From a virus, in IMG/VR virus record IMGVR_UViG_3300029448_000032, positions 1 through 60,124 of that record: a stretch of DNA of 60,124 nucleotides; one strand, written 5' to 3'. This document shows positions 1 through 60,124 of the stretch, piece by piece; position 1 is the stretch's first letter; each line of letters opens with the position of its first letter. The position numbers were made by a program, and so were the translations under genes. The notes below the pieces were generated by a model. It was not told the DNA's origin. It saw nothing but the letters and a program-made list of their open reading frames with translations, and did not search any database.

Positions 1-100
1 CTTATGGAAGAACTAATTACTAAAATTAGAACATCTGATGGTAGAAGAGGCGAGAAAAAAGATGGTGGTTGGAATTATGCTACAAATGTGAAACCACAAC
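1..100. repeat. Left copy of terminal direct repeat (contig circularisation overlap)
   Basis: Bases 3-100 are identical to 60027-60124, and base 1 also matches 60025; only base 2 differs (T here, G at 60026). The repeat lies inside a coding sequence that continues across the join in frame. It is best read as the overlap left when a circular or circularly permuted assembly is opened, not as the physical end of the phage DNA. Confidence 0.9.
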
Positions 101-609
101 TTGCTGCAGAACACGCAGTCACATGGGCTCGAGAAAATAATATAGATCTAAGTAGGCTTGGTGATATAGTTAACATGGCTATGTTGGATATGATAAGTCA
201 ATCAGACAATGAAAGAGCTGATGGTATGAAACCTGAGTATATAGAAGGATACTTAAATAGCGCTATCATTAAACAAGCAGGTGGTGAACCTGGGTTATTT
301 CAAGTTGATCCAGGTAATCCAGCAGCTGGTGGGGTTAATGCAAAAGAGTTCGCTCACATGAAGAGAAACATTGGCCACTTATTACTACGATCAGGACAAT
401 CCGATTCACTTACTGACATAAGTAATTATATTAATACTTATGCAGAACTTTGGAATGGAACTGCTCAATATGAAGGTAAGCCTCATCCAGAGAATTTAAG
501 TGATGCTGATAGAAAGAAATGGGAAGGCAAGAAGCTTAAAGATACTACGCCATTCTTTGAATGGTTACAAAATGAAATTGCTTTAGATCAAAAAGAATTT
601 ATGAAGTAG
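4..609 (+). CDS. C-terminal part of the split 1,164-residue internal virion protein
   Basis: These 201 codons are the end of the gene that starts at 57139 and runs off the right edge of the window. The ATG at base 4 equals the ATG at 60028, which is codon 964 of that frame, so the full protein is about 1,164 residues. This part is mostly helical and charged, with no domain I recognise. The apparent ATG start is an artefact of where the contig was opened. The stop lies 9 bases before the next structural gene, so it belongs to the same late operon of ejection proteins. Confidence 0.9.
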   Translation: MEELITKIRTSDGRRGEKKDGGWNYATNVKPQLAAEHAVTWARENNIDLSRLGDIVNMAMLDMISQSDNERADGMKPEYIEGYLNSAIIKQAGGEPGLFQVDPGNPAAGGVNAKEFAHMKRNIGHLLLRSGQSDSLTDISNYINTYAELWNGTAQYEGKPHPENLSDADRKKWEGKKLKDTTPFFEWLQNEIALDQKEFMK

Positions 610-617
610 GAATTAAA

Positions 618-3600
618 ATGGAAAGAATGTCTTTATCAGAAAGATTAGCTCCTGTAGTTTCTAATACTGATCTAAATGAAGAGTTTAGATTTTTAGATGC
701 AGATACTGTAGAGTCTAAGGTAGACTTTGACGATCAAGGTAGACCATTAAGATTCCGACTTCAAGGAATAGATGCTCCTGAGGTTGCCAAGTATTTTGGT
801 GTAGATAATATTAAAGCTAGTACTTCTGGATCTAATAAAGCTAACTTAGCATTAATGAACTTAGCTAAGAAAGAAGGCTTTACTAACGTTATAAGGTCAG
901 GTAGATTTGATGCATTAGGTCGAGAGATAATTGACTTACAAGACGAAGCTGGTAGAAGTTGGGAAAATACTTTAATAAAAACTGGTGTCTTAGATCCAAC
1001 AAGATACACATCTAATGAAGCAATAAAAGCTAATATAGTAGCTGAAGCTATAGGTACTCATGGACAGGGAGAAGATTGGGACGTAGCTAGGAATGCTATT
1101 GCAGATGCTATATACGATGAAACTAAATACGAGACTATGATAAAGCAACAAGCTATAGACGAAACTGAGTTAGCTTATGGTGGTAATTACTTTATGCCTG
1201 GATCTGTAAAATACAGAAGTTTCGATAGAGATCTACGTAATAAAGCTACTAGTCCTTTTGCTACGGCTTGGGATGTAGGCTTAACAGGCGCTATTGAAGG
1301 TTTGTATGGTGCTGTTGAAATGACTGGCGAAACTACTGGATGGGACTGGGCTAAGAACGTAGGTGAGAATGGTATATATAGAGCTAGAAGAGAGATCGCA
1401 AGAAAACCTGAGATCGTAACTAGCTATAAAGACATAGATGGATTCTTCGGAAGAGATGGATTTCTACAATATGTAGCTAACAACGCAGCCATCTCCTTAC
1501 CTTACATGGCAACTACTATGGCAGGAACATTAGCAGCTCCTTTTACTTATGGTACTTCTTTACTTGCTCCTGTTTCTTTATATTCAGGTACTGTATGGAA
1601 TGATATGGAAGGAGATAATAAGAACGCGCCACTAGCTATTGTAACGGGTGTAGCTCAAACTGCACTAGATAGACTTGGCTTAGGGTTCTTAGCTAAAGGT
1701 ACGTTGTTATCTAAAGAAGGACGACAGACAGCAGTTAATGCTTTAATAAATAAAGCTAGAACAGAAGGAGTTAAGGTAAGTGGTATCACAGTAATACCTC
1801 GTGGTACAGAGTTATCTAAAGAAGCTGCTTCGAATTTGATATTAACATATAGTCGTCAAGAGACAGCTAAGCTAGCTACTGACGCAGCTAAGTTTGCTAA
1901 AGACCAGTTAAGAATGCGGAACGTAGTTAAGTCACAATTAAAGAGACTTGCGGTTGGTGGAACAGGTGAAGGTATAACTGAAGCACTTCAAGAATCTATT
2001 GGATATACTGCAGCTCACCATGCTAATGGATTTAGAGATTGGAATGCTCACGAGTTTAAAGATCGTCTTATTGATGCTACTATTGCAGGTACTTCTCTTG
2101 GTGGTGCCTTCTCCGTACCTGGAGGAGTTTACGACTACGGTGCTTGGACAGATGTAGCTTATAGAACTGGTACTAATACAGGTAAACAGACATCTAAGAT
2201 GGGTAAGCTAGCTGAAAGAGACATAGCTAAGAACGGACAGCAATATAATATTCAAGAAGAAAACGATACAAACAAATTTGAAACTGAGAGACAATCTGGT
2301 GATCCATTCTTTGATAGTAACGAAGATATAAATGACCAAGCAGAAAGACATGAAAAGAAATTAAAACAAAGAGATATGGCTCAAATAATTCGTGACTCAT
2401 TTACAAACTTTCCTAGATTGTATCGTGGAATTATGAGATCTGCATTCGGTAATATGGGATTTGCTGATGAGCTTCAAAATAATTCTACAACAGCTCGTAT
2501 AATGGCTGAAAAGTATGGTGGTAACTTACAAAGATCTGTTTCAGGTGAGTCATACGAAAATAGAAAGCACCATGAGATATCTAAGATACGTCATATACTA
2601 GGAGATGTATCTAATATACTTGCTGGGTTTGGAAGATCAGATAAAAGAAAAGCTCGTATTAAGTTTAGTCAAGAGTTTTATGAAGCTTTTAATAGAGCTC
2701 ATGAAAAAGCTGCAGCTGAAGGAAGAGAAGTTAATTGGGAAACAGATTTAGAAGGACCACTAAGTGAGAATATTCCTGCGTTTATAGCACTTGTAGGTAA
2801 GTTAAATGAAGTAGGAAATAGAATGCATAACATGCAGTCTAAACATAATCCTCAATTAGGAAAGATTAAAGATTATTTAGCTAGACATAGATCTATAAAT
2901 AAAGAAGCTGTTGAAAAGAATAGAGCGGGATTTGAGAATGCTTTATTAAATCTTAAAGATAGTAGAGGTAGACCGTTAGTTACACCAGAGCAAGCTTCAG
3001 AATTAACAGAAGCTATTATAAGGCAAGATGGAGTTAACGATATTTCTGATCTTACAGCAGGTAAAGATGGATTCTCTGTTGTATCTAAAGCTACATTTAA
3101 ACCTCAATCCCATAGGAAAAGAACTTTAAATCTATCTGATAATCCTGAGTTTAACGAATTCTTAGAAATGGATTTATTTTCTAATATATCTAACGCAGCT
3201 AAGTCTGCTGTACGATACACAGTACTAGAAGAGTTTGTTGGTGCTGATAATAAGAAAATTAATAATGATCTTGCTAAAGTTAAAGAAGAATTAATGGGCT
3301 CAGGCTGGAGTGAGGCTGATGCACAAAGCAGAGTAGACAAACTATCTTATGATATGAAAAGGTTTCTTAATGCTGAGTCAGGAAACTACAAGCGTATTCA
3401 AAATCCAATATGGTTATTTGCTCAAAAGAATTTATTATTTGTAACTACTATTACTGGATTACCATTAGCTACACTATCTAATTTTGTTGAACTCGCCTTA
3501 GTTAGTAAGAGTTTAAATGTAAGTCAGATCGTTGGGAAAGATGGTAGTATAGCTAGTATATCTAGAAACTTTGTAAATGAATTAAACAATACTGCTAGAA

Positions 3601-4715
3601 GAGGATTCGGTGCTGCCACAGGTAAAGTGACCCCTCATAGAAGAACATCTGCTGGATACCAGAAAATACAAGAATTAGGTTTCTTAGATTGGGAAGTAGG
3701 TGCAGCTCATACAACAGGCGTTAGTGAAACTGGTCGTATGCACCAACGTGTTTTAGATTTATACTTTAAAACTATTCTATTACAGCAATGGACTAATGCT
3801 ACTCGTGCATCAAGAGCTGCTATCGCAGGAGACTATATAGTAGATAAAATAAATATATTAATTGAAGCACAAATGCATGGAATAGTAGAAGCTGGAACTG
3901 ACTTTAATAGAAAGGCTACTTATACTAATGAAGTTGCAGAAGCTGAAGAAGCATTACGTAATTTAGGTATAGATCCTAGATGGATGGTAGACTATCATAT
4001 GGGATTTCCAGATATGGGTAGGGCTAGTGATCCAAGTTTAAATGTTAGTGATCTTGGTCGACCTAGCAGAGAACCTACTGAGATAGAAACAGAAAAATAT
4101 ACACGAATGATGAATGATGCTACGTTTAGTTTTGTTAATGAGGCTGTCGCTTTGCCTCAATCTGGAAACAGACCTTTGATCTTTCAAGATCCTAGGTTCG
4201 CTTTGTTTACTCAGTTCCAAGGTTTCATAGCTACATTCCAAGCAAACCATTTGCCTAAGATGTGGGCAGAAATGGCAAGACGTGGTACTCCTGCAATGAA
4301 GTATAATGTTTTTGCTACTATGTCTACTATGATTTTATTAGGGTTTGTATCACAACATCTTAAAGACTTATTAAAGTATGGAGAACCAACTCCTTATTTT
4401 AAAGATATGGAATACGTTAGAAGAGGTGTTGCATCCAGTGGATTATTAGGTACATCAGAAAGAGTTTTAGACTTTGTTTTCCCTATGTACCAAGAGAGAT
4501 ACAAAACAAATATTGGTTGGGCATTTGGAACTATATCAGGAGAATCTGCTGCATTAAGTAAAGCTCTTAGAATAGGAGAGTTAGGAGTAGATGTAGCTCA
4601 AGGAGAAAGAGGACTGGGAAGTGCTGCTATGAAGATCTCTCCTTTAGCACAAGCAGCTTATCAAGCACAGAAAAATATACCTCGATGGAATTTTGGAGAT
4701 AACACATGGCAATAA
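618..4715 (+). CDS. Giant internal virion (ejection) protein with N-terminal SNase-type nuclease domain
   Basis: A 1,365-residue protein in the position of the T7 gp15/gp16 core proteins. Residues about 20-125 match the staphylococcal (thermo)nuclease fold: LDADT (D27, D29) for the Ca-binding DGDT, FRLQGIDAPE (R47, D52, E55) for the catalytic RLxxxDxPE, and LGREI (R102) for the second catalytic arginine. All active-site residues are therefore present. About residues 280-360 and 1235-1255 contain hydrophobic, glycine-rich stretches that could enter a membrane; much of the rest is helical and polar. It follows the transglycosylase-bearing protein and overlaps the next gene by 10 bases. The role in DNA ejection is inferred from position and size; the nuclease domain is seen directly. 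Confidence 0.75.
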   Translation: MERMSLSERLAPVVSNTDLNEEFRFLDADTVESKVDFDDQGRPLRFRLQGIDAPEVAKYFGVDNIKASTSGSNKANLALMNLAKKEGFTNVIRSGRFDALGREIIDLQDEAGRSWENTLIKTGVLDPTRYTSNEAIKANIVAEAIGTHGQGEDWDVARNAIADAIYDETKYETMIKQQAIDETELAYGGNYFMPGSVKYRSFDRDLRNKATSPFATAWDVGLTGAIEGLYGAVEMTGETTGWDWAKNVGENGIYRARREIARKPEIVTSYKDIDGFFGRDGFLQYVANNAAISLPYMATTMAGTLAAPFTYGTSLLAPVSLYSGTVWNDMEGDNKNAPLAIVTGVAQTALDRLGLGFLAKGTLLSKEGRQTAVNALINKARTEGVKVSGITVIPRGTELSKEAASNLILTYSRQETAKLATDAAKFAKDQLRMRNVVKSQLKRLAVGGTGEGITEALQESIGYTAAHHANGFRDWNAHEFKDRLIDATIAGTSLGGAFSVPGGVYDYGAWTDVAYRTGTNTGKQTSKMGKLAERDIAKNGQQYNIQEENDTNKFETERQSGDPFFDSNEDINDQAERHEKKLKQRDMAQIIRDSFTNFPRLYRGIMRSAFGNMGFADELQNNSTTARIMAEKYGGNLQRSVSGESYENRKHHEISKIRHILGDVSNILAGFGRSDKRKARIKFSQEFYEAFNRAHEKAAAEGREVNWETDLEGPLSENIPAFIALVGKLNEVGNRMHNMQSKHNPQLGKIKDYLARHRSINKEAVEKNRAGFENALLNLKDSRGRPLVTPEQASELTEAIIRQDGVNDISDLTAGKDGFSVVSKATFKPQSHRKRTLNLSDNPEFNEFLEMDLFSNISNAAKSAVRYTVLEEFVGADNKKINNDLAKVKEELMGSGWSEADAQSRVDKLSYDMKRFLNAESGNYKRIQNPIWLFAQKNLLFVTTITGLPLATLSNFVELALVSKSLNVSQIVGKDGSIASISRNFVNELNNTARRGFGAATGKVTPHRRTSAGYQKIQELGFLDWEVGAAHTTGVSETGRMHQRVLDLYFKTILLQQWTNATRASRAAIAGDYIVDKINILIEAQMHGIVEAGTDFNRKATYTNEVAEAEEALRNLGIDPRWMVDYHMGFPDMGRASDPSLNVSDLGRPSREPTEIETEKYTRMMNDATFSFVNEAVALPQSGNRPLIFQDPRFALFTQFQGFIATFQANHLPKMWAEMARRGTPAMKYNVFATMSTMILLGFVSQHLKDLLKYGEPTPYFKDMEYVRRGVASSGLLGTSERVLDFVFPMYQERYKTNIGWAFGTISGESAALSKALRIGELGVDVAQGERGLGSAAMKISPLAQAAYQAQKNIPRWNFGDNTWQ

Positions 4716-7700
4716 GAGTAAACCCACAAGGAGCTTTAACAGAAGATACTAGAGCTAAGGTTGCTGAGAATGTAAAGCGCATGACAATGGCTGAAAGGTT
4801 TAAAGCAAAACCTTTACTAAAAACTCCAGTCGATCAGTTGAATGTAACAGGAGATCGTCCGTATCTTACAGCTGTAGATGATTACAAAGTAAATAAGTTT
4901 ACACCATCTGCTAACACAAGTCCTTACGCAAGTACTACAGTAACACGAAGCAGACGTGAGAGACTAGATAAAGAAAGAGAAGATGATATTAACGCAAAGC
5001 GTTATGAAGAAGATTTGCTTGCACAAAAACAGCTTGACCGAGAAGAAGCTCTTTCTGAAAGAGAACCTAAAATTCGAGCTATATGGAATCAAGGAGTCCA
5101 GCAAGATGAGGTAGGAAAAAGATTAACTACAGCAGAAGCAGATCAATTACGTCTTAGTACAGGTGTATCTGAAAGTGTAGTAGGAATAGGAGATGATGCT
5201 ACTGGACATATGATTAGAAGGGCTAATCGCTTTGTTAATCTAGCTCACGATACAAAATTAAACTTTACATCAGATGATTATGCTCGTAATATAAGAGCCG
5301 ATCAATCTACAATTTCTGATGAAACTTGGGCTAGACAATCAGCAGCTGCTAGAAAAACAGGTCAGACACTTACTGCTGCAGGGTTTCAACTTAATGATAT
5401 TATGAAAGACCCAACCGGTAGATTGAGTGAAGCTCAAATAGAAAACATAGCTCAGTTCGCAGCAGGCCCTAATGAAAAGTCAAGACCTAGAATTGGAGGT
5501 ATGTATATTCCTAAGCAAACCCGTGGTGTTAACTTAGGTAATGTGTATGAAGAAACTTCTTTAAGAAGAGGTGTGCAACAAGCTGAAGGTAGTCTTCCAC
5601 TAGTAAGCGATCCTAGAAATGAAGGTCAATATAGAGAAGCTACTTTTTTAGATCAGTATAACAAAGAGATAATATCTAGAACAGGTTCAGATAAAAATGT
5701 TATAGATCCATTAAGTGTTAAAGGTATTATGTTTAATCCTGACGGATTTGATGCTGGAGTATTTGATAGAGAAGGGAACATGGTAGTTGATCCAACAGCT
5801 TTAACTACTATGGCTTTAGCTACTGAGATCTTCCTTAATAAAGCACAGTATCAAAAAGATACTACTCCTATAGAAGGTGATGCAGTTCTAGAGAAAGAGT
5901 CTGTTAAAGATAAAGCCTTAAGAGAAGCACAAGATACTACTTTTTCACCAGAAGGTGGAATCGGAAGAGTTGAAGGTAATGCAGAGTTAGGAAGAGAAAT
6001 CTTTAAATCTTGGAAGCGTGAACAAAACTTAATGAACAATAGACCTAGTGACCAATATAATATAGACGCACTTAGTAACAATGAATTCGTAGCTTTAGGA
6101 ACTCTAGCTAAAGAGATGTATCATATGGCTAACCCACATTTACTAACAAGGATAAGTAATGAGGGAGGTTTTGATGCTGACGCAATAGGAGATCACGTTA
6201 ACTCTTCAGTTGAATTCAGGTTAACCGATCTAGGTAAAAAGGTTTTTCTTGAAACTCAGAAGTCATCTCCAGATGCTTTCAGAAATTATGAAATAAAAGC
6301 TAGACATAGCAAGAAATCTAGAGCTCTTCAAGATACAAGAACAGAGAAGGATGTTTATTTAAAATCAGCAACAACTGTTATTAAACCTGAAGTACATGAA
6401 GCTATAGAAGAAGCTCGCTTTAATATGGGTAATGTAGGTCATGTAATTGACCCGCTTAGACGTAAAATAGTTACGCAGCTTGCGATCACTGCACTGGCTG
6501 AAATGAAGAAACCCGGCGCGATTCCTAAGGTCGGTGACTTTTTTGATGTTGGCCAAGTAAAACTTGATGCCTTTAATGCAGAACTTAACAACAAAAGAAG
6601 AAGTCGTAATTATGTAGAGGGTGAGTATCGTCCTGAATATGAATTAGAGAAGCAGCTTACTAAACTAATAGAAATGCTTAATACTGTAGGAGTAAATAGT
6701 AATAAAGTTAATTACTTAGATTTTGTGTTACAAAGTCTTACTCATAGAATGCATGCAGGTCAAACAAGATTTAATCCACAATTAATTCCTTTGTTAAGGT
6801 ATATTACAGGTGGTGCAGTTCCTACTGCTGTTAATACTGCTGGTACTTCTGATGCTAACCTTATGTTTAAAGAGTTAATGGCTATTCATTTTCTTAAAGA
6901 AGATGCTGACGGTAAAAAGAGTAAATTCGATTTGCCTGAAACTAGAGTAAAGAACTTCGATGCAGAATGGGCAAAACCCAATCATGGTAGATTAGGACCT
7001 TATATCTCAGCTGGTAATGCTATTAGACAAAGCTTACTAAATAATGAGCAAGATGCTAAGTACACTGAAGCATTATCTAATATAAGATTAGAAGAAATAA
7101 AGAGTGATCCTTTAGGACAAGAGCAAAGTCTTAGTGATTTAGCTATTCAAGGAGGATTTGAACCTGTACCAGAATCTACTAGTCCTCTTAGTAAAAAAGC
7201 TCAAGGAATTGTTATACCCCCTGAATTACTTGATGTTCCTGGTTTAAATATGGGAGATGGTTTACTTAATGAAGCTAGTAAGGAAGGTATTGAAGGGCTT
7301 CATTTAGTTGAGGCAGCTCATGAGTTAGCTATGTGGGCTGAAGCTCGGAAGTCTAATGATCCAGCAAAGCAAACATTTAATTCTAATATAGGAGTAGAGT
7401 TTGACGGACTAACACATGGACCTGCTTCTTGGGTTGCAACATTAGGATCTATTGTAGCTGGATATAGAACAGGTATGTTTAGAAAACCTGGTGCTACTCA
7501 AAAATTAGATGAGTTCAATAGACAGAACATGTTAGATGTGTGGCTTGAACACCAGCCAGACGAGTATGTTGAAGCAGATCCTTCTCCTGACCAAGTAGCT
7601 GGAGATTTTAGAAATGCAATGGGCGTTTGGATGCTGTCTGAAGGGGAGAAGTATGCTAATCGTGTTAATCCTAGACATGCTGCAGAGTTATACGAGATAT

Positions 7701-9232
7701 TAGGAGAAGCTATTAAAGATAAGGAGTATTTTCTTAAGAAACCTCCTATGACTTTATCATATGGCCAAATGCTAGAGAATTTAACTGATTCTATAGGACA
7801 AGCAGTTATGGGTTCTTCTAGAATAAGAGAAATCATGAACAATAAAGATTTCAGAGAGTCTATTATTACTAGACAGCTGATAGCGCGGGGAAAAGATCCT
7901 TCTTCTATTGAGAAGTTAAGCCCTAAAGAGCGTAAAGAAATAGTTGGTAATGGTGTTATAGATTTTCTTCATAATATATTAGCAGATGCTATTGACTCTC
8001 AAATTCATCCAGGAATAACTGAAGTAGGCCAACTTATTAGAGCTAACGCTATGGTCTCTATAATGAGCGATGAGCTTATGACCATTGAAAGTGCGTTAGG
8101 TCTTCCAAATTATATAGGAGCTAAAGAAAGTCTTCAACAAACATATCAAGCTCCGCTTACAGGTACAGTACCTGGAAATAAAAGTATCGGAGATATATAC
8201 TTATTTAAGACTCAACCTTCTGGTAGTGCAATAAGAACAATCGAAACTCCAGGTGGGATTAAACAAATAGTAGGTGGATACACTTCAGGAAGAAGTATTC
8301 CAGCTATCATACAAGCTATTGATGGAGCTTGGATGAATAGGATGTTTACAGATTCTTTTAAAGGACCAAATGGATTACAAGATGCTTATATGGTACCTAT
8401 CTTTGATGCTGTTAAAACAGATTTAACAAGTGCTAGAAGAGTTAGAGAACATGCTAATCATAATTGGTGGAATGTTATAAAAGAGTATAATTACTTTGAT
8501 AGTCTTATGCAAGATTGGCAACCAAAAGCAAGTGAAAGGTTTACGAAACATCTTACAGATATCGGTGATACACCTATATCAAGCACTAATGGGTACGGAT
8601 TAACAGACGTAGCTGCATTTAATAGTAAAAAGCCTACAAGAAAGATACTTCAAGCGGGTAATCGCTATAAAGCTTTTCATGATTTCTTTACAGTAACTAG
8701 AGAAGACAGTAAATATTCTCAGGGCAATATGCTTAAAGAAGGAGATTTAAGTTTAGAAAATCTTATATCTGCATTTAAAACTTCAGGATTATTTCCTGCT
8801 CGTAAGAAAGGGCAAACAGTTAAGGCTTATAAAAAGCAAGTAAACGATGCAGCTACAGAACAAGCGAAGATGTTATTTCCTGAGATAGCACAATTTCATA
8901 TAGAGCAAAAACAGATTTTGAGTAATGTTAGGGAAGGAAGTATGACTGGGTTTCAAGGTAGAACTTGGGAAGAATACTATGCATTTTTAAATGAACATTC
9001 TACTAATGAACTCGGTGATAGACTAAGAGAGCTTAGAAGAATATATCAAATGGATCCTACTGGTAATGAGTTAAACTCCATATACCAAACAATAATAGGA
9101 AAATATGGTTTAGATTTAAAAGCTAGAAATGATAGTGTTACTAAGCAATATAGAAAAGCCCATGAAAACATGTTTAAGTTTGCTAAGAAATTGGCTAATG
9201 ATATTAGACTTCTTCAAATAGACATGGGATAA
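4706..9232 (+). CDS. Giant internal virion (ejection) protein
   Basis: A 1,508-residue, largely helical, charged protein, the last gene of the rightward late arm. It begins 10 bases inside the preceding ejection-protein gene and ends directly at the bidirectional terminator. I recognise no enzymatic domain. Length and position match the largest core protein of T7-like phages (T7 gp16, 1,318 residues), which forms the transient channel through the host envelope; the transglycosylase found on T7 gp16 sits here on a different protein (gene at 57139). Function is assigned by context only. Confidence 0.65.
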   Translation: MAIRVNPQGALTEDTRAKVAENVKRMTMAERFKAKPLLKTPVDQLNVTGDRPYLTAVDDYKVNKFTPSANTSPYASTTVTRSRRERLDKEREDDINAKRYEEDLLAQKQLDREEALSEREPKIRAIWNQGVQQDEVGKRLTTAEADQLRLSTGVSESVVGIGDDATGHMIRRANRFVNLAHDTKLNFTSDDYARNIRADQSTISDETWARQSAAARKTGQTLTAAGFQLNDIMKDPTGRLSEAQIENIAQFAAGPNEKSRPRIGGMYIPKQTRGVNLGNVYEETSLRRGVQQAEGSLPLVSDPRNEGQYREATFLDQYNKEIISRTGSDKNVIDPLSVKGIMFNPDGFDAGVFDREGNMVVDPTALTTMALATEIFLNKAQYQKDTTPIEGDAVLEKESVKDKALREAQDTTFSPEGGIGRVEGNAELGREIFKSWKREQNLMNNRPSDQYNIDALSNNEFVALGTLAKEMYHMANPHLLTRISNEGGFDADAIGDHVNSSVEFRLTDLGKKVFLETQKSSPDAFRNYEIKARHSKKSRALQDTRTEKDVYLKSATTVIKPEVHEAIEEARFNMGNVGHVIDPLRRKIVTQLAITALAEMKKPGAIPKVGDFFDVGQVKLDAFNAELNNKRRSRNYVEGEYRPEYELEKQLTKLIEMLNTVGVNSNKVNYLDFVLQSLTHRMHAGQTRFNPQLIPLLRYITGGAVPTAVNTAGTSDANLMFKELMAIHFLKEDADGKKSKFDLPETRVKNFDAEWAKPNHGRLGPYISAGNAIRQSLLNNEQDAKYTEALSNIRLEEIKSDPLGQEQSLSDLAIQGGFEPVPESTSPLSKKAQGIVIPPELLDVPGLNMGDGLLNEASKEGIEGLHLVEAAHELAMWAEARKSNDPAKQTFNSNIGVEFDGLTHGPASWVATLGSIVAGYRTGMFRKPGATQKLDEFNRQNMLDVWLEHQPDEYVEADPSPDQVAGDFRNAMGVWMLSEGEKYANRVNPRHAAELYEILGEAIKDKEYFLKKPPMTLSYGQMLENLTDSIGQAVMGSSRIREIMNNKDFRESIITRQLIARGKDPSSIEKLSPKERKEIVGNGVIDFLHNILADAIDSQIHPGITEVGQLIRANAMVSIMSDELMTIESALGLPNYIGAKESLQQTYQAPLTGTVPGNKSIGDIYLFKTQPSGSAIRTIETPGGIKQIVGGYTSGRSIPAIIQAIDGAWMNRMFTDSFKGPNGLQDAYMVPIFDAVKTDLTSARRVREHANHNWWNVIKEYNYFDSLMQDWQPKASERFTKHLTDIGDTPISSTNGYGLTDVAAFNSKKPTRKILQAGNRYKAFHDFFTVTREDSKYSQGNMLKEGDLSLENLISAFKTSGLFPARKKGQTVKAYKKQVNDAATEQAKMLFPEIAQFHIEQKQILSNVREGSMTGFQGRTWEEYYAFLNEHSTNELGDRLRELRRIYQMDPTGNELNSIYQTIIGKYGLDLKARNDSVTKQYRKAHENMFKFAKKLANDIRLLQIDMG

Positions 9233-9281
9233 AAAAAATAAGGGATACCAAGGCGCAAGCCAAGGTATCCCTTTTTTTATT
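9230..9281. terminator. Bidirectional intrinsic terminator between the converging arms
   Basis: Stem AGGGATACC/GGTATCCCT (9241-9249 with 9264-9272) has an inner GGC-GCAA-GCC hairpin with a GNRA tetraloop, separated by a symmetric AA/AA internal loop. A T-run follows on the plus strand and an A-run precedes it, so it can terminate both the rightward late operon and the leftward operon ending with the gene at 9281-9466. Confidence 0.9.
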
Positions 9282-9466
9282 TAACCACATATCTCAGGAG
9301 CATATAGATGTTCAAGATTATGTTTCTTTACATAGTTCTTTATCCAGTATTGAGGAAAGTGGAATTCAGTTTCATCTAAGAATACTATTCCATATTTATA
9401 TATAAAGGCTATATCTTTATGATCTATACCGATTACTCCATCGGGTTTTATTTTAATAACACTCAT
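9281..9466 (-). CDS. Small hypothetical protein, last gene of the leftward arm
   Basis: A 61-residue protein (MSVIKIKPDGVIGIDHK...) just downstream of the RNA polymerase gene. GGAG lies about 8 bases before the ATG. It is mildly basic and aromatic, with no signal peptide or membrane segment. It ends against the bidirectional terminator. I do not recognise the family. Confidence 0.6.
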   Translation of the reverse strand: MSVIKIKPDGVIGIDHKDIAFIYKYGIVFLDETEFHFPQYWIKNYVKKHNLEHLYAPEICG

Positions 9467-9476
9467 CTTCTACTCC

Positions 9477-11837
9477 TTACGAAAAGAAATAATCGCTATC
9501 AGCGATTTCTTTTACGTTTAGATTTCCTAGCTTGTAGTTATAACTAAACTTTTCAGGTTCCATTAATAACATATCGGCTATATGTTGATAGTAATCGCCA
9601 TGATCGTACATTTTAATGAACACTTCTTTAGTTAAGTCTAATAAGCTAGCTACATCACAACCGTGAGTAGAAAATGAGTCATGTATTGCAGCGAAGTCAC
9701 CGTCCCAATGGTGTATAATTAACGCCATATGAGCTGCATCCATACTGTGAATAAAGTTTGGGCTTATGCCCGAAGCAAAGCCGCCAGGGCTTGCTATCTT
9801 TTTGCCGTATACAAGGCGGTGTTCCTTACCGACATGCTGGATTCTCATATCCGATATCCAGCTTTTCCATTTGATATCTTCCATTACGTAATTTTCATAT
9901 CGTACTGGAAATCCAGATGGAGTAGTCCACTCAATAACAGGCTCATTCAAGTCTGCTATAATGTGGTTTGCTATTGCTTGTAGATAACTCATAGTTTCTA
10001 ACGGACCGGGACAAACTTCATCTATCGCTTTAATTAGATTAAAAGATAGATCATTACAGTCTGACATAGATATATTATACTTACTATGGAATCCTTCAGC
10101 GTAGCAATCAGCGTACATATTTAATGCTATGGCTAAATGACCTGCGCTATAAGCTCTAGTCATAGACCCACGTTTAGAGATACCTTTACGGATATGTTTC
10201 ATAGGCATATCACGAGACTCAAACCACTCAGGCATACGAGCTATTAAAGCTTTAGCCGTTTGTACATAGAAGTCTTTAGGTATTTCTGTTTGAACTAGAC
10301 CTACAAGCTTACCAGCTTCTTTGTCTTTAGATATAGCAGCCAAGTGTTGCCACCCATTATTAGATCCATCAATAGGAATAGGAAGGTTTATATAGTAATC
10401 ATTCTCAGGAGATTGATCCCATAAAGTACACCATGCTTTACAACAAGCAAGAAAGCTAACAGGCTTCTCTGCTTTATCATGGATAGTACGGTTGATCCAA
10501 GTATTTCTGATAAAGTCTTCGTTATTAGAAACCCATTTAACTCTATCATCAATAGTCATCTTATCAACTGAGATGTCTGTCAACCTTTCATTTTCCAAGT
10601 GACTCTTATAATCAGCATCACACCACTCAGGTATGTTATCAATAGTATACGATTGATTATATGTACAGGCTGTATGTACTGCAAAGTAATACAAGCCTTC
10701 ATCAGTCATCGGTTTAGCACTTGCGAATTTAAGTAGACCACGTTCCATGTCTTTACCTTGATAGTTCAAGTAAGACTCTCTGTAATATAGTCTACCACGA
10801 TAATCTGTATCTACATATTGGAAAAAGATTTTATTCTCTAATGCTTCAGCTTTCTGAACAGTCATATTGTAAGCATCAAACTTACTACGGTTCTTTAATA
10901 ATACTAGCTTAGCATTCCAATTAGTAGCAGCGTTATCATATTTCTTTTGAGCTCTGACTAATGGCTTCTTGTCAGGTTTATTACGTAGTTTATTAGTTAA
11001 TCTTCTTAACTCTCCGTAATACCTTTTCTCTAAAGATTTATTACCTAAATCTGGTTTAAATACCACATCATTCCAGTATAAATCTTTTCCTTCCAACTCT
11101 TTGTTGTTACCAAATATACAATAGCGGTAGTTCTTACCGGTCTCATCTGATACTTTAAGAGTTTCAGTTACAAACTTACGTTTGTTTTTCTTAACCGCTT
11201 CTAAGATATCACTATCAATAGTCCAAGCTGTTTGCTGCAATTTGTTTATCGCATCTACAAATGGTTCATCTAATAACTCTTTAAATGATTCGGCTTTATC
11301 GAAACCCCAATGCTTTATTACTGGGTAACCATTCTCTTGGAATAGATTATGAATACGGTTTATCTTCGTAAACGAAGTGTTCTGTATTAACTCGTTTACT
11401 ACGTCACTGGGAAGTGATCCAATTTGTAACCACTTTTCAGAGGTCTCTATCATATATGGAGCTCTACTGAAAGGCTTTTTACCTATAGGATTAGCTTCCC
11501 ATTTTATTTGAGCTTCAGTTGGAGCTCTAAATATTTTTATATATCCACATTCATAGAACGCTTCAAGAACTAGGTCGCCGACTGTTACGTCAGCTCTAAA
11601 CCCTAGCTCTACTCCCTTCTGAAGCAACACATTCTTACCTATAGCAACCGAAGCTGCTGTAAGTTTACATGTTGCTGACTCAGAAGTTGAAGTCTTTGTG
11701 AAGTGGTATTGCAGTATAGTTAATGCGTCATATACTAACCGCTTCGGATCCAGCTTGTGTTCGTTCACCAGCTTTACTGCCCACCTCTGCGGTGTATTTA
11801 TAATTTTCTGTTCTAAATACTCTATTATGTTCTGCAT
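9477..11837 (-). CDS. Single-subunit T7-type DNA-directed RNA polymerase
   Basis: About 786 residues (T7 gp1 is 883). The palm and finger motifs are all there: DYRGRLYY (around residue 425), DGSNNGWQH (motif A aspartate near 490), KRGSMTRAYSAG (motif B, near 560), PNFIHSMDAAHM and HDSFSTH (motif C aspartate near 722). The C-terminus ends in an aromatic tail (YFFS) like FAFA of T7. I chose the ATG at 11837 because AGGAGA precedes it; a longer frame reaches 11894 without a good ribosome site. It transcribes the phage genome from its own promoters, for which the 18-bp elements at 25632, 26394, 29573 and 47968 are candidates. It lies near the end of the leftward arm, whereas T7 gene 1 is early-proximal. 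Confidence 0.97.
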   Translation of the reverse strand: MQNIIEYLEQKIINTPQRWAVKLVNEHKLDPKRLVYDALTILQYHFTKTSTSESATCKLTAASVAIGKNVLLQKGVELGFRADVTVGDLVLEAFYECGYIKIFRAPTEAQIKWEANPIGKKPFSRAPYMIETSEKWLQIGSLPSDVVNELIQNTSFTKINRIHNLFQENGYPVIKHWGFDKAESFKELLDEPFVDAINKLQQTAWTIDSDILEAVKKNKRKFVTETLKVSDETGKNYRYCIFGNNKELEGKDLYWNDVVFKPDLGNKSLEKRYYGELRRLTNKLRNKPDKKPLVRAQKKYDNAATNWNAKLVLLKNRSKFDAYNMTVQKAEALENKIFFQYVDTDYRGRLYYRESYLNYQGKDMERGLLKFASAKPMTDEGLYYFAVHTACTYNQSYTIDNIPEWCDADYKSHLENERLTDISVDKMTIDDRVKWVSNNEDFIRNTWINRTIHDKAEKPVSFLACCKAWCTLWDQSPENDYYINLPIPIDGSNNGWQHLAAISKDKEAGKLVGLVQTEIPKDFYVQTAKALIARMPEWFESRDMPMKHIRKGISKRGSMTRAYSAGHLAIALNMYADCYAEGFHSKYNISMSDCNDLSFNLIKAIDEVCPGPLETMSYLQAIANHIIADLNEPVIEWTTPSGFPVRYENYVMEDIKWKSWISDMRIQHVGKEHRLVYGKKIASPGGFASGISPNFIHSMDAAHMALIIHHWDGDFAAIHDSFSTHGCDVASLLDLTKEVFIKMYDHGDYYQHIADMLLMEPEKFSYNYKLGNLNVKEIADSDYFFS

Positions 11838-12186
11838 TATTTCTCCTAGTTTTGCGGAACGGATTATGTGTAACGTTAAACAGGTCACACCCATTCCTTA
11901 AGCAACATTTTATTTCATGAGATTCTACTACAGTAGCTTCTTTATCTGTCATCTGTCCACCTTTAATCACAACAACATCTTGTATTTTGTGGACAGACAA
12001 CTTATCAAGCAACCAAATATGGTGGTCATAACCACGGTTAGTTATCTGGTATGCTCTATGTAAAGTACCCTTACCAACGTATACTACGTTATCCGTTTCC
12101 GGATCTTTATGAAAGTAAACACAGTACATATCTTCAGGATACTTTACAACTTCATGGGTATCTTCTCTAATCTCTATCTGACGCAA
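11728..12186 (-). CDS. GIY-YIG-like nuclease domain protein
   Basis: A 152-residue protein. Residues about 20-107 look like a GIY-YIG fold: VYFHK, then VYVGKG at about 35-40, an arginine at 44 and a glutamate-rich helix (EATVVESHE) near 82-90. Such domains make DNA strand breaks in homing enzymes and repair nucleases. The start overlaps the dCMP deaminase stop by 20 bases, and the last 36 codons overlap the RNA polymerase start by 110 bases in another frame. Target and role are unknown; it could be a free-standing homing-type endonuclease or a host-DNA nuclease. Confidence 0.7.
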   Translation of the reverse strand: MRQIEIREDTHEVVKYPEDMYCVYFHKDPETDNVVYVGKGTLHRAYQITNRGYDHHIWLLDKLSVHKIQDVVVIKGGQMTDKEATVVESHEIKCCLRNGCDLFNVTHNPFRKTRRNNAEHNRVFRTENYKYTAEVGSKAGERTQAGSEAVSI

Positions 12187-12613
12187 TTTCTACTCCATAT
12201 TTTTTGAGTAGTTCTAAAGGTTCTGTGTCAGGAACTCTAAGATCTAGCTCTTTACTAGGTTTACAGTATACTTTATCGTATACTAGTCTCTTAATACCCG
12301 CCTGTAATATGAGTTTAGTACACTCTTTACAAGGCGAGTATGTTAGATATAATGTAGCACCTTCAGAAGAAGAAGTTGAAGCAGCCAATTTAGCTATAGC
12401 ATTTGCTTCGGCATGAACGACTTCCCACTTAGTGTTTCCAGCACCATCGCGGGTTTCATTAATCATACCATGGGGAGTGCCATTCCAACCATAACTAAGT
12501 ATCTTATTACCATTAGCTATAACTGCTCCAACTTTATAGAGATTATCACGAGATCTTTTGCCAACTACTTCGGCCATCTTAAGATACATGTGATCGTCTT
12601 TAGATAACGTCAA
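12167..12613 (-). CDS. dCMP deaminase (zinc-dependent cytidine/deoxycytidylate deaminase family)
   Basis: 148 residues with the zinc site HAEANA (His and catalytic Glu) and PCKEC, plus the family's SYGWNGTPHG substrate loop. It converts dCMP to dUMP, the substrate of the ThyX encoded at 28874. It sits between primase-helicase and the GIY-YIG gene with short overlaps on both sides, so it is co-transcribed with the replication genes. It would compete with the phage dCMP hydroxymethylase (18360-19050) for dCMP. Confidence 0.93.
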   Translation of the reverse strand: MTLSKDDHMYLKMAEVVGKRSRDNLYKVGAVIANGNKILSYGWNGTPHGMINETRDGAGNTKWEVVHAEANAIAKLAASTSSSEGATLYLTYSPCKECTKLILQAGIKRLVYDKVYCKPSKELDLRVPDTEPLELLKKYGVEIASDRD

Positions 12614-14201
12614 AGCTATCTCCTTTCTGTAATCTACCGGTGCGCATATTATAATTACTTATACCTGCTGGTCCAGTTAATCCAGTAAACCTTGACTTTA
12701 ATACGGTCAACTGAATTTGATTACGATCTTCTTCATTAGGTGCGACAAGGTTTCTTGAGAAAGCTATAATATCAAACGATATTTGTTTGATACTACCACT
12801 ACCCTTTATGTCATCGATAGAAGCCATATTACCTTCTTCGAAAGCTTTACCACCTGACTTACGTAAGTGACTTACTATACCTAACCAGATGTTATGCTTC
12901 TTAACTACCTTAAGTAGATCAGACATAACCTTGTCAACCGCTTCGTTGCCTGATAGTCCTTCACTACCTTCAGATACAGCTATAGTTATATGGTCTAAGA
13001 ATAAATACTTACATCCCATAAGAGCCATATACTCTATCTTATCTAGTAATGAACTATCTTCAACAGAACCTTGGTGATCTAATAAAACAAGACGTTCGTC
13101 TTTAAATACCTTTTCAAAGCCGGTTCTCATTTCATATTCACTTATAGGTTCATCACCACCAATACGTTTATTAATAGTCATACCAATAAACTTCTCAGCG
13201 GTATCACCTACACTTTCTTCAAGAGATATTAAACCAATACGGTCATCTTTAGTAGTAGATAGTAGATGCCATATGATCTCTTTTATTACAGTAGATTTTC
13301 CAGAACCAGTACCACTAGTGAACAAAGTTATTTCACCGTGTCTCATTCCCTTTAGTTTATCGTTTAAACCTGTTAAACATTCAGGATAAGGTACCGACTG
13401 AACGTTCTGGCGTTCAACAAATTTATCCCATATACCTTCACCAGTAAGGATACCAGCAGGATTATATTGTTGAGCATTCCAGATAGCATGAGAAACTTCT
13501 TTACTTCCTTTACTCATAAACAAATCGCTAGCATCTTTCTCTTGTACAGTTACGACCTTAACTTTGTCAAAACCTATAATCTTACTAGCTTGAGATATAG
13601 CTTTCTTTCCTGCTTCATCATTGTCAAACCATAATATTACATCATCAAATCTTCTGATCCAATCTCGGTTATCTAATAGTATTTGTAGTTGATTAGCAGA
13701 AGGAATAGATACAACAGGATAAATCCTTTTACTTATATCTAACCAAGCTTGACCTATAGATAGAGCATCGAGTTCACCTTCAGTTATGACTAGCATTTTA
13801 CCACCACCATTAAACTTGTCTTGTCCAAATAGTTTCTTTGGTTTTCCTACTAATCTAAATTCTTTAGGTAATATTCTAATTTTGTAGCAGTCATCTCCAT
13901 AAGGATAGAAATGAGCTGGCTGGTTGTTATACTGATGAGTCTTTACTCCAAAGTATTTTACTACATTCTCTGAAATATTGCGACTAGGCATACTATGCCC
14001 AGGATAGTTAGAAATATCGGTGATGTCAGATTGTTTATTATTATTTGTATCGGTAATGGGTTCAATAGCATTATCTCCTTTAGTATATACGCCACACGCA
14101 AAGCAATAAGTGTGGTCATCAGATGGATCATGCATTAACCCATCTGAACTACCACAATCTTTGCATTCATATCTAGCATTATCGTTTAATTTCTTCAACA
14201 T
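12600..14201 (-). CDS. T7 gp4-like primase-helicase
   Basis: 533 residues. The N-terminal zinc ribbon has C13, C16, C33 and C36. The TOPRIM motif VITEGELDALS lies near residue 135, followed by FDNDEAGKK. A RecA-type helicase core has Walker A GTGSGKST near residue 300 and Walker B YLFLDH near 395. It primes lagging-strand synthesis and unwinds DNA at the fork together with the phage PolA. Start codon region overlaps the end of the RusA gene by 23 bases. Confidence 0.95.
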   Translation of the reverse strand: MLKKLNDNARYECKDCGSSDGLMHDPSDDHTYCFACGVYTKGDNAIEPITDTNNNKQSDITDISNYPGHSMPSRNISENVVKYFGVKTHQYNNQPAHFYPYGDDCYKIRILPKEFRLVGKPKKLFGQDKFNGGGKMLVITEGELDALSIGQAWLDISKRIYPVVSIPSANQLQILLDNRDWIRRFDDVILWFDNDEAGKKAISQASKIIGFDKVKVVTVQEKDASDLFMSKGSKEVSHAIWNAQQYNPAGILTGEGIWDKFVERQNVQSVPYPECLTGLNDKLKGMRHGEITLFTSGTGSGKSTVIKEIIWHLLSTTKDDRIGLISLEESVGDTAEKFIGMTINKRIGGDEPISEYEMRTGFEKVFKDERLVLLDHQGSVEDSSLLDKIEYMALMGCKYLFLDHITIAVSEGSEGLSGNEAVDKVMSDLLKVVKKHNIWLGIVSHLRKSGGKAFEEGNMASIDDIKGSGSIKQISFDIIAFSRNLVAPNEEDRNQIQLTVLKSRFTGLTGPAGISNYNMRTGRLQKGDSFDVI

Positions 14202-14556
14202 TTATCTCCAGTCTTTCTTCGCCTCGCTTTACAAGATGTTTGTAAGCAGCGATCTCATAACAGTATTTATCATTCCAATCGAAAACTTTTTGTAAAGCAT
14301 CTAAAGACGGTTTGAGTACGTTATCAAGGTCCGATGCTCTATTACTAAAGAACGCATTGAAAGTAACTTTTAAGTCAGCAGTCTTTTCAAACTGCCAACT
14401 CATTTCGTTAGTTGATTCTATAAAATTACTAAGAAACAACTTGTATTCTGTCGTCGGATACTTCTGAGCGAAGTTCTTTCCGCTCTTCGTTCTCACTGCC
14501 CTCATCCCTTCCATTCGGTTTGCTGACATTGGTTTCCCGTTTATAACGATCTTCAT
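14179..14556 (-). CDS. RusA-family Holliday junction resolvase
   Basis: 125 residues with the RusA signature: D76, D78, N79, K82 and D86 in DLDNVLKPSLDAL, then D96 in VFDWNDKY. These are the acidic metal-binding residues and lysine of RusA. It should resolve branched replication and recombination intermediates before packaging, the job of gp3 endonuclease I in T7. It lies between exonuclease and primase-helicase, and its first 42 codons overlap the end of the exonuclease gene by 128 bases in another frame. Confidence 0.85.
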   Translation of the reverse strand: MKIVINGKPMSANRMEGMRAVRTKSGKNFAQKYPTTEYKLFLSNFIESTNEMSWQFEKTADLKVTFNAFFSNRASDLDNVLKPSLDALQKVFDWNDKYCYEIAAYKHLVKRGEERLEINVEEIKR

Positions 14557-15247
14557 AGTTCCACTCCTCTAGATCCCATGTACGTTTCATATATATTAGA
14601 TTGCCGATCATATTAAGTTGTTTCTCCCAACCATTTCCATATAATCTTTTCCACTGGTCTACTACAACAGACATACGAGTGTCATAAGTAGTATCTGCTA
14701 AAGCTTTCTTAGCAGTTTTGATTCCATATCCTTTCTTTAGTTTAGGTATGTCATCACCAGCATCTCCAATAAGTAACTGAACACAGAAATTAAGATCAGC
14801 TTCTTCATCATCGACAAAGTAAACTTCTTTCTTGTTATAGTTATAATGATTTCCAGCAATTTGATTTATGTCTTTATCAATATGCGCAATCACAAAGTCT
14901 TCATCAGCAGCTCTTGCTTCATAAGCCCATATAGAAACTAAGTCATCAGCTTCCATACCATCAGCAGCAACAGCTCCCCATTTATCTGTAAGATATTCGT
15001 AAGCATTGTTGAGTCTATTCTTTAAACCTTCTTCTAATTTAGTATCTTTACGAGAGGATTTATAATCAGAATAGATATTGTAACGAAAGTTATTCTTACC
15101 TTTAACAGCAATATAAGTTTCATCAGCAAAACAATCAGCAATAGAATCTTCGATTATCTTACGAGTAACTAATCGAGTATTATGTTGAGTGTCTTGAGTA
15201 CAAGCAGCTTTAAATAAAATACTATCGGCATCAATAAATAATTTCAT
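14429..15247 (-). CDS. 5'-3' exonuclease (FEN / Pol I 5'-nuclease family, T7 gp6-like)
   Basis: 272 residues. Acidic metal ligands are spread through the chain as in the family: FIDADS (D6, D8), MEADDLVS near 100, HIDKDINQI near 123, and LIGDAGDDIPKLKKGYGIKTAKKAL (the helix-hairpin-helix region) near 160-185. PolA here has only a 3'-5' domain, so this separate protein provides the 5' nuclease for primer removal and host DNA breakdown. The last 42 codons overlap the RusA start. The stop of a 43-residue ORF overlaps its ATG. Confidence 0.9.
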   Translation of the reverse strand: MKLFIDADSILFKAACTQDTQHNTRLVTRKIIEDSIADCFADETYIAVKGKNNFRYNIYSDYKSSRKDTKLEEGLKNRLNNAYEYLTDKWGAVAADGMEADDLVSIWAYEARAADEDFVIAHIDKDINQIAGNHYNYNKKEVYFVDDEEADLNFCVQLLIGDAGDDIPKLKKGYGIKTAKKALADTTYDTRMSVVVDQWKRLYGNGWEKQLNMIGNLIYMKRTWDLEEWNYEDRYKRETNVSKPNGRDEGSENEERKELRSEVSDDRIQVVS

Positions 15248-15375
15248 TTGATTCCCTTATTTTTATCACGTTTACGGTTATACTTTTTCTTATTAGGTAT
15301 AACTTGTTTAGGTTTCCTATTGCGCAATAATGCTCGCGCAACAGGGTTTATTATAGATTTAAAATTTATTCTCAT
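15244..15375 (-). CDS. Small very basic protein between the 118-residue ORF and exonuclease
   Basis: A 43-residue ORF (MRINFKSIINPVARALLRNR...) that is about one third Lys/Arg. GGAGA lies 11 bases upstream of its ATG. It overlaps the stop of the upstream gene by 4 bases, and its TGA overlaps the exonuclease ATG (AATGA), the coupling pattern used throughout this arm. The charge suggests nucleic-acid binding, but I do not recognise it. Confidence 0.6.
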   Translation of the reverse strand: MRINFKSIINPVARALLRNRKPKQVIPNKKKYNRKRDKNKGIK

Positions 15376-15728
15376 TGATAGTATATCTCCGGTTTATCGT
15401 TGTTTTTAAGATGTACTATGTCAGCGTTATACAAAGGCTTTTTAGTTTCTTTATTAACAAATGTAGAATGTTTATAAGGATTATAAGTCGCCTGCTTGGT
15501 CATACTAAAATAGTCTTCACTGTTCTGTATATTAGATAGTGTACCTCTAACAAAGGCATGGACATTCTTTTTACGTTCAGTTAAAACTTTAGCACGACCA
15601 GCAGGTTGAACTACAAACTCAGCATCTTTTATAAACACATCATCGCTATGTAGTATAACTATACCTTTATATCTTACTGAGAATATCTTCTTATGTAAGT
15701 TATAGTATACGTCTACCTTAGACATCAA
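15372..15728 (-). CDS. Conserved-looking hypothetical protein downstream of DNA polymerase
   Basis: 118 residues (MMSKVDVYYNLHKKIFSVR...), predicted mixed alpha/beta, rich in Lys and Tyr, with no membrane segment. It overlaps the PolA stop by 4 bases (ATGA), so translation is coupled and a role in replication is likely. I cannot assign a function. Confidence 0.7.
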   Translation of the reverse strand: MMSKVDVYYNLHKKIFSVRYKGIVILHSDDVFIKDAEFVVQPAGRAKVLTERKKNVHAFVRGTLSNIQNSEDYFSMTKQATYNPYKHSTFVNKETKKPLYNADIVHLKNNDKPEIYYQ

Positions 15729-17584
15729 TGTACCTCCGCGTAAGACTTACCTATTACATAGTCACCACCATCCATACACTCAACACCAAACCATTTAGGT
15801 GCTTCACGAAAAGATTCTTGTAGGATTTCTCCAACACGGTTAGAATCTTTATCACTTGCTATCCAAGCTTGTTCATCATGGTAGAATATAGCAGGATAAG
15901 CATCAAGCTTTTCCTCTTTAATCTTATTCATAGCATAACTAACAGAGGCTTTACAAGTAATACCTTCAGCAGTTTGAAGTAAGTAATTAAGAACTTGGTA
16001 ATCAGACCTAGCAAATATTTTACGACCATCAAGAGCTGGTATAGACCCATACTTATTGAACACAGATCGTAGTTTGTTAACTAGTCTCTCAAATCCTGGT
16101 AAGTTAGCCATGAATTTTCTTCTAGCTTCTTTACCCTTAGGTATACTACTAACTCCTGTAAGAGTTTGTCCAAGCTTAGCATCACCTGCACCAAACAGAA
16201 CAGCATAAAGAAATGATTTAGCTAAAGGTCGAGAGCAATTAAGAACAGCTGCGTTACGAGCATGTTGGTCTCCATTAATAACTAGATCTGTGTAAGCTTT
16301 ATCTCCTACATAATGGCATAGCCCACGTAACTGGTTGCCAGCACTATCAGCACCAACAACATTATAACCTGGTTCAGAGATAAATAATTCTCTTAGCATT
16401 TTACCATAGTCTGCATCAACTGCAGGAAGATTAACAATAACTTCGTGACGACATCTAAAAGAAGGCGTACCAATAGTAAACATTCTTCCATGAAGACGTA
16501 CTCTATCGTTATCATCTTTCCATAGTTTCTCTATCCAAGATTCTATAGTAGCTTTACGGTTCTTTATAGTATAGTATCTATCAATGAGAGTACCTCTGCT
16601 ACCTAGTTTTCTCAATGAAGTTGTTGTAAGTTTAGGCCCGGTCTTTATCCATTGACCGTGACTTCCCTTCTTTACGTTCCAATCATCAGGCTTCCATCCA
16701 ATAGTATGCAGCCAGCTTTTAACTAGATCCATATTACTAAGAGTAACCTTTTCTATAGAAGTTCTTTGGAACTCTGTTCCAGGTAACATAGGTGGAGAAT
16801 CAGATAGAGCATCTTCACCAATCACTTTGCGACCAAGAAACTCAGATAATATTCTAGCAGTAGTTGCAGTATACAATCCAGCTTTAGTATACTTAGGAGT
16901 CTTCGGAGCTTTATCAATAAAGACTTCAGTAGTTCCTAAGTTAGGTTCAATTATAGATTCAATCTTCATCATGTGTTTAGTCATGAGTCTTAAGTTTTCT
17001 TTAGCTTTATCTAAATCAAACAACCAACCCTTCTTACGTACCATAGATTCAAAGATTGCTATATCATGTTCAACACGTAGACCTTTCTTAATTAGTTCAT
17101 TAGATTCTACAGCTGTATGTAGTTCAGCTAGCAGTACTTCATAAACCTTTGTGTTAAGTCTTACGTCTTGTTCACAATACTTTATCATGCCGGGATCGTA
17201 TGTCTTAAATCCCTCATTAGCCCATTCAGTATTGTCCATCTTCTTAAACCCAAGATGTTTACCCCATCCAGCAAGACCATGTCTGTGTGGTCTATTATAT
17301 CTTAATACCTGAGACATAACCCAAGTATCAATCAATGCAGTATGGGAAGACGGTCTCCAGTTAAAGAGCTTCTCTAGTCCCATCAAGTCGAACCCAATAA
17401 TGTTATGGCCTATTAATGCGTCAGCTTTAGACATTAAGTCTAGACCTATTTTAATAGGAGTATCATTAGGTTGATCTGTATATCTATAGATCTTCTTAGT
17501 TATAACATCTTGGCATATAAGTACGTGACAAGTAGTCATCTCTTCTAAGAATCCATCTGTTTCTATATCAAATACAAGTTGCAT
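15725..17584 (-). CDS. polA: Family A DNA polymerase with 3'-5' exonuclease
   Basis: 619 residues (T7 gp5 is 704). The exonuclease domain has FDIETDG (D5, E7) and ALIGHNIIGFD near 70. Polymerase motif A is GADSAGNQLRG near 415, motif B is KSFLYAVLFGAGD near 458, and motif C is YHDE near 570. The residue equivalent to E. coli Pol I 762 is Tyr, as in T7, and the 766 position is Phe instead of Tyr. Tyr/Phe at 762 is generally associated with virulent phages. There is no 5' nuclease domain; that is a separate gene. AAAGGA precedes the ATG, and a GCGCGAT hairpin lies 27 bases upstream. Confidence 0.97.
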   Translation of the reverse strand: MQLVFDIETDGFLEEMTTCHVLICQDVITKKIYRYTDQPNDTPIKIGLDLMSKADALIGHNIIGFDLMGLEKLFNWRPSSHTALIDTWVMSQVLRYNRPHRHGLAGWGKHLGFKKMDNTEWANEGFKTYDPGMIKYCEQDVRLNTKVYEVLLAELHTAVESNELIKKGLRVEHDIAIFESMVRKKGWLFDLDKAKENLRLMTKHMMKIESIIEPNLGTTEVFIDKAPKTPKYTKAGLYTATTARILSEFLGRKVIGEDALSDSPPMLPGTEFQRTSIEKVTLSNMDLVKSWLHTIGWKPDDWNVKKGSHGQWIKTGPKLTTTSLRKLGSRGTLIDRYYTIKNRKATIESWIEKLWKDDNDRVRLHGRMFTIGTPSFRCRHEVIVNLPAVDADYGKMLRELFISEPGYNVVGADSAGNQLRGLCHYVGDKAYTDLVINGDQHARNAAVLNCSRPLAKSFLYAVLFGAGDAKLGQTLTGVSSIPKGKEARRKFMANLPGFERLVNKLRSVFNKYGSIPALDGRKIFARSDYQVLNYLLQTAEGITCKASVSYAMNKIKEEKLDAYPAIFYHDEQAWIASDKDSNRVGEILQESFREAPKWFGVECMDGGDYVIGKSYAEVH

Positions 17585-17610
17585 ATGATTCCTTTCATAT
17601 TTATTAGTTG

Positions 17611-17640
17611 AAAAAGCGCGATGAATATCGCGCTTTATTA
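17611..17640 (-). terminator. GCGCGAT hairpin, copy 1 (terminator or RNA processing site)
   Basis: Stem GCGCGAT/ATCGCGC (17616-17622 with 17627-17633) with a 4-base loop; on the minus strand it is followed by a T5 run. It is almost identical to hairpins at 19952 and 23392. It lies between the 58-residue ORF and PolA. Confidence 0.75.
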
Positions 17641-17646
17641 GGGATC

Positions 17647-17823
17647 TTAATAACCTTTAGTCTTATTTAATCCTTGTTCAATCTCTTTAATCCTATCTTT
17701 AAGTACATTGATAGTAATTAAGAGCTCATTATTTTTTACTGAAGTAACTTCCTCTAGTCTAGTAACTAAAATGTTTACTTCAATCTTTAAATAAAATAAA
17801 TGGTTGATGCTTTGGCTACTCAT
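17647..17823 (-). CDS. Small coiled-coil hypothetical protein
   Basis: A 58-residue protein (MSSQSINHLFYLKIEVNIL...) with a continuous leucine/isoleucine heptad pattern over most of its length, so probably a short coiled coil. I use the ATG at 17823, whose ATGAGTAG overlaps the MazG-like stop by 8 bases; an in-frame upstream ATG would overlap further. The GCGCGAT hairpin follows it. Confidence 0.6.
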   Translation of the reverse strand: MSSQSINHLFYLKIEVNILVTRLEEVTSVKNNELLITINVLKDRIKEIEQGLNKTKGY

Positions 17824-18301
17824 AGTTTTCATAACCGCCATCATTAGAATGATGTAGTATAATGTGAGTATCTCCTACGTTATCAGCATGGTTAGGTCCA
17901 ACCCATCCCTCTGGTTTAATCATATCAGGTAAACCTAATGGATTAGGTCTTGAAGGTTTCTTTCCAGGTTCTTTACTCATGTTAGCTTTATGAACCCTTG
18001 ACCAAGCTTTATTAGCGTCAACACCTAGAATATCTAACGTACCTATTGCTACCACACATAAATCTATAAGACCATCAACAACTTCTTGTGCGTTCTTATC
18101 TAACACGGCTGCAGCTTTAGTCTCGTTAAGTTCTTCTTCTAAGAATTTAATACGAAAATTTAAGAATTCTCTTAAAGTATTGTAGTCTTCTTCATCTATC
18201 TTACGAGCCATCCACTTATGCACACCAAATTTCTGATGCATTGCATGAATGTCTTCTGCCCACGAAGATCGTTTGCCATAAACTCCAGGATATTTCATCA
18301 C
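17816..18301 (-). CDS. MazG-like all-alpha nucleotide pyrophosphohydrolase
   Basis: 161 residues. The metal-binding signature is visible: FLEEELNET (E55, E56, E57, E60), then EVVDGLIDL (E73, D76, D80), and the family's AWSRVHKANMSK tail near 99-110. These enzymes hydrolyse (d)NTPs to monophosphates. It lies directly downstream of the dCMP hydroxymethylase; T4 pairs gp42 with a dCTPase (gp56) of related all-alpha type, so a dCTP-to-dCMP role is a reasonable inference, not shown by sequence. The C-terminal 45 residues (Pro/Gly/His-rich) are outside the fold. Confidence 0.8.
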   Translation of the reverse strand: MMKYPGVYGKRSSWAEDIHAMHQKFGVHKWMARKIDEEDYNTLREFLNFRIKFLEEELNETKAAAVLDKNAQEVVDGLIDLCVVAIGTLDILGVDANKAWSRVHKANMSKEPGKKPSRPNPLGLPDMIKPEGWVGPNHADNVGDTHIILHHSNDGGYENYE

Positions 18302-18359
18302 ACACTCTCCTTTATGTCGGTAATGTCGGTTAAGTTAAATAAAATTTTAAAGGTACTAC

Positions 18360-19050
18360 TCATCCAGACCTCATAGGTACTACATAGTCTTTAGGTTTAA
18401 TACATTCTTCTATTAAATGAAAATGTCTAGGATATACATGAAGGTTCTGAACCTGCCACGTAATATGCCCTGCTTCAAGACCGAGATCTATCGCAAGACG
18501 GTTAATTACTTTAACTTGCCAAGCATAATCATTAATGTACCCAAATACCGCATCGTTTGAGCGCATCTGAACTACACCATAGAGCGCTGTTCCTCTTTTA
18601 TAGTATGTTACAGCATTTGTACAGACAAAGTCATTCTTACCATGCTCTATGGCCGTCTGATGCATGTCTGGGTTTGTGTATATCATAGTAGCTCTTCGAG
18701 AATTAGGACGTAGCTTTAATTCTTGGACTACATTATTATATTGGCTGCCATTCTCTTTACTATAGATTAAGTATCCATAGTTAGAGTTAATGTCACCATC
18801 AGTATTAGCGGTTACATCCTTCCATATAGCAGGAACCTTACCGTAAATATCTCCTAAATCATTTACGTTTAGACTTTGAGAATCATACCACTCTAATTCA
18901 GCTTCAATGTACTTAACATTTCTTTCTCCGAATATAGTCGGTTCATCAGCAAGGAAGCTGGCAGCTCTTATCTCGAGCGTACCATCTTCCTGAAAGTCTT
19001 GGTTCTTATACAGTTGAATGAATTCTTTTTTGATTTCACCCGACAGCATT
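18360..19050 (-). CDS. dCMP hydroxymethylase (T4 gp42-type, thymidylate synthase fold)
   Basis: 229 residues from the ATG at 19050, which has AGGAAG 5 bases upstream; the open frame extends further without a better start. It parallels T4 gp42 (246 residues) over its length: ASFLADEPTIFG near 30-41, INSNYG at 87-92, SRRATMIYT at 117-125, the catalytic cysteine C143 in DFVCTN, and MRSNDAVFGYINDYAW at 162-177. D174 stands where thymidylate synthase has the Asn that selects dUMP; Asp here (D179 of T4) selects dCMP. It should make 5-hydroxymethyl-dCMP using methylene-tetrahydrofolate. Flanked by MazG-like and DUF1599-like genes. Confidence 0.93.
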
Positions 19051-19437
19051 AGCTTCCTTTCTTCTATGTTTAAAATAGTGGTCAACCATTTGTTGGTCAC
19101 ATACAAATGTTTTACCTGAGCCTTGTTCTGTTATTTGATAAGGTCTTTTTCTAGCCTTACTCTTATAACCGGTAAGTTTAAATTGCTTACCATCTATCAT
19201 GGCGGTAACATTAGTATCTAAATCATGGAGTCTAGCCCATACATCTAAGTCTTTCTTTTCTTTAGACCTATTTCCTTTGATTCTAGCTATAACTTTAAAT
19301 GTAACTTCATCTTCATCGTAGCTAGCATTACCTACTTTAATATCTAAATCAGGTAACTCGTCATAAGCTCTCATATTTATAGAGCTTTGTAGTTGATTTC
19401 TAATTTCTTTAACAAGTTGTTTATTAAATGATTGCAT
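19036..19437 (-). CDS. Hypothetical protein upstream of dCMP hydroxymethylase
   Basis: 133 residues (MQSFNKQLVKEIRNQLQSS...). Residues 1-25 are helical, followed by acidic beta-strands (DEDEVTFKVIARIKG) and a Lys/Arg-rich C-terminus with two cysteines or fewer. It overlaps the hydroxymethylase gene by 15 bases, so it is translationally linked to the nucleotide-modification block. Small phage proteins of this general shape recur in other phages as far as I know, but their function is not known to me. Confidence 0.65.
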   Translation of the reverse strand: MQSFNKQLVKEIRNQLQSSINMRAYDELPDLDIKVGNASYDEDEVTFKVIARIKGNRSKEKKDLDVWARLHDLDTNVTAMIDGKQFKLTGYKSKARKRPYQITEQGSGKTFVCDQQMVDHYFKHRRKEANAVG

Positions 19438-19453
19438 TATAGTATTCCTTTTT

Positions 19454-19921
19454 TTAAGATGGTATAGCTGAAGTTACTCCACTATGAGGGAATATCTCAC
19501 ACTCATGGCAGAACGGTTCTTCTAAAGTATTATCGTTAGGATCATCGTAAGATAACGAGTCTTGCCCACATATAGGACATAGACCACTATTAGGATTCTT
19601 ACGTTCTAACCATACGATACAACGACTCGCGTAGTTTATTAGATCTATTAAGCAGTCTTCAGCAGAATCAAAGTTAACATCACCATCTTGTTCCATTACA
19701 GACCGGAATCTTAAAATCTTGGTAGACATCATAGTGTCAAATGACTTCCATCCATGAGGATAATAGTCTTCATCACATACTGAGCCACCTTGATAGTCTT
19801 TATTCTTCTTACTCATAAGATCTATACATCGGCTAAGAACTTTCTTTGAGTCTTCTAAGTAAGATTCAGTACTCATAACTCTGAAGTCTAGATTATTATT
19901 GTTTCTTAAGTTTAATGACAA
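19454..19921 (-). CDS. DUF1599 / Nmad1-like protein with C-terminal zinc ribbon
   Basis: 155 residues. The core SKKNKDYQGG ... W ... TMMSTKILRFRSV ... SAEDCLIDLINYASRCIVWL resembles DUF1599, also called nucleotide modification associated domain 1, which occurs next to base-modification genes. A zinc-ribbon-like CPICG ... CHEC follows near residues 113-140. The start is a TTG with GGAG at normal spacing; the first ATG (codon 16) has no ribosome site. Located in the same block as dCMP hydroxymethylase. Domain assignment is from memory of the motif. Confidence 0.7.
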   Translation of the reverse strand: MSLNLRNNNNLDFRVMSTESYLEDSKKVLSRCIDLMSKKNKDYQGGSVCDEDYYPHGWKSFDTMMSTKILRFRSVMEQDGDVNFDSAEDCLIDLINYASRCIVWLERKNPNSGLCPICGQDSLSYDDPNDNTLEEPFCHECEIFPHSGVTSAIPS

Positions 19922-19943
19922 AGCTTTCTCCTTTAATTTTAGG

Positions 19944-19978
19944 TTTAAAAAGCGCGATGAATATCGCGCCTTTTATCT
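19944..19978 (-). terminator. GCGCGAT hairpin, copy 2
   Basis: Stem GCGCGAT/ATCGCGC (19952-19969) followed on the minus strand by TTTTTAAA. It separates the DUF932 gene from the DUF1599-like gene, whose start is 23 bases downstream. Confidence 0.75.
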
Positions 19979-19987
19979 AATCATCCA

Positions 19988-20842
19988 TTATGCTGCCAAT
20001 AAACTTTGAAATTGAGGAGAACTAGTCCATTTAGTTACCTCTTTTTCTCGGTTCCACATTGACACAGCTTGAGTATCGTTACCTGTGTTACGTAGTTTAA
20101 AACCATTACGCTTATCAGCATAACTAGCGTAGTTAGTGAATGCACTGTAGATAGAGTAAACGTTTTCTCCACGAGTAGATACTTCTTGGTTGTACAAAGA
20201 TACCATCTTCTCAGCTTGTTTTTCATTCATAATTTTCTTGAATAAATCTTCAACATCTGTATAAGCCGTTGATATTCTTGCCCAATTTTGTAGCATGTCG
20301 GCTTGCTCATAAAAATCGTTAGAAGATCTTTCAAGTTGAGTAGCGAAAGCTGCGATGCTAAAGCCTGAAGTGTTCTTACGTTTAACAATATCGTGCTCAC
20401 CTCTTATCATCTTGTTGGTGCAAAAGAAAGAGATCTGTCCATACACTACAGTGTTAGAGCATAAACCGTCTATTCCGTGTAAACCTATAATACGCTGACC
20501 GATTTTCTCTGAATGCTTGTCGGTAAAGATATCAAAACTTACGTTAGGTAACGTGATATCCATCATCATGAATCCCCCGTTACGAGCAGTACTCCATTTA
20601 ATATGGCAGTCTTGCAGCTCATTGTCGGTTAGTTTATCTTTCATAGTATTCCAAACTGTATGAGCAAAATTACTATGGTTAGTAGCTGTGAAGTCGTTAC
20701 CTACTACATTTAGGTACTGACCTGTGTCTTCTCGATATACATATTTCTTGCCATCGATTTTTGTCGGTTCATACCCTATATCAAAGCTTATATCATCGGG
20801 CACACTGAACTGATCTGTCCTTGTTGTAACATAATCTAACAT
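19988..20842 (-). CDS. DUF932-family phage/plasmid-like protein
   Basis: 284 residues. The layout (N-terminal RTDQFSVPDDI, a central beta-rich region, FFCTNKMIRGEHDIVKRKNTSGF near 160 and a helical C-terminus with WNREKEVTKW) fits the DUF932 family found in phages and plasmids. The biochemical role is not known. GAAGGAA precedes the ATG. It lies between the structured RNA region at 20866-21124 and a GCGCGAT hairpin, so it forms its own transcription segment. Confidence 0.75.
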   Translation of the reverse strand: MLDYVTTRTDQFSVPDDISFDIGYEPTKIDGKKYVYREDTGQYLNVVGNDFTATNHSNFAHTVWNTMKDKLTDNELQDCHIKWSTARNGGFMMMDITLPNVSFDIFTDKHSEKIGQRIIGLHGIDGLCSNTVVYGQISFFCTNKMIRGEHDIVKRKNTSGFSIAAFATQLERSSNDFYEQADMLQNWARISTAYTDVEDLFKKIMNEKQAEKMVSLYNQEVSTRGENVYSIYSAFTNYASYADKRNGFKLRNTGNDTQAVSMWNREKEVTKWTSSPQFQSLLAA

Positions 20843-20865
20843 TGTTATTCCTTCATTTGTTTCTA

Positions 20866-21124
20866 AGTGTGTAGGGAGGATTTGGGTTCACCTCCAACTA
20901 GTTCGACCGAGATACCATTCTCTAACCTACTAGAACTTGTTCCCACTCGGGAGAGTGATGTGATTCTTACTCGCTAGAGCTTGAACCTGGCTACCACGCC
21001 TGAACAATCAAGTTACGCCTCTTGGTAAGACGCGTTTCCTTGCACTACACTATTTGACCCGTCGGTCAAAACGGTTTATACGAGAAAGCCGTAAGACGTT
21101 TTGCGCCACATATTTTTCTCGTAT
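20866..21124 (-). ncRNA. High-GC, hairpin-rich non-coding stretch (candidate structured RNA or structured 5' leader)
   Basis: There is no open frame of useful length on either strand, and the base composition is much richer in GC than its surroundings. Perfect helices include ATACGAGAAA/TTTCTCGTAT (21078-21087 with 21115-21124), TTTGACC/GGTCAAA (21053-21059 with 21064-21070), CACTC-GGGA-GAGTG (20944-20957) and CTTGA/TCAAG (around 20980-21013). Neighbouring genes read leftward, so the minus strand is the likely transcript and this may also be the leader of the DUF932 gene; the GNRA-like GGGA loop would favour the plus strand. No match to tRNA, tmRNA or a riboswitch I know. Confidence 0.5.
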
Positions 21125-21129
21125 TCTTT

Positions 21130-21228
21130 TTATTTTGCAGTGTATCTAGCTATTATATCTGCTAAATACCATATGACGTAGGCTAATGCTGCACCACCTG
21201 CAAAACTATATACTATAATTTCAATCAT
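21130..21228 (-). CDS. 32-residue single-pass membrane miniprotein
   Basis: MIEIIVYSFAGGAALAYVIW followed by YLADIIARYTAK: a hydrophobic helix of about 20 residues with a GG in the middle and a basic C-terminus. The ATG lies 2 bases from the stop of the preceding gene. Several such minute membrane ORFs occur in this arm. Function unknown. Confidence 0.5.
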   Translation of the reverse strand: MIEIIVYSFAGGAALAYVIWYLADIIARYTAK

Positions 21229-21230
21229 AC

Positions 21231-21518
21231 TTAACTTCTTTCGTGTACGTATACATCGAAATGAGTTGCCTTATCTAAGGGAAGATAGCAATCATAAGCT
21301 CTTGGGTGTCTTCCTTCTACCCTTGCCCATGCAGTACGCTGTCCTCGACCCATAAATCTAACTCTATGTTTAGTACTTGAATCTTTATTCATTAATTTCA
21401 CAGCTTGTTTCAAAGTTTTCACTGCTTCATCATCTCTATTTGTAACTGTAAATTTATATCCGCTTAATGGAGATCTCTCTTTGGTCCATCTTGCTAATGC
21501 TTGGCTTGATCTTTTCAT
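21231..21518 (-). CDS. Small basic hypothetical protein
   Basis: 95 residues from the ATG at 21518 (AGGAAA upstream), overlapping the previous stop by 4 bases (ATGA). Rich in Arg/Lys with RFMGRGQRTAWARVEGRHPRA in the middle; the C-terminus is beta-like (HFDVYVHERS). Possibly nucleic-acid binding from charge only. Confidence 0.6.
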   Translation of the reverse strand: MKRSSQALARWTKERSPLSGYKFTVTNRDDEAVKTLKQAVKLMNKDSSTKHRVRFMGRGQRTAWARVEGRHPRAYDCYLPLDKATHFDVYVHERS

Positions 21519-21700
21519 ATTGTTTCCTTTTCTTTGAAGTTTTGCATCCACTCGGCTAGTAAGTCTGCTGCAGTTTCTCTATCTAAGTCGAAGTCTTCTA
21601 CTAAGTAAGTAACTGCTCCGAACATATTGACTTCGCCTCCTTCTCTTAAGCTATTTAAGAATTTGAAGATTCGGTTCTTTAAAGTTTTAGTAATTTTCAT
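21515..21700 (-). CDS. Small helical hypothetical protein
   Basis: 61 residues with NMFGAVTYLVEDFDLDRETAADLLAEWM, a pattern I associate with a small conserved protein of marine phages (an all-alpha, UBA-like shape). It is coupled to both neighbours by ATGA-type contacts. Function unknown. Confidence 0.65.
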   Translation of the reverse strand: MKITKTLKNRIFKFLNSLREGGEVNMFGAVTYLVEDFDLDRETAADLLAEWMQNFKEKETI

Positions 21701-21930
21701 TAGTAATTCTCCGTTGGAACGAGCTCTAAGCAGAGCGTTTGCTTTCGACTGTACATCGGTTTATAGCTTAAAGGATTCTTGTAACCCTTTGAAAACGTTA
21801 TAAAAATCTCATCAGATCTTTCGTGACAAGCCTCATAACTAGTGTACGGTCCTTGAGTATCGAGAATGTAGAAACATTCGTTAGTATAAATGTGACATAG
21901 CAACAAAGCTACTTTGATGGGATACATCAT
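21700..21930 (-). CDS. Small cysteine-patterned protein (paralogue of the 29632 ORF)
   Basis: 76 residues. The order is a hydrophobic N-terminus, then C12, C19, LDTQGPY, C35 and C67. The same arrangement (C, C, LEDTEG, K-C, C) appears in the late-arm protein at 29632-29832, so the two look like divergent relatives, probably disulphide-containing and exported. No function assigned. Confidence 0.55.
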   Translation of the reverse strand: MMYPIKVALLLCHIYTNECFYILDTQGPYTSYEACHERSDEIFITFSKGYKNPLSYKPMYSRKQTLCLELVPTENY

Positions 21931-22139
21931 TAGCTTTGCTGCTTAATCAGTTCTTCGAGATACCACTTAGCTTTGTTCAAATCACTAGCTGCCTTACCTT
22001 TATATCGGTAACGCCAAATGTATTTGATAATATTGCCTTGTAGATATCCTTCATATCCATCACTACACGCTGCTTTTATGGCGGTTATGCATTCGATATC
22101 GCCTTGTTTGTAATGAGGTGGATTTATTTCGTTACTCAT
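21930..22139 (-). CDS. DUF3310-family protein
   Basis: 69 residues matching DUF3310 end to end: NPPHYKQGDIECI, GYLQGNIIKYIWRYRYKGKAASDLNKAKWYLEELI. The family is widespread in phages and sometimes labelled nucleotide kinase-like without proof. It overlaps the next upstream gene by 8 bases. Confidence 0.85.
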   Translation of the reverse strand: MSNEINPPHYKQGDIECITAIKAACSDGYEGYLQGNIIKYIWRYRYKGKAASDLNKAKWYLEELIKQQS

Positions 22140-22581
22140 CTGGGTTGTATCCTTCCTCTAAAAAGACATCTAAAATCAATTGTTCAGTGAATTTATCTAA
22201 GTCTTTCTCTACGGTTGTTATGTAACTTTCTGAGACATTCTTTGATAATAGTAATTGGATAATCTCAGATCTGAAAGCGTTAAGAGCTTCAGTATACTGG
22301 TCACCAATAAATCTTTGAATCTCTTCAAATTTCTCGTTGGTTATAGTAGCTACTAGATCGTCAACATCATTATCTAAATGCTTATGAATGTTAGACTCTC
22401 CTTGGTTCTCAGCTCTTAATAGTCCTTCACGGACTAACTCGAATGATTTTCTATAAGCTTCTGCGACTTCAGGTTTTTGTTCTTTATGCGCAGTTTCTAT
22501 AAGATTATCGAGTTGTTGAGTAGTAGATTGAAATGCAGATCGCACTGCAGGGAAATGTAGTATGTTGGATATTGTTGTCAT
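22132..22581 (-). CDS. Helical hypothetical protein
   Basis: 149 residues, almost entirely predicted helix and acidic (pattern such as EKDLDKFTEQLILDVFLEEG), no cysteine pattern and no membrane segment. It overlaps DUF3310 by 8 bases. I do not recognise it; a small effector or host-takeover role would be a guess. Confidence 0.65.
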   Translation of the reverse strand: MTTISNILHFPAVRSAFQSTTQQLDNLIETAHKEQKPEVAEAYRKSFELVREGLLRAENQGESNIHKHLDNDVDDLVATITNEKFEEIQRFIGDQYTEALNAFRSEIIQLLLSKNVSESYITTVEKDLDKFTEQLILDVFLEEGYNPDE

Positions 22582-22643
22582 CTCGCCACCCTTTCACTGG
22601 CTATCATTTGGTCGGTTATGTTCTAAAGTAGTTTCGCCAGCAC

Positions 22644-22709
22644 CTAATACATCTTGGTGCCAGCGATAATTATTCCTGCAAATATTCCTAATATTATTAA
22701 TGTGTACAA
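22644..22709 (-). CDS. 21-residue membrane miniprotein with TTG start
   Basis: The frame TTG TAC ACA ... TAG encodes MYTLIILGIFAGIIIAGTKM plus Y. GGAAAGG lies at normal spacing upstream, inside the end of the 23-residue ORF. It is almost wholly hydrophobic, so it can be only a single membrane helix. A hairpin (22635-22665) overlaps the stop. Tentative because of its size. Confidence 0.35.
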   Translation of the reverse strand: MYTLIILGIFAGIIIAGTKMY

Positions 22710-22711
22710 AA

Positions 22712-22783
22712 TTATCGCCTTTCCTGTAATATAATCAATCCAAGAATAACGAAACCTAGTACTATCCAGAACGATAGAGGCAT
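22712..22783 (-). CDS. 23-residue membrane miniprotein
   Basis: MPLSFWIVLGFVILGLIILQ then ERR: a classic single transmembrane helix with a basic C-terminal tail. AAAGGAGA precedes the ATG at good spacing, which is the main reason to believe it. It stands between SSB and the 149-residue helical protein. Confidence 0.5.
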   Translation of the reverse strand: MPLSFWIVLGFVILGLIILQERR

Positions 22784-22808
22784 AACGGTTCTCCTTTCTA
22801 AACAGTAC

Positions 22809-22832
22809 CAAGCCTAGATGTTTCTAGACTTG
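22809..22832 (-). terminator. Hairpin downstream of SSB
   Basis: CAAG-C-CTAGA / TCTAG-A-CTTG with one C/A mismatch and a 4-base loop, 15 bases after the SSB stop. The T-tract on the minus strand is weak, so it may be an RNA-stabilising 3' hairpin instead of a terminator. Confidence 0.45.
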
Positions 22833-22846
22833 ATACTCAGAGAGGT

Positions 22847-23338
22847 TTAGAATGGCAATTGTTTCTCTTCAGCAGGTTTAGTTTCTGTTGATTCGACAAC
22901 ATCGAAACCAGCTGTTGGAGTATATTCAACTAATTCTACGACTTGAACCGCAGTTAGTGAAGTAGCTATGCCGCTACGTCCTGGAGCTTCATAAGCGTAT
23001 TGCCAAAGATTTACGTTTACCTTTGAGCCGTTGCCAATGTTGTCACCAGTAATTGGAGTTAGTTTAGCGTCAACGATTTTAACTGGAGCATTTGGGTTTC
23101 CATCGGCTTTAATGCCTTTACGCTTTAAGTTCACAGAGAAAAGCTTTTCGTCTTCTTTGTCTTGTTTGACAGTAAGACCATGATCTTTAAGCTCTTGAAC
23201 TTTTGCAGGATCACTAGTTTGAATCATCATTTCCCACTGTTTAGATCCAAATGGATTAACAGGAGCATCTGATCCAGAGATTCGGCAGAATTTAGCAGTT
23301 AAATCTTTAACAATTATTGAACGAGGATAATCACTCAT
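22847..23338 (-). CDS. Single-stranded DNA-binding protein
   Basis: 163 residues. N-terminal beta-rich core with NPFGSKQWEMMIQTSD, ADGNPNAPVKIVDAKLTPI and NIGNGSKVNVNLWQYAYE, then a short acidic tail ending EEKQLPF, as in SSBs that recruit replication partners through a terminal aromatic residue. It should coat single strands for the PolA/primase-helicase replisome (the place of T7 gp2.5). It is flanked by hairpins on both sides, so it has its own expression segment. Confidence 0.85.
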   Translation of the reverse strand: MSDYPRSIIVKDLTAKFCRISGSDAPVNPFGSKQWEMMIQTSDPAKVQELKDHGLTVKQDKEDEKLFSVNLKRKGIKADGNPNAPVKIVDAKLTPITGDNIGNGSKVNVNLWQYAYEAPGRSGIATSLTAVQVVELVEYTPTAGFDVVESTETKPAEEKQLPF

Positions 23339-23385
23339 TTTTAAGGTTCCTTTATAGACTAAGTTAAGTTAAAAGATATTATGTT

Positions 23386-23415
23386 TAAAAAGCGCGATGA
23401 ATATCGCGCCTTTAA
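23386..23415 (-). terminator. GCGCGAT hairpin, copy 3
   Basis: Stem GCGCGAT/ATCGCGC at 23392-23409, followed on the minus strand by TTTTTAAA. Lies between the membrane-protein gene at 23443 and SSB, 48 bases before the SSB start. Confidence 0.75.
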
Positions 23416-23442
23416 CATAGGGTAGTAAGGTAGTATAGAGAG

Positions 23443-23640
23443 TTATTTAAAGAATATAATATAGAGAAGAGAAAAAGTCGCAAAAACAAAACATGTCATT
23501 GAGACTATGAATGCTATCACGTCGGGTTGATAGTATCCAAGATCGGCCACTCTAGTACTTTCCATAGAATTTAGAAATATAATTCCCATGTAAGTATAAA
23601 GGGCAGAAAGGGCAAGAAAAGAGATTCTAGTTAGTATCAT
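23443..23640 (-). CDS. Two-helix small membrane protein
   Basis: 65 residues from the ATG at 23640, with AGGAGG directly upstream. Two hydrophobic segments (about 6-22 and 43-63) flank a polar loop (ESTRVADLGYYQPD). It overlaps the 27-residue ORF by 4 bases. Function unknown; membrane proteins of this kind in early arms are often host-envelope modifiers. Confidence 0.6.
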   Translation of the reverse strand: MILTRISFLALSALYTYMGIIFLNSMESTRVADLGYYQPDVIAFIVSMTCFVFATFSLLYIIFFK

Positions 23641-23720
23641 TTGAAGCCTCCTGATAGCCAGTAGCAATACCCGAAGGCAGCTAATAGTGTGGTTAATGAG
23701 ATAAAAATATTAAAGAGCAT
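23637..23720 (-). CDS. 27-residue membrane miniprotein
   Basis: MLFNIFISLTTLLAAFGYCY followed by WLSGGFK: one transmembrane helix. AAAGGAA lies before the ATG, and the AAATGA end overlaps the start of the next gene. Begins right after a strong terminator (23738-23765). Confidence 0.5.
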   Translation of the reverse strand: MLFNIFISLTTLLAAFGYCYWLSGGFK

Positions 23721-23737
23721 GTTGGTTCCTTTCGGGG

Positions 23738-23765
23738 AAAAAGGCGACAGCCCGAAGGCTGCCGC
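23738..23765 (-). terminator. Strong intrinsic terminator, leftward
   Basis: On the minus strand GCGGCAGCC-TTCG-GGCTGTCGC forms a 9-bp stem (one G-T pair) capped by a UUCG tetraloop and followed by CTTTTT. It lies 15 bases after the stop of the 88-residue gene. Confidence 0.9.
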
Positions 23766-23779
23766 AGTTTGCACATTAA

Positions 23780-24046
23780 CTAGTTAACAAGGCATTTATC
23801 GTTATGGGTAGGTAATTTTTTAATCTTTTCCATGATTTCCATTACCTTATCCATTGATAAGCGGCCCATAACATCATCAGCTATTGGAGTATCATAACAG
23901 ATATCCCAGAAGTCAGAAAAGCCTTCAGATGTTTTAGTCCATTTGACTACAGCTAGTTCATATAGACCTTTTTCAGATCCATAGCCATTATCTATTATAC
24001 TAGCACCATAGCCATTATCGAAGCGAGAGATAGTTTGAGTCATCAT
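23780..24046 (-). CDS. Hypothetical protein with repeated DNGYG motif
   Basis: 88 residues. DNGYG occurs twice (RFDNGYGAS and IIDNGYGSE) followed by GLYELAVVKW and YDTPIADDVMGRLS. I believe similar small proteins occur in other marine phages; no function is known to me. Its start overlaps the 53-residue zinc-finger ORF (TGATGATG), and a strong terminator follows. Confidence 0.7.
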   Translation of the reverse strand: MMTQTISRFDNGYGASIIDNGYGSEKGLYELAVVKWTKTSEGFSDFWDICYDTPIADDVMGRLSMDKVMEIMEKIKKLPTHNDKCLVN

Positions 24047-24204
24047 ATTTCCTTTCTATTTGATCTATGTGATCTTCTCCAAATTAAAAACTTAGGGTCG
24101 TGATGTTTGCCATAACAATCGGCACAATAAGTATTTTGTGGTATTTTTACATATATAAAAGCATTAGGCTTACAACATGTAATGCACTTAGTTTCAACTT
24201 TCAT
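24043..24204 (-). CDS. 53-residue putative zinc-binding protein
   Basis: Cysteine pairs CITCC (about 7-11) and CADC (about 27-30) followed by HH and a basic tail (RRSHRSNRKEI) look like a small zinc ribbon that could bind nucleic acid. AAAGGA precedes the ATG; the stop overlaps the next start. It follows the structured leader at 24227-24333. Confidence 0.65.
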   Translation of the reverse strand: MKVETKCITCCKPNAFIYVKIPQNTYCADCYGKHHDPKFLIWRRSHRSNRKEI

Positions 24205-24226
24205 TCTGTATCCTTTCTGTGTTTAT

Positions 24227-24333
24227 CGCGGAGGAAGGATCCGTGCCTTCCAACTTCTACCCCTAAAGCAGAAGAGCTTACCACTTACGGTAACCGAACT
24301 ATGGCTAGGTAACCATTATTATTCGCATCCGCG
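24227..24333 (-). ncRNA. Candidate structured RNA leader with four-helix layout
   Basis: A closing stem CGCGGA/TCCGCG (24227-24232 with 24328-24333) encloses GGAAGG-7-CCTTCC (24233-24251), CTTCT/AGAAG and a TTACC/GGTAA hairpin, a cloverleaf-like arrangement of 107 bases. It lies in the 222-base gap between the NADAR gene and the zinc-finger ORF, both leftward. It is not a tRNA: length, T-loop and D-arm do not fit. I see nothing else in the gap. Confidence 0.4.
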
Positions 24334-24426
24334 TATAGATCATAATAGCGCTTATATTACAAGAATTTTACTAATTAAATAGGACGTAGCGAGCGTCAAC
24401 GATTATTTCTATTACGATCTATATTC

Positions 24427-24819
24427 TTATAAGAAAAAGAGCTCATCTCTGGCTTTCATAAGTAGCTCAGGAAAAGCTTTTTTCCAATAGCCTTTTTCTT
24501 GGACATGCGTAAGTTCATATCCTTTAGTTTTCCATAAAGCTTTTAAAGCATAATCATGCTCATTAAAGCTCTTTAAAATAAGCTTATACATTAGAGTTCG
24601 ATTAATATCTTTATTGGCTTTATAGTTTCCAGTATGCTTTACACCATTATCCCATTTCTTATTATAGGTTAGTTCATCGAATGTTCCAGATTTCCAAGTC
24701 TGGTACGCATGCTCAACGGATTTATATTCTAGTCCGTTAGTATCTTTAAATGGTCTAAGAGAAAGATTGCTTAAGATAGCATTCTCTCCGGTTCCATAAT
24801 ATATATTTAAGGTTTTCAT
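24427..24819 (-). CDS. NADAR/YbiA-family protein (DUF1768), possible anti-defence ADP-ribosyl glycosidase
   Basis: 130 residues with the family pattern from end to end: LSNLSLRPF near 18-26, YKSVEHAYQTWKSG near 32-45, NRTLMYKLILKSF near 73-85, LTHVQEKGYWKKAFPELLMKARDEL near 103-127. NADAR proteins cleave N-glycosidic bonds; some remove ADP-ribose from guanine in DNA and neutralise DarT1-type toxins. As one of the first leftward genes, preceded by the AT-rich palindrome at 24848 and by a terminator, it is a candidate counter-defence gene. The substrate is inference. Confidence 0.82.
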   Translation of the reverse strand: MKTLNIYYGTGENAILSNLSLRPFKDTNGLEYKSVEHAYQTWKSGTFDELTYNKKWDNGVKHTGNYKANKDINRTLMYKLILKSFNEHDYALKALWKTKGYELTHVQEKGYWKKAFPELLMKARDELFFL

Positions 24820-24847
24820 AATGTGCCTTTCGTATTATTTATATTAA

Positions 24848-24875
24848 GTTTTAAAAATTTTATGGATATAAAATT
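24848..24875 (-). promoter_or_regulatory. AT-rich palindromic repeat, copy A (early operator/promoter)
   Basis: Contains AATTTTAT, GGAT spacer, ATAAAATT and is almost identical to copies at 25447 and 26184. It lies 29 bases upstream of the NADAR start, just after the terminator of the previous gene. Confidence 0.6.
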
Positions 24876-24904
24876 GGATGTCGGCATACACTACGGTATT
24901 ACTT

Positions 24905-24935
24905 TGTTTTAAAAGAGCACCTTGCGATGCTCTTT
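24905..24935 (-). terminator. Intrinsic terminator, leftward
   Basis: AAAGAGCA/TGCTCTTT (24912-24919 with 24928-24935) with an 8-base loop; on the minus strand the stem runs into TTTT. It follows the 149-residue gene by 9 bases. Confidence 0.8.
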
Positions 24936-24943
24936 AGAGAGGT

Positions 24944-25393
24944 TTAATTAAGCGCAGGATCGCTAGTAGGATGCTCTATTTCAGTATTATAGAGAAACGT
25001 AGTAGGATCTTCGAGTGCAGTAGATACAGCAGGCCAATCAGGGCAGAATTCATTGAACTCTTTTTGTGTCCACTTATAGTTATTTTTGTTGTGGTAAGGA
25101 TCGTCGATTAATGCATGCATATTAGCATAATGCTTTATCCACGATGCGAACTCTATACGAACATATTGATCGACAGACCAAGGCGAGGTTTGCGGGCCAA
25201 ATTGCTTATGGATATCATTGCTGATATCGTCGACTGTTTGCAGCTTATTGGTTGTAGGATGGAACATTAAGGTGCGAACTAGTTGGCTTGCAATAGCTTC
25301 AGCTGCGAAGTTAGGTGGTTCAACATATGACTCAAGTTTAGCTGGATCGTATTTAATGTTGGTATTATATTTATTCTTTTTACGCATGTGCAT
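24944..25393 (-). CDS. Early hypothetical protein
   Basis: 149 residues (MHMRKKNKYNTNIKYDPAKL...), with a basic start and then a polar, helical body rich in His, Trp and Asn. The second Met (codon 3) is an alternative start. It is a stand-alone cassette: palindromic repeat at 25447 upstream, terminator at 24905 downstream. Unrecognised; by position an early host-takeover protein. Confidence 0.65.
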   Translation of the reverse strand: MHMRKKNKYNTNIKYDPAKLESYVEPPNFAAEAIASQLVRTLMFHPTTNKLQTVDDISNDIHKQFGPQTSPWSVDQYVRIEFASWIKHYANMHALIDDPYHNKNNYKWTQKEFNEFCPDWPAVSTALEDPTTFLYNTEIEHPTSDPALN

Positions 25394-25446
25394 AGACTTT
25401 CTATATTATTATTGTTGTTGATATATTAAAGATTAGATTAATATAT

Positions 25447-25475
25447 GTTTTAAAAATTTTATGAATATAAAATTT
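25447..25475 (-). promoter_or_regulatory. AT-rich palindromic repeat, copy B
   Basis: AAATTTTAT, GAAT spacer, ATAAAATTT: a perfect 9-4-9 dyad, 54 bases upstream of the 149-residue gene. Confidence 0.6.
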
Positions 25476-25514
25476 GAGGAATGTAAAGGAAGTATATATG
25501 TTGAAGGATAAAGA

Positions 25515-25625
25515 GGTCCGCTAACCTTCAGGTTGGTGGGCTCGTGGGTGCCGCGAGGTGTCACAATAATCATGCAAATGTTGTACTTAGTAGAGGTATA
25601 GGGAGTGTTACCGCCCTGCCGGACC
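25515..25625 (-). ncRNA. Structured RNA candidate immediately downstream of a phage-type promoter
   Basis: GGTCCG/CGGACC (25515-25520 with 25620-25625) closes a GC-rich 111-base stretch with internal hairpins AACC-TTCA-GGTT (25523-25534), CTCG/CGAG (25541-25557) and GGTA/TACC (near 25596-25612). The reversed 18-bp promoter-like element ends 7 bases away, so a leftward transcript would begin almost exactly at the closing stem. It contains no useful open frame. It may be a free small RNA or the leader of the gene at 24944-25393. Confidence 0.5.
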
Positions 25626-25631
25626 CCCTTT

Positions 25632-25649
25632 TCTCTAATAGGAGACAGT
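25632..25649 (-). promoter_or_regulatory. Putative phage RNA polymerase promoter, leftward copy
   Basis: Minus-strand ACTGTCTCCTATTAGAGA, identical at 16-17 of 18 positions to the plus-strand elements at 26394, 29573 and 47968. The only copy that points left. Confidence 0.6.
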
Positions 25650-25714
25650 TCTGGCCTGCCTTACGCTAGGCGGTATATCACTACGGTGCAACCACTGCGG
25701 TGAAACTTTAAAAA

Positions 25715-25736
25715 AATAACCCCGTTAGGGGTTATT
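25715..25736. terminator. Bidirectional intrinsic terminator
   Basis: AATAACCCC-GTTA-GGGGTTATT, a perfect 9-bp stem with a 4-base loop; A-run before and T-run after, so it works on both strands. It ends the Ser/Thr/Pro-rich gene 16 bases upstream on the minus strand. Between it and the promoter at 25632 lie only short hairpins (for example GCCT/AGGC near 25657-25672). Confidence 0.9.
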
Positions 25737-25751
25737 TTTAGTGTGTGGAAG

Positions 25752-26132
25752 TTAGAAGGGAAGATTAGTATTAGGAATAGAAGGTGGAGTAGAAGAAGTA
25801 GAGGTAGGAGTAGTGGTAGAAGTAGAGGTAGAAGGTTGAGATTGGATAGGAGAAGTAGAAGGAAAAGTAGAAGGTTGAGGGTTGAAAGGAATATTAGAGG
25901 AAGGTGCAATAATATCAGGAGTAGAAGGAAGGTTTAGTTTTTGGTTGATAGTATTGTGGAATTTAGGGTAGAAGGTATTAGTTTGAGTATTATAGAGAAG
26001 ATAGTAAAGTTGAAGAGATTTGTTAGTTTTAGAGATTAAATGGTTGAAGTTAGGATGGGTGAAGAAAGTATGAAAGTTATTTAATTGAGGAGTATTATAT
26101 AAAGGATTGAATATATTTGTAAATGGTGACAT
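25752..26132 (-). CDS. Low-complexity Ser/Thr/Pro/Asn-rich early protein on a pyrimidine-rich strand
   Basis: 126 residues with no Gly, Val, Arg, Glu, Cys or Trp and only one Asp and one Ala; the C-terminal 45 residues are nearly all Ser, Thr, Pro, Gln and Asn. The coding strand is dominated by C and T. Support for being real: a frame open over 380 bases, a palindromic repeat 50 bases upstream as for the next two early genes, a leader AGAAAGCACATT before the ATG very like that of the NADAR gene, and a terminator right after the stop. A plus-strand purine-rich frame also crosses here. Function unknown. Confidence 0.55.
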   Translation of the reverse strand: MSPFTNIFNPLYNTPQLNNFHTFFTHPNFNHLISKTNKSLQLYYLLYNTQTNTFYPKFHNTINQKLNLPSTPDIIAPSSNIPFNPQPSTFPSTSPIQSQPSTSTSTTTPTSTSSTPPSIPNTNLPF

Positions 26133-26183
26133 AATGTGCTTTCTATTAGTTAATGTGAAATATTTTAAAAAGAGATAAAATAT

Positions 26184-26212
26184 GTTTTAAAAATTTTATG
26201 GATATAAAATTT
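26184..26212 (-). promoter_or_regulatory. AT-rich palindromic repeat, copy C
   Basis: AAATTTTAT, GGAT spacer, ATAAAATTT, a perfect 9-4-9 dyad 52 bases before the Ser/Thr/Pro-rich gene. Confidence 0.6.
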
Positions 26213-26219
26213 GTGGTTA

Positions 26220-26345
26220 AGAAAGAGAATTGATTTAGAATAGAGAGAGATAGTGAGGAAGAGTTTGTTGAAGGATAGAGAGAGATAGTGAGGGAAGAGA
26301 GAGAGAGGAATGATGAGGGAAAAAGTAGGGGGCCTGAAAAAGAGG
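26220..26345. repeat. Purine-rich tract with a duplicated 19-mer
   Basis: The plus strand is almost entirely A and G. ATAGAGAGAGATAGTGAGG occurs at 26240-26258 and again at 26275-26293. No convincing gene; it separates the leftward and rightward arms. Confidence 0.7.
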
Positions 26346-26352
26346 GATGGGG

Positions 26353-26377
26353 TATATATATATATTATAATTTTTTA
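26353..26377. other. AT-only tract next to the rightward promoter (candidate unwinding element)
   Basis: Alternating TATATA followed by TATTATAATTTTTTA, 17 bases upstream of the phage promoter element at 26394. T7's primary origin also pairs an AT-rich stretch with a phage promoter; a replication origin here is inference. Confidence 0.35.
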
Positions 26378-26393
26378 AGGTTTCTCTTAAAGA

Positions 26394-26411
26394 AGTGTCT
26401 CCTAGTAGAGA
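26394..26411 (+). promoter_or_regulatory. Putative phage RNA polymerase promoter for the rightward arm
   Basis: AGTGTCTCCTAGTAGAGA, 37 bases before the first rightward ORF. Matches the elements at 29573, 47968 and (reversed) 25632. Confidence 0.6.
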
Positions 26412-26448
26412 TAACAATTGGTTAAATTTTTAGCCAGGAGGTAACTAC

Positions 26449-26667
26449 TTGATAATAGTTCTCTGTAACGATCCTTGTGATGACATCTCAGGATCCGTAC
26501 TAGATTGGACTAAGAAAGCTACGTCTAACGTTAAAAGCCTTAATGAGAAGAGAATTAATAAAACTAACGAGAAGAACCAATCAGTTCTTGCTAGCTCTTG
26601 GGAAAAACTATGGAAAATAAAAGGAAGCTCGCCCTCGTCAAAGAAGCGAGAAAACGAAAACTACTAA
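26449..26667 (+). CDS. Small first gene of the late arm, possible small terminase subunit
   Basis: 72 residues starting at a TTG with a near-perfect AGGAGG six bases upstream. The body is Lys/Asn/Ser-rich and helical. It overlaps the large terminase start by 58 bases. Position before the large subunit suggests a packaging role, but the sequence itself does not show it; the 135-residue protein at 31117 is the rival candidate. Confidence 0.5.
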   Translation: MIIVLCNDPCDDISGSVLDWTKKATSNVKSLNEKRINKTNEKNQSVLASSWEKLWKIKGSSPSSKKRENENY

Positions 26668-28253
26668 ACGACTACAAAACTAATTTTGAAAATTTCTCCA
26701 AAGATCAAATCAAAATAATAACAAAAGATGCTGCTAGAGGATTTACTCCCTTTATATTTAATGATGCTCAAAGAAAAGTTAATGAAGCATTAGAGAAACA
26801 ACTTAAAGAAAAAGGAAGAGTAAGAGCATTAATCTTAAAAGCTCGTCAACAAGGTATATCTACTTACTGTACTGCTCGTACTGCATGGAAGAGTTTCTTT
26901 ACGCCTAACGCAAGATCGGTTGTAATGGCTCATGATAGTGCGACTTCAGATGCCTTATTTAGTATGAGCAAGAACCTCATAGATAAAATGGAAGACGAAT
27001 TCCGGCCTCAACTTATAGCATCAAATGCTAAGGAGATTAAATTTGAACATAACAACGCGGGTTATAGATTATATACGGCTGGCTCTCCGGAAGCTGGCCG
27101 TGGAACTACCCCTACAATTGCTCACCTTAGTGAGGTGGCCTTTTGGACTTTTGACGAGAAGATTCTCGCCGGACTATTCCAAGGTATCTCTCAAGCTGAC
27201 GGTACCGAAGTTATCCTGGAGTCTACGGCCAACGGTGCTAAAGGAGAATTTTATAGATTATGGAGGACGGCTGAACAAGGCTATGAAAGAGGCGATTCTG
27301 AATACATACCTATATTTCTACCTTGGTTTGTCACTAACGAATATAGGAGGGAAGCTCCTGAGAATTTTGAACCTGATGCAAAAGAGCGTGAGCTTATGGA
27401 CGAGCATGGCTTGGATTACAGCCAGCTTTATTGGAGACGCCTTAAAATTGCTGAGTCGGGCGAAAGGAAATTTGTCCAGGAGTATCCGAGCAATCCTGAA
27501 GAAGCGTTCTTAGTAACAGGTAGTAGTGTCTTTGATTTAAAGAAATTAAATTCTTTTGAACCTGCACCGTACCTTAAAAAGATGCATTTAGATTTAGATT
27601 CAAAATTCTTTGAAGATACTAATGAAGGAGATATAGAAATTTATGATTATCCTAACCATGATACAGGATATGTTATAGGAGCTGATGTTGCTTTAGGAGT
27701 AGGAAAAGATTATTCTGCTGCAGTAGTATTAAATGAAAATAGACAAATTGTTTCTGCTTATAGAAATAATCTTATAGATCCTAGTAAATTTGGCGATTTT
27801 TTATTTTACTTAGGAAGATACTATAATAATGCTTTGCTTGCTGTAGAGTCTAACTCTATGGGAATTGCTACTCTACAAAAGCTAGATGATATGGGGTATG
27901 TAAACCTATACAAGCAAACAAAGATAGCTAACGTCAGTAGAGAAGAAGGAGAAAGACTAGGGTTTAGAACTACTGTAGCAACAAGAAGTACAATCATAGG
28001 AAACTTGAAGAACGCTATAGAGAACGATGATGTATATGTACCTAGTATAGATATTATCCAAGAACTGAAGGATTATATAGTTAATGACCACGGAAAAGCT
28101 GAAGCAGCTCCAGGATGCCATGATGACTATGTTATGTCTCTTGCTATTGGCCTAGAGGTGTTAAGATCTCACTATGACCGTATAACAACTAACAAGGTAC
28201 CCTGGAACCAGAAGTTCTCTACTGTAGAACAGGATAATACAAAATGGTTATAA
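26610..28253 (+). CDS. terL: Terminase large subunit
   Basis: 547 residues from the ATG at 26610 (a TTG at 26598 is possible). The ATPase has the Walker A variant KARQQGIST near residue 75 and Walker B-like IAHLSEVAFW near 170. The RNase H-like nuclease has GADVALGVGKDYSA near 365, VESNSMG near 415 and HDDYVMSLAIG near 510, giving the acidic triad. It cuts and pumps DNA into the prohead through the portal at 32693. Confidence 0.93.
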   Translation: MENKRKLALVKEARKRKLLNDYKTNFENFSKDQIKIITKDAARGFTPFIFNDAQRKVNEALEKQLKEKGRVRALILKARQQGISTYCTARTAWKSFFTPNARSVVMAHDSATSDALFSMSKNLIDKMEDEFRPQLIASNAKEIKFEHNNAGYRLYTAGSPEAGRGTTPTIAHLSEVAFWTFDEKILAGLFQGISQADGTEVILESTANGAKGEFYRLWRTAEQGYERGDSEYIPIFLPWFVTNEYRREAPENFEPDAKERELMDEHGLDYSQLYWRRLKIAESGERKFVQEYPSNPEEAFLVTGSSVFDLKKLNSFEPAPYLKKMHLDLDSKFFEDTNEGDIEIYDYPNHDTGYVIGADVALGVGKDYSAAVVLNENRQIVSAYRNNLIDPSKFGDFLFYLGRYYNNALLAVESNSMGIATLQKLDDMGYVNLYKQTKIANVSREEGERLGFRTTVATRSTIIGNLKNAIENDDVYVPSIDIIQELKDYIVNDHGKAEAAPGCHDDYVMSLAIGLEVLRSHYDRITTNKVPWNQKFSTVEQDNTKWL

Positions 28254-28360
28254 AAAGTCTTTTGATTATTTCAGTTACACTTATGTTTCTAACTAGTGAA
28301 GAAGATTTTATAAGACCTCGTCCTAGAGGAGGACAAAATAAAGAAATGAGTAATACATGA
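28244..28360 (+). CDS. 38-residue protein with N-terminal membrane or signal segment
   Basis: MVIKSLLIISVTLMFLTSEE then a polar, Arg/Pro-rich tail. Starts inside the terminase stop and ends in an ATGA overlap with the SleB gene, so it sits inside a tightly coupled lysis cluster. It may be a spanin- or holin-like accessory. Confidence 0.5.
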   Translation: MVIKSLLIISVTLMFLTSEEDFIRPRPRGGQNKEMSNT

Positions 28361-28782
28361 TATTAAAAACTGCACTTATGTGTCTAGCATTAAATGTCTA
28401 CCATGAAGCTAAGAATCAATCTACGGTAGGCCAATTAGCTGTAGGACAAGTAGTATTAAATAGAGTAGAAGATACTAGATTCCCTAATACTGTCTGTGAA
28501 GTAATTGAGGAAGGTATCACTTATAAAGGTACAGATACTCCTGTCTTGCATAAATGTCAATTTAGTTGGTACTGTGATGGAAAGCCAGATAATCCTGATA
28601 AGTCTAGTAAAGCTTGGATAAAAGCTTTAATTAACGCTAATACAGTACTAAAAAACGAAATAATAGATATTACTGAAGGAGCTACTCACTATCATGCAAC
28701 TTATGTAAAGCCTTCATGGGCTGCAACAAAAACTAGAACAACAAGAATAGATAGTCATATATTTTATAGGTGGGAAAAATGA
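28357..28782 (+). CDS. SleB-type cell wall hydrolase (endolysin)
   Basis: 141 residues of the Hydrolase_2/SleB family: ALNVYHEAKNQS with the catalytic glutamate at about 17, GQLAVGQVVLNRV, RFPNTVCEVI, CQFSWYCDG and GATHYHATYV with SHIFYRW at the end. It degrades peptidoglycan. A hydrophobic start (MILKTALMCLALN) may act as a signal. A second, M15-type lysin follows at 32050. Confidence 0.88.
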   Translation: MILKTALMCLALNVYHEAKNQSTVGQLAVGQVVLNRVEDTRFPNTVCEVIEEGITYKGTDTPVLHKCQFSWYCDGKPDNPDKSSKAWIKALINANTVLKNEIIDITEGATHYHATYVKPSWAATKTRTTRIDSHIFYRWEK

Positions 28783-28877
28783 TTATTAACATAATTTGTT
28801 TTGCTTTTATGGGAATTGGTTTTGCTGTAAATGTGGCTCTTTTAATCCATCTTTCACAAATAAAGGATCGAATATGA
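28779..28877 (+). CDS. 32-residue single-pass membrane protein
   Basis: MIINIICFAFMGIGFAVNVA then LLIHLSQIKDRI: one transmembrane helix and a short charged tail. ATGA overlaps on both sides couple it to the SleB gene and thyX. Small holin-like or accessory lysis protein is possible. Confidence 0.5.
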   Translation: MIINIICFAFMGIGFAVNVALLIHLSQIKDRI

Positions 28878-29584
28878 TAAATGAGATAAAAGTAGATCTT
28901 ATAGATTCTTGTGGTACAGACTTAACTGTAGTTAATGCTGCAAGAGTATCATTCGATAAAGAAGCAGAGTGGGGTTGGGAGAGATACGATCAAGATGACT
29001 TTAAGAGAGTATTAAGACCAAGAGACAAAAAACTTATTGAGTACTTAGCTGAGCATGAACACTGGAGTCCTTTTGCCCACACGTTTTTGCAATTCAGAAT
29101 AACAGCTCCAATCTTTGTTGCTCGTCAGTTGGGTAAACATCAGGTAGGCCTAGTATGGAACGAGGTTAGCAGAAGATATGTAGACGAAGATCCTGTATTT
29201 TTTAAACCTAAAGAATTTAGAGGAAAACCTATAAATAAAAAGCAGGGAAGTTCTAAAGAAATAATAGATATAAATCCTTCTACAGGGTCTGGTCCTATGT
29301 TTGTAGATGAATATGATAGAGTCATGAACACCAGTAAGTGGACATATAATCAGTTATTAAGTTTAGGTGTATGTCCTGAGCAAGCACGTTTAGTATTACC
29401 ACAAGCAATGATGACGAGCTGGTATTGGTCAGGATCTTTGTTTGCTTTTTCGAGAGTATATAACTTACGAAGTAAAGAGGATGCTCAAGAAGAATGTCAA
29501 GATGTAGCTAAAGAATTAGATAAACATTGTAAACATAAATTTCCTATATCGTGGAAACACTTAACCACAGGAACTGTCCCCTAA
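28874..29584 (+). CDS. thyX: Flavin-dependent thymidylate synthase ThyX
   Basis: 236 residues from the ATG at 28874, preceded by AAAGGA; the longer frame upstream is the 32-residue gene in another frame. ThyX features: HEHWSPFAHTFLQFR near 55-70, then the FAD/dUMP motif VARQLGKHQVGLVWNEVSRRY (phage variant of RHRxxSxNExS) and RLVLPQAMMTSWYWSG near 175. It methylates dUMP from the phage dCMP deaminase. A phage promoter-like element overlaps its stop. Confidence 0.95.
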   Translation: MINEIKVDLIDSCGTDLTVVNAARVSFDKEAEWGWERYDQDDFKRVLRPRDKKLIEYLAEHEHWSPFAHTFLQFRITAPIFVARQLGKHQVGLVWNEVSRRYVDEDPVFFKPKEFRGKPINKKQGSSKEIIDINPSTGSGPMFVDEYDRVMNTSKWTYNQLLSLGVCPEQARLVLPQAMMTSWYWSGSLFAFSRVYNLRSKEDAQEECQDVAKELDKHCKHKFPISWKHLTTGTVP

Positions 29585-29590
29585 TAGAGA
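29573..29590 (+). promoter_or_regulatory. Putative phage RNA polymerase promoter after thyX
   Basis: ACTGTCCCCTAATAGAGA covers the thyX stop codon and lies 42 bases before the next gene. Confidence 0.55.
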
Positions 29591-29631
29591 ATTTAAAAAT
29601 TTTTGAGCTTTATATCTGAGAGGAGAGTTCA

Positions 29632-29832
29632 GTGCTTAAAACAATAGTATTAATATGTCAACTAAATAACCCAACAAATTGTTTATTATTAGAAGATACA
29701 GAAGGGTTGCATAAAACTTTTAATAAATGTGCTGCAAGAGCTAATGAACTTCGAGAAGCTTTACCAAATTATTTACCACATATGAGAGCAGTAGACTTTA
29801 AATGTGTTAAAGAAACAGAAACCCAAATTTAA
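29632..29832 (+). CDS. Small cysteine-patterned protein (paralogue of the 21700 ORF)
   Basis: 66 residues from a GTG with AGGAGA at good spacing. C9, C17, LLEDTEG, C33 and C59 repeat the pattern of the leftward-arm protein at 21700-21930. The hydrophobic start is short. Function unknown. Confidence 0.6.
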   Translation: MLKTIVLICQLNNPTNCLLLEDTEGLHKTFNKCAARANELREALPNYLPHMRAVDFKCVKETETQI

Positions 29833-29843
29833 TAGGACATATA

Positions 29844-30209
29844 ATGAAAAAGTATTTTATAGCTTTACTTACGATCGCTGCTTCTTGTTCTCCAGTAGCT
29901 GCATGGGAATTAAGTAACGGCATATCGTTAGACAACTCAATAAAAGCACAGTATAATGTTGACACAACTATAACATCACTAACAATGGAATCAGGAATTA
30001 CTGTACCAGTATCTATTGTGGACTTAAGTGTTGATGCAGATTTCAATTTAGCAGAACTTAGTTTTAGTGATAACTCAGATGTATATCAAGGAATAGATAT
30101 TGGATTAGCAGTTAGTGCTGCATCTAATATTGTTTTAGAATTAAACACAGGAATCGATACTGATTGGAATAGAGAGGATTTAGTAGCATCTGTGACGTGG
30201 TCCTTTTAA
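29844..30209 (+). CDS. Small exported beta-barrel-like (outer membrane) protein
   Basis: 121 residues. A clear signal peptide (MKKYFIALLTIAASCSPVAA, cleavage after AWA or lipid attachment at C15) is followed by alternating polar/hydrophobic strands and a C-terminal TWSF. A terminal Phe after alternating residues is the beta-signal of outer membrane proteins. A phage-made surface protein could block superinfection; that is inference. The only gene here with such architecture. Confidence 0.6.
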   Translation: MKKYFIALLTIAASCSPVAAWELSNGISLDNSIKAQYNVDTTITSLTMESGITVPVSIVDLSVDADFNLAELSFSDNSDVYQGIDIGLAVSAASNIVLELNTGIDTDWNREDLVASVTWSF

Positions 30210-30211
30210 AT

Positions 30212-30277
30212 ATGACAGACGAAGAATTTAAGAAATATGTTAAACTATTATGTGATATTTGGAATATAAAAAAATAA
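30212..30277 (+). CDS. 21-residue ORF
   Basis: MTDEEFKKYVKLLCDIWNIK then K. Begins 2 bases after the exported protein's stop and ends exactly before the DUF1127 ATG. Too short to classify; it may act only as a coupling leader. Confidence 0.35.
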   Translation: MTDEEFKKYVKLLCDIWNIKK

Positions 30278-30439
30278 ATGAAGAAATACTTTTACAAAAT
30301 GTGGAACAATTATATAGAATATAAAGAACGTAGAGCGGCCTATGTAACATTACAATCAATGCCTGATTACATGTTAAAAGATATGGGACTATATAGATCT
30401 GATATCCGGAGACAAGTATACAAAGAACACGATAGGTGA
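30278..30439 (+). CDS. DUF1127-family small basic protein
   Basis: 53 residues: MWNNYIEYKERRAAYVTLQS then MPDYMLKDMGLYRSDIRRQV. The pattern W...Y...R-A......L..M.D..L-D-G-..R-DI is DUF1127, a family abundant in alphaproteobacteria and some gammaproteobacteria; a few members bind RNA and affect small-RNA turnover or metabolism. Phage copies are unusual and point to gene capture from the host. Confidence 0.85.
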   Translation: MKKYFYKMWNNYIEYKERRAAYVTLQSMPDYMLKDMGLYRSDIRRQVYKEHDR

Positions 30440-30442
30440 TAA

Positions 30443-30775
30443 ATGGATTTAAAAATATCTATAGGACTTGCTGTAACTTTAGCAGCTCAAATATGCGCAG
30501 CTGTATGGTATGTAGCCCAAACAGATGCAACTATAAAAACTTTAGACACTAAGGTAGCAGAGCTAAGCAGTACTGTAGCTATTGAAGAATCAGTTAATTT
30601 AAAAAGAGATGTTGACCATAATGCCAACAATATAACTAATATTGATACTGATGTTAAAACATTAAGTAATCATTTAGCTGTAGGCATCGGAGATAGTAAT
30701 GATATCTTAAGACGTATAAGCATTTTAGAAACTGAAATTAGGTTTATTCAAAAGGAGCTAGATAGAAATGATTAA
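30443..30775 (+). CDS. Membrane-anchored coiled-coil protein
   Basis: 110 residues: an N-terminal transmembrane helix (about 5-25) and then a long heptad-rich region to the end, facing the periplasm or cytoplasm. The layout resembles an inner-membrane spanin, but no outer partner is evident nearby. Close to the lysis genes. Confidence 0.6.
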   Translation: MDLKISIGLAVTLAAQICAAVWYVAQTDATIKTLDTKVAELSSTVAIEESVNLKRDVDHNANNITNIDTDVKTLSNHLAVGIGDSNDILRRISILETEIRFIQKELDRND

Positions 30776-30869
30776 AAATCTAAGACATTATTTTAAAAGA
30801 ATCTGGTGTGCAATATTAAATAAAGATTGTTGTGATACTTGTGACTGTTCAGTAGGTAAAAAGGATTAA
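30768..30869 (+). CDS. 33-residue cysteine-rich protein
   Basis: Ends with CCDTCDCSVGKKD after a basic helix. The ATG overlaps the previous stop by 8 bases and AAAGGAG precedes it. Four closely spaced cysteines suggest metal binding. Confidence 0.5.
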   Translation: MIKNLRHYFKRIWCAILNKDCCDTCDCSVGKKD

Positions 30870-30873
30870 GATA

Positions 30874-31113
30874 TTGGTAAATTTATCTGTTGGAAGAGGT
30901 GAAAAGCTTTCTGTTAAAAAGGGAGCTGGGTTAACCGCTAAAGGAGTAGCAAAGTATAGACGTGCTAATCCTGGATCTAAACTAAAAACCGCTGTAACCG
31001 GTAAAGTAAAAGCTGGAAGTAAAGCAGCAGGAAGAAGAAAATCTTTTTGTGCTAGGTCTAAAGGTTGGACTGGCGAACGAGGTAAGGCAGCTAGAAGAAG
31101 GTGGAAGTGTTAA
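30874..31113 (+). CDS. DUF6321-like basic protein
   Basis: 79 residues from a TTG. GAGLTAKGVAKYRRANPGSK and FCARSKGW ... ARRRWKC are the conserved parts of a small, very basic marine-phage protein that I know as DUF6321. The charge suggests DNA or RNA contact, perhaps in the virion. Confidence 0.7.
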   Translation: MVNLSVGRGEKLSVKKGAGLTAKGVAKYRRANPGSKLKTAVTGKVKAGSKAAGRRKSFCARSKGWTGERGKAARRRWKC

Positions 31114-31116
31114 ATT

Positions 31117-31524
31117 ATGAATAAAGTAAATCCAAACTCACTAAATAACTTACGCCCCTTCACTAAAGAAGGTGCGCGCGTCGGCCAACGTAACTCTGTA
31201 ATAGCTCGTAAAGCTAACAAAGAAGCTAGAGAAGCGTTGAAGTTAAGTATTAACGATTGGAAAGCTTTAAGAGATGAAGTTAAAGAAGACGCACCTGCGG
31301 CTCTAGATGTACTTAAGATTGCTATGACAAAAGCCTTAGCTATTGAAGACATGGATGAAGCTACTAGATTAGCAGCTGTTTTAGCTGAGTTTGAAGCTCC
31401 TAAGTTACAAAGACAAGATATTACTCAAGTAACTCAAACAGCAGATTTAACAGACGAGCAACTAAAAGAAGCACTAGATGAATTAGATATTCCATTTGGT
31501 GTAGAACCTAAAAACTTAAATTGA
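31117..31524 (+). CDS. Putative small terminase subunit or DUF5681-like protein
   Basis: 135 residues. The N-terminal NPNSLNNLRPFTKEGARVGQ resembles the NP.SL.NL.P motif of DUF5681 proteins; a long helix follows and the C-terminus is acidic. Small terminase subunits often have this build (DNA-binding head, helical oligomerisation part). Assignment is tentative. Confidence 0.45.
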   Translation: MNKVNPNSLNNLRPFTKEGARVGQRNSVIARKANKEAREALKLSINDWKALRDEVKEDAPAALDVLKIAMTKALAIEDMDEATRLAAVLAEFEAPKLQRQDITQVTQTADLTDEQLKEALDELDIPFGVEPKNLN

Positions 31525-31538
31525 GGTAATTATATATT

Positions 31539-31697
31539 ATGCCAAAAAAGAAAAAAGGACTTTATGCTAACATCCATGCTAAACGTGCTAGAATAGCATC
31601 AGGATCAGGCGAAAAAATGCGGAAGCCTGGAACAAAAGGTGCTCCAACTACAGCTAATTTTAAACGAGCAGCAAAAACAGCTAAGAAAAAATATTAA
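31539..31697 (+). CDS. 52-residue lysine-rich protein
   Basis: MPKKKKGLYANIHAKRARIA followed by SGSGEKMRKPGTKGAPTTAN. About a third basic; this LYANIHAKR type accompanies DUF6321 in many marine phages as far as I recall. Function unknown. Confidence 0.7.
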   Translation: MPKKKKGLYANIHAKRARIASGSGEKMRKPGTKGAPTTANFKRAAKTAKKKY

Positions 31698-31711
31698 TAA
31701 GAGTAATAAAA

Positions 31712-32038
31712 ATGACCAAGAAATCACTACAAAACGATAGTGCATATAATGAATACGATGAAGATGGTGATGGAGTAGTTACTGACGAAGAACTTAAACA
31801 TGTGAAAGAAATTAAAACTATGGAACATGACTTACGAAAACAGAGAGCGCAGAGACGTATGGCCGCGGGAAGTCTTATAGCTATGGGAGCTTTTACTTTC
31901 CTTATGTTTTTACCTATAATACCATTAGAAAGAGTAGAAGCTTTATCAGATATATCTAATTTATTCTATATATCTGCAGCAGGTATAGTTGGTGCTTATA
32001 TGGGAACATCTGCATGGATGTCTAACAGAAGTAAATAA
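31712..32038 (+). CDS. EF-hand-like, two-helix membrane protein
   Basis: 108 residues. A calcium-loop motif DEDGDGVVTDEE (about 17-28), a charged helix, then two transmembrane segments (about 50-70 and 80-100). It lies between basic virion-type proteins and the M15 lysin, so a lysis or membrane role is plausible. Confidence 0.65.
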   Translation: MTKKSLQNDSAYNEYDEDGDGVVTDEELKHVKEIKTMEHDLRKQRAQRRMAAGSLIAMGAFTFLMFLPIIPLERVEALSDISNLFYISAAGIVGAYMGTSAWMSNRSK

Positions 32039-32049
32039 AAGGAGATATT

Positions 32050-32502
32050 ATGGCTTTTTCTTTATCACAAAGATCTTTAAGTAAACTAGAGGGAGTAAAC
32101 GAAGATTTAGTACAAGTTGTTAAAAGAGCAATAGAACTCACAAAAATCGACTTCGGTGTCATCTACGGAATGAGGACACAAGAAGAACAGCAGAAGTTGT
32201 TTGACGCAGGCAAATCACAGACTATGAAATCCAAACACCTAACGGGTGACGCAGTGGACTTAATGGCTTACGTAGACGGAAAGGCAAGTTGGGAACTCAA
32301 CCTGTACGATGACTTAGCTGATGCTATGAAGTGGGCAGCAACAGAATCTGGAACTAAGATTAGGTGGGGAGCAGCTTGGCATATAAATGACATATCTACA
32401 TGGAATAGCACAATGGAAGAAGCTATGATGGCTTACATTGACCTACGTAGATCAGAAGGAAGACGACCATTTATTGATGGTCCACATTTCGAACTTAATT
32501 AA
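32050..32502 (+). CDS. M15-family peptidoglycan peptidase (second endolysin)
   Basis: 150 residues: GMRTQEEQQKLFDAGKSQT then SKHLTGDAVDLMAY with the zinc ligands H63 and D70, WHIND and a final GPHFEL histidine. Peptidase_M15 enzymes cut L,D or D,D peptide bonds of the wall, complementing the SleB hydrolase. GGAGA precedes the ATG. Confidence 0.9.
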   Translation: MAFSLSQRSLSKLEGVNEDLVQVVKRAIELTKIDFGVIYGMRTQEEQQKLFDAGKSQTMKSKHLTGDAVDLMAYVDGKASWELNLYDDLADAMKWAATESGTKIRWGAAWHINDISTWNSTMEEAMMAYIDLRRSEGRRPFIDGPHFELN

Positions 32503-32534
32503 AACAAATGATTGATTGAACCCAGGAGCGGATC

Positions 32535-32693
32535 ATGTCGAGATATATTCAAAAGTTGGTTGAACCAAAACCAAAAAAGAATCGTACAACAAAAAGTGAG
32601 ATGGAACGGAGATTACCTAAACCTAAAGAGTATTCTTCTGTTGACTTAGAAAAAGCAGCTAAGATATATTCTTCTATAGGAGGTAAATATTAA
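32535..32693 (+). CDS. 52-residue basic hypothetical protein before portal
   Basis: MSRYIQKLVEPKPKKNRTTK ... IYSSIGGKY. CCAGGAG precedes the ATG; the TAATG end overlaps the portal start. Likely a small virion protein; unrecognised. Confidence 0.6.
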   Translation: MSRYIQKLVEPKPKKNRTTKSEMERRLPKPKEYSSVDLEKAAKIYSSIGGKY

Positions 32694-34858
32694 TGGCTAG
32701 TTCTCATGGTTATAAAGAGGCAGTGACAGACGAACAACTTATAAATCTTATAGAACAAGGTGTTCAAAGTAGTACTGGTGATTTTTTAAATAGTGCGGAT
32801 CTTGCAAGAGAAAGACTGAAAGCAACTTATGAATATGCAGGCGTAGCTGCAGATCATTTGTCACCACAAGGAGTATCTACTATTGTTGATACTTCCACAA
32901 CAGAAGTGATTGAAGCATACACTGCGATTCTTTCTGATTTATTTCTATCTAACCATAGATTAGCTAGATTTGTTCCTTATGACGATAGTCCAGGAGCTTT
33001 TAAGTCAGCTAAAGATGCTAGTGATATAGTTAATTACTGTATGTTTAGAAAGAATAATGGATGGGAATTAATATCCCAATGGATTAAATCTTCTCTACTA
33101 TGGAAAAACTCTGTATGTAGATGGGATTATATAGAAGATTTTGATTACATCTTTGAAGATTACGAAGAAATATCACAAGTAAAACTTGACGAGCTTTTAT
33201 CTGATGAAGATGTAGAGATCGTTGGTGAATTGAACTTTGAAAATAAAACAATATTAACCGATGATCCTAATGAAAATGAAGTAGAGTTAGTTTATACTAA
33301 TGTAAGAATAAGAAAAAGAATAGATAAGTCAAAAGTAAAATTAGAGTTAGTTCCTCCTGAAAATTTTAGAATCTCAAGAGATGCAACAGCTATAGAAGAC
33401 GCACAATTCGTAGGAATACAAACACAAATCTCTAGATCAGAAATAAGAAAGTACTATCCTGATCTCTCTAATGATATAAATTTTGATGATATACATGATA
33501 CTGCTTGGTTAGGTTCTACAAAATACTCTGAAGATGTAGCTGCTAGAAAGACAGTTACAGGTCAAGAGTATTGGCAAAGTTCTGTAGGATCTACTGACGA
33601 TATGTCATTAGAAGCTAATATAAGTGTTAATGTTACTGAGTGCTGGATTAGAGTAGATAGAGATGGTGATGGCATTGCTGAGTTAAAGCATGTTATGACT
33701 ATTGGTACTCATATTATTCAAGAGAATGATGTGGAAGAGATACCTCTAGCTTCAATAGTTCCAATAGATATACCTCATGAATTCTATGGATTATCTATGG
33801 CTGACTTCACTAGAAGCTCTACATTAGCTTCTACAGCAATATTAAGAGGATTTGTAGAAAATACTTATCTTACTAATTATGCACCAAAGTTAGCTGATCC
33901 TAATATAGTAGATTTTTCTGCTTTACAAAATATGAAGCCAAAGCAGATAATACCTACAAATGGTAATCCAGCTCAAGCTGTTAGTACATTACCTCCTGAA
34001 ACTATTTCAACAGGTACAGTTCCTTTATTAGATCACTTGCAAACTATAAAAGAACAAGCTACAGGTATGAGCAAAACTGTACAGGGTCTTAATGATACAT
34101 TATATGTTTCAGGAAATTCGGAACAAAAGTTTTCCGCTGTCCAATCAGCCGCTCAGAAGCGCATCCAACATATTGCGCGACGCTTTGCTGAAACTGGATT
34201 TAAGCGGTTAATCGCTGGAGTCTACCAAACAATGCATAAAAATATGCAGCGAAAGATTTCATATAGTATGAATGGTATTCAAAAAACAGTAGACATGAAC
34301 GCACTACCATCTAAGATGGATGTTGAAATTCTTCTTGATATAGGAGAAAACAGTAATAACACTAAGTTAACTAAACTTAAAGTTATAGGCGCAGAAGTTC
34401 TTCCAGCTTTAAACAACCAAGGTGCTGGTATGGTTATAAAACCAGAAGCACCAGCCGTATTAGCTACAAAACTAATAGAAGCTATGAATTTAGATAGTAA
34501 TGATTTCTTAGAAGACTATAATACAGATGAGTTTAGACAAAAAGCTGAAGAAGCTAGTAGATCACAATCTGAAGCTGCGCAAGCACAAAGAGAAACAGCT
34601 AATAAGAAAGAACAGGCAGATGTAGCTTTAGCAGAAGCTAACGTAGCTTATACTGCAGCACAAGCTAAAAATACCGGAGATGATAATGCTAGACAACTAG
34701 CCGTATCTATAGATAAACATTTTCAAGAATGGGCAGAGTTAAGTATTAAAGCTGCTAAAGAAGGAACTCAAATGCCACAACATCCTTCTTACAACGAAAT
34801 ATTAATGATGGCAAAACAAATTTTAGGAGGAAACCCTAATGGGAACAGTAACACTTAG
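32693..34858 (+). CDS. Portal (head-tail connector) protein
   Basis: 721 residues. SDLFLSNHRLARFVPYDD, a long acidic insertion near 155-200, VPPENFRISRDA near 225, DGIAELKHVM near 325 and a helical, Gln/Ala-rich C-terminus (600-700) are typical of the longer podovirus-type portals. It forms the ring through which terL packages DNA. It overlaps the next gene by 20 bases. Confidence 0.85.
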   Translation: MASSHGYKEAVTDEQLINLIEQGVQSSTGDFLNSADLARERLKATYEYAGVAADHLSPQGVSTIVDTSTTEVIEAYTAILSDLFLSNHRLARFVPYDDSPGAFKSAKDASDIVNYCMFRKNNGWELISQWIKSSLLWKNSVCRWDYIEDFDYIFEDYEEISQVKLDELLSDEDVEIVGELNFENKTILTDDPNENEVELVYTNVRIRKRIDKSKVKLELVPPENFRISRDATAIEDAQFVGIQTQISRSEIRKYYPDLSNDINFDDIHDTAWLGSTKYSEDVAARKTVTGQEYWQSSVGSTDDMSLEANISVNVTECWIRVDRDGDGIAELKHVMTIGTHIIQENDVEEIPLASIVPIDIPHEFYGLSMADFTRSSTLASTAILRGFVENTYLTNYAPKLADPNIVDFSALQNMKPKQIIPTNGNPAQAVSTLPPETISTGTVPLLDHLQTIKEQATGMSKTVQGLNDTLYVSGNSEQKFSAVQSAAQKRIQHIARRFAETGFKRLIAGVYQTMHKNMQRKISYSMNGIQKTVDMNALPSKMDVEILLDIGENSNNTKLTKLKVIGAEVLPALNNQGAGMVIKPEAPAVLATKLIEAMNLDSNDFLEDYNTDEFRQKAEEASRSQSEAAQAQRETANKKEQADVALAEANVAYTAAQAKNTGDDNARQLAVSIDKHFQEWAELSIKAAKEGTQMPQHPSYNEILMMAKQILGGNPNGNSNT

Positions 34859-35135
34859 TGCTGCAGGCGTTGGTGCCGCTCAATCAGGAACTGTAACTAC
34901 TGCTGCCGGCTCAGCCGCTGGGAGCATTATGGTTACTAATCACAGTGATGGAGCTATTACTTTCGACGTAGCTACAGCCGGAACAGTCGTACAATCAGGC
35001 ATTAGTTTAGGACCTAAAGACTATACAATAGTAACAGGTCTTAACGATGGCGCACAAACATTAACAAGTGTAAAGACTTCGCACGGTACCTGTGCACAAA
35101 GCGGTGAACTGGTATATAATACACTTATCGCTTAA
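34839..35135 (+). CDS. Small beta-rich structural protein
   Basis: 98 residues of Gly/Ala/Thr-rich beta pattern (SGTVTTAAGSAAGSIMVTNH). No enzymatic residues. Position between portal and Hsp20 suggests a head decoration or virion accessory protein. Confidence 0.6.
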   Translation: MGTVTLSAAGVGAAQSGTVTTAAGSAAGSIMVTNHSDGAITFDVATAGTVVQSGISLGPKDYTIVTGLNDGAQTLTSVKTSHGTCAQSGELVYNTLIA

Positions 35136-35142
35136 ATTTAAC

Positions 35143-35174
35143 TTAGACGTTGCCTAATGGGACGTCGCTATAAT
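35143..35174 (+). promoter_or_regulatory. Hairpin and TATAAT before Hsp20
   Basis: GACGT/ACGTC (35146-35150 with 35162-35166) then TATAAT (35169-35174), 24 bases before the Hsp20 start. The -35 is poor, so a promoter is only possible. Confidence 0.25.
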
Positions 35175-35197
35175 TCTTGCTTAAAGAGGAGAACCAA

Positions 35198-35623
35198 ATG
35201 AGACATTCAGATATTATCGATTTTTTTAATTTTCATACACCTTATGCTATCGGATTTGATACATTAGTAGAAAGACTAAATCAAACTTGTAAATATACTA
35301 ATACAGATACTTATCCACCATATAATATTATAAAGGAAAGTGCTGAAAATTTTAAAATAGAAATGGCTTTAGCAGGCTTTGATAAAACTGAAATAGAAAT
35401 CAGTGTTGCTGATGGAGTATTATCAGTTAAGTCTATTAAAGAAAACAAACAAAGTGATGATAATCTATACAGAGGAATCTCTTATAGAAAATTTGATAAG
35501 AAGTTTACATTAGCGGAAGATGTTGTCGTAAAAGACGCAGAGCTAATTAATGGTTTATTATCTATTAAACTAGAAAAAATACTTCCAGAGGAAAAGAAAC
35601 CTAGGAAGATTACGATTAACTAA
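35198..35623 (+). CDS. Hsp20/IbpA-type small heat shock protein
   Basis: 141 residues from the ATG with AGAGGAGAACC upstream. Alpha-crystallin domain: YPPYNI near 40, FKIEMALAGFDKTEIEISV, GISYRKFDKKFTLAEDV, NGLLSIKLEK and the PEEKKPRKITI tail. These ATP-independent holdases keep unfolded proteins soluble; in a phage, placed between portal and capsid genes, it probably helps virion assembly or host proteostasis. Confidence 0.93.
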   Translation: MRHSDIIDFFNFHTPYAIGFDTLVERLNQTCKYTNTDTYPPYNIIKESAENFKIEMALAGFDKTEIEISVADGVLSVKSIKENKQSDDNLYRGISYRKFDKKFTLAEDVVVKDAELINGLLSIKLEKILPEEKKPRKITIN

Positions 35624-35632
35624 AGGACTAAG

Positions 35633-35968
35633 ATGGATAAGTATAAGAACGCAGCTGAGAAGAGGCTAGGAAATACTAAGTCATATGGAAATCACAAAAT
35701 CCATCCTGAAGAAATAGCAAGACAATCTCACGTTAAAGGAGTTTTTGCAGCTAAGGAACGGGATGGATTTTTCACTGAAGTATATGGTGACATATTAGTA
35801 GACTATTTTCTACAATGGTTAAAAACCGAGCCTCATGAAACTAAGTCTCGAGAGTTTTTATATGCATCTGCTATGGCACTAGGTAGTGTCAAAGAAAAGA
35901 TGATTGCTTTCGAAACTTACGGAAAAAATGTACCACTAATGAAGGAGGATGATGGTGAGGGAAATTAA
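35633..35968 (+). CDS. Hypothetical head-module protein
   Basis: 111 residues, helical: VYGDILVDYFLQWLKTEPHE and SREFLYASAMALGSVKEKMI. Similar proteins sit before scaffold genes in T7-like phages as far as I recall. Overlaps the next gene by 20 bases. Confidence 0.65.
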   Translation: MDKYKNAAEKRLGNTKSYGNHKIHPEEIARQSHVKGVFAAKERDGFFTEVYGDILVDYFLQWLKTEPHETKSREFLYASAMALGSVKEKMIAFETYGKNVPLMKEDDGEGN

Positions 35969-36155
35969 CCACAAAGATTTGTTGGAAAATATAGAGACAA
36001 TGATTAATACTTTAGAGTATGATTCAATGAGATCTGCAGGTAAAACTAAATTAAATTGTAGTTTGCTTGTTAACTTACATACTTTAAAGGATTTTTATAA
36101 AAAGGAATTAAAGAATTCAAAGCCAACCCCGAAAATGGAGGTAGCGAATGGATAG
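35949..36155 (+). CDS. Small helical hypothetical protein
   Basis: 68 residues (MMVREINHKDLLENIETMIN...), two helices and a basic C-terminus; overlaps the scaffold start by 8 bases. Unrecognised. Confidence 0.55.
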   Translation: MMVREINHKDLLENIETMINTLEYDSMRSAGKTKLNCSLLVNLHTLKDFYKKELKNSKPTPKMEVANG

Positions 36156-37263
36156 TAATACAGAAGCAAGAGTGGACTCTACCCAAATGGATGAATCCCA
36201 AGCTAATGTAGATCAAACCGCAGATCAGTTGCTGGCTGACATTGTTCGTAATTCGGATTTTGTTCCGAACGACGAAAAATCTCTACCCGAAGAGCAAGTG
36301 CCTGAGTTAGATCCGGCTGAAACAGAGGAAGTTGAGACCCAAGAATCTGAAGAAGCTGTTAGTGAAGAAGTTGAAGAAGAAGTCCAATCTGAAAGTGAAG
36401 AGACTACAGGTGAGGATGCCGCTGAAGAAGCCGCTACCCAAAATTCTGAAGTTTATTCTCAAGAAGAACTAGACTTAGATGCTAAGGTTGCCGTCAAAAT
36501 TGATGGTACAGAAACCGAAGTATCTTTTAGTGATCTTATTAAAGGTTACTCTACTGAACAATCTCTTTCTAAAAAGGGTCGTGAACTTGGAGATGCTAGG
36601 AAGCAGCTTGAAGACGAGTATCAAAATAAGTTTAAAGAGCTAGGACAAATGTCTGAAGCTAGTTTAGCTGTACTTTATTCAAGTGAAAAGAACTTAGCTA
36701 ATCAATATCATGAAGTTGAAAAATCAATTACCGAAGCACGTAAAGAGAATGACTCTTTTAAAATGAGTGAGTTAAAAGATCAGCGTGAACAAGTACAAAA
36801 GCAGTATTGGCAAGCAAGAAGAGGTCGTGAACAACTCACAGAAAACCTACAACAGCAAGCTAATGAACAGAATCAAAAAGTATGGAACGAACAAATCCAA
36901 AACTTTAATGAAACCATTTCTACACTTATACCTGACTATGGTCAAGAAAGGGCTTCTCTTATTAGAGACTTTGCTTTATCAGAAGGAATAAATGAAGAAC
37001 TATTAGGTACCATAACTGATCCTGTAATTGTAAAATTTGTAGACGATTATCGAATACTTAAGCAAGGAGTAAAGCAAGGTGCTGTAAAGCGCAAAGCTGC
37101 TCCAGCTAAAAGAGCTCCAGTACGTAAAGCTAAATCTGTAAATAAACAAAAACAGGATGCTAAAACTGTACTACGATCTAAAGTGCTAAGTGGTAAAGGT
37201 GATTCAGGTGATGAAAAAGATTTTTTAAGGTCTATGGCTGAAAGATCTCTGAGTAATATTTAA
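36148..37263 (+). CDS. Capsid assembly scaffolding protein
   Basis: 371 residues. A strongly acidic N-terminal third (Glu/Ser-rich, residues 40-100), the conserved VAVKIDGTETEVSFSDLIKG near 120, a long coiled coil (160-260) and a Lys/Ala-rich C-terminus (310-350) fit podovirus scaffolds that guide prohead assembly. It is directly upstream of the major capsid gene. Confidence 0.8.
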   Translation: MDSNTEARVDSTQMDESQANVDQTADQLLADIVRNSDFVPNDEKSLPEEQVPELDPAETEEVETQESEEAVSEEVEEEVQSESEETTGEDAAEEAATQNSEVYSQEELDLDAKVAVKIDGTETEVSFSDLIKGYSTEQSLSKKGRELGDARKQLEDEYQNKFKELGQMSEASLAVLYSSEKNLANQYHEVEKSITEARKENDSFKMSELKDQREQVQKQYWQARRGREQLTENLQQQANEQNQKVWNEQIQNFNETISTLIPDYGQERASLIRDFALSEGINEELLGTITDPVIVKFVDDYRILKQGVKQGAVKRKAAPAKRAPVRKAKSVNKQKQDAKTVLRSKVLSGKGDSGDEKDFLRSMAERSLSNI

Positions 37264-37293
37264 TATTAACTCAAGCCTTGGGAGGTAATACTT

Positions 37294-38472
37294 ATGGCTA
37301 ATAATCTTGGTGTACGCGGAACAGGAGGACCAGCAGGTCCTGCGCGTGCTACAAACAAGGATGTCTCGGAAAGAGAGGACCTTGCTAACTTTATATCGAT
37401 GATTACAAGGGACGAAACTCCTTTTACATCTTCGATCGGGAAAACTAAAGCGACTGCTATTTATCATGAATGGCAAACAGACGCATTAGAGGCTCCTGGA
37501 AATTCACGTATCGGTGAAGGTACTGACTGGATTGCTCCTACTGATGATGGTAGTGGTGGTACAGGCGCAACACCTGCTACTGGTGCTAAATTTGCTATTA
37601 CTGGTCCTCACAGAACCAGACTAGGTAACTACACACAGATCAATGGTAAAACTATTGCTGTGTCAGGAACTAGACGAGCTGTTGATCAGGCTGGTGTAGC
37701 TGACGAATATGCGTATCAACTTAAAAAGCGTGGTACTGAACTTCGACGTGACGTTGAATTTGATATGATTCATGCTCACAACGTTTCTAACGCTGTTGGT
37801 TCTCAGAACGCTAACTCACGTTCAGCTGGCGGATATTCATCATTCGTTAACAGTGCAGCTACATGTAACTATGTAGGTCAATGGGAAGCTCCATCTGCTG
37901 CTACTACAGGCGCAGGTACTGATAATGAAGGTACTGCTATTCCTAGAGCTAGCATCAATGCTGGCACTACTGCTCCAACAAGAGGCTCTCTTGCTTTAAC
38001 AGATATTGATGCTGTTATGCAAAAGATCTATGAGGAAGGTGGTAAAGCTTCTAAAGTTATGCTTTCACCTAAGTTGCGCAGAGACTTCTCTGACCTAATG
38101 GTTAGTGATACAGGCGTAAGACGTAATATGGATGCTGACGGAAAACTTCGTCAATCTGTTGACGTATATATGTCTGACTTTGGCGACATTATGGTTGTGC
38201 CTAATTATATCATGGGACTAACTAATAACCATGCTGCTATCTTAGGTGATGGTCACGCATCTACTAAATTTACTGGTAATGGAATTCCAGATATGGCTGA
38301 CTATGCAGCATATATCTATGATCCAATGTGGTTCTCAACTGCATATCTACGATCTCTACAAGAGGTGGATGTAGGCCAGCAAGGTGACTCAACCAAAGGA
38401 ATGATGGTTGAAGAGTGCACACTCGAAGTACGTAATCCAAAAGGTTGCGGTGCTATTTACGGTCTTAACTAA
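37294..38472 (+). CDS. Major capsid protein (DUF5309 / SU10-like, HK97 fold)
   Basis: 392 residues. RDETPFTSSIGKTKA near 38-52, GNYTQINGKTIAVSGTRRAV near 110-130, QLKKRGTELRRDVEF near 142, and the beta-rich C-terminus with ILGDGHASTKFTG and EVDVGQQGDSTKGMMVEECT match SU10-type coat proteins. A strong terminator follows, as expected for a highly expressed gene. GGGAGG precedes the ATG. Confidence 0.9.
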   Translation: MANNLGVRGTGGPAGPARATNKDVSEREDLANFISMITRDETPFTSSIGKTKATAIYHEWQTDALEAPGNSRIGEGTDWIAPTDDGSGGTGATPATGAKFAITGPHRTRLGNYTQINGKTIAVSGTRRAVDQAGVADEYAYQLKKRGTELRRDVEFDMIHAHNVSNAVGSQNANSRSAGGYSSFVNSAATCNYVGQWEAPSAATTGAGTDNEGTAIPRASINAGTTAPTRGSLALTDIDAVMQKIYEEGGKASKVMLSPKLRRDFSDLMVSDTGVRRNMDADGKLRQSVDVYMSDFGDIMVVPNYIMGLTNNHAAILGDGHASTKFTGNGIPDMADYAAYIYDPMWFSTAYLRSLQEVDVGQQGDSTKGMMVEECTLEVRNPKGCGAIYGLN

Positions 38473-38480
38473 GACATTTT

Positions 38481-38513
38481 TAAGGGAGGGTCTAACGATC
38501 CTCCCTTATTTTT
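38481..38513 (+). terminator. Intrinsic terminator after the capsid gene
   Basis: TAAGGGAGG/CCTCCCTTA with a 10-base loop followed by TTTTTT. Nine bases after the capsid stop. Confidence 0.92.
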
Positions 38514-38532
38514 TAACTTAACGGAGGGAAAA

Positions 38533-38778
38533 ATGTACGTTATTAAAGCAGCAAATGGAAATATATATCCAGTAGAAAGGTGTGTATACAGAATAGGTGC
38601 AGCAACAAGTGGTGGTTATAAATTAACTCATCTATCACTTATGACTGTTACTGAATCAGCAGGTGCTGAACCAAATCCTGGATTAACTGATAATCCAGCA
38701 GCAGCAACAGCTGGAGATTTACTAGGTTATATTGGTAAGACTGGTAGATTCATTGCCATTACAGAACCTGCAACTTAG
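38533..38778 (+). CDS. Small virion-associated hypothetical protein
   Basis: 81 residues, beta-rich (MYVIKAANGNIYPVERCVYR...). Ribosome site GGAGGGAAAA before the ATG. Located directly after the capsid terminator; possibly a head decoration protein. Confidence 0.6.
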   Translation: MYVIKAANGNIYPVERCVYRIGAATSGGYKLTHLSLMTVTESAGAEPNPGLTDNPAAATAGDLLGYIGKTGRFIAITEPAT

Positions 38779-38786
38779 GAGTAATT

Positions 38787-39131
38787 ATGGCTAAACAAAT
38801 GGAATTTAATTTTTCAAGTGCAACAGTTGCGCCTAAGGAATCTATAAAAGCAGGCTTTGATTTAGAATCAGGACAATGGCAAGCTACTCAAAATATTCAA
38901 CAATACAAAGATCATGCAAAAGAGGAAAGAGACAAGCAGAGTTATTTTGGAAGAACAAAATATAAAGGATATCGTAAGATGGCTACTATACCAGATATAG
39001 TTGCTATAAAAATAAAAGAAGATCATCATATAGATCTTCATGATCCTTTGTTTTCTCAAGATTCTAACAATATGAAAAAGTTAAAAGTTATATTAAAGCT
39101 TGAATATCCTGATCTATTGATTAACACATAG
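38787..39131 (+). CDS. Hypothetical virion protein
   Basis: 114 residues with YFGRTKYKGYRKMATIPDIV and KEDHHIDLHDPLF, ending KLEYPDLLINT. I associate this with a conserved marine podovirus head-tail protein; role unknown. Confidence 0.65.
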   Translation: MAKQMEFNFSSATVAPKESIKAGFDLESGQWQATQNIQQYKDHAKEERDKQSYFGRTKYKGYRKMATIPDIVAIKIKEDHHIDLHDPLFSQDSNNMKKLKVILKLEYPDLLINT

Positions 39132-39140
39132 GAGAATATA

Positions 39141-40010
39141 ATGGCTTTAACATATACTCAGCTAACAGCATTAGTTCGTAGTTGGTCTAATAGAGATGAA
39201 GAAGTTGTAAGTGATGCTATAATTCAAGATGCTTTAAAATACGCAGCAGACAAAGCATATAGAACTTTAAGAGTACCTCCACTAGAAAATGTTGCAGTAT
39301 ATGAAAAAACACTATTGGATTCAGGAACTATTGGAGCTAGTGCCCATCATCAAAGCAGAACACAAATAAAAGTTCCTTTTGATTTGATAGAGATTATACA
39401 AGTAAAAGAACTAGATTCTTCAGGTTTACCAACTAGAGTATGGAACGAAAAAGTAGATGTAAGAACTTTCAATGATCCTGGCGCAGAAAAATATACTGGA
39501 AATAATTATTTTACAAGAGAGAAAAATGTATTAATTCTTTCTCCAGGCTTTGGAGAAAATACATTAGGTAATCCTGCTAATTCTATTGAACTACTATATT
39601 ATAGAAGATTACCAGCATTAAACGCAAAATATGCTGTGACTACCCTTAACTATTCTGCAGGATTTCTTACTACGTCAGGAGGAACAACTGCGTTATATTT
39701 TGTAAACGGTAACACAACAACCGCTTACGCTACATCTACAGAAGCAACTGCTGCTGCAGATGGTGCAGGAACAAATACAGCTAACTATATAGGAACAGAC
39801 GTCCCTAACTGGTTACGAGATGAAAATGAGAGGATACTATTATACGGAGCGTTAGCCCAAGTGTTTGCCTTTGTCCAAGATGATGAACAAGCTCTAAAAT
39901 ACGAAAAAATGTTTGTAGATGAGATTGCACAGTTGAACGATGAAGATGCTAAACGCAACGCATCAGGCGGTAATATACAAATCAATTTTAACGGGAGAGG
40001 ATTGATATGA
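39141..40010 (+). CDS. Tail tubular protein A-like adaptor (T7 gp11 position)
   Basis: 289 residues. The N-terminal helical part (SWSNRDEEVVSDAIIQDALKYA) and the C-terminal WLRDENERILLYGALAQVFAFVQDD are typical of the gp11-type head-completion adaptors. A Thr/Ala/Gly-rich insertion (about 170-225) is extra. It joins portal to the nozzle at 49790. Confidence 0.82.
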   Translation: MALTYTQLTALVRSWSNRDEEVVSDAIIQDALKYAADKAYRTLRVPPLENVAVYEKTLLDSGTIGASAHHQSRTQIKVPFDLIEIIQVKELDSSGLPTRVWNEKVDVRTFNDPGAEKYTGNNYFTREKNVLILSPGFGENTLGNPANSIELLYYRRLPALNAKYAVTTLNYSAGFLTTSGGTTALYFVNGNTTTAYATSTEATAAADGAGTNTANYIGTDVPNWLRDENERILLYGALAQVFAFVQDDEQALKYEKMFVDEIAQLNDEDAKRNASGGNIQINFNGRGLI

Positions 40011-41263
40011 CAACAGCAGCTAGACCCGGCCAATTTACTGGTGCTACAGATAATGCGGCTAATGGTGGATTATTTACAGACACGAAAATTGACGGGATTC
40101 CAGATTTAGTAGCAGCAGACGTTTTAAGTGCACAAACTTCTGCAACGACCGCTACAACTCAAGCAGCTACAGCTACTACACAAGCAACTACAGCGACAAC
40201 GAAAGCTACAGAAGCAGCGGCTTCAGCAACTGCAGCAGCTAGTTCCGCAACTGCAGCAGCTTCAAGCGCAACAAGCGCAGCGTCTAGTGCTACAACAGCT
40301 AGTAACTCTGTATCTTCTGTTAATACAAACGCTACAAATGCCGCTGCAAGTGAAACAGCCGCGGCAACTAGTGCAACAAACGCGGCAGCTTCAGCTTCAA
40401 CAGCTTCTACGCAGGCCACAAGCGCTACAACACAGGCAAACTCTGCCTTATCTAGTGCTTCTGCAGCGAGCACAAGTGCTACTAACGCAGCTAGTTCTGC
40501 CACAACTGCAAGTGGTCATGCTACAACTGCAAGCGGTCATAAAGACACAGCAACAACAAAGGCTAGTGAAGCAAGTACGAGTGCAACAAACGCAAGCAAT
40601 TCTGCTTCAACTGCTACAACAAAGGCTAGTGAAGCCGCTACAAGCGCAACAAATGCAAGTAACTCAGCGACTACTGCTACAACACAAGCTAGTACAGCAA
40701 CAACAAAGGCTAGTGAAGCCGCTACAAGCGCTACAACCGCTCAAAACTACGCATTAAAAGTGGATGGAGCTGTAGAAAGTTCTAATCATTCTGCTAAAGC
40801 TTGGGCTATTGGAGGAACAGGAGTTACTGATACTGCTGGTTCAGGATCAGCAAAGTCTTGGGCAGTAGAAGCAGACGCAGTAGATGGAACAGAGCATTCA
40901 GCAAAGTCTTATGCTATATCAGGTACAGCAATAGCCGCAGGATCAGCTAAGCAATGGGCTATAGGTGGTGGATCTGGATTTAGTACTAATACAGCTGTAG
41001 CTGGAGGAGTTTATTCAGCTAAGTATTATGCAGAACAAGCGGCAGCTTCAGCTGATTCTTTTGATGACGTATACTTAGGAGCTAAAAGTTCAGCGCCTTC
41101 ACAAGATAACGATGGTGATGCTTTGACAACTGGCGACTTGTATTATAATACTAGTGATAATGATCTATATGTTTATAATGGTTCAGCATGGGAAGTTGCA
41201 GCAACAAGTGTAGCAAGTCTTCCAACAGCAGGATTTACTATCGCAATGGGAATAGCCTTATAA
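40007..41263 (+). CDS. Tail fibre protein with Ala/Ser/Thr heptad repeats
   Basis: 418 residues. Residues 40-245 are almost only Ala, Ser, Thr and Asn in 7- and 21-residue periods (ATTKASEAATSATNASNS), followed by AKAWAIGGTG / AKSWAVEADA / AKSYAISGTA / AKQWAIGGGS / AKYYAEQAAAS repeats and a small C-terminal domain (TTGDLYYNTSDNDLYVY). This is the usual build of trimeric phage side fibres. It overlaps the adaptor stop by 4 bases. Confidence 0.85.
   Translation: MTTAARPGQFTGATDNAANGGLFTDTKIDGIPDLVAADVLSAQTSATTATTQAATATTQATTATTKATEAAASATAAASSATAAASSATSAASSATTASNSVSSVNTNATNAAASETAAATSATNAAASASTASTQATSATTQANSALSSASAASTSATNAASSATTASGHATTASGHKDTATTKASEASTSATNASNSASTATTKASEAATSATNASNSATTATTQASTATTKASEAATSATTAQNYALKVDGAVESSNHSAKAWAIGGTGVTDTAGSGSAKSWAVEADAVDGTEHSAKSYAISGTAIAAGSAKQWAIGGGSGFSTNTAVAGGVYSAKYYAEQAAASADSFDDVYLGAKSSAPSQDNDGDALTTGDLYYNTSDNDLYVYNGSAWEVAATSVASLPTAGFTIAMGIAL
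40553..40745 (+). repeat. In-frame 21-nt-periodic DNA repeat in the fibre gene
   Basis: ACAACAAAGGCTAGTGAAGC recurs at 40553, 40616 and 40700, spacings of 63 and 84 bases, i.e. three and four heptads. The near-identity at DNA level suggests recent duplication or gene conversion. Confidence 0.8.
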
Positions 41264-41275
41264 TGGGAGAAAGTA

Positions 41276-41647
41276 ATGGCACAAAATTTTAGAAGATATG
41301 CTCTTAGAAGCATTGGAACAACGGCAGCTGATGCTCCGGATGGAACGGATTTCAATTCGTATGATACAATCATAGGGATACATTTAGCAAACAGAACGAC
41401 TAACATGGTTAAAGCTACAGTATTTATTACAGATTATAATGATGACTCTGATGATGATCCAACTAATAATGCAGCAAATACTTATTACTTAATTAAAGAT
41501 GCTCCTATAGCCGCAGGAGGCGCATTACAACTAATGGATGGTGGAGCTAAAGTAGTTGTTCAAGATGGCGACAGACTTTGGATTCAAGCAGATACTGCTA
41601 ATAGTGTAGATGCTTGGGTTTCTGTAGTTGATGCAATCTCTACTTAA
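41276..41647 (+). CDS. Small beta-rich tail-associated protein
   Basis: 123 residues: ANRTTNMVKATVFITDY, an acidic loop DDSDDDPTNN, then DGDRLWIQADTANSVDAWVS. An all-beta structural protein; no enzymatic motif. Probably part of the tail or fibre base. Confidence 0.65.
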   Translation: MAQNFRRYALRSIGTTAADAPDGTDFNSYDTIIGIHLANRTTNMVKATVFITDYNDDSDDDPTNNAANTYYLIKDAPIAAGGALQLMDGGAKVVVQDGDRLWIQADTANSVDAWVSVVDAIST

Positions 41648-41657
41648 GGAGTAAATA

Positions 41658-42917
41658 ATGGGATACGTAGGTAATCAAACAAGTACTTCTTATACTTCAA
41701 TGGATAAACAAACCATTACAGGTTCTGGAGCTACGGCTTATACATTAAGTCATAGTGTAAGTTCAGAATCTGAGATAGAAGTATTTGTAAACAATATAAG
41801 ACAAGAAGGTGGATCAGGTAAAGCTTATACTGTATCTGGTACTACAATTACTTTTACAGAAGCTATAACGAGTTCTGATGAGTGCTACATTGTTTTTCAA
41901 GGGAAAGCTATACAGACTGTAGTGCCTCCTGATGGGAGTGTCGGAACTGCCAAGATATTAGACGATGCTGTGACAAGTGCCAAGCTGGACACGAATATCG
42001 CTATTGCTGGGGATTTGACTGTAGATACAAGCACCTTAAAGGTGGATAGTAGTGCAAATCAAGTAAGTGTAGGTCATACTGCTCCAACAGCCGTTTTAGA
42101 TGTAAGGCGAGGAGATGCAGATGGTAAGATAGCAGAGTTTCATACTAGCACAGGCTATGGTATTGAGTTAGGTTCAAGTCAAAACCACGCATACATAGAA
42201 GCTGGTTCAAGTCAGTCACTTCAACTGCATACTAATGGTGCAGAAAGGGCAAGAATTGACTCGTCTGGAACTTTGTTTGTTGGAAGAACTACTCAAATTA
42301 CCGCTAATGGTACAGGAGGTTTTCATACTTTTGAGCAAGGAGGAAATGCTCAATGGGTAGTAGCCGCTCACTGTAACCAATCTTCTAATTATGGGTATGT
42401 TGCTTATTATGCTACTGCACATGATGGTGCTAGTAATTCTTTTTTTATGGGAGTAGATACAGGTGCGGTAAGGTTTAGAGTTAATAGTGATGGAGATGTT
42501 GCAAATCACGATAATAGTTATGGTTCAACTTCTGATGAAAGAATTAAACAAGATATAAAAGATGCTAATTCTCAATGGGATGATATTAAAGCATTAAAAA
42601 TTCGTAATTACAAAAAGAAAGATGATGTTCGCCAATACAAGGATAAGGCTTGGGAGCAAATAGGTGTTGTTGCTCAAGAACTTGAAGCGGCAGGGATGGC
42701 AAAGTTAATAACAGAATCTTCCCCTGATGAACATGATATAAAATCATCAGCAGAGTTTGGAACATTAAATGAAGATGGCACTATTAAAGAAACTAAAGCT
42801 AAAGTTAAAAACGTAAAGTATTCTGTACTCTATATGAAAGCTATTAAGGCACTTCAAGAAGCAATGGCTAGGATTGAAACTCTTGAGACTAAAGTAAAAG
42901 CATTGGAGGGTAAATAA
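41658..42917 (+). CDS. Tail fibre with C-terminal S74 intramolecular chaperone
   Basis: 419 residues. N-terminal virion-attachment domain (YTLSHSVSSESEIEVFVNNI near 25-45), a beta-rich shaft, and from about residue 290 a peptidase S74 chaperone: TSDERIKQDI with the Ser-Asp cleavage site, WEQIGVVAQELE near 330 and a final coiled coil (LQEAMARIETLETKVKALEG). The chaperone aids trimer folding and cuts itself off. Confidence 0.9.
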   Translation: MGYVGNQTSTSYTSMDKQTITGSGATAYTLSHSVSSESEIEVFVNNIRQEGGSGKAYTVSGTTITFTEAITSSDECYIVFQGKAIQTVVPPDGSVGTAKILDDAVTSAKLDTNIAIAGDLTVDTSTLKVDSSANQVSVGHTAPTAVLDVRRGDADGKIAEFHTSTGYGIELGSSQNHAYIEAGSSQSLQLHTNGAERARIDSSGTLFVGRTTQITANGTGGFHTFEQGGNAQWVVAAHCNQSSNYGYVAYYATAHDGASNSFFMGVDTGAVRFRVNSDGDVANHDNSYGSTSDERIKQDIKDANSQWDDIKALKIRNYKKKDDVRQYKDKAWEQIGVVAQELEAAGMAKLITESSPDEHDIKSSAEFGTLNEDGTIKETKAKVKNVKYSVLYMKAIKALQEAMARIETLETKVKALEGK

Positions 42918-43949
42918 ATGCCATTATCAAGATTACTACCAGCGTCATTTGAGCAACCTAATCCAGTTAACTATGTAATAAATTCAGATATGGAGGTTAG
43001 CCAGAGGGGAACTTCATTTACAACTGCGAGTGGTTATGGAGCTTATACCTTAGATAGATGGATGTCTGGACACACTGTAACTGGTAAATTTTCTATCGCC
43101 CAAGTTGCAGATGCACCAACAGGATTTAAGCATAGTCTTAAAGCTACCTCTGCCTCTGCGTATTCAGCAGGAACTAATGAAGAATTTATTATTAGACAAA
43201 AGATTGAAGGACAAAATTGTATTTCTTTAGCTTTAGGTACTTCATCAGCAAAAACTGTTACCCTAAGTTTCTGGGTTAAATCATCTTTAACAGGAACTTT
43301 CTCAGGGGCATTTTTAAACTCTGCGGAAAACAGATGTTATGTTTTTACCTATGCTATTTCATCAGCGTCAACTTGGGAAAAGAAGGAAGTTACTGTTGCT
43401 TTAGATACGTCAGGTACATGGCTTACTACAAATGGAATTGGTCTTACTCTTTATTTTTCATTAGGTGCAGGGTCAGGGTTACAAGCAACAGCAGGGTCTT
43501 GGATAAGCACAAAGGATTTGACTACTAGCAGTTCGGTTAATTTAGTTGGAACTAATGCGGCTACTTGGCAGATAACAGGGGTCGTTCTTAATGAAGGTTC
43601 TAAAGCTGAAACCTTTAAAGAAAGCTACGCAGAGACACTAGACAAGTGTTTAAGGTATTATCAGAAACACCTTGGTTGGATAACCCAATTCAACAGAGGA
43701 TTAGATAATAATTATGATGCTCATGTAGTTAATAATGGTGTTAATGTTATTGGTTTTATGAGAGCTACCCCTACAGAAACTATTGCAAATGTGTATCGGT
43801 GGGACGCAGGCGACAGTAATTGGACTTCTGATTCTACAGCGTTTTCTGCGGCAATATCATCCAGTAGTCAAACTTTTGTAGAAGGTTATTATGGAAGACA
43901 AGACTGTAATGCTGTTAAGGCTGATTGGGAATTAATTGCAGAATTATAG
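42918..43949 (+). CDS. Tail fibre / carbohydrate-binding jelly-roll protein
   Basis: 343 residues beginning 1 base after the S74 fibre. NPVNYVINSDMEVSQRGTSF and YTLDRWMSG near 15-50 are found in receptor-type tail proteins of many marine phages; a beta-sandwich region with KTVTLSFWVKS follows, and the ETFKESYAETLDKCLRYYQK motif near 230 joins to a C-terminal domain. Likely a receptor-binding or adhesin protein. Confidence 0.75.
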   Translation: MPLSRLLPASFEQPNPVNYVINSDMEVSQRGTSFTTASGYGAYTLDRWMSGHTVTGKFSIAQVADAPTGFKHSLKATSASAYSAGTNEEFIIRQKIEGQNCISLALGTSSAKTVTLSFWVKSSLTGTFSGAFLNSAENRCYVFTYAISSASTWEKKEVTVALDTSGTWLTTNGIGLTLYFSLGAGSGLQATAGSWISTKDLTTSSSVNLVGTNAATWQITGVVLNEGSKAETFKESYAETLDKCLRYYQKHLGWITQFNRGLDNNYDAHVVNNGVNVIGFMRATPTETIANVYRWDAGDSNWTSDSTAFSAAISSSSQTFVEGYYGRQDCNAVKADWELIAEL

Positions 43950-43958
43950 GAGATTATT

Positions 43959-44132
43959 ATGAAGATTGAATCAGCAAAATACGCTATTGACCGAAAGATT
44001 GGTAGCCCAAATATTTTCGCAACGATAGATGGTGTTAAAATGACTGTACCACAAGATCCCGACAACATGCACTTCGCAGAAATACAAAAACAAGTTGCAG
44101 ACAAAAAGCTAACAATCAAGGAGGCTGACTAA
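43959..44132 (+). CDS. 57-residue small protein in the fibre cluster
   Basis: MKIESAKYAIDRKIGSPNIF ... LTIKEAD. ATAGGAG precedes the ATG, and its TAATG stop overlaps the next gene. A compact alpha/beta protein with no known role; small proteins like this often lie between fibre genes. Confidence 0.65.
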   Translation: MKIESAKYAIDRKIGSPNIFATIDGVKMTVPQDPDNMHFAEIQKQVADKKLTIKEAD

Positions 44133-44596
44133 TGCCCTATATCGGAAGTGAGCCATTAACAGGAGAATTTATTCTTCTGGATAGCATAAACACCTCTGCC
44201 ACAGCGACCTATGCTTTGACAAGAAGTGGCGCGGCATTTGCTCCAGCAAGCGCAAATCAGCTAATTGTGAGTCTTAATGGAATAACCCAGCAACCAGTAA
44301 ATGCGTTTACTGTTAGTGGAACAAATATCGTTTTTTCTGACTCGCTAAGTTCGTCTGATGTGATCGATTACATACTCTGCTTAGGAGAGGTAGGCAACTC
44401 TGTAACCCCTACTGATGGCTCAGTTAGTGGAGCAAAATTATCGTCTACCATTTACCGAGAAGGCATACGAATTAACTCTGGAACTATCACCAGCAATGTC
44501 ACGATTGCTTCTGGAGAACGAGGAATGGTTGCTGGGAATATCACTATAAATAGTGGGGTTACACTTACAATAAATGGGGAGCTTACAATTGTCTAA
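44132..44596 (+). CDS. Tail fibre attachment-type protein
   Basis: 154 residues: MPYIGSEPLTGEFILLDSIN, YALTRSGAAFAPASANQLIVSLNG, then a DGSVSGAKL segment. This arrangement repeats the N-terminal attachment domain of the fibre at 41658. The C-terminus is a Gly/Asn/Thr beta-repeat (INSGTITSNVTIASGERGM). Confidence 0.7.
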   Translation: MPYIGSEPLTGEFILLDSINTSATATYALTRSGAAFAPASANQLIVSLNGITQQPVNAFTVSGTNIVFSDSLSSSDVIDYILCLGEVGNSVTPTDGSVSGAKLSSTIYREGIRINSGTITSNVTIASGERGMVAGNITINSGVTLTINGELTIV

Positions 44597-45083
44597 ATTA
44601 TATGTAAATGAAATACATCCAAAAACAGAGGGTGGTGTTGTTGTAATACCAAATAGACCAGCCTTTTATGTTCATACTCCGGGGGGTAGTGCTGGAGGTG
44701 GTGGCGATGGTACGGCTAATGGATATTTAGCTTTTACCGTAACTAAACATAATATAGGAAGCCATTTTGATGGAACAAATTTTGTTTGTCCTGTAGCTGG
44801 ATTGTATAGTTTTACTTGGCACATTCTTTCTACTGGTGTCAATCCTCCCAACTGGCACTATGGGTTTATATCCCATGCTCCTTCTGGTGGTTCTTCCTCT
44901 GCTTACGCTTATTCACAAAGTTATCTTTACAATGAAGGCAATATACAAACAGGAACACATCACGGAGCTACTGTTACTATTCTTTGCGGTGCTGGAGATA
45001 CTACTTCTCTTTATCATTATGGAAATTACTGTGACGCACACCAATCAAATTATAGTTGGTTTAGTGGACATTTAATAGGATGA
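44589..45083 (+). CDS. C1q-like beta-jelly-roll tail protein
   Basis: About 164 residues. I prefer the TTG at 44589 (GGGGAG upstream) to the ATG at 44574. A Gly-rich linker (GGSAGGGGDG) is followed by a C1q-like pattern: FDGTNFVCPVAGLYSFTWHI near 70 and repeated Tyr/His/Ser strands. Possible receptor-binding tip. Confidence 0.65.
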   Translation: MSKLYVNEIHPKTEGGVVVIPNRPAFYVHTPGGSAGGGGDGTANGYLAFTVTKHNIGSHFDGTNFVCPVAGLYSFTWHILSTGVNPPNWHYGFISHAPSGGSSSAYAYSQSYLYNEGNIQTGTHHGATVTILCGAGDTTSLYHYGNYCDAHQSNYSWFSGHLIG

Positions 45084-45093
45084 GGAAACAGAT

Positions 45094-45660
45094 ATGTCAG
45101 GAATAATTCAAGCAACAAATCTTCAGGTTGATAATATAAAACATAGTGGTGGTACTACTGGGATGACTATTAACAGCAGTGGTGACATTATAGAAACTAA
45201 TTACGAGTTAGATAACTGGAGCCTTACAGCAAATTTTTTAACTAATAACGGTACAATTACAGGTTGGTCAAGTAATAATGGTTTAACAGGTTGGGCTAAA
45301 ATAGGCACTGGAATGACTGAAAGTTCTGGTGTATTTAGTTTTCCAAGAACAGGTCTTTACTCAGTAAGAGCACAGGCATCATTTATTTTAACGACTGATG
45401 ATACAGGTTGTAAGTTTCAAACTTATGTTACATTAAATAATAGTTCTTACAGTCAAGTTGCTGAAGCTACGTCAGGTATAACTGATAGTACAAGTACAGT
45501 TCAAGGAGCATACTCTGAAATTTTTGTAAATGTTACTGACACTTCTAATGTAAAAGTAAAATTTGTTTTAGCTTCAGCCGGAACAGATAATGGAATGTAT
45601 GGTAGTAATAGTTTTCAACGTACTGGAGTATTTTTTGAACGTAAGGGAGTATCACAATGA
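45094..45660 (+). CDS. C1q-like tail protein, paralogue 1
   Basis: 188 residues. N-terminal module LQVDNIKHSGGTTGMTINSS (residues 10-29) is shared with the next gene. The body ends TGLYSVRAQASFILTTDD ... like C1q/TNF-type trimeric jelly rolls. It overlaps the next gene by 4 bases. Confidence 0.7.
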   Translation: MSGIIQATNLQVDNIKHSGGTTGMTINSSGDIIETNYELDNWSLTANFLTNNGTITGWSSNNGLTGWAKIGTGMTESSGVFSFPRTGLYSVRAQASFILTTDDTGCKFQTYVTLNNSSYSQVAEATSGITDSTSTVQGAYSEIFVNVTDTSNVKVKFVLASAGTDNGMYGSNSFQRTGVFFERKGVSQ

Positions 45661-46181
45661 CAAGTACTTTAAAAGTAGACAATATAGCCCACACTGGCGG
45701 TACAACGGCTATGACTATCAATAGCAGTGGGTTAGTGTTACCTAAATCTTTAATACTTCAAGCTATTGCCACCAACACAGACCAATCTATTTCTGCGAAC
45801 ACTGCCACAGTTATTGAATGGGAAACTGTTGTGGTAGATACTGGTAGTTATTGGGATAGTACTAATCACAGATATACTCCAAGCGTTGCAGGGTATTACT
45901 TATGTTCTGGAACAATAAGGTCATCAGGAAATGCTGTATCTAAAAAACAAATAACTTGGCGTAAAAATGGGTCATCTGGTTCAGGAATTGAAGCTCGTTA
46001 TCAATTAACTGATGACTATTTGACAAGCAATAATCTTCCTGCACCAACTACACTAATTCAACTTAATGGTAGTGGGGATTATATAGACATTACATTTAAT
46101 TCTGAGGAGTCAATGACAGTATCTAGTTCTGATGAACCATCTCACTCAGAGATTAACATTATATTGGTACACGCAACATAG
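45657..46181 (+). CDS. C1q-like tail protein, paralogue 2
   Basis: 174 residues. TLKVDNIAHTGGTTAMTINS at residues 4-23 parallels the previous gene, but the body differs (DTGSYWDSTNHRYTPSVAGYY). A swapped receptor module on a shared attachment tag. Confidence 0.7.
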   Translation: MTSTLKVDNIAHTGGTTAMTINSSGLVLPKSLILQAIATNTDQSISANTATVIEWETVVVDTGSYWDSTNHRYTPSVAGYYLCSGTIRSSGNAVSKKQITWRKNGSSGSGIEARYQLTDDYLTSNNLPAPTTLIQLNGSGDYIDITFNSEESMTVSSSDEPSHSEINIILVHAT

Positions 46182-46190
46182 GAGGCACAC

Positions 46191-46682
46191 ATGGCACTAA
46201 CAAAGATTAATTACACTGGGCAAGGTGTTGTTCCTCATGCAAAGATGCCAACTGGTTCTACGTTGCAAACAGTTACTGCTGCTCAAGGTTCTGACAATAC
46301 TAATTCTACTAGTAACTGGACTGATACAGGTCTATTAGCTTCAATTACTCCTACGTCATCAAGCAGTAAAGTACTTGTACTTGTTACACATATTGCACAA
46401 GTGTCAAGAACAGTATCCGATAACTGGCTAGGTGGTATTAAATTGCTTAGAGGGAGTACAGTGATTGGTTGTGGCGATTCTTACACTATAGGTCAAACCC
46501 ATTCAAGTCACGACTTCGCAGGTAGCAATGGTGCGACTTACTGGTGGTGGAGTTCACACGAGTTAGACAGTCCAAGTACTACAAGCAGTACTACATATAA
46601 AACACAAAGTAGGGCAGATAGTTCTGGTAGTGTAATAACACTTTCTGAAAGCCGTATAACTTTAATGGAAATAGCCGCATGA
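46191..46682 (+). CDS. Beta-rich tail protein in the receptor cluster
   Basis: 163 residues: MALTKINYTGQGVVPHAKMP, a Ser/Thr-rich body with KVLVLVTHIAQVSR and a Trp/Tyr patch (ATYWWWSSHEL), ending LMEIAA. No signal. Similar in style to the two preceding proteins; another adhesin or fibre component. Confidence 0.65.
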   Translation: MALTKINYTGQGVVPHAKMPTGSTLQTVTAAQGSDNTNSTSNWTDTGLLASITPTSSSSKVLVLVTHIAQVSRTVSDNWLGGIKLLRGSTVIGCGDSYTIGQTHSSHDFAGSNGATYWWWSSHELDSPSTTSSTTYKTQSRADSSGSVITLSESRITLMEIAA

Positions 46683-46870
46683 GTGTAGAGCCAGAATTAA
46701 AAGTTGAACTGGAACTTGAAGCCCATGAAAAGGAGTGTGCATTGCGTTACCAAATGGTTGAGCAAAGATTATCAGCATTAGATAAAAGATTATGGCGACT
46801 AGAAGCTATGAGTATGGGATCTACAGCAACGATTCTAATATTAGCTGCAACTTTAATATTAAAACTTTAA
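46679..46870 (+). CDS. Small coiled-coil protein with C-terminal membrane helix
   Basis: 63 residues: a charged coiled coil (about 10-40) then STATILILAATLILKL. ATGA overlap with the fibre gene. A tail-anchored or holin-like accessory. Confidence 0.6.
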   Translation: MSVEPELKVELELEAHEKECALRYQMVEQRLSALDKRLWRLEAMSMGSTATILILAATLILKL

Positions 46871-46885
46871 GGAGGTTTTTAATAC

Positions 46886-47365
46886 ATGGATCCGTTAACA
46901 GTGGGCGCTGCGATTTCTACAGCAACAGCGGCTTTTAATGGGATCAAACAGGCTTTTAATGCGGGCCGAGATTTAGAGGCAATGGCGGGAGACCTATCAA
47001 GATGGATGGGCGCAGTGAGTGATGTAGACCATATTCACAAATCTTCCAAATCCCCTTCCATGTTAAAGAAAATGTTTGCTGCCCAAAGCGTAGAGCAGGA
47101 AGCGATAGAGTCATTTGCTGCAAAGAAAAAATTACAACAACAAAGAGATGATCTTAAGACATATATTATGTTTAGTCAGGGCACTAAAGCTTGGGATGAA
47201 CTTCTGCAGACAGAAGCTAATATTCGTAAACAAAGAAAGAAACTAATATACGAAGCAAAACAAAGAAGAGAATATATAATAAACGTAATAGGAGTTACGT
47301 TAGGATCAGCAGCTATTGTAGCTATGCTTACAGCAATAGCTTACATTATAATTAAGAATATATAA
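46886..47365 (+). CDS. Coiled-coil protein with C-terminal membrane helix
   Basis: 159 residues. An N-terminal amphipathic helix (VGAAISTATAAFNGIKQAFN), DHIHKSSKSPSMLKKMFAAQ, a long coiled coil (70-130) and a transmembrane helix (133-157). I recognise the type from marine phages but not its role; the position next to the holin suggests lysis or virion membrane contact. Confidence 0.65.
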   Translation: MDPLTVGAAISTATAAFNGIKQAFNAGRDLEAMAGDLSRWMGAVSDVDHIHKSSKSPSMLKKMFAAQSVEQEAIESFAAKKKLQQQRDDLKTYIMFSQGTKAWDELLQTEANIRKQRKKLIYEAKQRREYIINVIGVTLGSAAIVAMLTAIAYIIIKNI

Positions 47366-47366
47366 T

Positions 47367-47609
47367 ATGAAAGCTCGCTTAGCATACGGATATAGATTTA
47401 AAAATTGGCAAGTAGAACTCAGAGATTCAAAAGGTTCTTTCTTTGCTAATAACCGTTTAATGTTTAAAGGTCAATCACATGATGCTTTAAAGTTCTTTGT
47501 CGATGCATGTGACCACCCTTTAATATATAACAAATTTAGAAACCAAGCAAGAAAGGAAAAGAGATATGCTTCAGAATCTAATAGGACCAGTAACAGGACT
47601 GCTGGATAA
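47367..47609 (+). CDS. 80-residue hypothetical protein
   Basis: MKARLAYGYRFKNWQVELRD ... basic throughout. The last 14 codons overlap the holin start by 44 bases in another frame. Unrecognised. Confidence 0.6.
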   Translation: MKARLAYGYRFKNWQVELRDSKGSFFANNRLMFKGQSHDALKFFVDACDHPLIYNKFRNQARKEKRYASESNRTSNRTAG

Positions 47610-47961
47610 GTTTATTGAAGATAAGGATCAGAAAGCTAAACTTGCTCATGAGATAGCGACTATCGGCGAGAAGCACGCTCAAGAAGCTATGCTTGCTCAA
47701 CTAGAAGTAAACAAAGCCGAAGCAGCTAGTGGCTCTATATTTAAAGGTGGATGGCGACCTTTTATTGGATGGGTCTGTGGAGTTGCTTTTGCCTACCATT
47801 TTATACTACAACCTATTTTAATTTTTATATTAGCAACCTTTAGTGTTTCATTACCTAATCTACCTGAATTTGATATGAGTACATTACTACCTATATTAGG
47901 AGGAATGTTAGGAATCGGTGGATTACGTACATATGAGAAGCAAAAAGGGTTAACGAAATAA
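47566..47961 (+). CDS. 3TM-type holin (GTA_holin_3TM-like)
   Basis: 131 residues. N-terminal amphipathic and charged coil (KLAHEIATIGEKHAQEAMLA), then GSIFKGGWRPFIGWVCGVAF and two further hydrophobic segments, ending LGIGGLRTYEKQKGLTK. The WRPFIGWVC motif and GLRTYEK tail are typical of the three-helix holins of alphaproteobacterial phages and gene-transfer agents. It should permeabilise the inner membrane at lysis. GGAAAAGAGAT precedes the ATG. Confidence 0.8.
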   Translation: MLQNLIGPVTGLLDKFIEDKDQKAKLAHEIATIGEKHAQEAMLAQLEVNKAEAASGSIFKGGWRPFIGWVCGVAFAYHFILQPILIFILATFSVSLPNLPEFDMSTLLPILGGMLGIGGLRTYEKQKGLTK

Positions 47962-47967
47962 GAACAT

Positions 47968-47985
47968 AGTGTCTCCTATTAGAGA
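47968..47985 (+). promoter_or_regulatory. Putative phage RNA polymerase promoter before nrdJ
   Basis: AGTGTCTCCTATTAGAGA, 28 bases before the reductase start. Identical to the consensus of the four elements. Confidence 0.6.
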
Positions 47986-48012
47986 CCTGAACTTATTTTA
48001 AAAGGATATAAA

Positions 48013-49773
48013 ATGCAAGTAGATTTCATAGGACCAACAAAGAAAGTTTCTCAAGAAATAGACGAATTAAAGTATCGTCAGAAAGGAGAAAGCTTTAACG
48101 AAAAGATACAGAGAATATCTAGAGCTTTGAGCGATGATATTAATCACAGACATAGTTTAGAAGATATCTTAGGTACTATGAGGTTCTTACCAGCTGGCAG
48201 AGTACAATCAGCTATTGGATCTAATAGAATCACTACTGCTTATAACTGTTTTGTTTCAGGTAAAATAGAAGATAGTATGAATAGCATAATGGAGAAGGCT
48301 AGTGAAGCTGCTGAGACAATGCGTAGAGGAGGTGGCATTGGCTATGACTTCTCTAAGATACGGCCACGTGGTGACAGGATTAAATCTTTGGACTCACAAT
48401 CGTCGGGACCTGTTAGTTTTATGGCTATATTTGACGCTGTTTGCCAGACCATCGCGTCTTCAGGACATAGGCGGGGCGCTCAGATGGGCGTTTTACGGGT
48501 GGACCATCCGGACATTAAAGAGTTCGTTATGGCTAAACGTAATTCTGATAAGCTTACTGGGTTTAATGTTAGCGTTGGAATAACTGATGAATTTATGGAA
48601 GCACTAATAAATGAATCTGACGATTCTTTTCAATTAAAGTTTAATGACCAAGTATATGATACGATATCTGCAAAAGAGTTGTGGAAGGTTATTATGGAAT
48701 CCACATGGGATTGGGCAGAACCAGGAGTTTTATTTATAGATAGAATAGAAGAGATGAATAATCTTTCTTACTGTGAGAAGATAGCTGCTACTAATCCTTG
48801 TGGAGAGCAACCACTCCCTCCTTATGGAGCTTGCTTATTAGGAAGCTTTAATCTAACTAAGTACTTAGAAGAACACGATGTTGGAACTGAGTATAAACAT
48901 TATGTCTTTAACTTCGATCAATTCAAAAAAGATATACATGACGTAGTCAGAGCTATGGATAATGTTGTTGATAGAACTATATACCCACTAAAGAAACAAG
49001 CGGATGAAGCTAAAGACAAACGTAGAATGGGGCTTGGTGTAACTGGATTAGCTAATGCAGGAGAGATGTTACTACTACCATACGCTTCTGATAAGTTTAT
49101 GGTATGGGCAGAGAAAGTATTTGCTTGTTTAAGAGATAATACATATAAGGCTTCAGCTTTATTAGCAAAAGAGAAAGGTCCATTCCCACAATATAGACCA
49201 GAGTATTTGAAATCTAACTTTGTAAGAACATTACCAGCATCTGTTAAAAAATTAATAAGAGATCATGGTATTAGAAACTCTCATCTTACATCTATTGCTC
49301 CTACAGGAACTATTAGTTTAGTTGCTGACAATGTTTCAGGAGGTATTGAACCTGTATTTAGTCATTATTATGATAGAACTATTGAAACTTTTGAAGGTCC
49401 AAAAGTTGAAAGAGTAGAAGACTATGCTTACTCTCATGGAGTAAAAGGTAGAACTGCAAATGAAATTTCTGTTGATGAACATCTATCAGTATTATTACTA
49501 GCTCAACATTATATTGATAGTGCTTGTTCTAAGACATGTAATGTAGGGGATGAAGTTGAATACGATAAATTTCAACAGACTTATGTGGATGCCTGGAAAG
49601 GCGGGGCGAAGGGATGTACAACGTTCAGACTTAGTGGTAAAAGATACGGAATCCTTAATGCGCCCGTGGAAAAAGAAGAGGCGAGTACAAATGAGATTAA
49701 GGAAATTGAAGAACCGGAAAAAGTTGAAGCGTGCTTTTTTGACCCTACGACTGGGGCTAAGGAATGCGCTTAA
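48013..49773 (+). CDS. nrdJ: Class II (adenosylcobalamin-dependent) ribonucleotide reductase
   Basis: 586 residues. RRGGGIGYDFSKIRPRGD near 105, the radical-site NPCGEQPLPPYGACLLGSFN near 275-295, SIAPTGTISL near 430 and a C-terminal pair ACFFDPTTGAKEC that acts as redox cysteines. No small subunit gene is present, in keeping with class II. It makes deoxynucleotides and needs host B12. It sits alone among tail genes, preceded by its own phage-type promoter element. Confidence 0.93.
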   Translation: MQVDFIGPTKKVSQEIDELKYRQKGESFNEKIQRISRALSDDINHRHSLEDILGTMRFLPAGRVQSAIGSNRITTAYNCFVSGKIEDSMNSIMEKASEAAETMRRGGGIGYDFSKIRPRGDRIKSLDSQSSGPVSFMAIFDAVCQTIASSGHRRGAQMGVLRVDHPDIKEFVMAKRNSDKLTGFNVSVGITDEFMEALINESDDSFQLKFNDQVYDTISAKELWKVIMESTWDWAEPGVLFIDRIEEMNNLSYCEKIAATNPCGEQPLPPYGACLLGSFNLTKYLEEHDVGTEYKHYVFNFDQFKKDIHDVVRAMDNVVDRTIYPLKKQADEAKDKRRMGLGVTGLANAGEMLLLPYASDKFMVWAEKVFACLRDNTYKASALLAKEKGPFPQYRPEYLKSNFVRTLPASVKKLIRDHGIRNSHLTSIAPTGTISLVADNVSGGIEPVFSHYYDRTIETFEGPKVERVEDYAYSHGVKGRTANEISVDEHLSVLLLAQHYIDSACSKTCNVGDEVEYDKFQQTYVDAWKGGAKGCTTFRLSGKRYGILNAPVEKEEASTNEIKEIEEPEKVEACFFDPTTGAKECA

Positions 49774-49789
49774 AGTAGAGGAGATATAA

Positions 49790-52700
49790 ATGGCTGAAGA
49801 TATTCCAATAGTCGATATAGCTTCTAAAGGATTAGTTAAAGATACTCCTCCAGTTTCATTACCTACTAATATATTTACTGACGTTAGAAATGTACGATTT
49901 AAAGATGGCGCAGTAAGAAAAATGGAAGGCGAATTATTATTAAATAATATTACAAGTGATCTATCAAGTCCTAAATCATTTGGTAAAGTTAGATACTTCG
50001 CTTCTTGGGAGAATCCAAATAAACAACCTACAGGATGTTATTATATATTCGTAGTAGATCTATTAAATAACAATATTACAATTGGTCAGAAAGTCTATAT
50101 TCAAGATCATCTAGGAACTAAAAAAGATATAACTCCTGCTTCTTTAAATAGTGGTAATGGGTTTGCTTATACTGCTACTGGGTGGCAACATACTCTTTTT
50201 GCAGGTGGATTTTCTCTTATTATAAATAATGGAATTGATAAGCCACATTATATTTTAGATACTCCAGGAAATACTAATATAAATAATATTACATTAGCTG
50301 AGCTTCCAGGATGGGATAGTTATAATGCAGAGGTGGTACCTCATAACGATACATTTGTAACAGGTAATAGTAATGTATTTGACTTAGGACAGAAAGTAGA
50401 CTTTGTTGCTAATAGTATTATAGTAACTGGAACTACTGCGAAGACTGCACAAGCAGGATCTCCAGCAGGAAGTGGAACGACTAACACAGCTAACTTTGTT
50501 CCTGGTGATATGCCTGGATCTACTCCTTCAGTGACTGGTGATAACTTTCAAATATACACAGATACAGCAACTGACACAACTGTTATAGTTGTTGGTAATC
50601 TAGCTAATACTAATACGTTAAAGATTACCGTTAAGTCTAGAAATCCTGTTAATGTTAGAGCAGGTGTTGTAGAATCTTATGGTGATTTGCTAGTAGCTGG
50701 AGATCTTACAGAATTAGACTCGTCTAACAACACTACCGTGATAAGAAGATTGTCTGGAGTTGTAAGAACCTCAGACGTCGCAGCTCCTGGAGCTATCCCA
50801 AATAACTGGAATCCTTTTAAAGTTGGAGCAAATACAGCTGATGAATTTGCTTTGTCAGAGACAAGCTCTATAAAAGATATGAAACCTCTGCAAGGTAACA
50901 TGTATATCTATTCTTCTAATTCAATTCATGTTATGAGATTAACAGGTAATATAAATGCTCCTGTTTCTTTCTCCCCTGTGACAGATGAGTATGGATGTCT
51001 AACAACAGGTTCTATTCTTGAATTTGATGGAAAGCATTTCGTGGTAAGCAATAACGATATATACGTATTTGTAGGTAACCCAAGTAATATCCAATCAATG
51101 GCTGATGGAAGAGTACGATCGTATTTTATAAACAACCTTAATCCTATCCATGAGAAAGAATTATTTCTTTTAAATAATCATAGAGAAAATGAGATATGGT
51201 TATGTTATCCTACACTAAACTCTAAAGCAGGAGAATGTGACGAGGCTCTTATATATAATTACAGAGATAATACTTGGACTATACGTGACCTCAATGGCGT
51301 TATGTCAGGAGATACAGGCCCAATAAAAGGTGGAGGAATACCTACTGCTACTATTCATTTAACTGGAAACAGTGGTACATTTGGGTATACTAATAGAGGT
51401 AGAAAAGAAGTACAAGCTGTAACTATAAATGGTAAAACCCCTAAGGTTACTATAGGTACTAAAGCTAAGAAGACTGTAGCTGTTGACACATTTTCTCAAT
51501 TCCAAACTGATAGAAGAGAAATAGTAAGGTTTCAAAGTATAACAGGAACGACAGGACCTACTACGGTTAATCAAATAGCCACTCTAACATTTCCTTCGTC
51601 TGCTACGTTTACTTACGATAGAGATCAGAGTACTTATCTTGATGGTGGCGCTAGTGCTATTATAAAAGGTAGTGCGTCTCATGGTATTGGTGATGTTAGT
51701 TTCCCTGCTATTTCTATATTAGGAACAGATCAAGCTAACGATGCAACAATTAATATGACTACTTTTGTTGCTGCTGTAAGAGATTATATAAACTCTAATG
51801 CTGCTTTAGGAAACTTTACAGCTACTGCTAGTACAAACGTATTAACCTTAACATCAGATGTGCCTGGACCTAGAACATTTAATACTAGTACATTCGCTAT
51901 TAGTGGTGGATCTACAAGTAACTTAACTACTAATGTCAGTACTACTGGTGTAGGTGTATATGGTATATCTGCTAGTCAAAGTCCTGCAATATCTATGAGA
52001 ATACAATCGGCAGAAGCCAGTGGTATACATGCAGCTATAGATCAAACTATAACTTTAAATAAAAATCAACAAGGAACTGCTAATCATGCAGCTGATATAA
52101 TTGCTAAATTACAAGCACTTCCACAATTTAATGGTGATAGTAGCTCTATTTATACTGTAACAAATGATAGTAATAGAGTAAAACTTACGTCAAGAATAGG
52201 AGGTAATCATAATCCTATTACTGTTACTTTCAAAACTACTTATGATGGAACAGATTACACTGAAACAGAGTTTGGTGGTAATATGAACCTCACTGTAAAT
52301 GCACTTACAGCAGGTGTAGACAACAGTCAAGATCTTGTAACCTTAACTGTAACATTTCCTGACGCTACAACATCAAGTAAAGTTTTAGATGGCACATTTG
52401 ACAGAGCTGGTATTGTTACTGAAGTTAGTACTTTAATTAATGCAAGCAGTGATTGGACCACAGCTACAGCCACAGGATTAGTAACTGCTACATCTGCAGC
52501 CGTAGGAGTAATCTCAAACAACTTCAGTGTAGCTTTAACATGTGCTGGGTCGTTACCAACAGGTTTTACTAACAGTACGTTCACCGGAGCTCAAACGCGC
52601 GCTGGTGTGGCCGCAGCGTCCACTACAGACAGAGTTACGTTAACTCCTCCTTTAGGCAATGCGATCACTGTTAACTTTGACAACACTAGTTCTTATGCTG

Positions 52701-54046
52701 CTTATGATCCTGACTCAGGAGGAAGTACTGCTGAAGTTAGTGCTGATGATATAGCTGCCGCTTTACAAGCCGCTTGGTCAGATACAACTCACTTTACTGT
52801 TGGTAGATCAGGAGCTGTATTAACCTTTACAGCAGTTGATAGAAAAGCTATAAGCGGTACGTTCGCGTACACAGTAGTTAACGGAACCACCAGAACAGGA
52901 ACAGCGGTTAGTCCACTAATAGCTAACTCAAGTGGTGGTAACATATCAGTTACTGAAGGCGTTGATATTGCTTATGCAAGAGGAACAAGAGTTACATTAA
53001 CCTTCCAGACTACTAGTGGATCTACGGTATTATTTGATAAACATTATGGTGAAGGGCCTGGAAGAATATCTGATTCAACGTTTGTTAAAGCTGCGAATGA
53101 TAGCGACTATGGACAGACAGGTCATGGAAGTGATTCAGCTTACTTAGCTGCTTATTATAATACAGATGCTACTCAAAATAGTACAGAACTAGCAAAAGCT
53201 AATGGTGCTGTTCAGAGTATGCAGCAAGCTTTATTAGACGTTATAACAGCTTTGAATAATAACGCATTATTAGAATTAAATCCTGATAGTACGTCATCAC
53301 CTACTAATATAGCTATTTCACCTAGTCAGTTTAGTTCTACAGCTAATTACTTAACTGCGTTTGCTCCGGTTACAGAGATCGTTGCATCAAGAGTCGCGCC
53401 GACTACAACTACTTTAACTAACGCATCAGAAGGTTCTGCAGTAAGTGATGCTGCTCCTACTTTCAGTACAAGTGGAACTACTATAAGTACTACATTTGAT
53501 CTTATAAGATCTTGGGATAATACTAAAATAAATCCTAATAAGATCTTTCCGATATTCTTACAATCAGCTACAAGTGATGCAGGTGTAATTACAAATTGGA
53601 TTAGAGCTGCAGACTTAGGTTATGATTTTGCAGGATCAAACTATACTTCGTACTTCGAAAGAGAACAGATGTCTGTAACTCCTACGTTTGATACTGAACA
53701 AGTTGATAGTCTAGCGTTATGGGCTGATGGTGGTACTGTTACTACAGTAGGAGGAGAACCTCAAAGAGCTACTCTAAGAGTTAGAAGCAGAACAACAAAT
53801 AGTCCTGGAGAAAAAGCTTATATAACTACCGCTGAAGATAATACTCAAAGTAATGCTAAAGCTAACAAACTGGTTGTTAACGATTTCACAATTGCTTCAG
53901 ATTATAAAGTAGATTTAAGAGTCAATGGTAGATTACTAAACTATCGTGTTGATGATGCATCAGCGGACAACTCTAGCTCTCCTAACAATAAAGCTTGGAA
54001 TGTATCTGGTTTACAATTAGAAGTTAAGAAGTCAGGAGTTAAATAA
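49790..54046 (+). CDS. Giant nozzle / tail tubular protein B-like protein
   Basis: 1,418 residues, compared with 794 for T7 gp12. DIPIVDIASKGLVKDTPP and NVRFKDGAVRKMEG at the N-terminus are typical gp12 features. The N-terminal 480 and C-terminal 230 residues look like the nozzle; the middle (about 540-1150) is an inserted Ser/Thr/Gly/Asn-rich beta-repeat region (TVTFPDATTSSK, VTLTVTFP...). AGTAGAGGAG precedes the ATG. Confidence 0.82.
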   Translation: MAEDIPIVDIASKGLVKDTPPVSLPTNIFTDVRNVRFKDGAVRKMEGELLLNNITSDLSSPKSFGKVRYFASWENPNKQPTGCYYIFVVDLLNNNITIGQKVYIQDHLGTKKDITPASLNSGNGFAYTATGWQHTLFAGGFSLIINNGIDKPHYILDTPGNTNINNITLAELPGWDSYNAEVVPHNDTFVTGNSNVFDLGQKVDFVANSIIVTGTTAKTAQAGSPAGSGTTNTANFVPGDMPGSTPSVTGDNFQIYTDTATDTTVIVVGNLANTNTLKITVKSRNPVNVRAGVVESYGDLLVAGDLTELDSSNNTTVIRRLSGVVRTSDVAAPGAIPNNWNPFKVGANTADEFALSETSSIKDMKPLQGNMYIYSSNSIHVMRLTGNINAPVSFSPVTDEYGCLTTGSILEFDGKHFVVSNNDIYVFVGNPSNIQSMADGRVRSYFINNLNPIHEKELFLLNNHRENEIWLCYPTLNSKAGECDEALIYNYRDNTWTIRDLNGVMSGDTGPIKGGGIPTATIHLTGNSGTFGYTNRGRKEVQAVTINGKTPKVTIGTKAKKTVAVDTFSQFQTDRREIVRFQSITGTTGPTTVNQIATLTFPSSATFTYDRDQSTYLDGGASAIIKGSASHGIGDVSFPAISILGTDQANDATINMTTFVAAVRDYINSNAALGNFTATASTNVLTLTSDVPGPRTFNTSTFAISGGSTSNLTTNVSTTGVGVYGISASQSPAISMRIQSAEASGIHAAIDQTITLNKNQQGTANHAADIIAKLQALPQFNGDSSSIYTVTNDSNRVKLTSRIGGNHNPITVTFKTTYDGTDYTETEFGGNMNLTVNALTAGVDNSQDLVTLTVTFPDATTSSKVLDGTFDRAGIVTEVSTLINASSDWTTATATGLVTATSAAVGVISNNFSVALTCAGSLPTGFTNSTFTGAQTRAGVAAASTTDRVTLTPPLGNAITVNFDNTSSYAAYDPDSGGSTAEVSADDIAAALQAAWSDTTHFTVGRSGAVLTFTAVDRKAISGTFAYTVVNGTTRTGTAVSPLIANSSGGNISVTEGVDIAYARGTRVTLTFQTTSGSTVLFDKHYGEGPGRISDSTFVKAANDSDYGQTGHGSDSAYLAAYYNTDATQNSTELAKANGAVQSMQQALLDVITALNNNALLELNPDSTSSPTNIAISPSQFSSTANYLTAFAPVTEIVASRVAPTTTTLTNASEGSAVSDAAPTFSTSGTTISTTFDLIRSWDNTKINPNKIFPIFLQSATSDAGVITNWIRAADLGYDFAGSNYTSYFEREQMSVTPTFDTEQVDSLALWADGGTVTTVGGEPQRATLRVRSRTTNSPGEKAYITTAEDNTQSNAKANKLVVNDFTIASDYKVDLRVNGRLLNYRVDDASADNSSSPNNKAWNVSGLQLEVKKSGVK

Positions 54047-54216
54047 TGCCTAAGATAAGTAATCCTCCTCAAACGGAAGATCCTAACTTAAATTTTATTT
54101 TACTAGAAATAATAAGAGAACTAAATCTTTCTCAAGAAAACCATTTAAAATTGCTAGCAGACATTAGAGCTGCTAGTGATTTAGCTGATCTAAAGGAAAG
54201 GATAGACGAAAAATGA
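54046..54216 (+). CDS. 56-residue helical protein
   Basis: MPKISNPPQTEDPNLNFILL ... ADLKERIDEK. TAATG and AAATGA overlaps couple it to both neighbours. Predicted single long helix. Unrecognised virion or assembly protein. Confidence 0.6.
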   Translation: MPKISNPPQTEDPNLNFILLEIIRELNLSQENHLKLLADIRAASDLADLKERIDEK

Positions 54217-54710
54217 TAAGAACAATAGGCCACAATGATGTAGTGGATGTTATATTATTAATGAAGAAATCTTTAGAAAGTATTAGTGTTCATAAATGTA
54301 TGGCTGATTACGATAGAGATGAAGCAAGTTGGATTCAGTTTTTAATAAACGCAATAAAAGAACAAGCAGCTGGTAATCCTAACTTTCTTGTTATAGGAGA
54401 TTTTGAATTAGACTATAAGAAGAGTAATTTAAAAGGATTTTTATTAGCAGCTTCTTTTAAAACGCATTACAATGAAAGAACTATAATGGATGTTAAAGAT
54501 TGTATAATAGATCCTGATATTAAACCAACATATACAGTTGTGAGGTTATTTAACGATATGATAGAACATGTAAAAAAGCATGGTGGAACCAGATGGAGAG
54601 CAGACTCTATTAGAGATGAAACTCAAAATAAAAACTATAATAAACTTTTAAGTTTAAAATACAATGCAGATATTAATTATTCTGCTCACGGAAAAATAGG
54701 AGAAGATTAA
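54213..54710 (+). CDS. GNAT-like fold protein
   Basis: 165 residues: NFLVIGDFELDYKKSNLKGF then LLAASFKT, IMDVKDCIIDPDIKPTYTVV and a helix with HVKKHGGTRWRADSIRDETQ, the order of strands and helices of an acetyltransferase fold. No clear acetyl-CoA P-loop is visible, so it may be non-catalytic. It precedes the internal virion proteins. Confidence 0.55.
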   Translation: MIRTIGHNDVVDVILLMKKSLESISVHKCMADYDRDEASWIQFLINAIKEQAAGNPNFLVIGDFELDYKKSNLKGFLLAASFKTHYNERTIMDVKDCIIDPDIKPTYTVVRLFNDMIEHVKKHGGTRWRADSIRDETQNKNYNKLLSLKYNADINYSAHGKIGED

Positions 54711-55576
54711 TGGGAGGAGGAGGAAGCACGACTACTTCTGGAGTATCTAAAGATATTTGGGATGCAGGTGGAAAAAAGGTTTTTGGAGATGTTACCAAAC
54801 AATATATGGATACAAGAAATAAACCTGGCGACTTAGTAGCAGGATTAGACCCATCTCAAAAAGAGGCTTTAAAAGCTCAAGAAACCCAAGGTAGACAAAT
54901 GATGGCTGGCGAAGGGCTTTATGATCTTAGTGGTTTTGCCCAACGAGATTTACAAAATACTCTTGGTGGATTACAAGGACAAGCTTCTATGGGAGGAACG
55001 TTCGGATCTGCTAGATCTCAAGCAGCTACTAATAAAGCCTTGTTAGATAAATCAGGAGATTGGTTAAGTCGTAGACAAGAGTTGGCTAATGCTGGTGGTA
55101 AGATGCTAGGAGAAGCAGGAACTACTAGACGAGACTATGCGCAACAAAGGTTAGATGCTCCTCATACAGCAGCATCTAGATACTTTGGATACTTAGGATC
55201 TGCTCCACAAGAACAGACTACATCAGGAGGAGGAACTCATTGTTGTACTGCTGCACAAAGCGAAGGTCATATGACTTTTACAGAAGTTAAAAAACTTCGT
55301 GCTTGGCATAGAAAGCAATCTATGATTTGGCAAGAAGGATATGATGTTTGGGGTAAAGTTGTAGCAGATAACTGGATAATTGGACGATCTAAATGGTCGT
55401 CTGATAGAGTTAGAGATTTTTATAATCATAGGATCTATGGTAAAAGAACAATAGGTTCAGTGTATGCTGATATAGTAATTATTCCTTTATCTTATTTAAT
55501 AGGTATTTATAAAGTACTAAAGAAAAGATTTAACTTTGAAAAGATTTTAAGTGAGAACGCAGGAGTAAAAGAATGA
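54710..55576 (+). CDS. Internal virion protein (T7 gp14-like position)
   Basis: 288 residues. MGGGGSTTTSGVSKDIWDAG, an Ala/Gln/Gly-rich middle, a THCCTAA motif near 177, then a conserved WHRKQSMIWQEGYDVWGK and a hydrophobic stretch near 250-265. It probably forms the first ejected core protein. The overlap with the 54213 gene is 1 base, with the next gene 4 bases. Confidence 0.7.
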   Translation: MGGGGSTTTSGVSKDIWDAGGKKVFGDVTKQYMDTRNKPGDLVAGLDPSQKEALKAQETQGRQMMAGEGLYDLSGFAQRDLQNTLGGLQGQASMGGTFGSARSQAATNKALLDKSGDWLSRRQELANAGGKMLGEAGTTRRDYAQQRLDAPHTAASRYFGYLGSAPQEQTTSGGGTHCCTAAQSEGHMTFTEVKKLRAWHRKQSMIWQEGYDVWGKVVADNWIIGRSKWSSDRVRDFYNHRIYGKRTIGSVYADIVIIPLSYLIGIYKVLKKRFNFEKILSENAGVKE

Positions 55577-57120
55577 GAATTACAGCACCTATGGGAACAG
55601 AAGAATATACACGGCAAATGGAACAATTAGCTGGTACAGGTGGTATGCCGCCATTAGCTATGGCTAATATCGCAGCTCCAATGCCACAACATCAGCAAGC
55701 TCCTGCTCCTATTATTCAACAACCGCCTGGAGTTATGGGCCAAGCTAAAGATATGTTCGTAGATAAAGCTCTTGATGTGGGAATGGAAAAAGTTATGGAT
55801 ACCACAGCAGGCACTGCATTAGCAAAATTAGGAGCAGGTTTCGGTCCTATGGGAATGATAGCTGGTCAAGTTGCTGGTCAATTCTTACCGCAACTATTAA
55901 AAAAAGGACTTCGTCTTAATGAAGGTGGTCATATTGGCCCGTTAGGAGCTAAGTATTATAGTGTAGGAACTCCTGCTTTATTTGGTGACGCATACGCAGA
56001 TCCTGATAAAGCGGCTTCATTGTCAAGTTCAGCAGATAGGGCTAACTTATCAACTGCTGTAAACAATTTAAGTAAAGTAGACAGACCTGCAGTTGGATCT
56101 GATATACAAAGTAGTGGAGGATTCGGAGGATTGTTAAGTGGATTATTTAATTCTCCTGTGTTTGCTCCCTTAAGTAACCTTGTATCAGGTGTAAGTGAAT
56201 GGGCAGGTGAAGCATTTCCTGCTGCAGAATCTTCAGCAGCTGCAAAGGCAATATCAGCTGAAGCTAATAAAGGTAAGAATCCGATTGGTGCTGACTCGTG
56301 GACATGGAATGTAGGCAATAGGAATTTTACAACTATGACACCAGCAGCGTCTCATGCATTGACAGCAGCGGGTAAACCAGGTGGTATCTCAGATTGGCAA
56401 TATATGCAAACGCTAAAGAACACAGGTGGTTCGCCTTATAAAGGATTTAAAGGTAATACAAAAGCTGCACCTCCAGGAGCTCAAGGTGCTACTCCTATAT
56501 ATAATAAGAAGACTGACAAGACTAATTGGGTTTACAAAAATAAAGGTGGTAAGGTTCAGTATTACTCACCTGGATCAGCTCCTTACCGTGGACAGTTTAA
56601 TAAACCTACAACTCCAATACCTATTATGGAGTCTGTTAAAGCACAGCTTGAAAAACCTGCAACTGGTATACAAAATATAATTAACAAAGCTCCTAAAGCT
56701 AGAGTAGTAACTCCTAACGCTTTAAGCATAGCTCCTAAATTTATGGGACCATTAGGTACTATAACTGGAGTGCTTAATCCTACTCAAGCAGCAGTTGCTA
56801 CTAGAGATCCAGTAGACGCAGCACCAATGGGCTTAGAAGCTGAGATGTTTGAACGACAAGCAGCTTTAAACGAAGCTAAGAAGCGAGCTAGTAGAGAGAT
56901 GTTCATGGAAGAGTCTGGAATCGGTGGCATAAATACTGATGCGTTACAAGATGCTTATGAAGCAGGTCTTAATGCTGCTAAACAAGGAGTTAAAGACGCA
57001 GGAACATGGGTAATGCCTAAAGTAATAGATAGAGTAGAAGGATTAATGAACCTGCTTGGACCTCTTGCTCCAAAAGAAAAAAAGCCAGTATCTCAGGTTC
57101 CAATGGTATACGAAACATAA
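55573..57120 (+). CDS. Internal virion protein
   Basis: 515 residues. Pro/Gln-rich start, then GTALAKLGAGFGPMGMIAGQ with small hydrophobic helices (near 75-110), a Gly/Ser/Asn-rich middle and a helical end. No domain I recognise. By order it belongs to the ejection complex. Confidence 0.6.
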   Translation: MRITAPMGTEEYTRQMEQLAGTGGMPPLAMANIAAPMPQHQQAPAPIIQQPPGVMGQAKDMFVDKALDVGMEKVMDTTAGTALAKLGAGFGPMGMIAGQVAGQFLPQLLKKGLRLNEGGHIGPLGAKYYSVGTPALFGDAYADPDKAASLSSSADRANLSTAVNNLSKVDRPAVGSDIQSSGGFGGLLSGLFNSPVFAPLSNLVSGVSEWAGEAFPAAESSAAAKAISAEANKGKNPIGADSWTWNVGNRNFTTMTPAASHALTAAGKPGGISDWQYMQTLKNTGGSPYKGFKGNTKAAPPGAQGATPIYNKKTDKTNWVYKNKGGKVQYYSPGSAPYRGQFNKPTTPIPIMESVKAQLEKPATGIQNIINKAPKARVVTPNALSIAPKFMGPLGTITGVLNPTQAAVATRDPVDAAPMGLEAEMFERQAALNEAKKRASREMFMEESGIGGINTDALQDAYEAGLNAAKQGVKDAGTWVMPKVIDRVEGLMNLLGPLAPKEKKPVSQVPMVYET

Positions 57121-57138
57121 GAACTTAAAGGAGTTAGT

Positions 57139-60124
57139 ATGAACTTAAAGAAAATCATAAGGAAAGACGTTGACGGAAACTCTATGTCTTTCGAATTTGA
57201 TATACCCAAAGCTAATGTTCCTCCTGTAGATTCGATACCTAACTACGATCATCCAGGAGAACCAAAAGGTTCTGACACAGTTCCTGCTTGGTTAACTCCA
57301 GGAGAGAATATAGTTAATGCAGAAGCTTCTAGACTTCCCGGTAACCAACAAATAATAGATCAGATGAATAATCAAGGTCGAGCTATCCAAGCTCAGCAAG
57401 GAGGTAGTATACCTACTTATGCAGATGGAGGAGGCTTTATTGATATAGCAAGAACTGCTACAGACTACGCTCCATACGCGTTAGCTAGTATAGGATTACC
57501 TGCTTCATTAGCTGGTTTGTGGACTTCGTATAAGTCTAGGAATGCAGGTGGAATACCTAAGGGTTGGAAACCTATAGGCTGGAAACCTTATCCAGTTCAC
57601 CCGTTTCTATTAAGAAAATCCGAAGGTGGACCAGTGTATGCAGCAAAAGGAACTGAATCAGCTCCTGACACAAGTTGGGTTGATGGTATACTAGATGCTT
57701 TAAGATTTGTAGAATCCGGAGAAATTACTGATCCATCTAAGTTAATATCTTCTGCAGGTGCAGAAGGATTCTATCAAATTATGCCTGCTAACTTTGGAGA
57801 ACTAACTGAGAAAGACGATGCTGGCAATGTTACTAAAACTTACAAAGGTAAAGGAGCAGCTGGTTATGATACTCCTGTAATTTCAAGAGAGGACGCTTAC
57901 GATCCAGAAAAAGCTAGAGCATGGGCTAAAGCTTATCTTACTAATATGCAGTTGGCACATCCTGAATGGTCACCTTCTGATGTTTTAAGGGCTTATAATT
58001 GGGGCCCAGGAAACATGAAGAAGTTTATGAGGGAAGATGTTAGTTGGGATGAGGTACCTACTGAAGCTAAAGAATATACTGATAAAGTTTTTAAGCATTA
58101 CAAAAATTTAACTGGTGAAAACTTCTATGATACTACAAGTAATGCTCCTGAACTAGCAGGTTTACGTAATGCTATACCTGTTCCTGGTGAAACGGATATC
58201 CCTAGTGGCGATTTAAGCATGGCAGAGCTGATGATTCCAGACTATCCGGTAGATTCATCAGTAGAAATAGATGCAGATGGTCCTGGACAAAATTTAAAAA
58301 TCGGACCAGGAGGCGTACCTGATATGCCAATGAACTTTATGGGTTCAGCAAATCCTAGAAGAGGCTATGAGAGTGGTCAAGATTATATGAATACATTTGG
58401 ATTAATAGATCCTTTTAGTAGGCAAGTAAGTAAAATATATGATGGTGCTCCGTCTGTATCTGGAATGGATAGTTTATATCAAACCTATCCTAAAGAAATT
58501 CCTTGGGAAGAACATTTTGGTGTTAATCCTGTAGGATATCAAGATCCTGTGCAAGCAATGTATGGTATGGGAGAAGTAAACGTTCCTTCTTCTCCTTATG
58601 AAGGTACTTTGTTAGATCCTAATACAGTAATAGATGGTTATGAAGACTTAAAAACACAAGAACTATTAAATGCAGCTAGAAGCGGTGCCTTTGGTCCGTT
58701 CCCTGCTGCCTCAATAGATGGTGATGAGTTTGCTAAAGCCGCAGGAGCAGTAGGTTTACCTACAGATAATGATACATTAAATCAAATAGTTGATATGGTT
58801 AATCGTGAAAACATTAGCCCTCAAGAAGCTGCAGCAAAAATAAAAGAAATGTCTATAACGCCTTTAACTAATGCTATTCAAGGACCAGACACAGATCCTA
58901 ACGCTCCTGAGGTAAACCCTTCAAATTATTTATTTACTTCAGGTGCAGGTATTAATGTTCCTGGAGCAGGCGAAACTCCTATTCCAACTCTTGATGAAAT
59001 GTTTGATCTTGGAGATTATGATAAAATTCAAGAAGATATAAACAAAATACAATCATCAAACCAAATTGAACACGATACAAGAGTACCTACTTTAGACATG
59101 GAAAAATATGGGGATCTTTTAACTTCTCCTCCTTATACTGAAGGTTTTGAAGGTGTTCCTTTTACAGAACAGATGAGTCAGTTACATGAAGCTATAAAAG
59201 AAAAGTTTGAGAGTGCTGATAATACATCTAGTCTTCAAGCAATCCTAGATGGTGGTCCTAATGCTGACTCTGTAAATAATCAAGAACTTAAAGAGAGTAA
59301 AAAGAAAGCTGAAGAATTTAGAGCTGCTGAAGAGAAAGCTGCTGAACAAGTAGGAATGACTACTGAGTCACTAAGTCAAGATAGAGTAGATAAGTTATCA
59401 AAGCAATTTAGTGATATGGATTCTACTGAAGTTACAGAAGATACAACTACTGTTGAAAATAAATATAAAGAAGCTTATAAAGATGGACGTGGAACAGATC
59501 TTTATAAACAGCTTCCACCAGAAAACAAAGTTGCTGGGTTCTTTAAAGACTTATTAGGAGATATCTTTGACGTTAAAGAACTTAAGCGCGCAGCTGTTAT
59601 GTATCTAGGAGGTAGACTTTTAGGATATAGTCATGCATCTGCTGGTAATTTTGCTGTTAAGAATATGTTAACTCGTATGGATAATCAAGAAACAACAAGA
59701 GCAGCTAATATAAAAGAGTGGATGGGTTCATATAGTCCAAAAACTTTACAACTATATAAAGAAACTGGTGATCTATCTGTACTAGAACCAATTGGTGCTT
59801 CAGTATACAGACAAGGAGTATATCAGGACTGGTACGGAAGAGGAAAGAACGGACAACCTGTGAAAATAAGAGTTGAAAAAGTTCACGTAGGATCTGGTGA
59901 TAAGAAGCAAGTGAAGTGGTATGGTTCAGATGGAAAAGAATATAGAAAAGAAGACTTCAGTTTAGATGTAAGCGATTATCCTAAGAGTGATGAGTACTTA
60001 GATAAAAATACTAAATTCCAAGACCGTATGGAAGAACTAATTACTAAAATTAGAACATCTGATGGTAGAAGAGGCGAGAAAAAAGATGGTGGTTGGAATT
60101 ATGCTACAAATGTGAAACCACAAC
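57139..60124 (+). CDS. Internal virion protein with lytic transglycosylase domain (N-terminal 995 codons, continues at base 4)
   Basis: The frame is open from the ATG at 57139 (AAAGGAG upstream) to the end of the window and continues, through the repeat, to 609, giving about 1,164 residues. PAWLTPGENIVNAEASRLPG near 54-73 is a motif of phage tail and core proteins. FVESGEITDP near 190 with the glutamate (about E192), GFYQIMPANF, and LRAYNWGPGNMKKF near 285-300 form an SLT transglycosylase (about 185-320) that opens the peptidoglycan for DNA entry. The rest is Pro/Gly-rich linker and, from 650 on, acidic helices. Confidence 0.88.
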   Translation, partial: MNLKKIIRKDVDGNSMSFEFDIPKANVPPVDSIPNYDHPGEPKGSDTVPAWLTPGENIVNAEASRLPGNQQIIDQMNNQGRAIQAQQGGSIPTYADGGGFIDIARTATDYAPYALASIGLPASLAGLWTSYKSRNAGGIPKGWKPIGWKPYPVHPFLLRKSEGGPVYAAKGTESAPDTSWVDGILDALRFVESGEITDPSKLISSAGAEGFYQIMPANFGELTEKDDAGNVTKTYKGKGAAGYDTPVISREDAYDPEKARAWAKAYLTNMQLAHPEWSPSDVLRAYNWGPGNMKKFMREDVSWDEVPTEAKEYTDKVFKHYKNLTGENFYDTTSNAPELAGLRNAIPVPGETDIPSGDLSMAELMIPDYPVDSSVEIDADGPGQNLKIGPGGVPDMPMNFMGSANPRRGYESGQDYMNTFGLIDPFSRQVSKIYDGAPSVSGMDSLYQTYPKEIPWEEHFGVNPVGYQDPVQAMYGMGEVNVPSSPYEGTLLDPNTVIDGYEDLKTQELLNAARSGAFGPFPAASIDGDEFAKAAGAVGLPTDNDTLNQIVDMVNRENISPQEAAAKIKEMSITPLTNAIQGPDTDPNAPEVNPSNYLFTSGAGINVPGAGETPIPTLDEMFDLGDYDKIQEDINKIQSSNQIEHDTRVPTLDMEKYGDLLTSPPYTEGFEGVPFTEQMSQLHEAIKEKFESADNTSSLQAILDGGPNADSVNNQELKESKKKAEEFRAAEEKAAEQVGMTTESLSQDRVDKLSKQFSDMDSTEVTEDTTTVENKYKEAYKDGRGTDLYKQLPPENKVAGFFKDLLGDIFDVKELKRAAVMYLGGRLLGYSHASAGNFAVKNMLTRMDNQETTRAANIKEWMGSYSPKTLQLYKETGDLSVLEPIGASVYRQGVYQDWYGRGKNGQPVKIRVEKVHVGSGDKKQVKWYGSDGKEYRKEDFSLDVSDYPKSDEYLDKNTKFQDRMEELITKIRTSDGRRGEKKDGGWNYATNVKPQ
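60025..60124. repeat. Right copy of terminal direct repeat
   Basis: Same as 1-100 apart from base 60026 (G) versus base 2 (T). Codon 963 is CGT (Arg) here and CTT (Leu) at bases 1-3. Joining the copies gives a circle of about 60,024 bases. Confidence 0.9.

Follow-up and report, generated by a model that had tools for sequence, protein, structure and literature searches.

How does an incoming phage genome escape a nuclease carried by the machine that delivers it? The question is raised by a gene at one end of the window analyzed here, a stretch of viral DNA of 60,124 nucleotides (IMG/VR record IMGVR_UViG_3300029448_000032), which a preliminary description, made from the sequence alone, had read as an injected virion protein with an intact staphylococcal nuclease (SNase) active site. 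The features on which the argument draws are as follows.

618..4715, plus strand: predicted SNase-headed, gp16-like ejection protein, 1365 aa (open reading frame, ATG at 618)
675..1061, plus strand: SNase domain, residues ~20-148 (profile against the PDB, AF2, Foldseek, VIA-align)
696..707, plus strand: metal-site motif D27-A-D29-T30
756..782, plus strand: motif R47...D52-A-P-E55
921..923, plus strand: R102
1113..4712, plus strand: helical body, residues 166-1365 (AF2, BFVD, VIA-align, phrog_6958)
57139..60124, plus strand: upstream partner, N-terminal part, an open reading frame running off the window end, with an SLT transglycosylase domain at aa 201-299 (57739-58035)
1..609, plus strand: upstream partner, C-terminal part, which appears as a 201-aa ORF (4-609) because the window is cut there
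4706..9232, plus strand: downstream partner, 1508 aa, syntenic in 77/85 related loci
9477..11894, minus strand: convergent phage RNA polymerase, bounding the cassette in 71/85 related loci

Joined through the 98-bp end repeat (57139..60124 + 1-609), the upstream partner comprises 1164 aa. A second ATG of the 1365-aa protein, at 627, encodes M4, which is invariant in a 12-row alignment.

The N-terminal head of this protein is almost certainly an SNase homolog. A family profile built from 51 relatives and compared with all PDB sequences yielded 14 matches at E <= 0.1, every one of them a staphylococcal nuclease (best 9.4e-5). The AF2 model of residues 1-152 has a mean pLDDT of 82, with values of 94-97 in 7 of the 16 ten-residue blocks, and the 50 Foldseek matches listed for the domain model are likewise all staphylococcal nucleases (best E 6.4e-4, prob 1.00). 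VIA-align aligned 113 residues of the domain model (Z 7.9, rmsd 3.8), just below the Z of 8 under which, as the tool warns, a score may reflect a common arrangement, a caution that extends to all Z values given here for domain and body. Thus, the SNase-family head proposed in the preliminary description is borne out, and the predicted fold is that of staphylococcal nuclease rather than one unrelated to OB/SNase. The family profile was needed because searches with the single window protein did not recognize the domain: no Pfam family was matched; the Pfam SNase model run on the IMGVR_UViG_3300029448_000032 record did not recover the 1365-aa protein; the search of PHROGs for the domain returned phrog_8809 alone (0.03); and phmmer, run against the PDB, found weak matches to gamma-delta resolvase (best 0.19) and no SNase. 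Among the 51 relatives, PF00565 (SNase) is matched by 5 at E <= 0.01 (best 2.3e-6), and in the record of locus L070 the match scores 28.9 bits against a cut-off of 21. The domain shares its fold, motif order and catalytic residues with staphylococcal nuclease and the YncB-type cellular SNases (PF00565), but those are mostly free-standing ORFs among the matches examined, whereas here the domain is part of an ejection protein. When the PF00565 profile was run across 398 genomes, the matches, found in 135/398, were mostly ORFs of SNase size, and one was a phage contig of the present family.

The active site of the domain appears, with good support from comparison of the relatives, to be under strict constraint. 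We take D27/D29/T30 to be equivalent to D19/D21/T22 of SNase, R47/D52/E55 to R35/D40/E43, and D98/R102 to D83/R87; in HMMER alignments, the motifs D27-A-D29-T30, R47-x4-D52-A-P-E55 and D98-A-L-G-R102 lie in the SNase register. D27, D29, R47, E55 and R102 are identical in 63/63 distinct relatives and in 35/35 representatives below 60% identity, so that the residues equivalent to the catalytic D21, R35, E43 and R87 are all present in both sets; T30 is kept in 61/63 relatives. Among the 35 representatives, only 6 of 135 columns are invariant (D27, D29, R47, E55, R102 and G112), and the hypergeometric estimate for finding 4 of the 5 classical catalytic positions among these six is 3.5e-6 to 7.6e-6 when relatedness is ignored. 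The motif pattern by which the domain was placed used D27, D29, R47 and E55, without R102; JB8 alone among the loci with an intact N-terminus was dropped for a missing motif, and a first 12-sequence alignment built without the pattern showed the same invariant residues.

The claim that the active site is conserved throughout holds for these five residues and fails for D52, which is present in the window protein as the equivalent of the SNase calcium ligand D40 and is D in only 36/63 relatives, the others carrying S (11), E (9), N (5), Q (1) or T (1). The substitution of this calcium-ligand position by S, N, Q or T in 18/63 relatives could be taken as a sign of a dead enzyme, serving in the conduit as an OB-fold module for nucleic-acid binding or structure, and solved structures of the extended tudor region of human SND1 (p100) do occur among the structural matches of the domain. 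We nevertheless consider this reading quite unlikely, given that a binding-only role does not predict invariance of R47, E55 and R102 at a mean pairwise identity of 33% among the domain representatives, and that position 52 varies in cellular SNases too. In 49 distinct cellular SNases (top profile matches from 51 of 52 loci, a set that favors good SNases), D27, D29, R47 and E55 are present in 49/49 and R102 in 39 (the other 10 have a gap there); position 52 holds N in 34 and D in 15. The D40 equivalent, being variable in both sets, is therefore not a strict criterion, and its variation as a mark of decay is unsupported. Judged by these residues, the SNase domain is probably catalytically active.

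The remaining ~1200 residues resemble the T7 gp16-type internal virion (ejection) proteins, a well-supported likeness that agrees with the identity previously suggested for the body. In the AF2 model, residues 166-1365 are helical (pTM 0.67); the virion structural protein family phrog_6958 matches the 1365-aa protein at 7.5e-25; and structural matches in BFVD reach 2.7e-17, the named ones being internal virion or core proteins of Ab05, VP2, LKA1 and LIMElight and 'internal virion protein D' (1.3e-9 to 2.1e-5). VIA-align places residues ~587-1170 on ejectosome core chains of the T7 type and of PhiM1: the PhiM1 ejectosome ranks first in the PDB comparison of the body (Z 6.3, 300 aligned), T7 core proteins are sixth (Z 5.0) and eighth (Z 4.6), and core chains of PhiM1, T7 and E1004 fall within the best 15 rows, all at Z <= 6.3. 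Foldseek comparison of the body with the PDB gave nothing significant, and a sequence search against PDB chains retrieved no ejection protein (best 0.043, Syn-F4-Link). The body, whose structural matches include T7 core chains and phiKMV-like internal virion proteins, may share their fold, and the whole resembles T7 gp16, or internal virion protein D, in being a very long helical protein with an N-terminal enzyme, encoded in a three-gene ejection cassette. It differs in that the N-terminal enzyme is an SNase, with the murein hydrolase placed on another cassette protein or ahead of the SNase. The nearest isolate-phage family annotated as a virion protein is LUZ24 gp50; phage particle proteins of this type (phrog_6958) have a homologous C-terminal body but, in the member examined, that of JB8, comprise ~1040 aa and lack the SNase.

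From this homology and the gene order, we infer that the 1365-aa protein is present in the virion and ejected. Were it not injected, the SNase would be a passenger acting in the producing cell, for example, in assembly or lysis; this is highly improbable in view of the cassette order (LT protein, SNase protein, 1508-aa protein, convergent RNAP), the matches to families of virion structural proteins and internal core proteins, and the fusion, in some relatives, to a lysozyme module common to N4-like virion RNA polymerases. Among the N4-like virion RNA polymerases and the Alteromonas phage protein sharing this module, SNase was absent from the parts covered of the two records examined (L094, L095).

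In T7 gp16, residues 1-156 form a transglycosylase located in the periplasmic part of the protein, as described in PMC8954989, and by analogy, the SNase appears to occupy the place of that enzyme: the SNase protein has no transglycosylase at its N-terminus, and the SLT domain resides on the 1164-aa upstream partner. Among the relatives, a murein hydrolase is fused directly ahead of the SNase in 12 loci, with lysozyme and SNase combined in one protein in L068, L070 and L072; elsewhere, it is usually on the upstream gene. With a limited set of query domains, a hydrolase on both the upstream gene and the SNase protein was seen in 0/55 loci with a complete upstream ORF, the window included. Seven query domains left 23/55 complete upstream ORFs without a murein-hydrolase match; within the first 450 residues, Pfam recognized Phage_lysozyme2 in 9 of these 23, SLT in 5 and GH108 in 1 (members may overlap), so that the true murein-hydrolase share exceeds 23/55. 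In several upstream ORFs, including those of L050, L057, L059 and L083, no hydrolase is visible by eye. At least five Pfam families supply the hydrolase, whose position also shifts from one protein to another; on these comparisons, its type appears to change between relatives while the SNase stays constant. The pairing of the SNase with interchangeable murein hydrolases suggests a site of action in the cell envelope, not next to the packaged DNA.

This pairing bears on the possibility that the nuclease is active in the host cytoplasm, where the head, released or translocated, would begin to degrade the host chromosome or RNA ahead of phage gene expression and feed the nucleotide enzymes of the phage. 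The gene complement is compatible with such a role: it includes the large subunit of a ribonucleotide reductase, two genes of thymidylate synthase type, a pyrophosphohydrolase of the MazG type, an exonuclease and a RusA-like resolvase, and a PHROGs scan of 37 window ORFs showed no gene of the T7 endonuclease I type. A precedent would be the polyvalent phage proteins, which, according to Iyer et al. 2017 (PMC5512222), are multi-domain proteins believed to enter the host cell by injection, carry other DNase domains and may join a lysozyme to a ParB-like DNase domain; the terms 'SNase' and 'staphylococcal nuclease' are absent from the main text of that paper. In the window protein, a single catalytic domain was recognized, not the several of a polyvalent injected protein. 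Besides the envelope indicated by the hydrolases, the low cytoplasmic Ca2+ speaks against action in the cytoplasm, SNase-family enzymes being classically Ca2+-dependent, and the entering phage DNA would itself be exposed there; we regard this alternative as unlikely, if worth keeping in mind.

The distribution of the domain constrains its origin and use. As a query for a DNA-pattern search, the first 161 residues retrieved no relative; the whole protein did retrieve relatives, and an alignment performed better, giving 123, of which 80 were kept. SNase is present in all 77 sequences with an intact N-terminus, a count that leaves out 7 loci open at the 5' end, 2 frame-split loci and JB8, and also in L046 (split frame), L090, L092 and L079 (upstream piece). 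A late, sporadic insertion was rejected in view of this uniform presence, the outgroup JB8 alone being without the domain. The only isolated member found is Roseobacter phage CRP-7, whose gp34, annotated as a hypothetical protein, has the same gene order and 21% identity over the protein; its SNase has the same catalytic residues (equivalents of D27, D29, R47, D52, E55 and R102), and the gene upstream of gp34 has a lysozyme domain of the pesticin type, not SLT. Hence the domain appears, from these alignments, to be fixed in the ejection protein of a large, mostly uncultured phage group. In the literature covered, mostly other than subscription papers and preprints, we found no description of an ejection protein bearing an SNase domain.

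Such fixation is what a component of the delivery machine should show and would also suit a nuclease that targets the DNA of the phage itself, for example, by trimming an end, releasing DNA jammed in the portal or, following entry, severing the trailing end. We find this very unlikely: no domain that would confer site specificity is seen, and because SNase-type enzymes as a rule cleave without specificity, one would be dangerous near the packaged genome. Moreover, the LUZ24-type relative JB8 manages without the SNase, which is therefore not required by all such machines.

Overall, we favor a nuclease carried on the ejectosome, delivered into the host envelope and acting outside the DNA tunnel, with a probability of roughly 0.4, the delivery, catalysis and target all being inferred. 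If the nuclease is active, the chances that it acts in the envelope outside the tunnel are about even. Under the favored explanation, the SNase protein would be packaged in the phage head and, at infection, would exit with the 1164-aa transglycosylase protein and the 1508-aa protein, the three forming a conduit across the envelope. The nuclease heads would lie on the periplasmic, wall-facing side of the conduit, like the transglycosylase head of T7 gp16, with calcium available to them in the periplasm and the phage DNA shielded inside the tunnel. There, they might cleave nucleic acid outside the tunnel, such as the periplasmic DNA of competing phages or stray, extracellular DNA, or alternatively host nucleic acid reachable via the breach; the target is not obvious, since the periplasm offers little nucleic acid for a nuclease to act on. 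In a more specific and doubtful version, the SNase would be a core, non-exchangeable ejectosome element that forms a periplasmic ring of heads and provides self-sparing, entry-coupled exclusion or clearance before phage gene expression; if so, the tunnel would spare the phage's own DNA and leave the DNA of rivals unprotected.

How the genome escapes is directly testable, given that CRP-7 provides a cultured member and that the small size of the domain permits its separate expression. Ejection proteins are already known to build the conduit and to carry murein hydrolases; a nuclease kept as the N-terminal head of a gp16-like protein across a large phage group suggests that, in these phages, they may also attack nucleic acid during genome entry.

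The window, a virus record of 60,124 bases, carries the same 98 bases at both ends and is therefore a closed map. The open reading frame that begins at 57139 then continues to 609, which makes the SNase gene the second in a cassette encoding, in order, a transglycosylase protein, the SNase protein and a 1508-aa protein; beyond these lies a convergent RNA polymerase gene.

Features of the window
3-100 and 60027-60124: exact 98-base end repeat
57139 across the closed ends into 1-609: upstream gene, joined product of 1164 aa with an SLT transglycosylase domain (25.9 bits, cut-off 21.3)
618-4715 (+): SNase gene, 1365 residues
18360-19106 (-): thymidylate synthase-type gene
28796-29584 (+): a second, different thymidylate synthase-type gene
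49790-54046: gene for a 1418-aa virion protein (phrog_3287, 9.7e-54)

Among 85 related loci, many of them truncated, 77 encode a homolog of the 1508-aa protein downstream of the SNase gene, 71 have the opposite-strand polymerase and 58 have the upstream protein. Two contigs (L046 and L079) have the SNase gene broken across frames, probably through errors of sequencing or assembly, and both contain the SNase piece. Elsewhere in the window, two thymidylate synthase-type genes (phrog_160 and phrog_85) occur in one phage, and the C-terminus of the 1418-aa virion protein weakly matches LPD30, a domain of polyvalent proteins, with a score under the cut-off.

The preliminary description had placed an SNase domain at the N-terminus of the 1365-residue protein. 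The window protein is too divergent for a Pfam search with this sequence alone to recognise the domain. A profile of 51 N-terminal domains retrieved 14 PDB sequences at E <= 0.1, all staphylococcal nuclease, with DGDT, R35, D40, E43 and GR87 (SNase numbering) in register. PF00565 matched 5 of the 51 profile members, and one fused-lysozyme record, L070, scored 28.9 bits, above the curated cut-off of 21. Conversely, when 398 genomes were searched with the phage-domain profile, 135 gave matches, most of them to open reading frames of SNase size, and several coincide in place with PF00565 matches. The AlphaFold model of residues 1-152 (pLDDT 82, 75 residues at >= 90) yielded only staphylococcal nucleases among the best 50 Foldseek matches, and VIA-align gave Z 7.9 over 113 residues, just under the confidence level advised for this tool. 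Two families with no assigned function, phrog_8809 (2317 positions; weak alignment with the SNase domain, 0.0043 for L018 and 0.03 for the window) and phrog_37474 (2087 positions; strong alignment with the L070/L072 lysozyme region, extending into the SNase region), may include more giant phage proteins that carry an SNase.

Across 63 distinct N-terminal domains, D27, D29, R47, E55 and R102 are identical without exception, T30 is kept in 61 domains and replaced by S in 2, and position 52 varies (D 36, S 11, E 9, N 5, Q 1, T 1). Only 6 of 135 columns (D27, D29, R47, E55, R102 and G112) are invariant among 35 representatives of less than 60% identity (mean pairwise identity 33%), and the same residues were invariant in an initial 12-sequence alignment that made no use of a motif. 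A set of 49 distinct cellular SNases has residues equivalent to D27, D29, R47 and E55 in every sequence and to R102 in 39, the other 10 having a gap there; at position 52, 34 have N and 15 have D. The phage domain is thus constrained in the same way as the cellular enzymes, also in its tolerance at position 52, and mainly for this reason it is probably catalytic. It may instead be an inert OB-fold module, although its invariant R, E and R make this less likely.

The body of the protein matches PHROG 6958 (virion structural protein, 7.5e-25) and, in tblastn, is distantly related to Pseudomonas phage JB8, which falls in the 'phage particle protein' family of LUZ24 gp50, with matches in 123 records. 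Nine LUZ24 virion proteins, which may or may not include gp50, were reportedly identified by mass spectrometry (PMC3517423). The AF2 model of residues 166-1365 (pLDDT 70.6, pTM 0.67) has matches among predicted viral structures, the best at E 2.7e-17. Those named as internal virion or core proteins come from Pseudomonas phages Ab05 (1.3e-9) and LKA1, Vibrio phage VP2 and Pantoea phage LIMElight, and a further match is an 'internal virion protein D' (2.1e-5). Foldseek against PDB returned nothing significant for this model. A second look at PDB ranked the PhiM1 ejectosome first (Z 6.3, 300 aligned), T7 core proteins sixth (Z 5.0) and eighth (Z 4.6, with an entry title that reads simply 'core proteins') and a phage E1004 core protein fifteenth (Z 4.1), with ABC transporters in much of the remainder. 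Taken singly, these Z values are weak. The presence of four phage core proteins in the top 15, covering overlapping parts of the model, supports a predicted gp16-type body.

In T7 gp16, residues 1-156 form a transglycosylase located in the periplasmic part of the conduit, according to a review of ejection proteins (PMC8954989), whereas the SNase domain takes this N-terminal place in the window protein. The murein hydrolase is instead usually on the upstream gene: SLT in the window, L015 and L018, Phage_lysozyme in L006 and L042, Phage_lysozyme2 in L028, a pesticin-type lysozyme in the cultured Roseobacter phage CRP-7 and, by Pfam, GH108 in one further member. Beside the lysozyme domain, the L042 upstream frame (2932-5979) has a weak EF-hand-like calcium-binding stretch, below the Pfam cut-off. 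In 12 loci (L068, L070-L078, L080 and L082), a lysozyme domain is fused directly before SNase; in the four tested (L068, L070, L072 and L077), the upstream protein is shorter (772-828 aa) and none has a recognisable domain. With limited queries, 55 cassettes with a complete upstream frame, the window included, had a hydrolase upstream in 23, in the SNase frame in 9, in both in 0 and in neither in 23, in a good part of which Pfam afterwards found one. L006 and L007 have nearly identical SNase proteins, but the N-terminal regions of their upstream partners differ, and the Phage_lysozyme of L006 was not found by the queries in L007, which suggests that the wall-cutting module is swapped rapidly. 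While SNase is constant, the hydrolase can be exchanged and can move, even among near-identical SNase proteins. Vibrio N4-like proteins with a virion RNA polymerase annotation also have the lysozyme module of the fused group, at their N-terminus, as does an internal virion protein of an Alteromonas phage; the two such records examined have no SNase in the stretch covered.

SNases and gp16-like ejection proteins are both already known. Iyer et al. (PMC5512222) described injected polyvalent proteins in which a ParB-like DNase is joined to a lysozyme; the main text of their paper contains neither 'SNase' nor 'staphylococcal nuclease'. With endonuclease and exonuclease not counted, no word starting 'nuclease' appears in the main text of the review (PMC8954989) or in that of the CRP-7 genome paper (PMC6918029). 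The CRP-7 homolog, gp34, is annotated as hypothetical.

The domain anatomy is most economically read as a nuclease head that would sit on the side of the conduit facing the wall. The phage genome would be spared, running inside the tunnel, and calcium would be available outside the cytoplasm. Sea water contains about 10 mM calcium, and CRP-7 comes from the East Sea of China. The substrate is the weakest step of this mechanism. Degradation of host nucleic acid would fit the nucleotide-metabolism genes that the window carries, and exclusion of other phages would fit a periplasmic position of the nuclease.

Follow-up and report, generated by a model that had tools for sequence, protein, structure and literature searches.

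A predicted T4-type dCMP hydroxymethylase with Nmad1 and MazG partners in a marine phage with T7-like replication genes, and its probable role in making hydroxymethylcytosine DNA

The presence of hydroxymethylcytosine (hmC) in DNA is textbook T4 biology. The T4 pathway involves gp42 (the dCMP hydroxymethylase), gp56 (the dCTPase), glucosyltransferases and gp1, which T4 needs for the kinase step that acts on hydroxymethyl-dCMP. Is a comparable solution to be found in an unrelated and much smaller kind of phage? The locus considered here, from a marine virus of bacteria, resembles the T4 system in its enzyme family and catalytic residues, and in having a dCMP deaminase and a precursor-clearing pyrophosphatase. 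In contrast to T4, the phage is small and has T7-like RNA polymerase and replication genes, has a MazG-like protein in place of gp56, has no gp1 and no glucosyltransferase, has an added Nmad1 (DUF1599) protein, and obtains dTMP via ThyX rather than ThyA.

Other described systems share parts of this arrangement. The T4-like Serratia phage Muldoon also has Nmad1 directly adjoining its dCMP hydroxymethylase, but it also encodes gp56, gp1 and glucosyltransferases of the alpha as well as the beta type. Pelagibacter phage Kolga (EXVC016S) has Nmad1, a thymidylate synthase (TS)-fold gene and MazG in that order, then SSB and a related family-A DNA polymerase; it is, however, a siphovirus, and its TS-fold protein, with Leu at position 145 and Asp at 179, is a predicted dCMP methylase. 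Judged by portal, no isolate is nearer than Roseobacter phage CRP-7 (54%; RNA polymerase 32%, DNA polymerase 35%), a podovirus by microscopy (PMC6918029), whose complete genome is without any TS-family gene. In Stenotrophomonas phage AXL3 the two key positions of the TS-fold protein are Asp, and an NTP-pyrophosphatase and a methyltransferase homologous to one in sisters of the present phage are also encoded, though the TS-fold protein belongs to another subfamily, on a long branch in the tree; only two of 37 enzymes cut its DNA, both at A/T-only sites, and all 35 with G or C in their site were resisted (PMC7504290). In the MetaGPA work, thymidylate synthase, PRA-PH, dCMP deaminase and MafB19-deaminase domains co-occur on contigs selected for modified cytosine, and Asp177 marks contigs that came, by enzymatic selection, from native cytosine-modified phage DNA (PMC8670742). 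The proteins encoded in the DNA studied here match exactly that Pfam set (PF00303, PF01503, PF00383 and PF14437) and share the Asp at 177, but the MetaGPA contigs are tied to carbamoyltransferases, and the main text of that paper is without DUF1599 or podoviruses (PMC8670742). Among open-licence papers, none was found that describes the present set, hydroxymethylase included, for T7-like or pelagic phages. The enzyme adds one more member to a family already known; the assembly is a T4-type system of a new sort, with another phage lineage, another putative dCTPase, an extra Nmad1 and neither a dedicated kinase nor a glycosyltransferase.

The DNA analysed, here called the window, comprises the whole of a single IMG/VR virus record (IMGVR_UViG_3300029448_000032), 60,124 bases. 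As its first and last 100 bases are identical at 99 of 100 positions, and an open reading frame (ORF) that leaves the right end resumes at the left end, the genome is probably closed at about 60.0 kb, and absences within the window therefore carry weight. No DNA-level relatives were found among isolated phages. A preliminary description of the sequence had spoken of a T7-like podovirus. That stands for the single-subunit RNA polymerase, the family-A DNA polymerase and the primase-helicase, but not for the virion genes, whose capsid and adaptor are SU10-type rather than T7-type, and because of this ‘T7-like’ is limited here to transcription and replication. The same description had placed a MazG-like pyrophosphatase, a gp42-type hydroxymethylase and a DUF1599 protein in one block. 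All three are there, with plausible ribosome-binding sites, the refinement being that a 133-aa ORF lies between two of them, Nmad1 and the hydroxymethylase. The minus-strand order is DUF3310, DUF932-like, Nmad1, 133-aa ORF, hydroxymethylase, MazG and family-A DNA polymerase, then 5′-3′ exonuclease, primase-helicase, dCMP deaminase and T7-like RNA polymerase (Table 1). The dCMP deaminase, ThyX and ribonucleotide reductase are part of the cassette's nucleotide economy and, since ThyX supplies dTMP, the protein with the ThyA fold is not needed for thymidylate and is free for another job.

Table 1. Positions in the window of the cassette genes, their neighbours and other genes of nucleotide supply
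Feature	Position	Strand	Remarks
dCMP deaminase (dCMP to dUMP branch)	12167..12613	-	Pfam PF00383 E 1.1e-21; PHROG dCMP deaminase E 4.5e-43; same strand block
Family-A DNA polymerase	15725..17584	-	tblastn to Kolga (38%) and CRP-7 (35%) polymerases; directly downstream of cassette
MazG-like all-alpha NTP pyrophosphatase	17816..18301	-	GTG start; Pfam PRA-PH E 2.2e-8, over cut-off; PHROG 671 pyrophosphohydrolase E 2.9e-23
Predicted dCMP 5-hydroxymethylase, T4 gp42 type	18360..19049	-	229 aa from ATG; E 7e-55 to T4 dCMP hydroxymethylase
133-aa ORF, no assigned family	19036..19437	-	Between Nmad1 and hydroxymethylase
Nmad1/DUF1599, Cys-rich C-terminal extension	19454..19921	-	TTG start with AAGGAG; PHROG 1485 E 2.6e-14
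DUF932-like protein	19988..20842	-	Between DUF3310 and Nmad1; dN/dS 0.09, strong purifying selection
DUF3310 protein, 69 aa	21930..22139	-	Pfam DUF3310 E 6.3e-19; 39% over 61 aa to T7 gp1.7
ThyX, FAD-dependent thymidylate synthase	28796..29584	+	NCBIfam thyX E 2.6e-35, over cut-off
Ribonucleotide reductase (precursor supply)	48013..49773	+	Pfam Ribonuc_red_lgC E 9e-108; resembles Kolga's annotated ribonucleotide reductase

What is that job? The central gene almost certainly specifies a dCMP hydroxymethylase, as every sequence test that separates such enzymes from thymidylate synthase favoured the former. It starts at an ATG preceded by AAGGAAG (the mechanical ORF opens at a TTG, 19106), and its product belongs to Pfam Thymidylat_synt (E 2.3e-17). 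Yet in a phmmer search of all solved structures the top three matches are T4 dCMP hydroxymethylase entries (46% identity), and true thymidylate synthases trail at E 2e-8 or worse. The comparison with the T4 structure that had been proposed bears this out: an AlphaFold model built from 13 relatives (pLDDT 89) has as its best PDB match the T4 enzyme, 1b49 (TM 0.87, rmsd 2.2 Å), as against TM 0.63-0.72 for the thymidylate synthases listed. The first reading of the sequence had also noted the catalytic Cys and the dCMP-selecting Asp. In the alignment these are Cys148 and Asp179, and Glu60, Trp82, Tyr96, Arg123, Arg124, Asp145, Ser169, Asp171, His216, Tyr218 and Arg220 are kept with them; Arg59 gives way to Ala, and nothing aligns with Lys28. 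Asp179 selects dCMP over dUMP, and hydroxymethylation depends on Asp145, which precedes the catalytic Cys by three positions and is Leu in thymidylate synthases (PMC6400193). The two are within the motifs NDYAWQ and NDFVC respectively, and the second provides the acidic residue, Asp or Glu, three before Cys that goes with hydroxymethylation rather than methylation. In E. coli ThyA, Leu stands opposite Asp145 and Asn opposite Asp179, and its signature of Asn177 (E. coli numbering) plus Leu three before Cys is lacking in the window enzyme, which has Asp at both. With family, fold, residues and purifying selection (dN/dS 0.12-0.23) all directly observed, it is the activity that we infer.

Gene context across dozens of contigs ties the hydroxymethylase to Nmad1 and MazG; a search of homologue neighbourhoods for such co-occurrence had been proposed. 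Relatives were gathered via the neighbouring DNA polymerase, and so independently of the hydroxymethylase. The trio is present in all nine of the close relatives (polymerase identity at least 70%, with at least 4.5 kb of upstream sequence) and in none of 14 in the next group (identity 45-56%), and sensitive profile searches of 50 module-less polymerase loci found MazG or Nmad1 in none. In the opposite direction, 78 other loci were gathered via the hydroxymethylase, many of them truncated and at least 31 of them contigs with a T4-like family-B polymerase; the loci with Nmad1 number 64, those with dCMP deaminase 55 and those with MazG 53, and not one has a gp56-like gene. The Fisher values on co-occurrence of the trio assume independent loci, an assumption that does not hold. 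Chance is excluded by the E-values, the purifying selection on the hydroxymethylase and the conservation across relatives.

Most likely MazG replaces gp56 as a pyrophosphatase for dCTP (dCTP/dUTP), a role assigned from the absence of gp56 only: the genomes that lack gp56 have MazG, which makes it the leading candidate dCTPase. No gp56 homologue was found in the window, and profile comparison of MazG with gp56 detected no direct homology. T4 and Muldoon have both gp56 and gp1; neither was found in the window, in two of its relatives (L022 and L026), in two large marine T4-like records, in Kolga or in the outer relative L071. The metal-binding motif EExxE...D is present in the MazG protein, with E56, E57, E60, D76 and D80 invariant in 14 relatives. 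Its closest solved structure is DR2231, a MazG-like enzyme known to hydrolyse dUTP. This kinship was counted against the hmC pathway, as was the absence of a significant fold match for Nmad1. The Nmad1 model has a helical core of modest confidence (pLDDT 69), and a PDB fold search with it gave weak MazG/HisE-like hits only. Against Pfam DUF1599 the protein scores E 0.0047 (17.7 bits, under the gathering cut-off of 25 bits). A profile made from it picks up the proteins of Kolga (E 1e-36) and Muldoon (E 1e-32). Nmad1 was considered as a substitute for gp56 and rejected: Muldoon carries it in addition to gp56, and it thus probably does something other than gp56's job. It looks like an obligate partner, and its substrate is probably a nucleotide of the dCMP pool.

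Taken together, the block very likely makes 5-hydroxymethyl-dCTP and keeps dCTP from the phage polymerase, so that progeny DNA would carry 5-hydroxymethylcytosine instead of cytosine; that hmC is the main form of cytosine in the phage DNA is held with the same high confidence. MazG would split dCTP, and probably dUTP, to the monophosphate. The gp42-type enzyme would then add a hydroxymethyl group to dCMP using methylene-tetrahydrofolate as its T4 counterpart does, with Cys148 attacking C6, Asp179 protonating N3 and so selecting cytosine, and Asp145 activating the water that becomes the hydroxyl. After a kinase had raised hydroxymethyl-dCMP to the triphosphate, the family-A DNA polymerase, which must accept the modified nucleotide, would incorporate it. 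The dCMP deaminase and ThyX would share the dCMP pool for thymidylate.

The kinase step is the gap, to be filled perhaps by host CMP kinase or possibly by the DUF3310 protein. It had been remarked from the outset that neither a hydroxymethyl-dCMP kinase nor a glucosyltransferase was recognisable, and the search of the window agrees: no gp1-type deoxynucleotide monophosphate kinase (PF21448) was found. A Walker-A kinase scan also gave none, with a pattern strict enough to miss even the helicase's own variant. That T4 needs gp1 while the window has no dedicated kinase was also counted against the pathway. The DUF3310 protein, earlier suggested as a gap-filler, aligns with the C-terminal portion of T7 gp1.7, whose annotation is nucleotide kinase, but it has 69 aa against the 196 of full-length gp1.7, and the N-terminal two thirds are missing. 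All 14 of the module-less relatives checked have it, but only five of 16 other hydroxymethylase records do, several of these records being fragments. On these grounds it was rejected as the missing dedicated kinase and, being also in relatives without the module, it is not a dedicated cassette part; it may be a dNMP kinase, as a weak candidate that is not module-specific.

Might the hydroxymethylase be active and hmC nevertheless make up just a minor or short-lived fraction of the DNA, host dCTP being incompletely removed with no dedicated kinase, and the genes serving mainly to salvage nucleotides? The joint absence of a gp1-type kinase and gp56 from an apparently closed genome points that way, but across phage lineages the hydroxymethylase keeps MazG and Nmad1 as companions, and sister phages add an HMC-type glycosyltransferase, which would be worthwhile only if hmC were in DNA. 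We regard this as unlikely.

Those sister phages also bear on what becomes of the base. Between Nmad1 and the hydroxymethylase three of them (L025, L026 and L030) have a gene of about 315-330 aa, which in L025 and L026 passes the Pfam TAGT cut-off and matches the HMC-alpha-glucosyltransferase PHROG (E 2e-30 and 2e-26), and in L030 falls under that cut-off; L112, L115 and L116 are further cases of a gene in the HMC-type glycosyltransferase position. Others (L012, L013, L016, L020 and more) have a 280-aa SAM methyltransferase between the hydroxymethylase and MazG, and AXL3 has a homologue of it beside its NTP-pyrophosphatase and near its TS-fold gene with both Asp residues. In the window neither TAGT or another recognised hmC glycosyltransferase, nor a homologue of the sisters' glycosyltransferase or SAM methyltransferase, was found. 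With no glycosyltransferase in the genome, hmC is likely left plain in this phage while sister phages decorate it.

That an unrecognised enzyme, such as the 133-aa ORF product or the DUF932 protein, finishes the hmC is improbable. Relatives do have tailoring-type genes at neighbouring positions, and the DUF932 gene is under strong purifying selection, but DUF932 is without a known link to bases and no signature of sugar or methyl transfer was found in the window. As to the 133-aa ORF, it is weakly constrained (dN/dS 0.6), without a Pfam or NCBIfam match, and patchy in its spread, with homologues in L002, L028 and L031 only. The preliminary description had suggested that it too might fill a gap; with no family match and weak constraint it was rejected as a pathway step, and it is probably not a core part of the cassette.

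The frame of the cassette has a counterpart further out. Four outer relatives (L071-L074) and Kolga have the same order, with a ThyA-like gene between Nmad1 and MazG. Its Asp179 with Leu145 is the combination expected of a dCMP methylase, which it is predicted to be, and an N177D thymidylate synthase that makes 5mdCMP is documented (PMC8670742). As a tentative proposal, possible rather than probable, Nmad1 and MazG on either side of a dCMP C5 enzyme could be a portable cytosine-replacement platform whose central enzyme (hydroxymethylase or methylase) and tailoring gene (an HMC-type glycosyltransferase, a SAM methyltransferase or none) are both swapped from phage to phage. Nmad1 would then be an enzyme required for the modified dC nucleotide, and the final base of the methyltransferase-bearing sisters could be, e.g., an O-methylated hydroxymethylcytosine. 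The relatives form a natural series, plain, glycosyltransferase-bearing, methyltransferase-bearing and methylase version, in which it can be asked which helper is truly needed, and Nmad1 acquires a role that can be tested. That small marine phages whose replication is T7-like carry a T4-like solution, helped by other enzymes, suggests that cytosine replacement in ocean phages is more widespread than ‘thymidylate synthase’ annotations say.

There remain two readings in which the TS-fold enzyme does other chemistry. It would be a dCMP 5-hydroxylase, and the DNA would carry 5-hydroxycytosine, if it were of the flavin-dependent AfhB type of phage HY126, whose structures 9iqu and 9iqc are among the next PDB matches after the T4 enzyme. 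However, identity to AfhB is 22-23% compared with 46% to T4, the residue three before Cys is Glu in 9iqu and Asp in both the window and T4, and the whole group clusters with T4 gp42 in the tree, all of which makes this highly unlikely. An ordinary thymidylate synthase with a housekeeping MazG and no role in DNA modification, for which speak the name of the Pfam family and the frequency of MazG in marine phages, is scarcely credible given Asp for Asn at E. coli 177 and Asp for Leu three before Cys, the ThyX that the phage already has, and the absence of MazG and Nmad1 from module-less relatives. For the dCMP hydroxymethylase, the tree that groups the window enzyme with T4 gp42 also has those of the T7-like group as one clade (support 88/96) beside the enzymes of marine T4-like phages, and this fits one acquisition from the latter, or a source common to both.

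Is the hydroxymethylcytosine (hmC) predicted for these phages itself decorated? As a gene of the TAGT/HMC-alpha-glucosyltransferase family lies inside the cassette of three sister phages, they probably glycosylate hmC. Four other sister phages carry there a SAM-dependent methyltransferase that may produce an undescribed modified cytosine; a homologue of it occurs in the restriction-resistant Stenotrophomonas phage AXL3. Elsewhere, in the Pelagibacter phage Kolga, contig L071, KF-1 and PH1, genes that resemble thymidylate synthase or bear that annotation are predicted to encode dCMP methylases because Asp at the dCMP-selecting position is combined with Leu before the catalytic Cys; the DNA of these phages may accordingly contain 5-methylcytosine. 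The DUF932-type proteins by or in the cassette are under strong purifying selection, and a weakly matching NADAR/RibX-like protein might have a counter-defence role connected with the chemistry of ADP-ribose or NAD.

Feature coordinates in the window and compared contigs (L-numbers)
Feature	Location	Remarks
TAGT/HMC-alpha-glucosyltransferase family	L025:1351-2289	between Nmad1 and hydroxymethylase
same	L026:6767-7708	same
same	L030:4189-5187	same
SAM-dependent methyltransferase	L012:4908-5756	between hydroxymethylase and MazG
same	L013:8388-9236	same
same	L016:1939-2781	same
same	L020:7251-8090	same
Predicted dCMP methylase	L009:12930-13715 (Kolga)	Asp, Leu
same	L071:6540-7331	same
same	L095:4998-5795 (KF-1)	same
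same	L096:4989-5807 (PH1)	same
DUF932-type	window 19988-20842	adjoins cassette
same	L026:8421-9374	within cassette
NADAR/RibX-like	window 24427-24819	Pfam hit under the cut-off (E 0.005); PHROG 1017, E 2e-8
SU10-type major capsid and adaptor matches	window 37294-38472 and 39141-40010	from the pooled scan; attribution rests on position and size
1365-aa protein	window 618-4715	staphylococcal-nuclease-like stretch at start (by eye)
Hsp20 small heat-shock protein	window 35177-35623	E 4e-19 in the pooled Pfam scan; attribution rests on sequence

The record probably represents a closed genome of ~60.0 kb, since bases 1-100 and 60025-60124 of the window agree at 99 of 100 positions and a single ORF runs on from one end into the other. 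Judged by its SU10-type capsid and adaptor matches together with its T7-like RNA polymerase, that genome is a lineage mosaic. The 1365-residue product, partially similar to a large protein of the Roseobacter phage CRP-7, is likely an internal virion protein. The Hsp20 gene sits amid the head genes.
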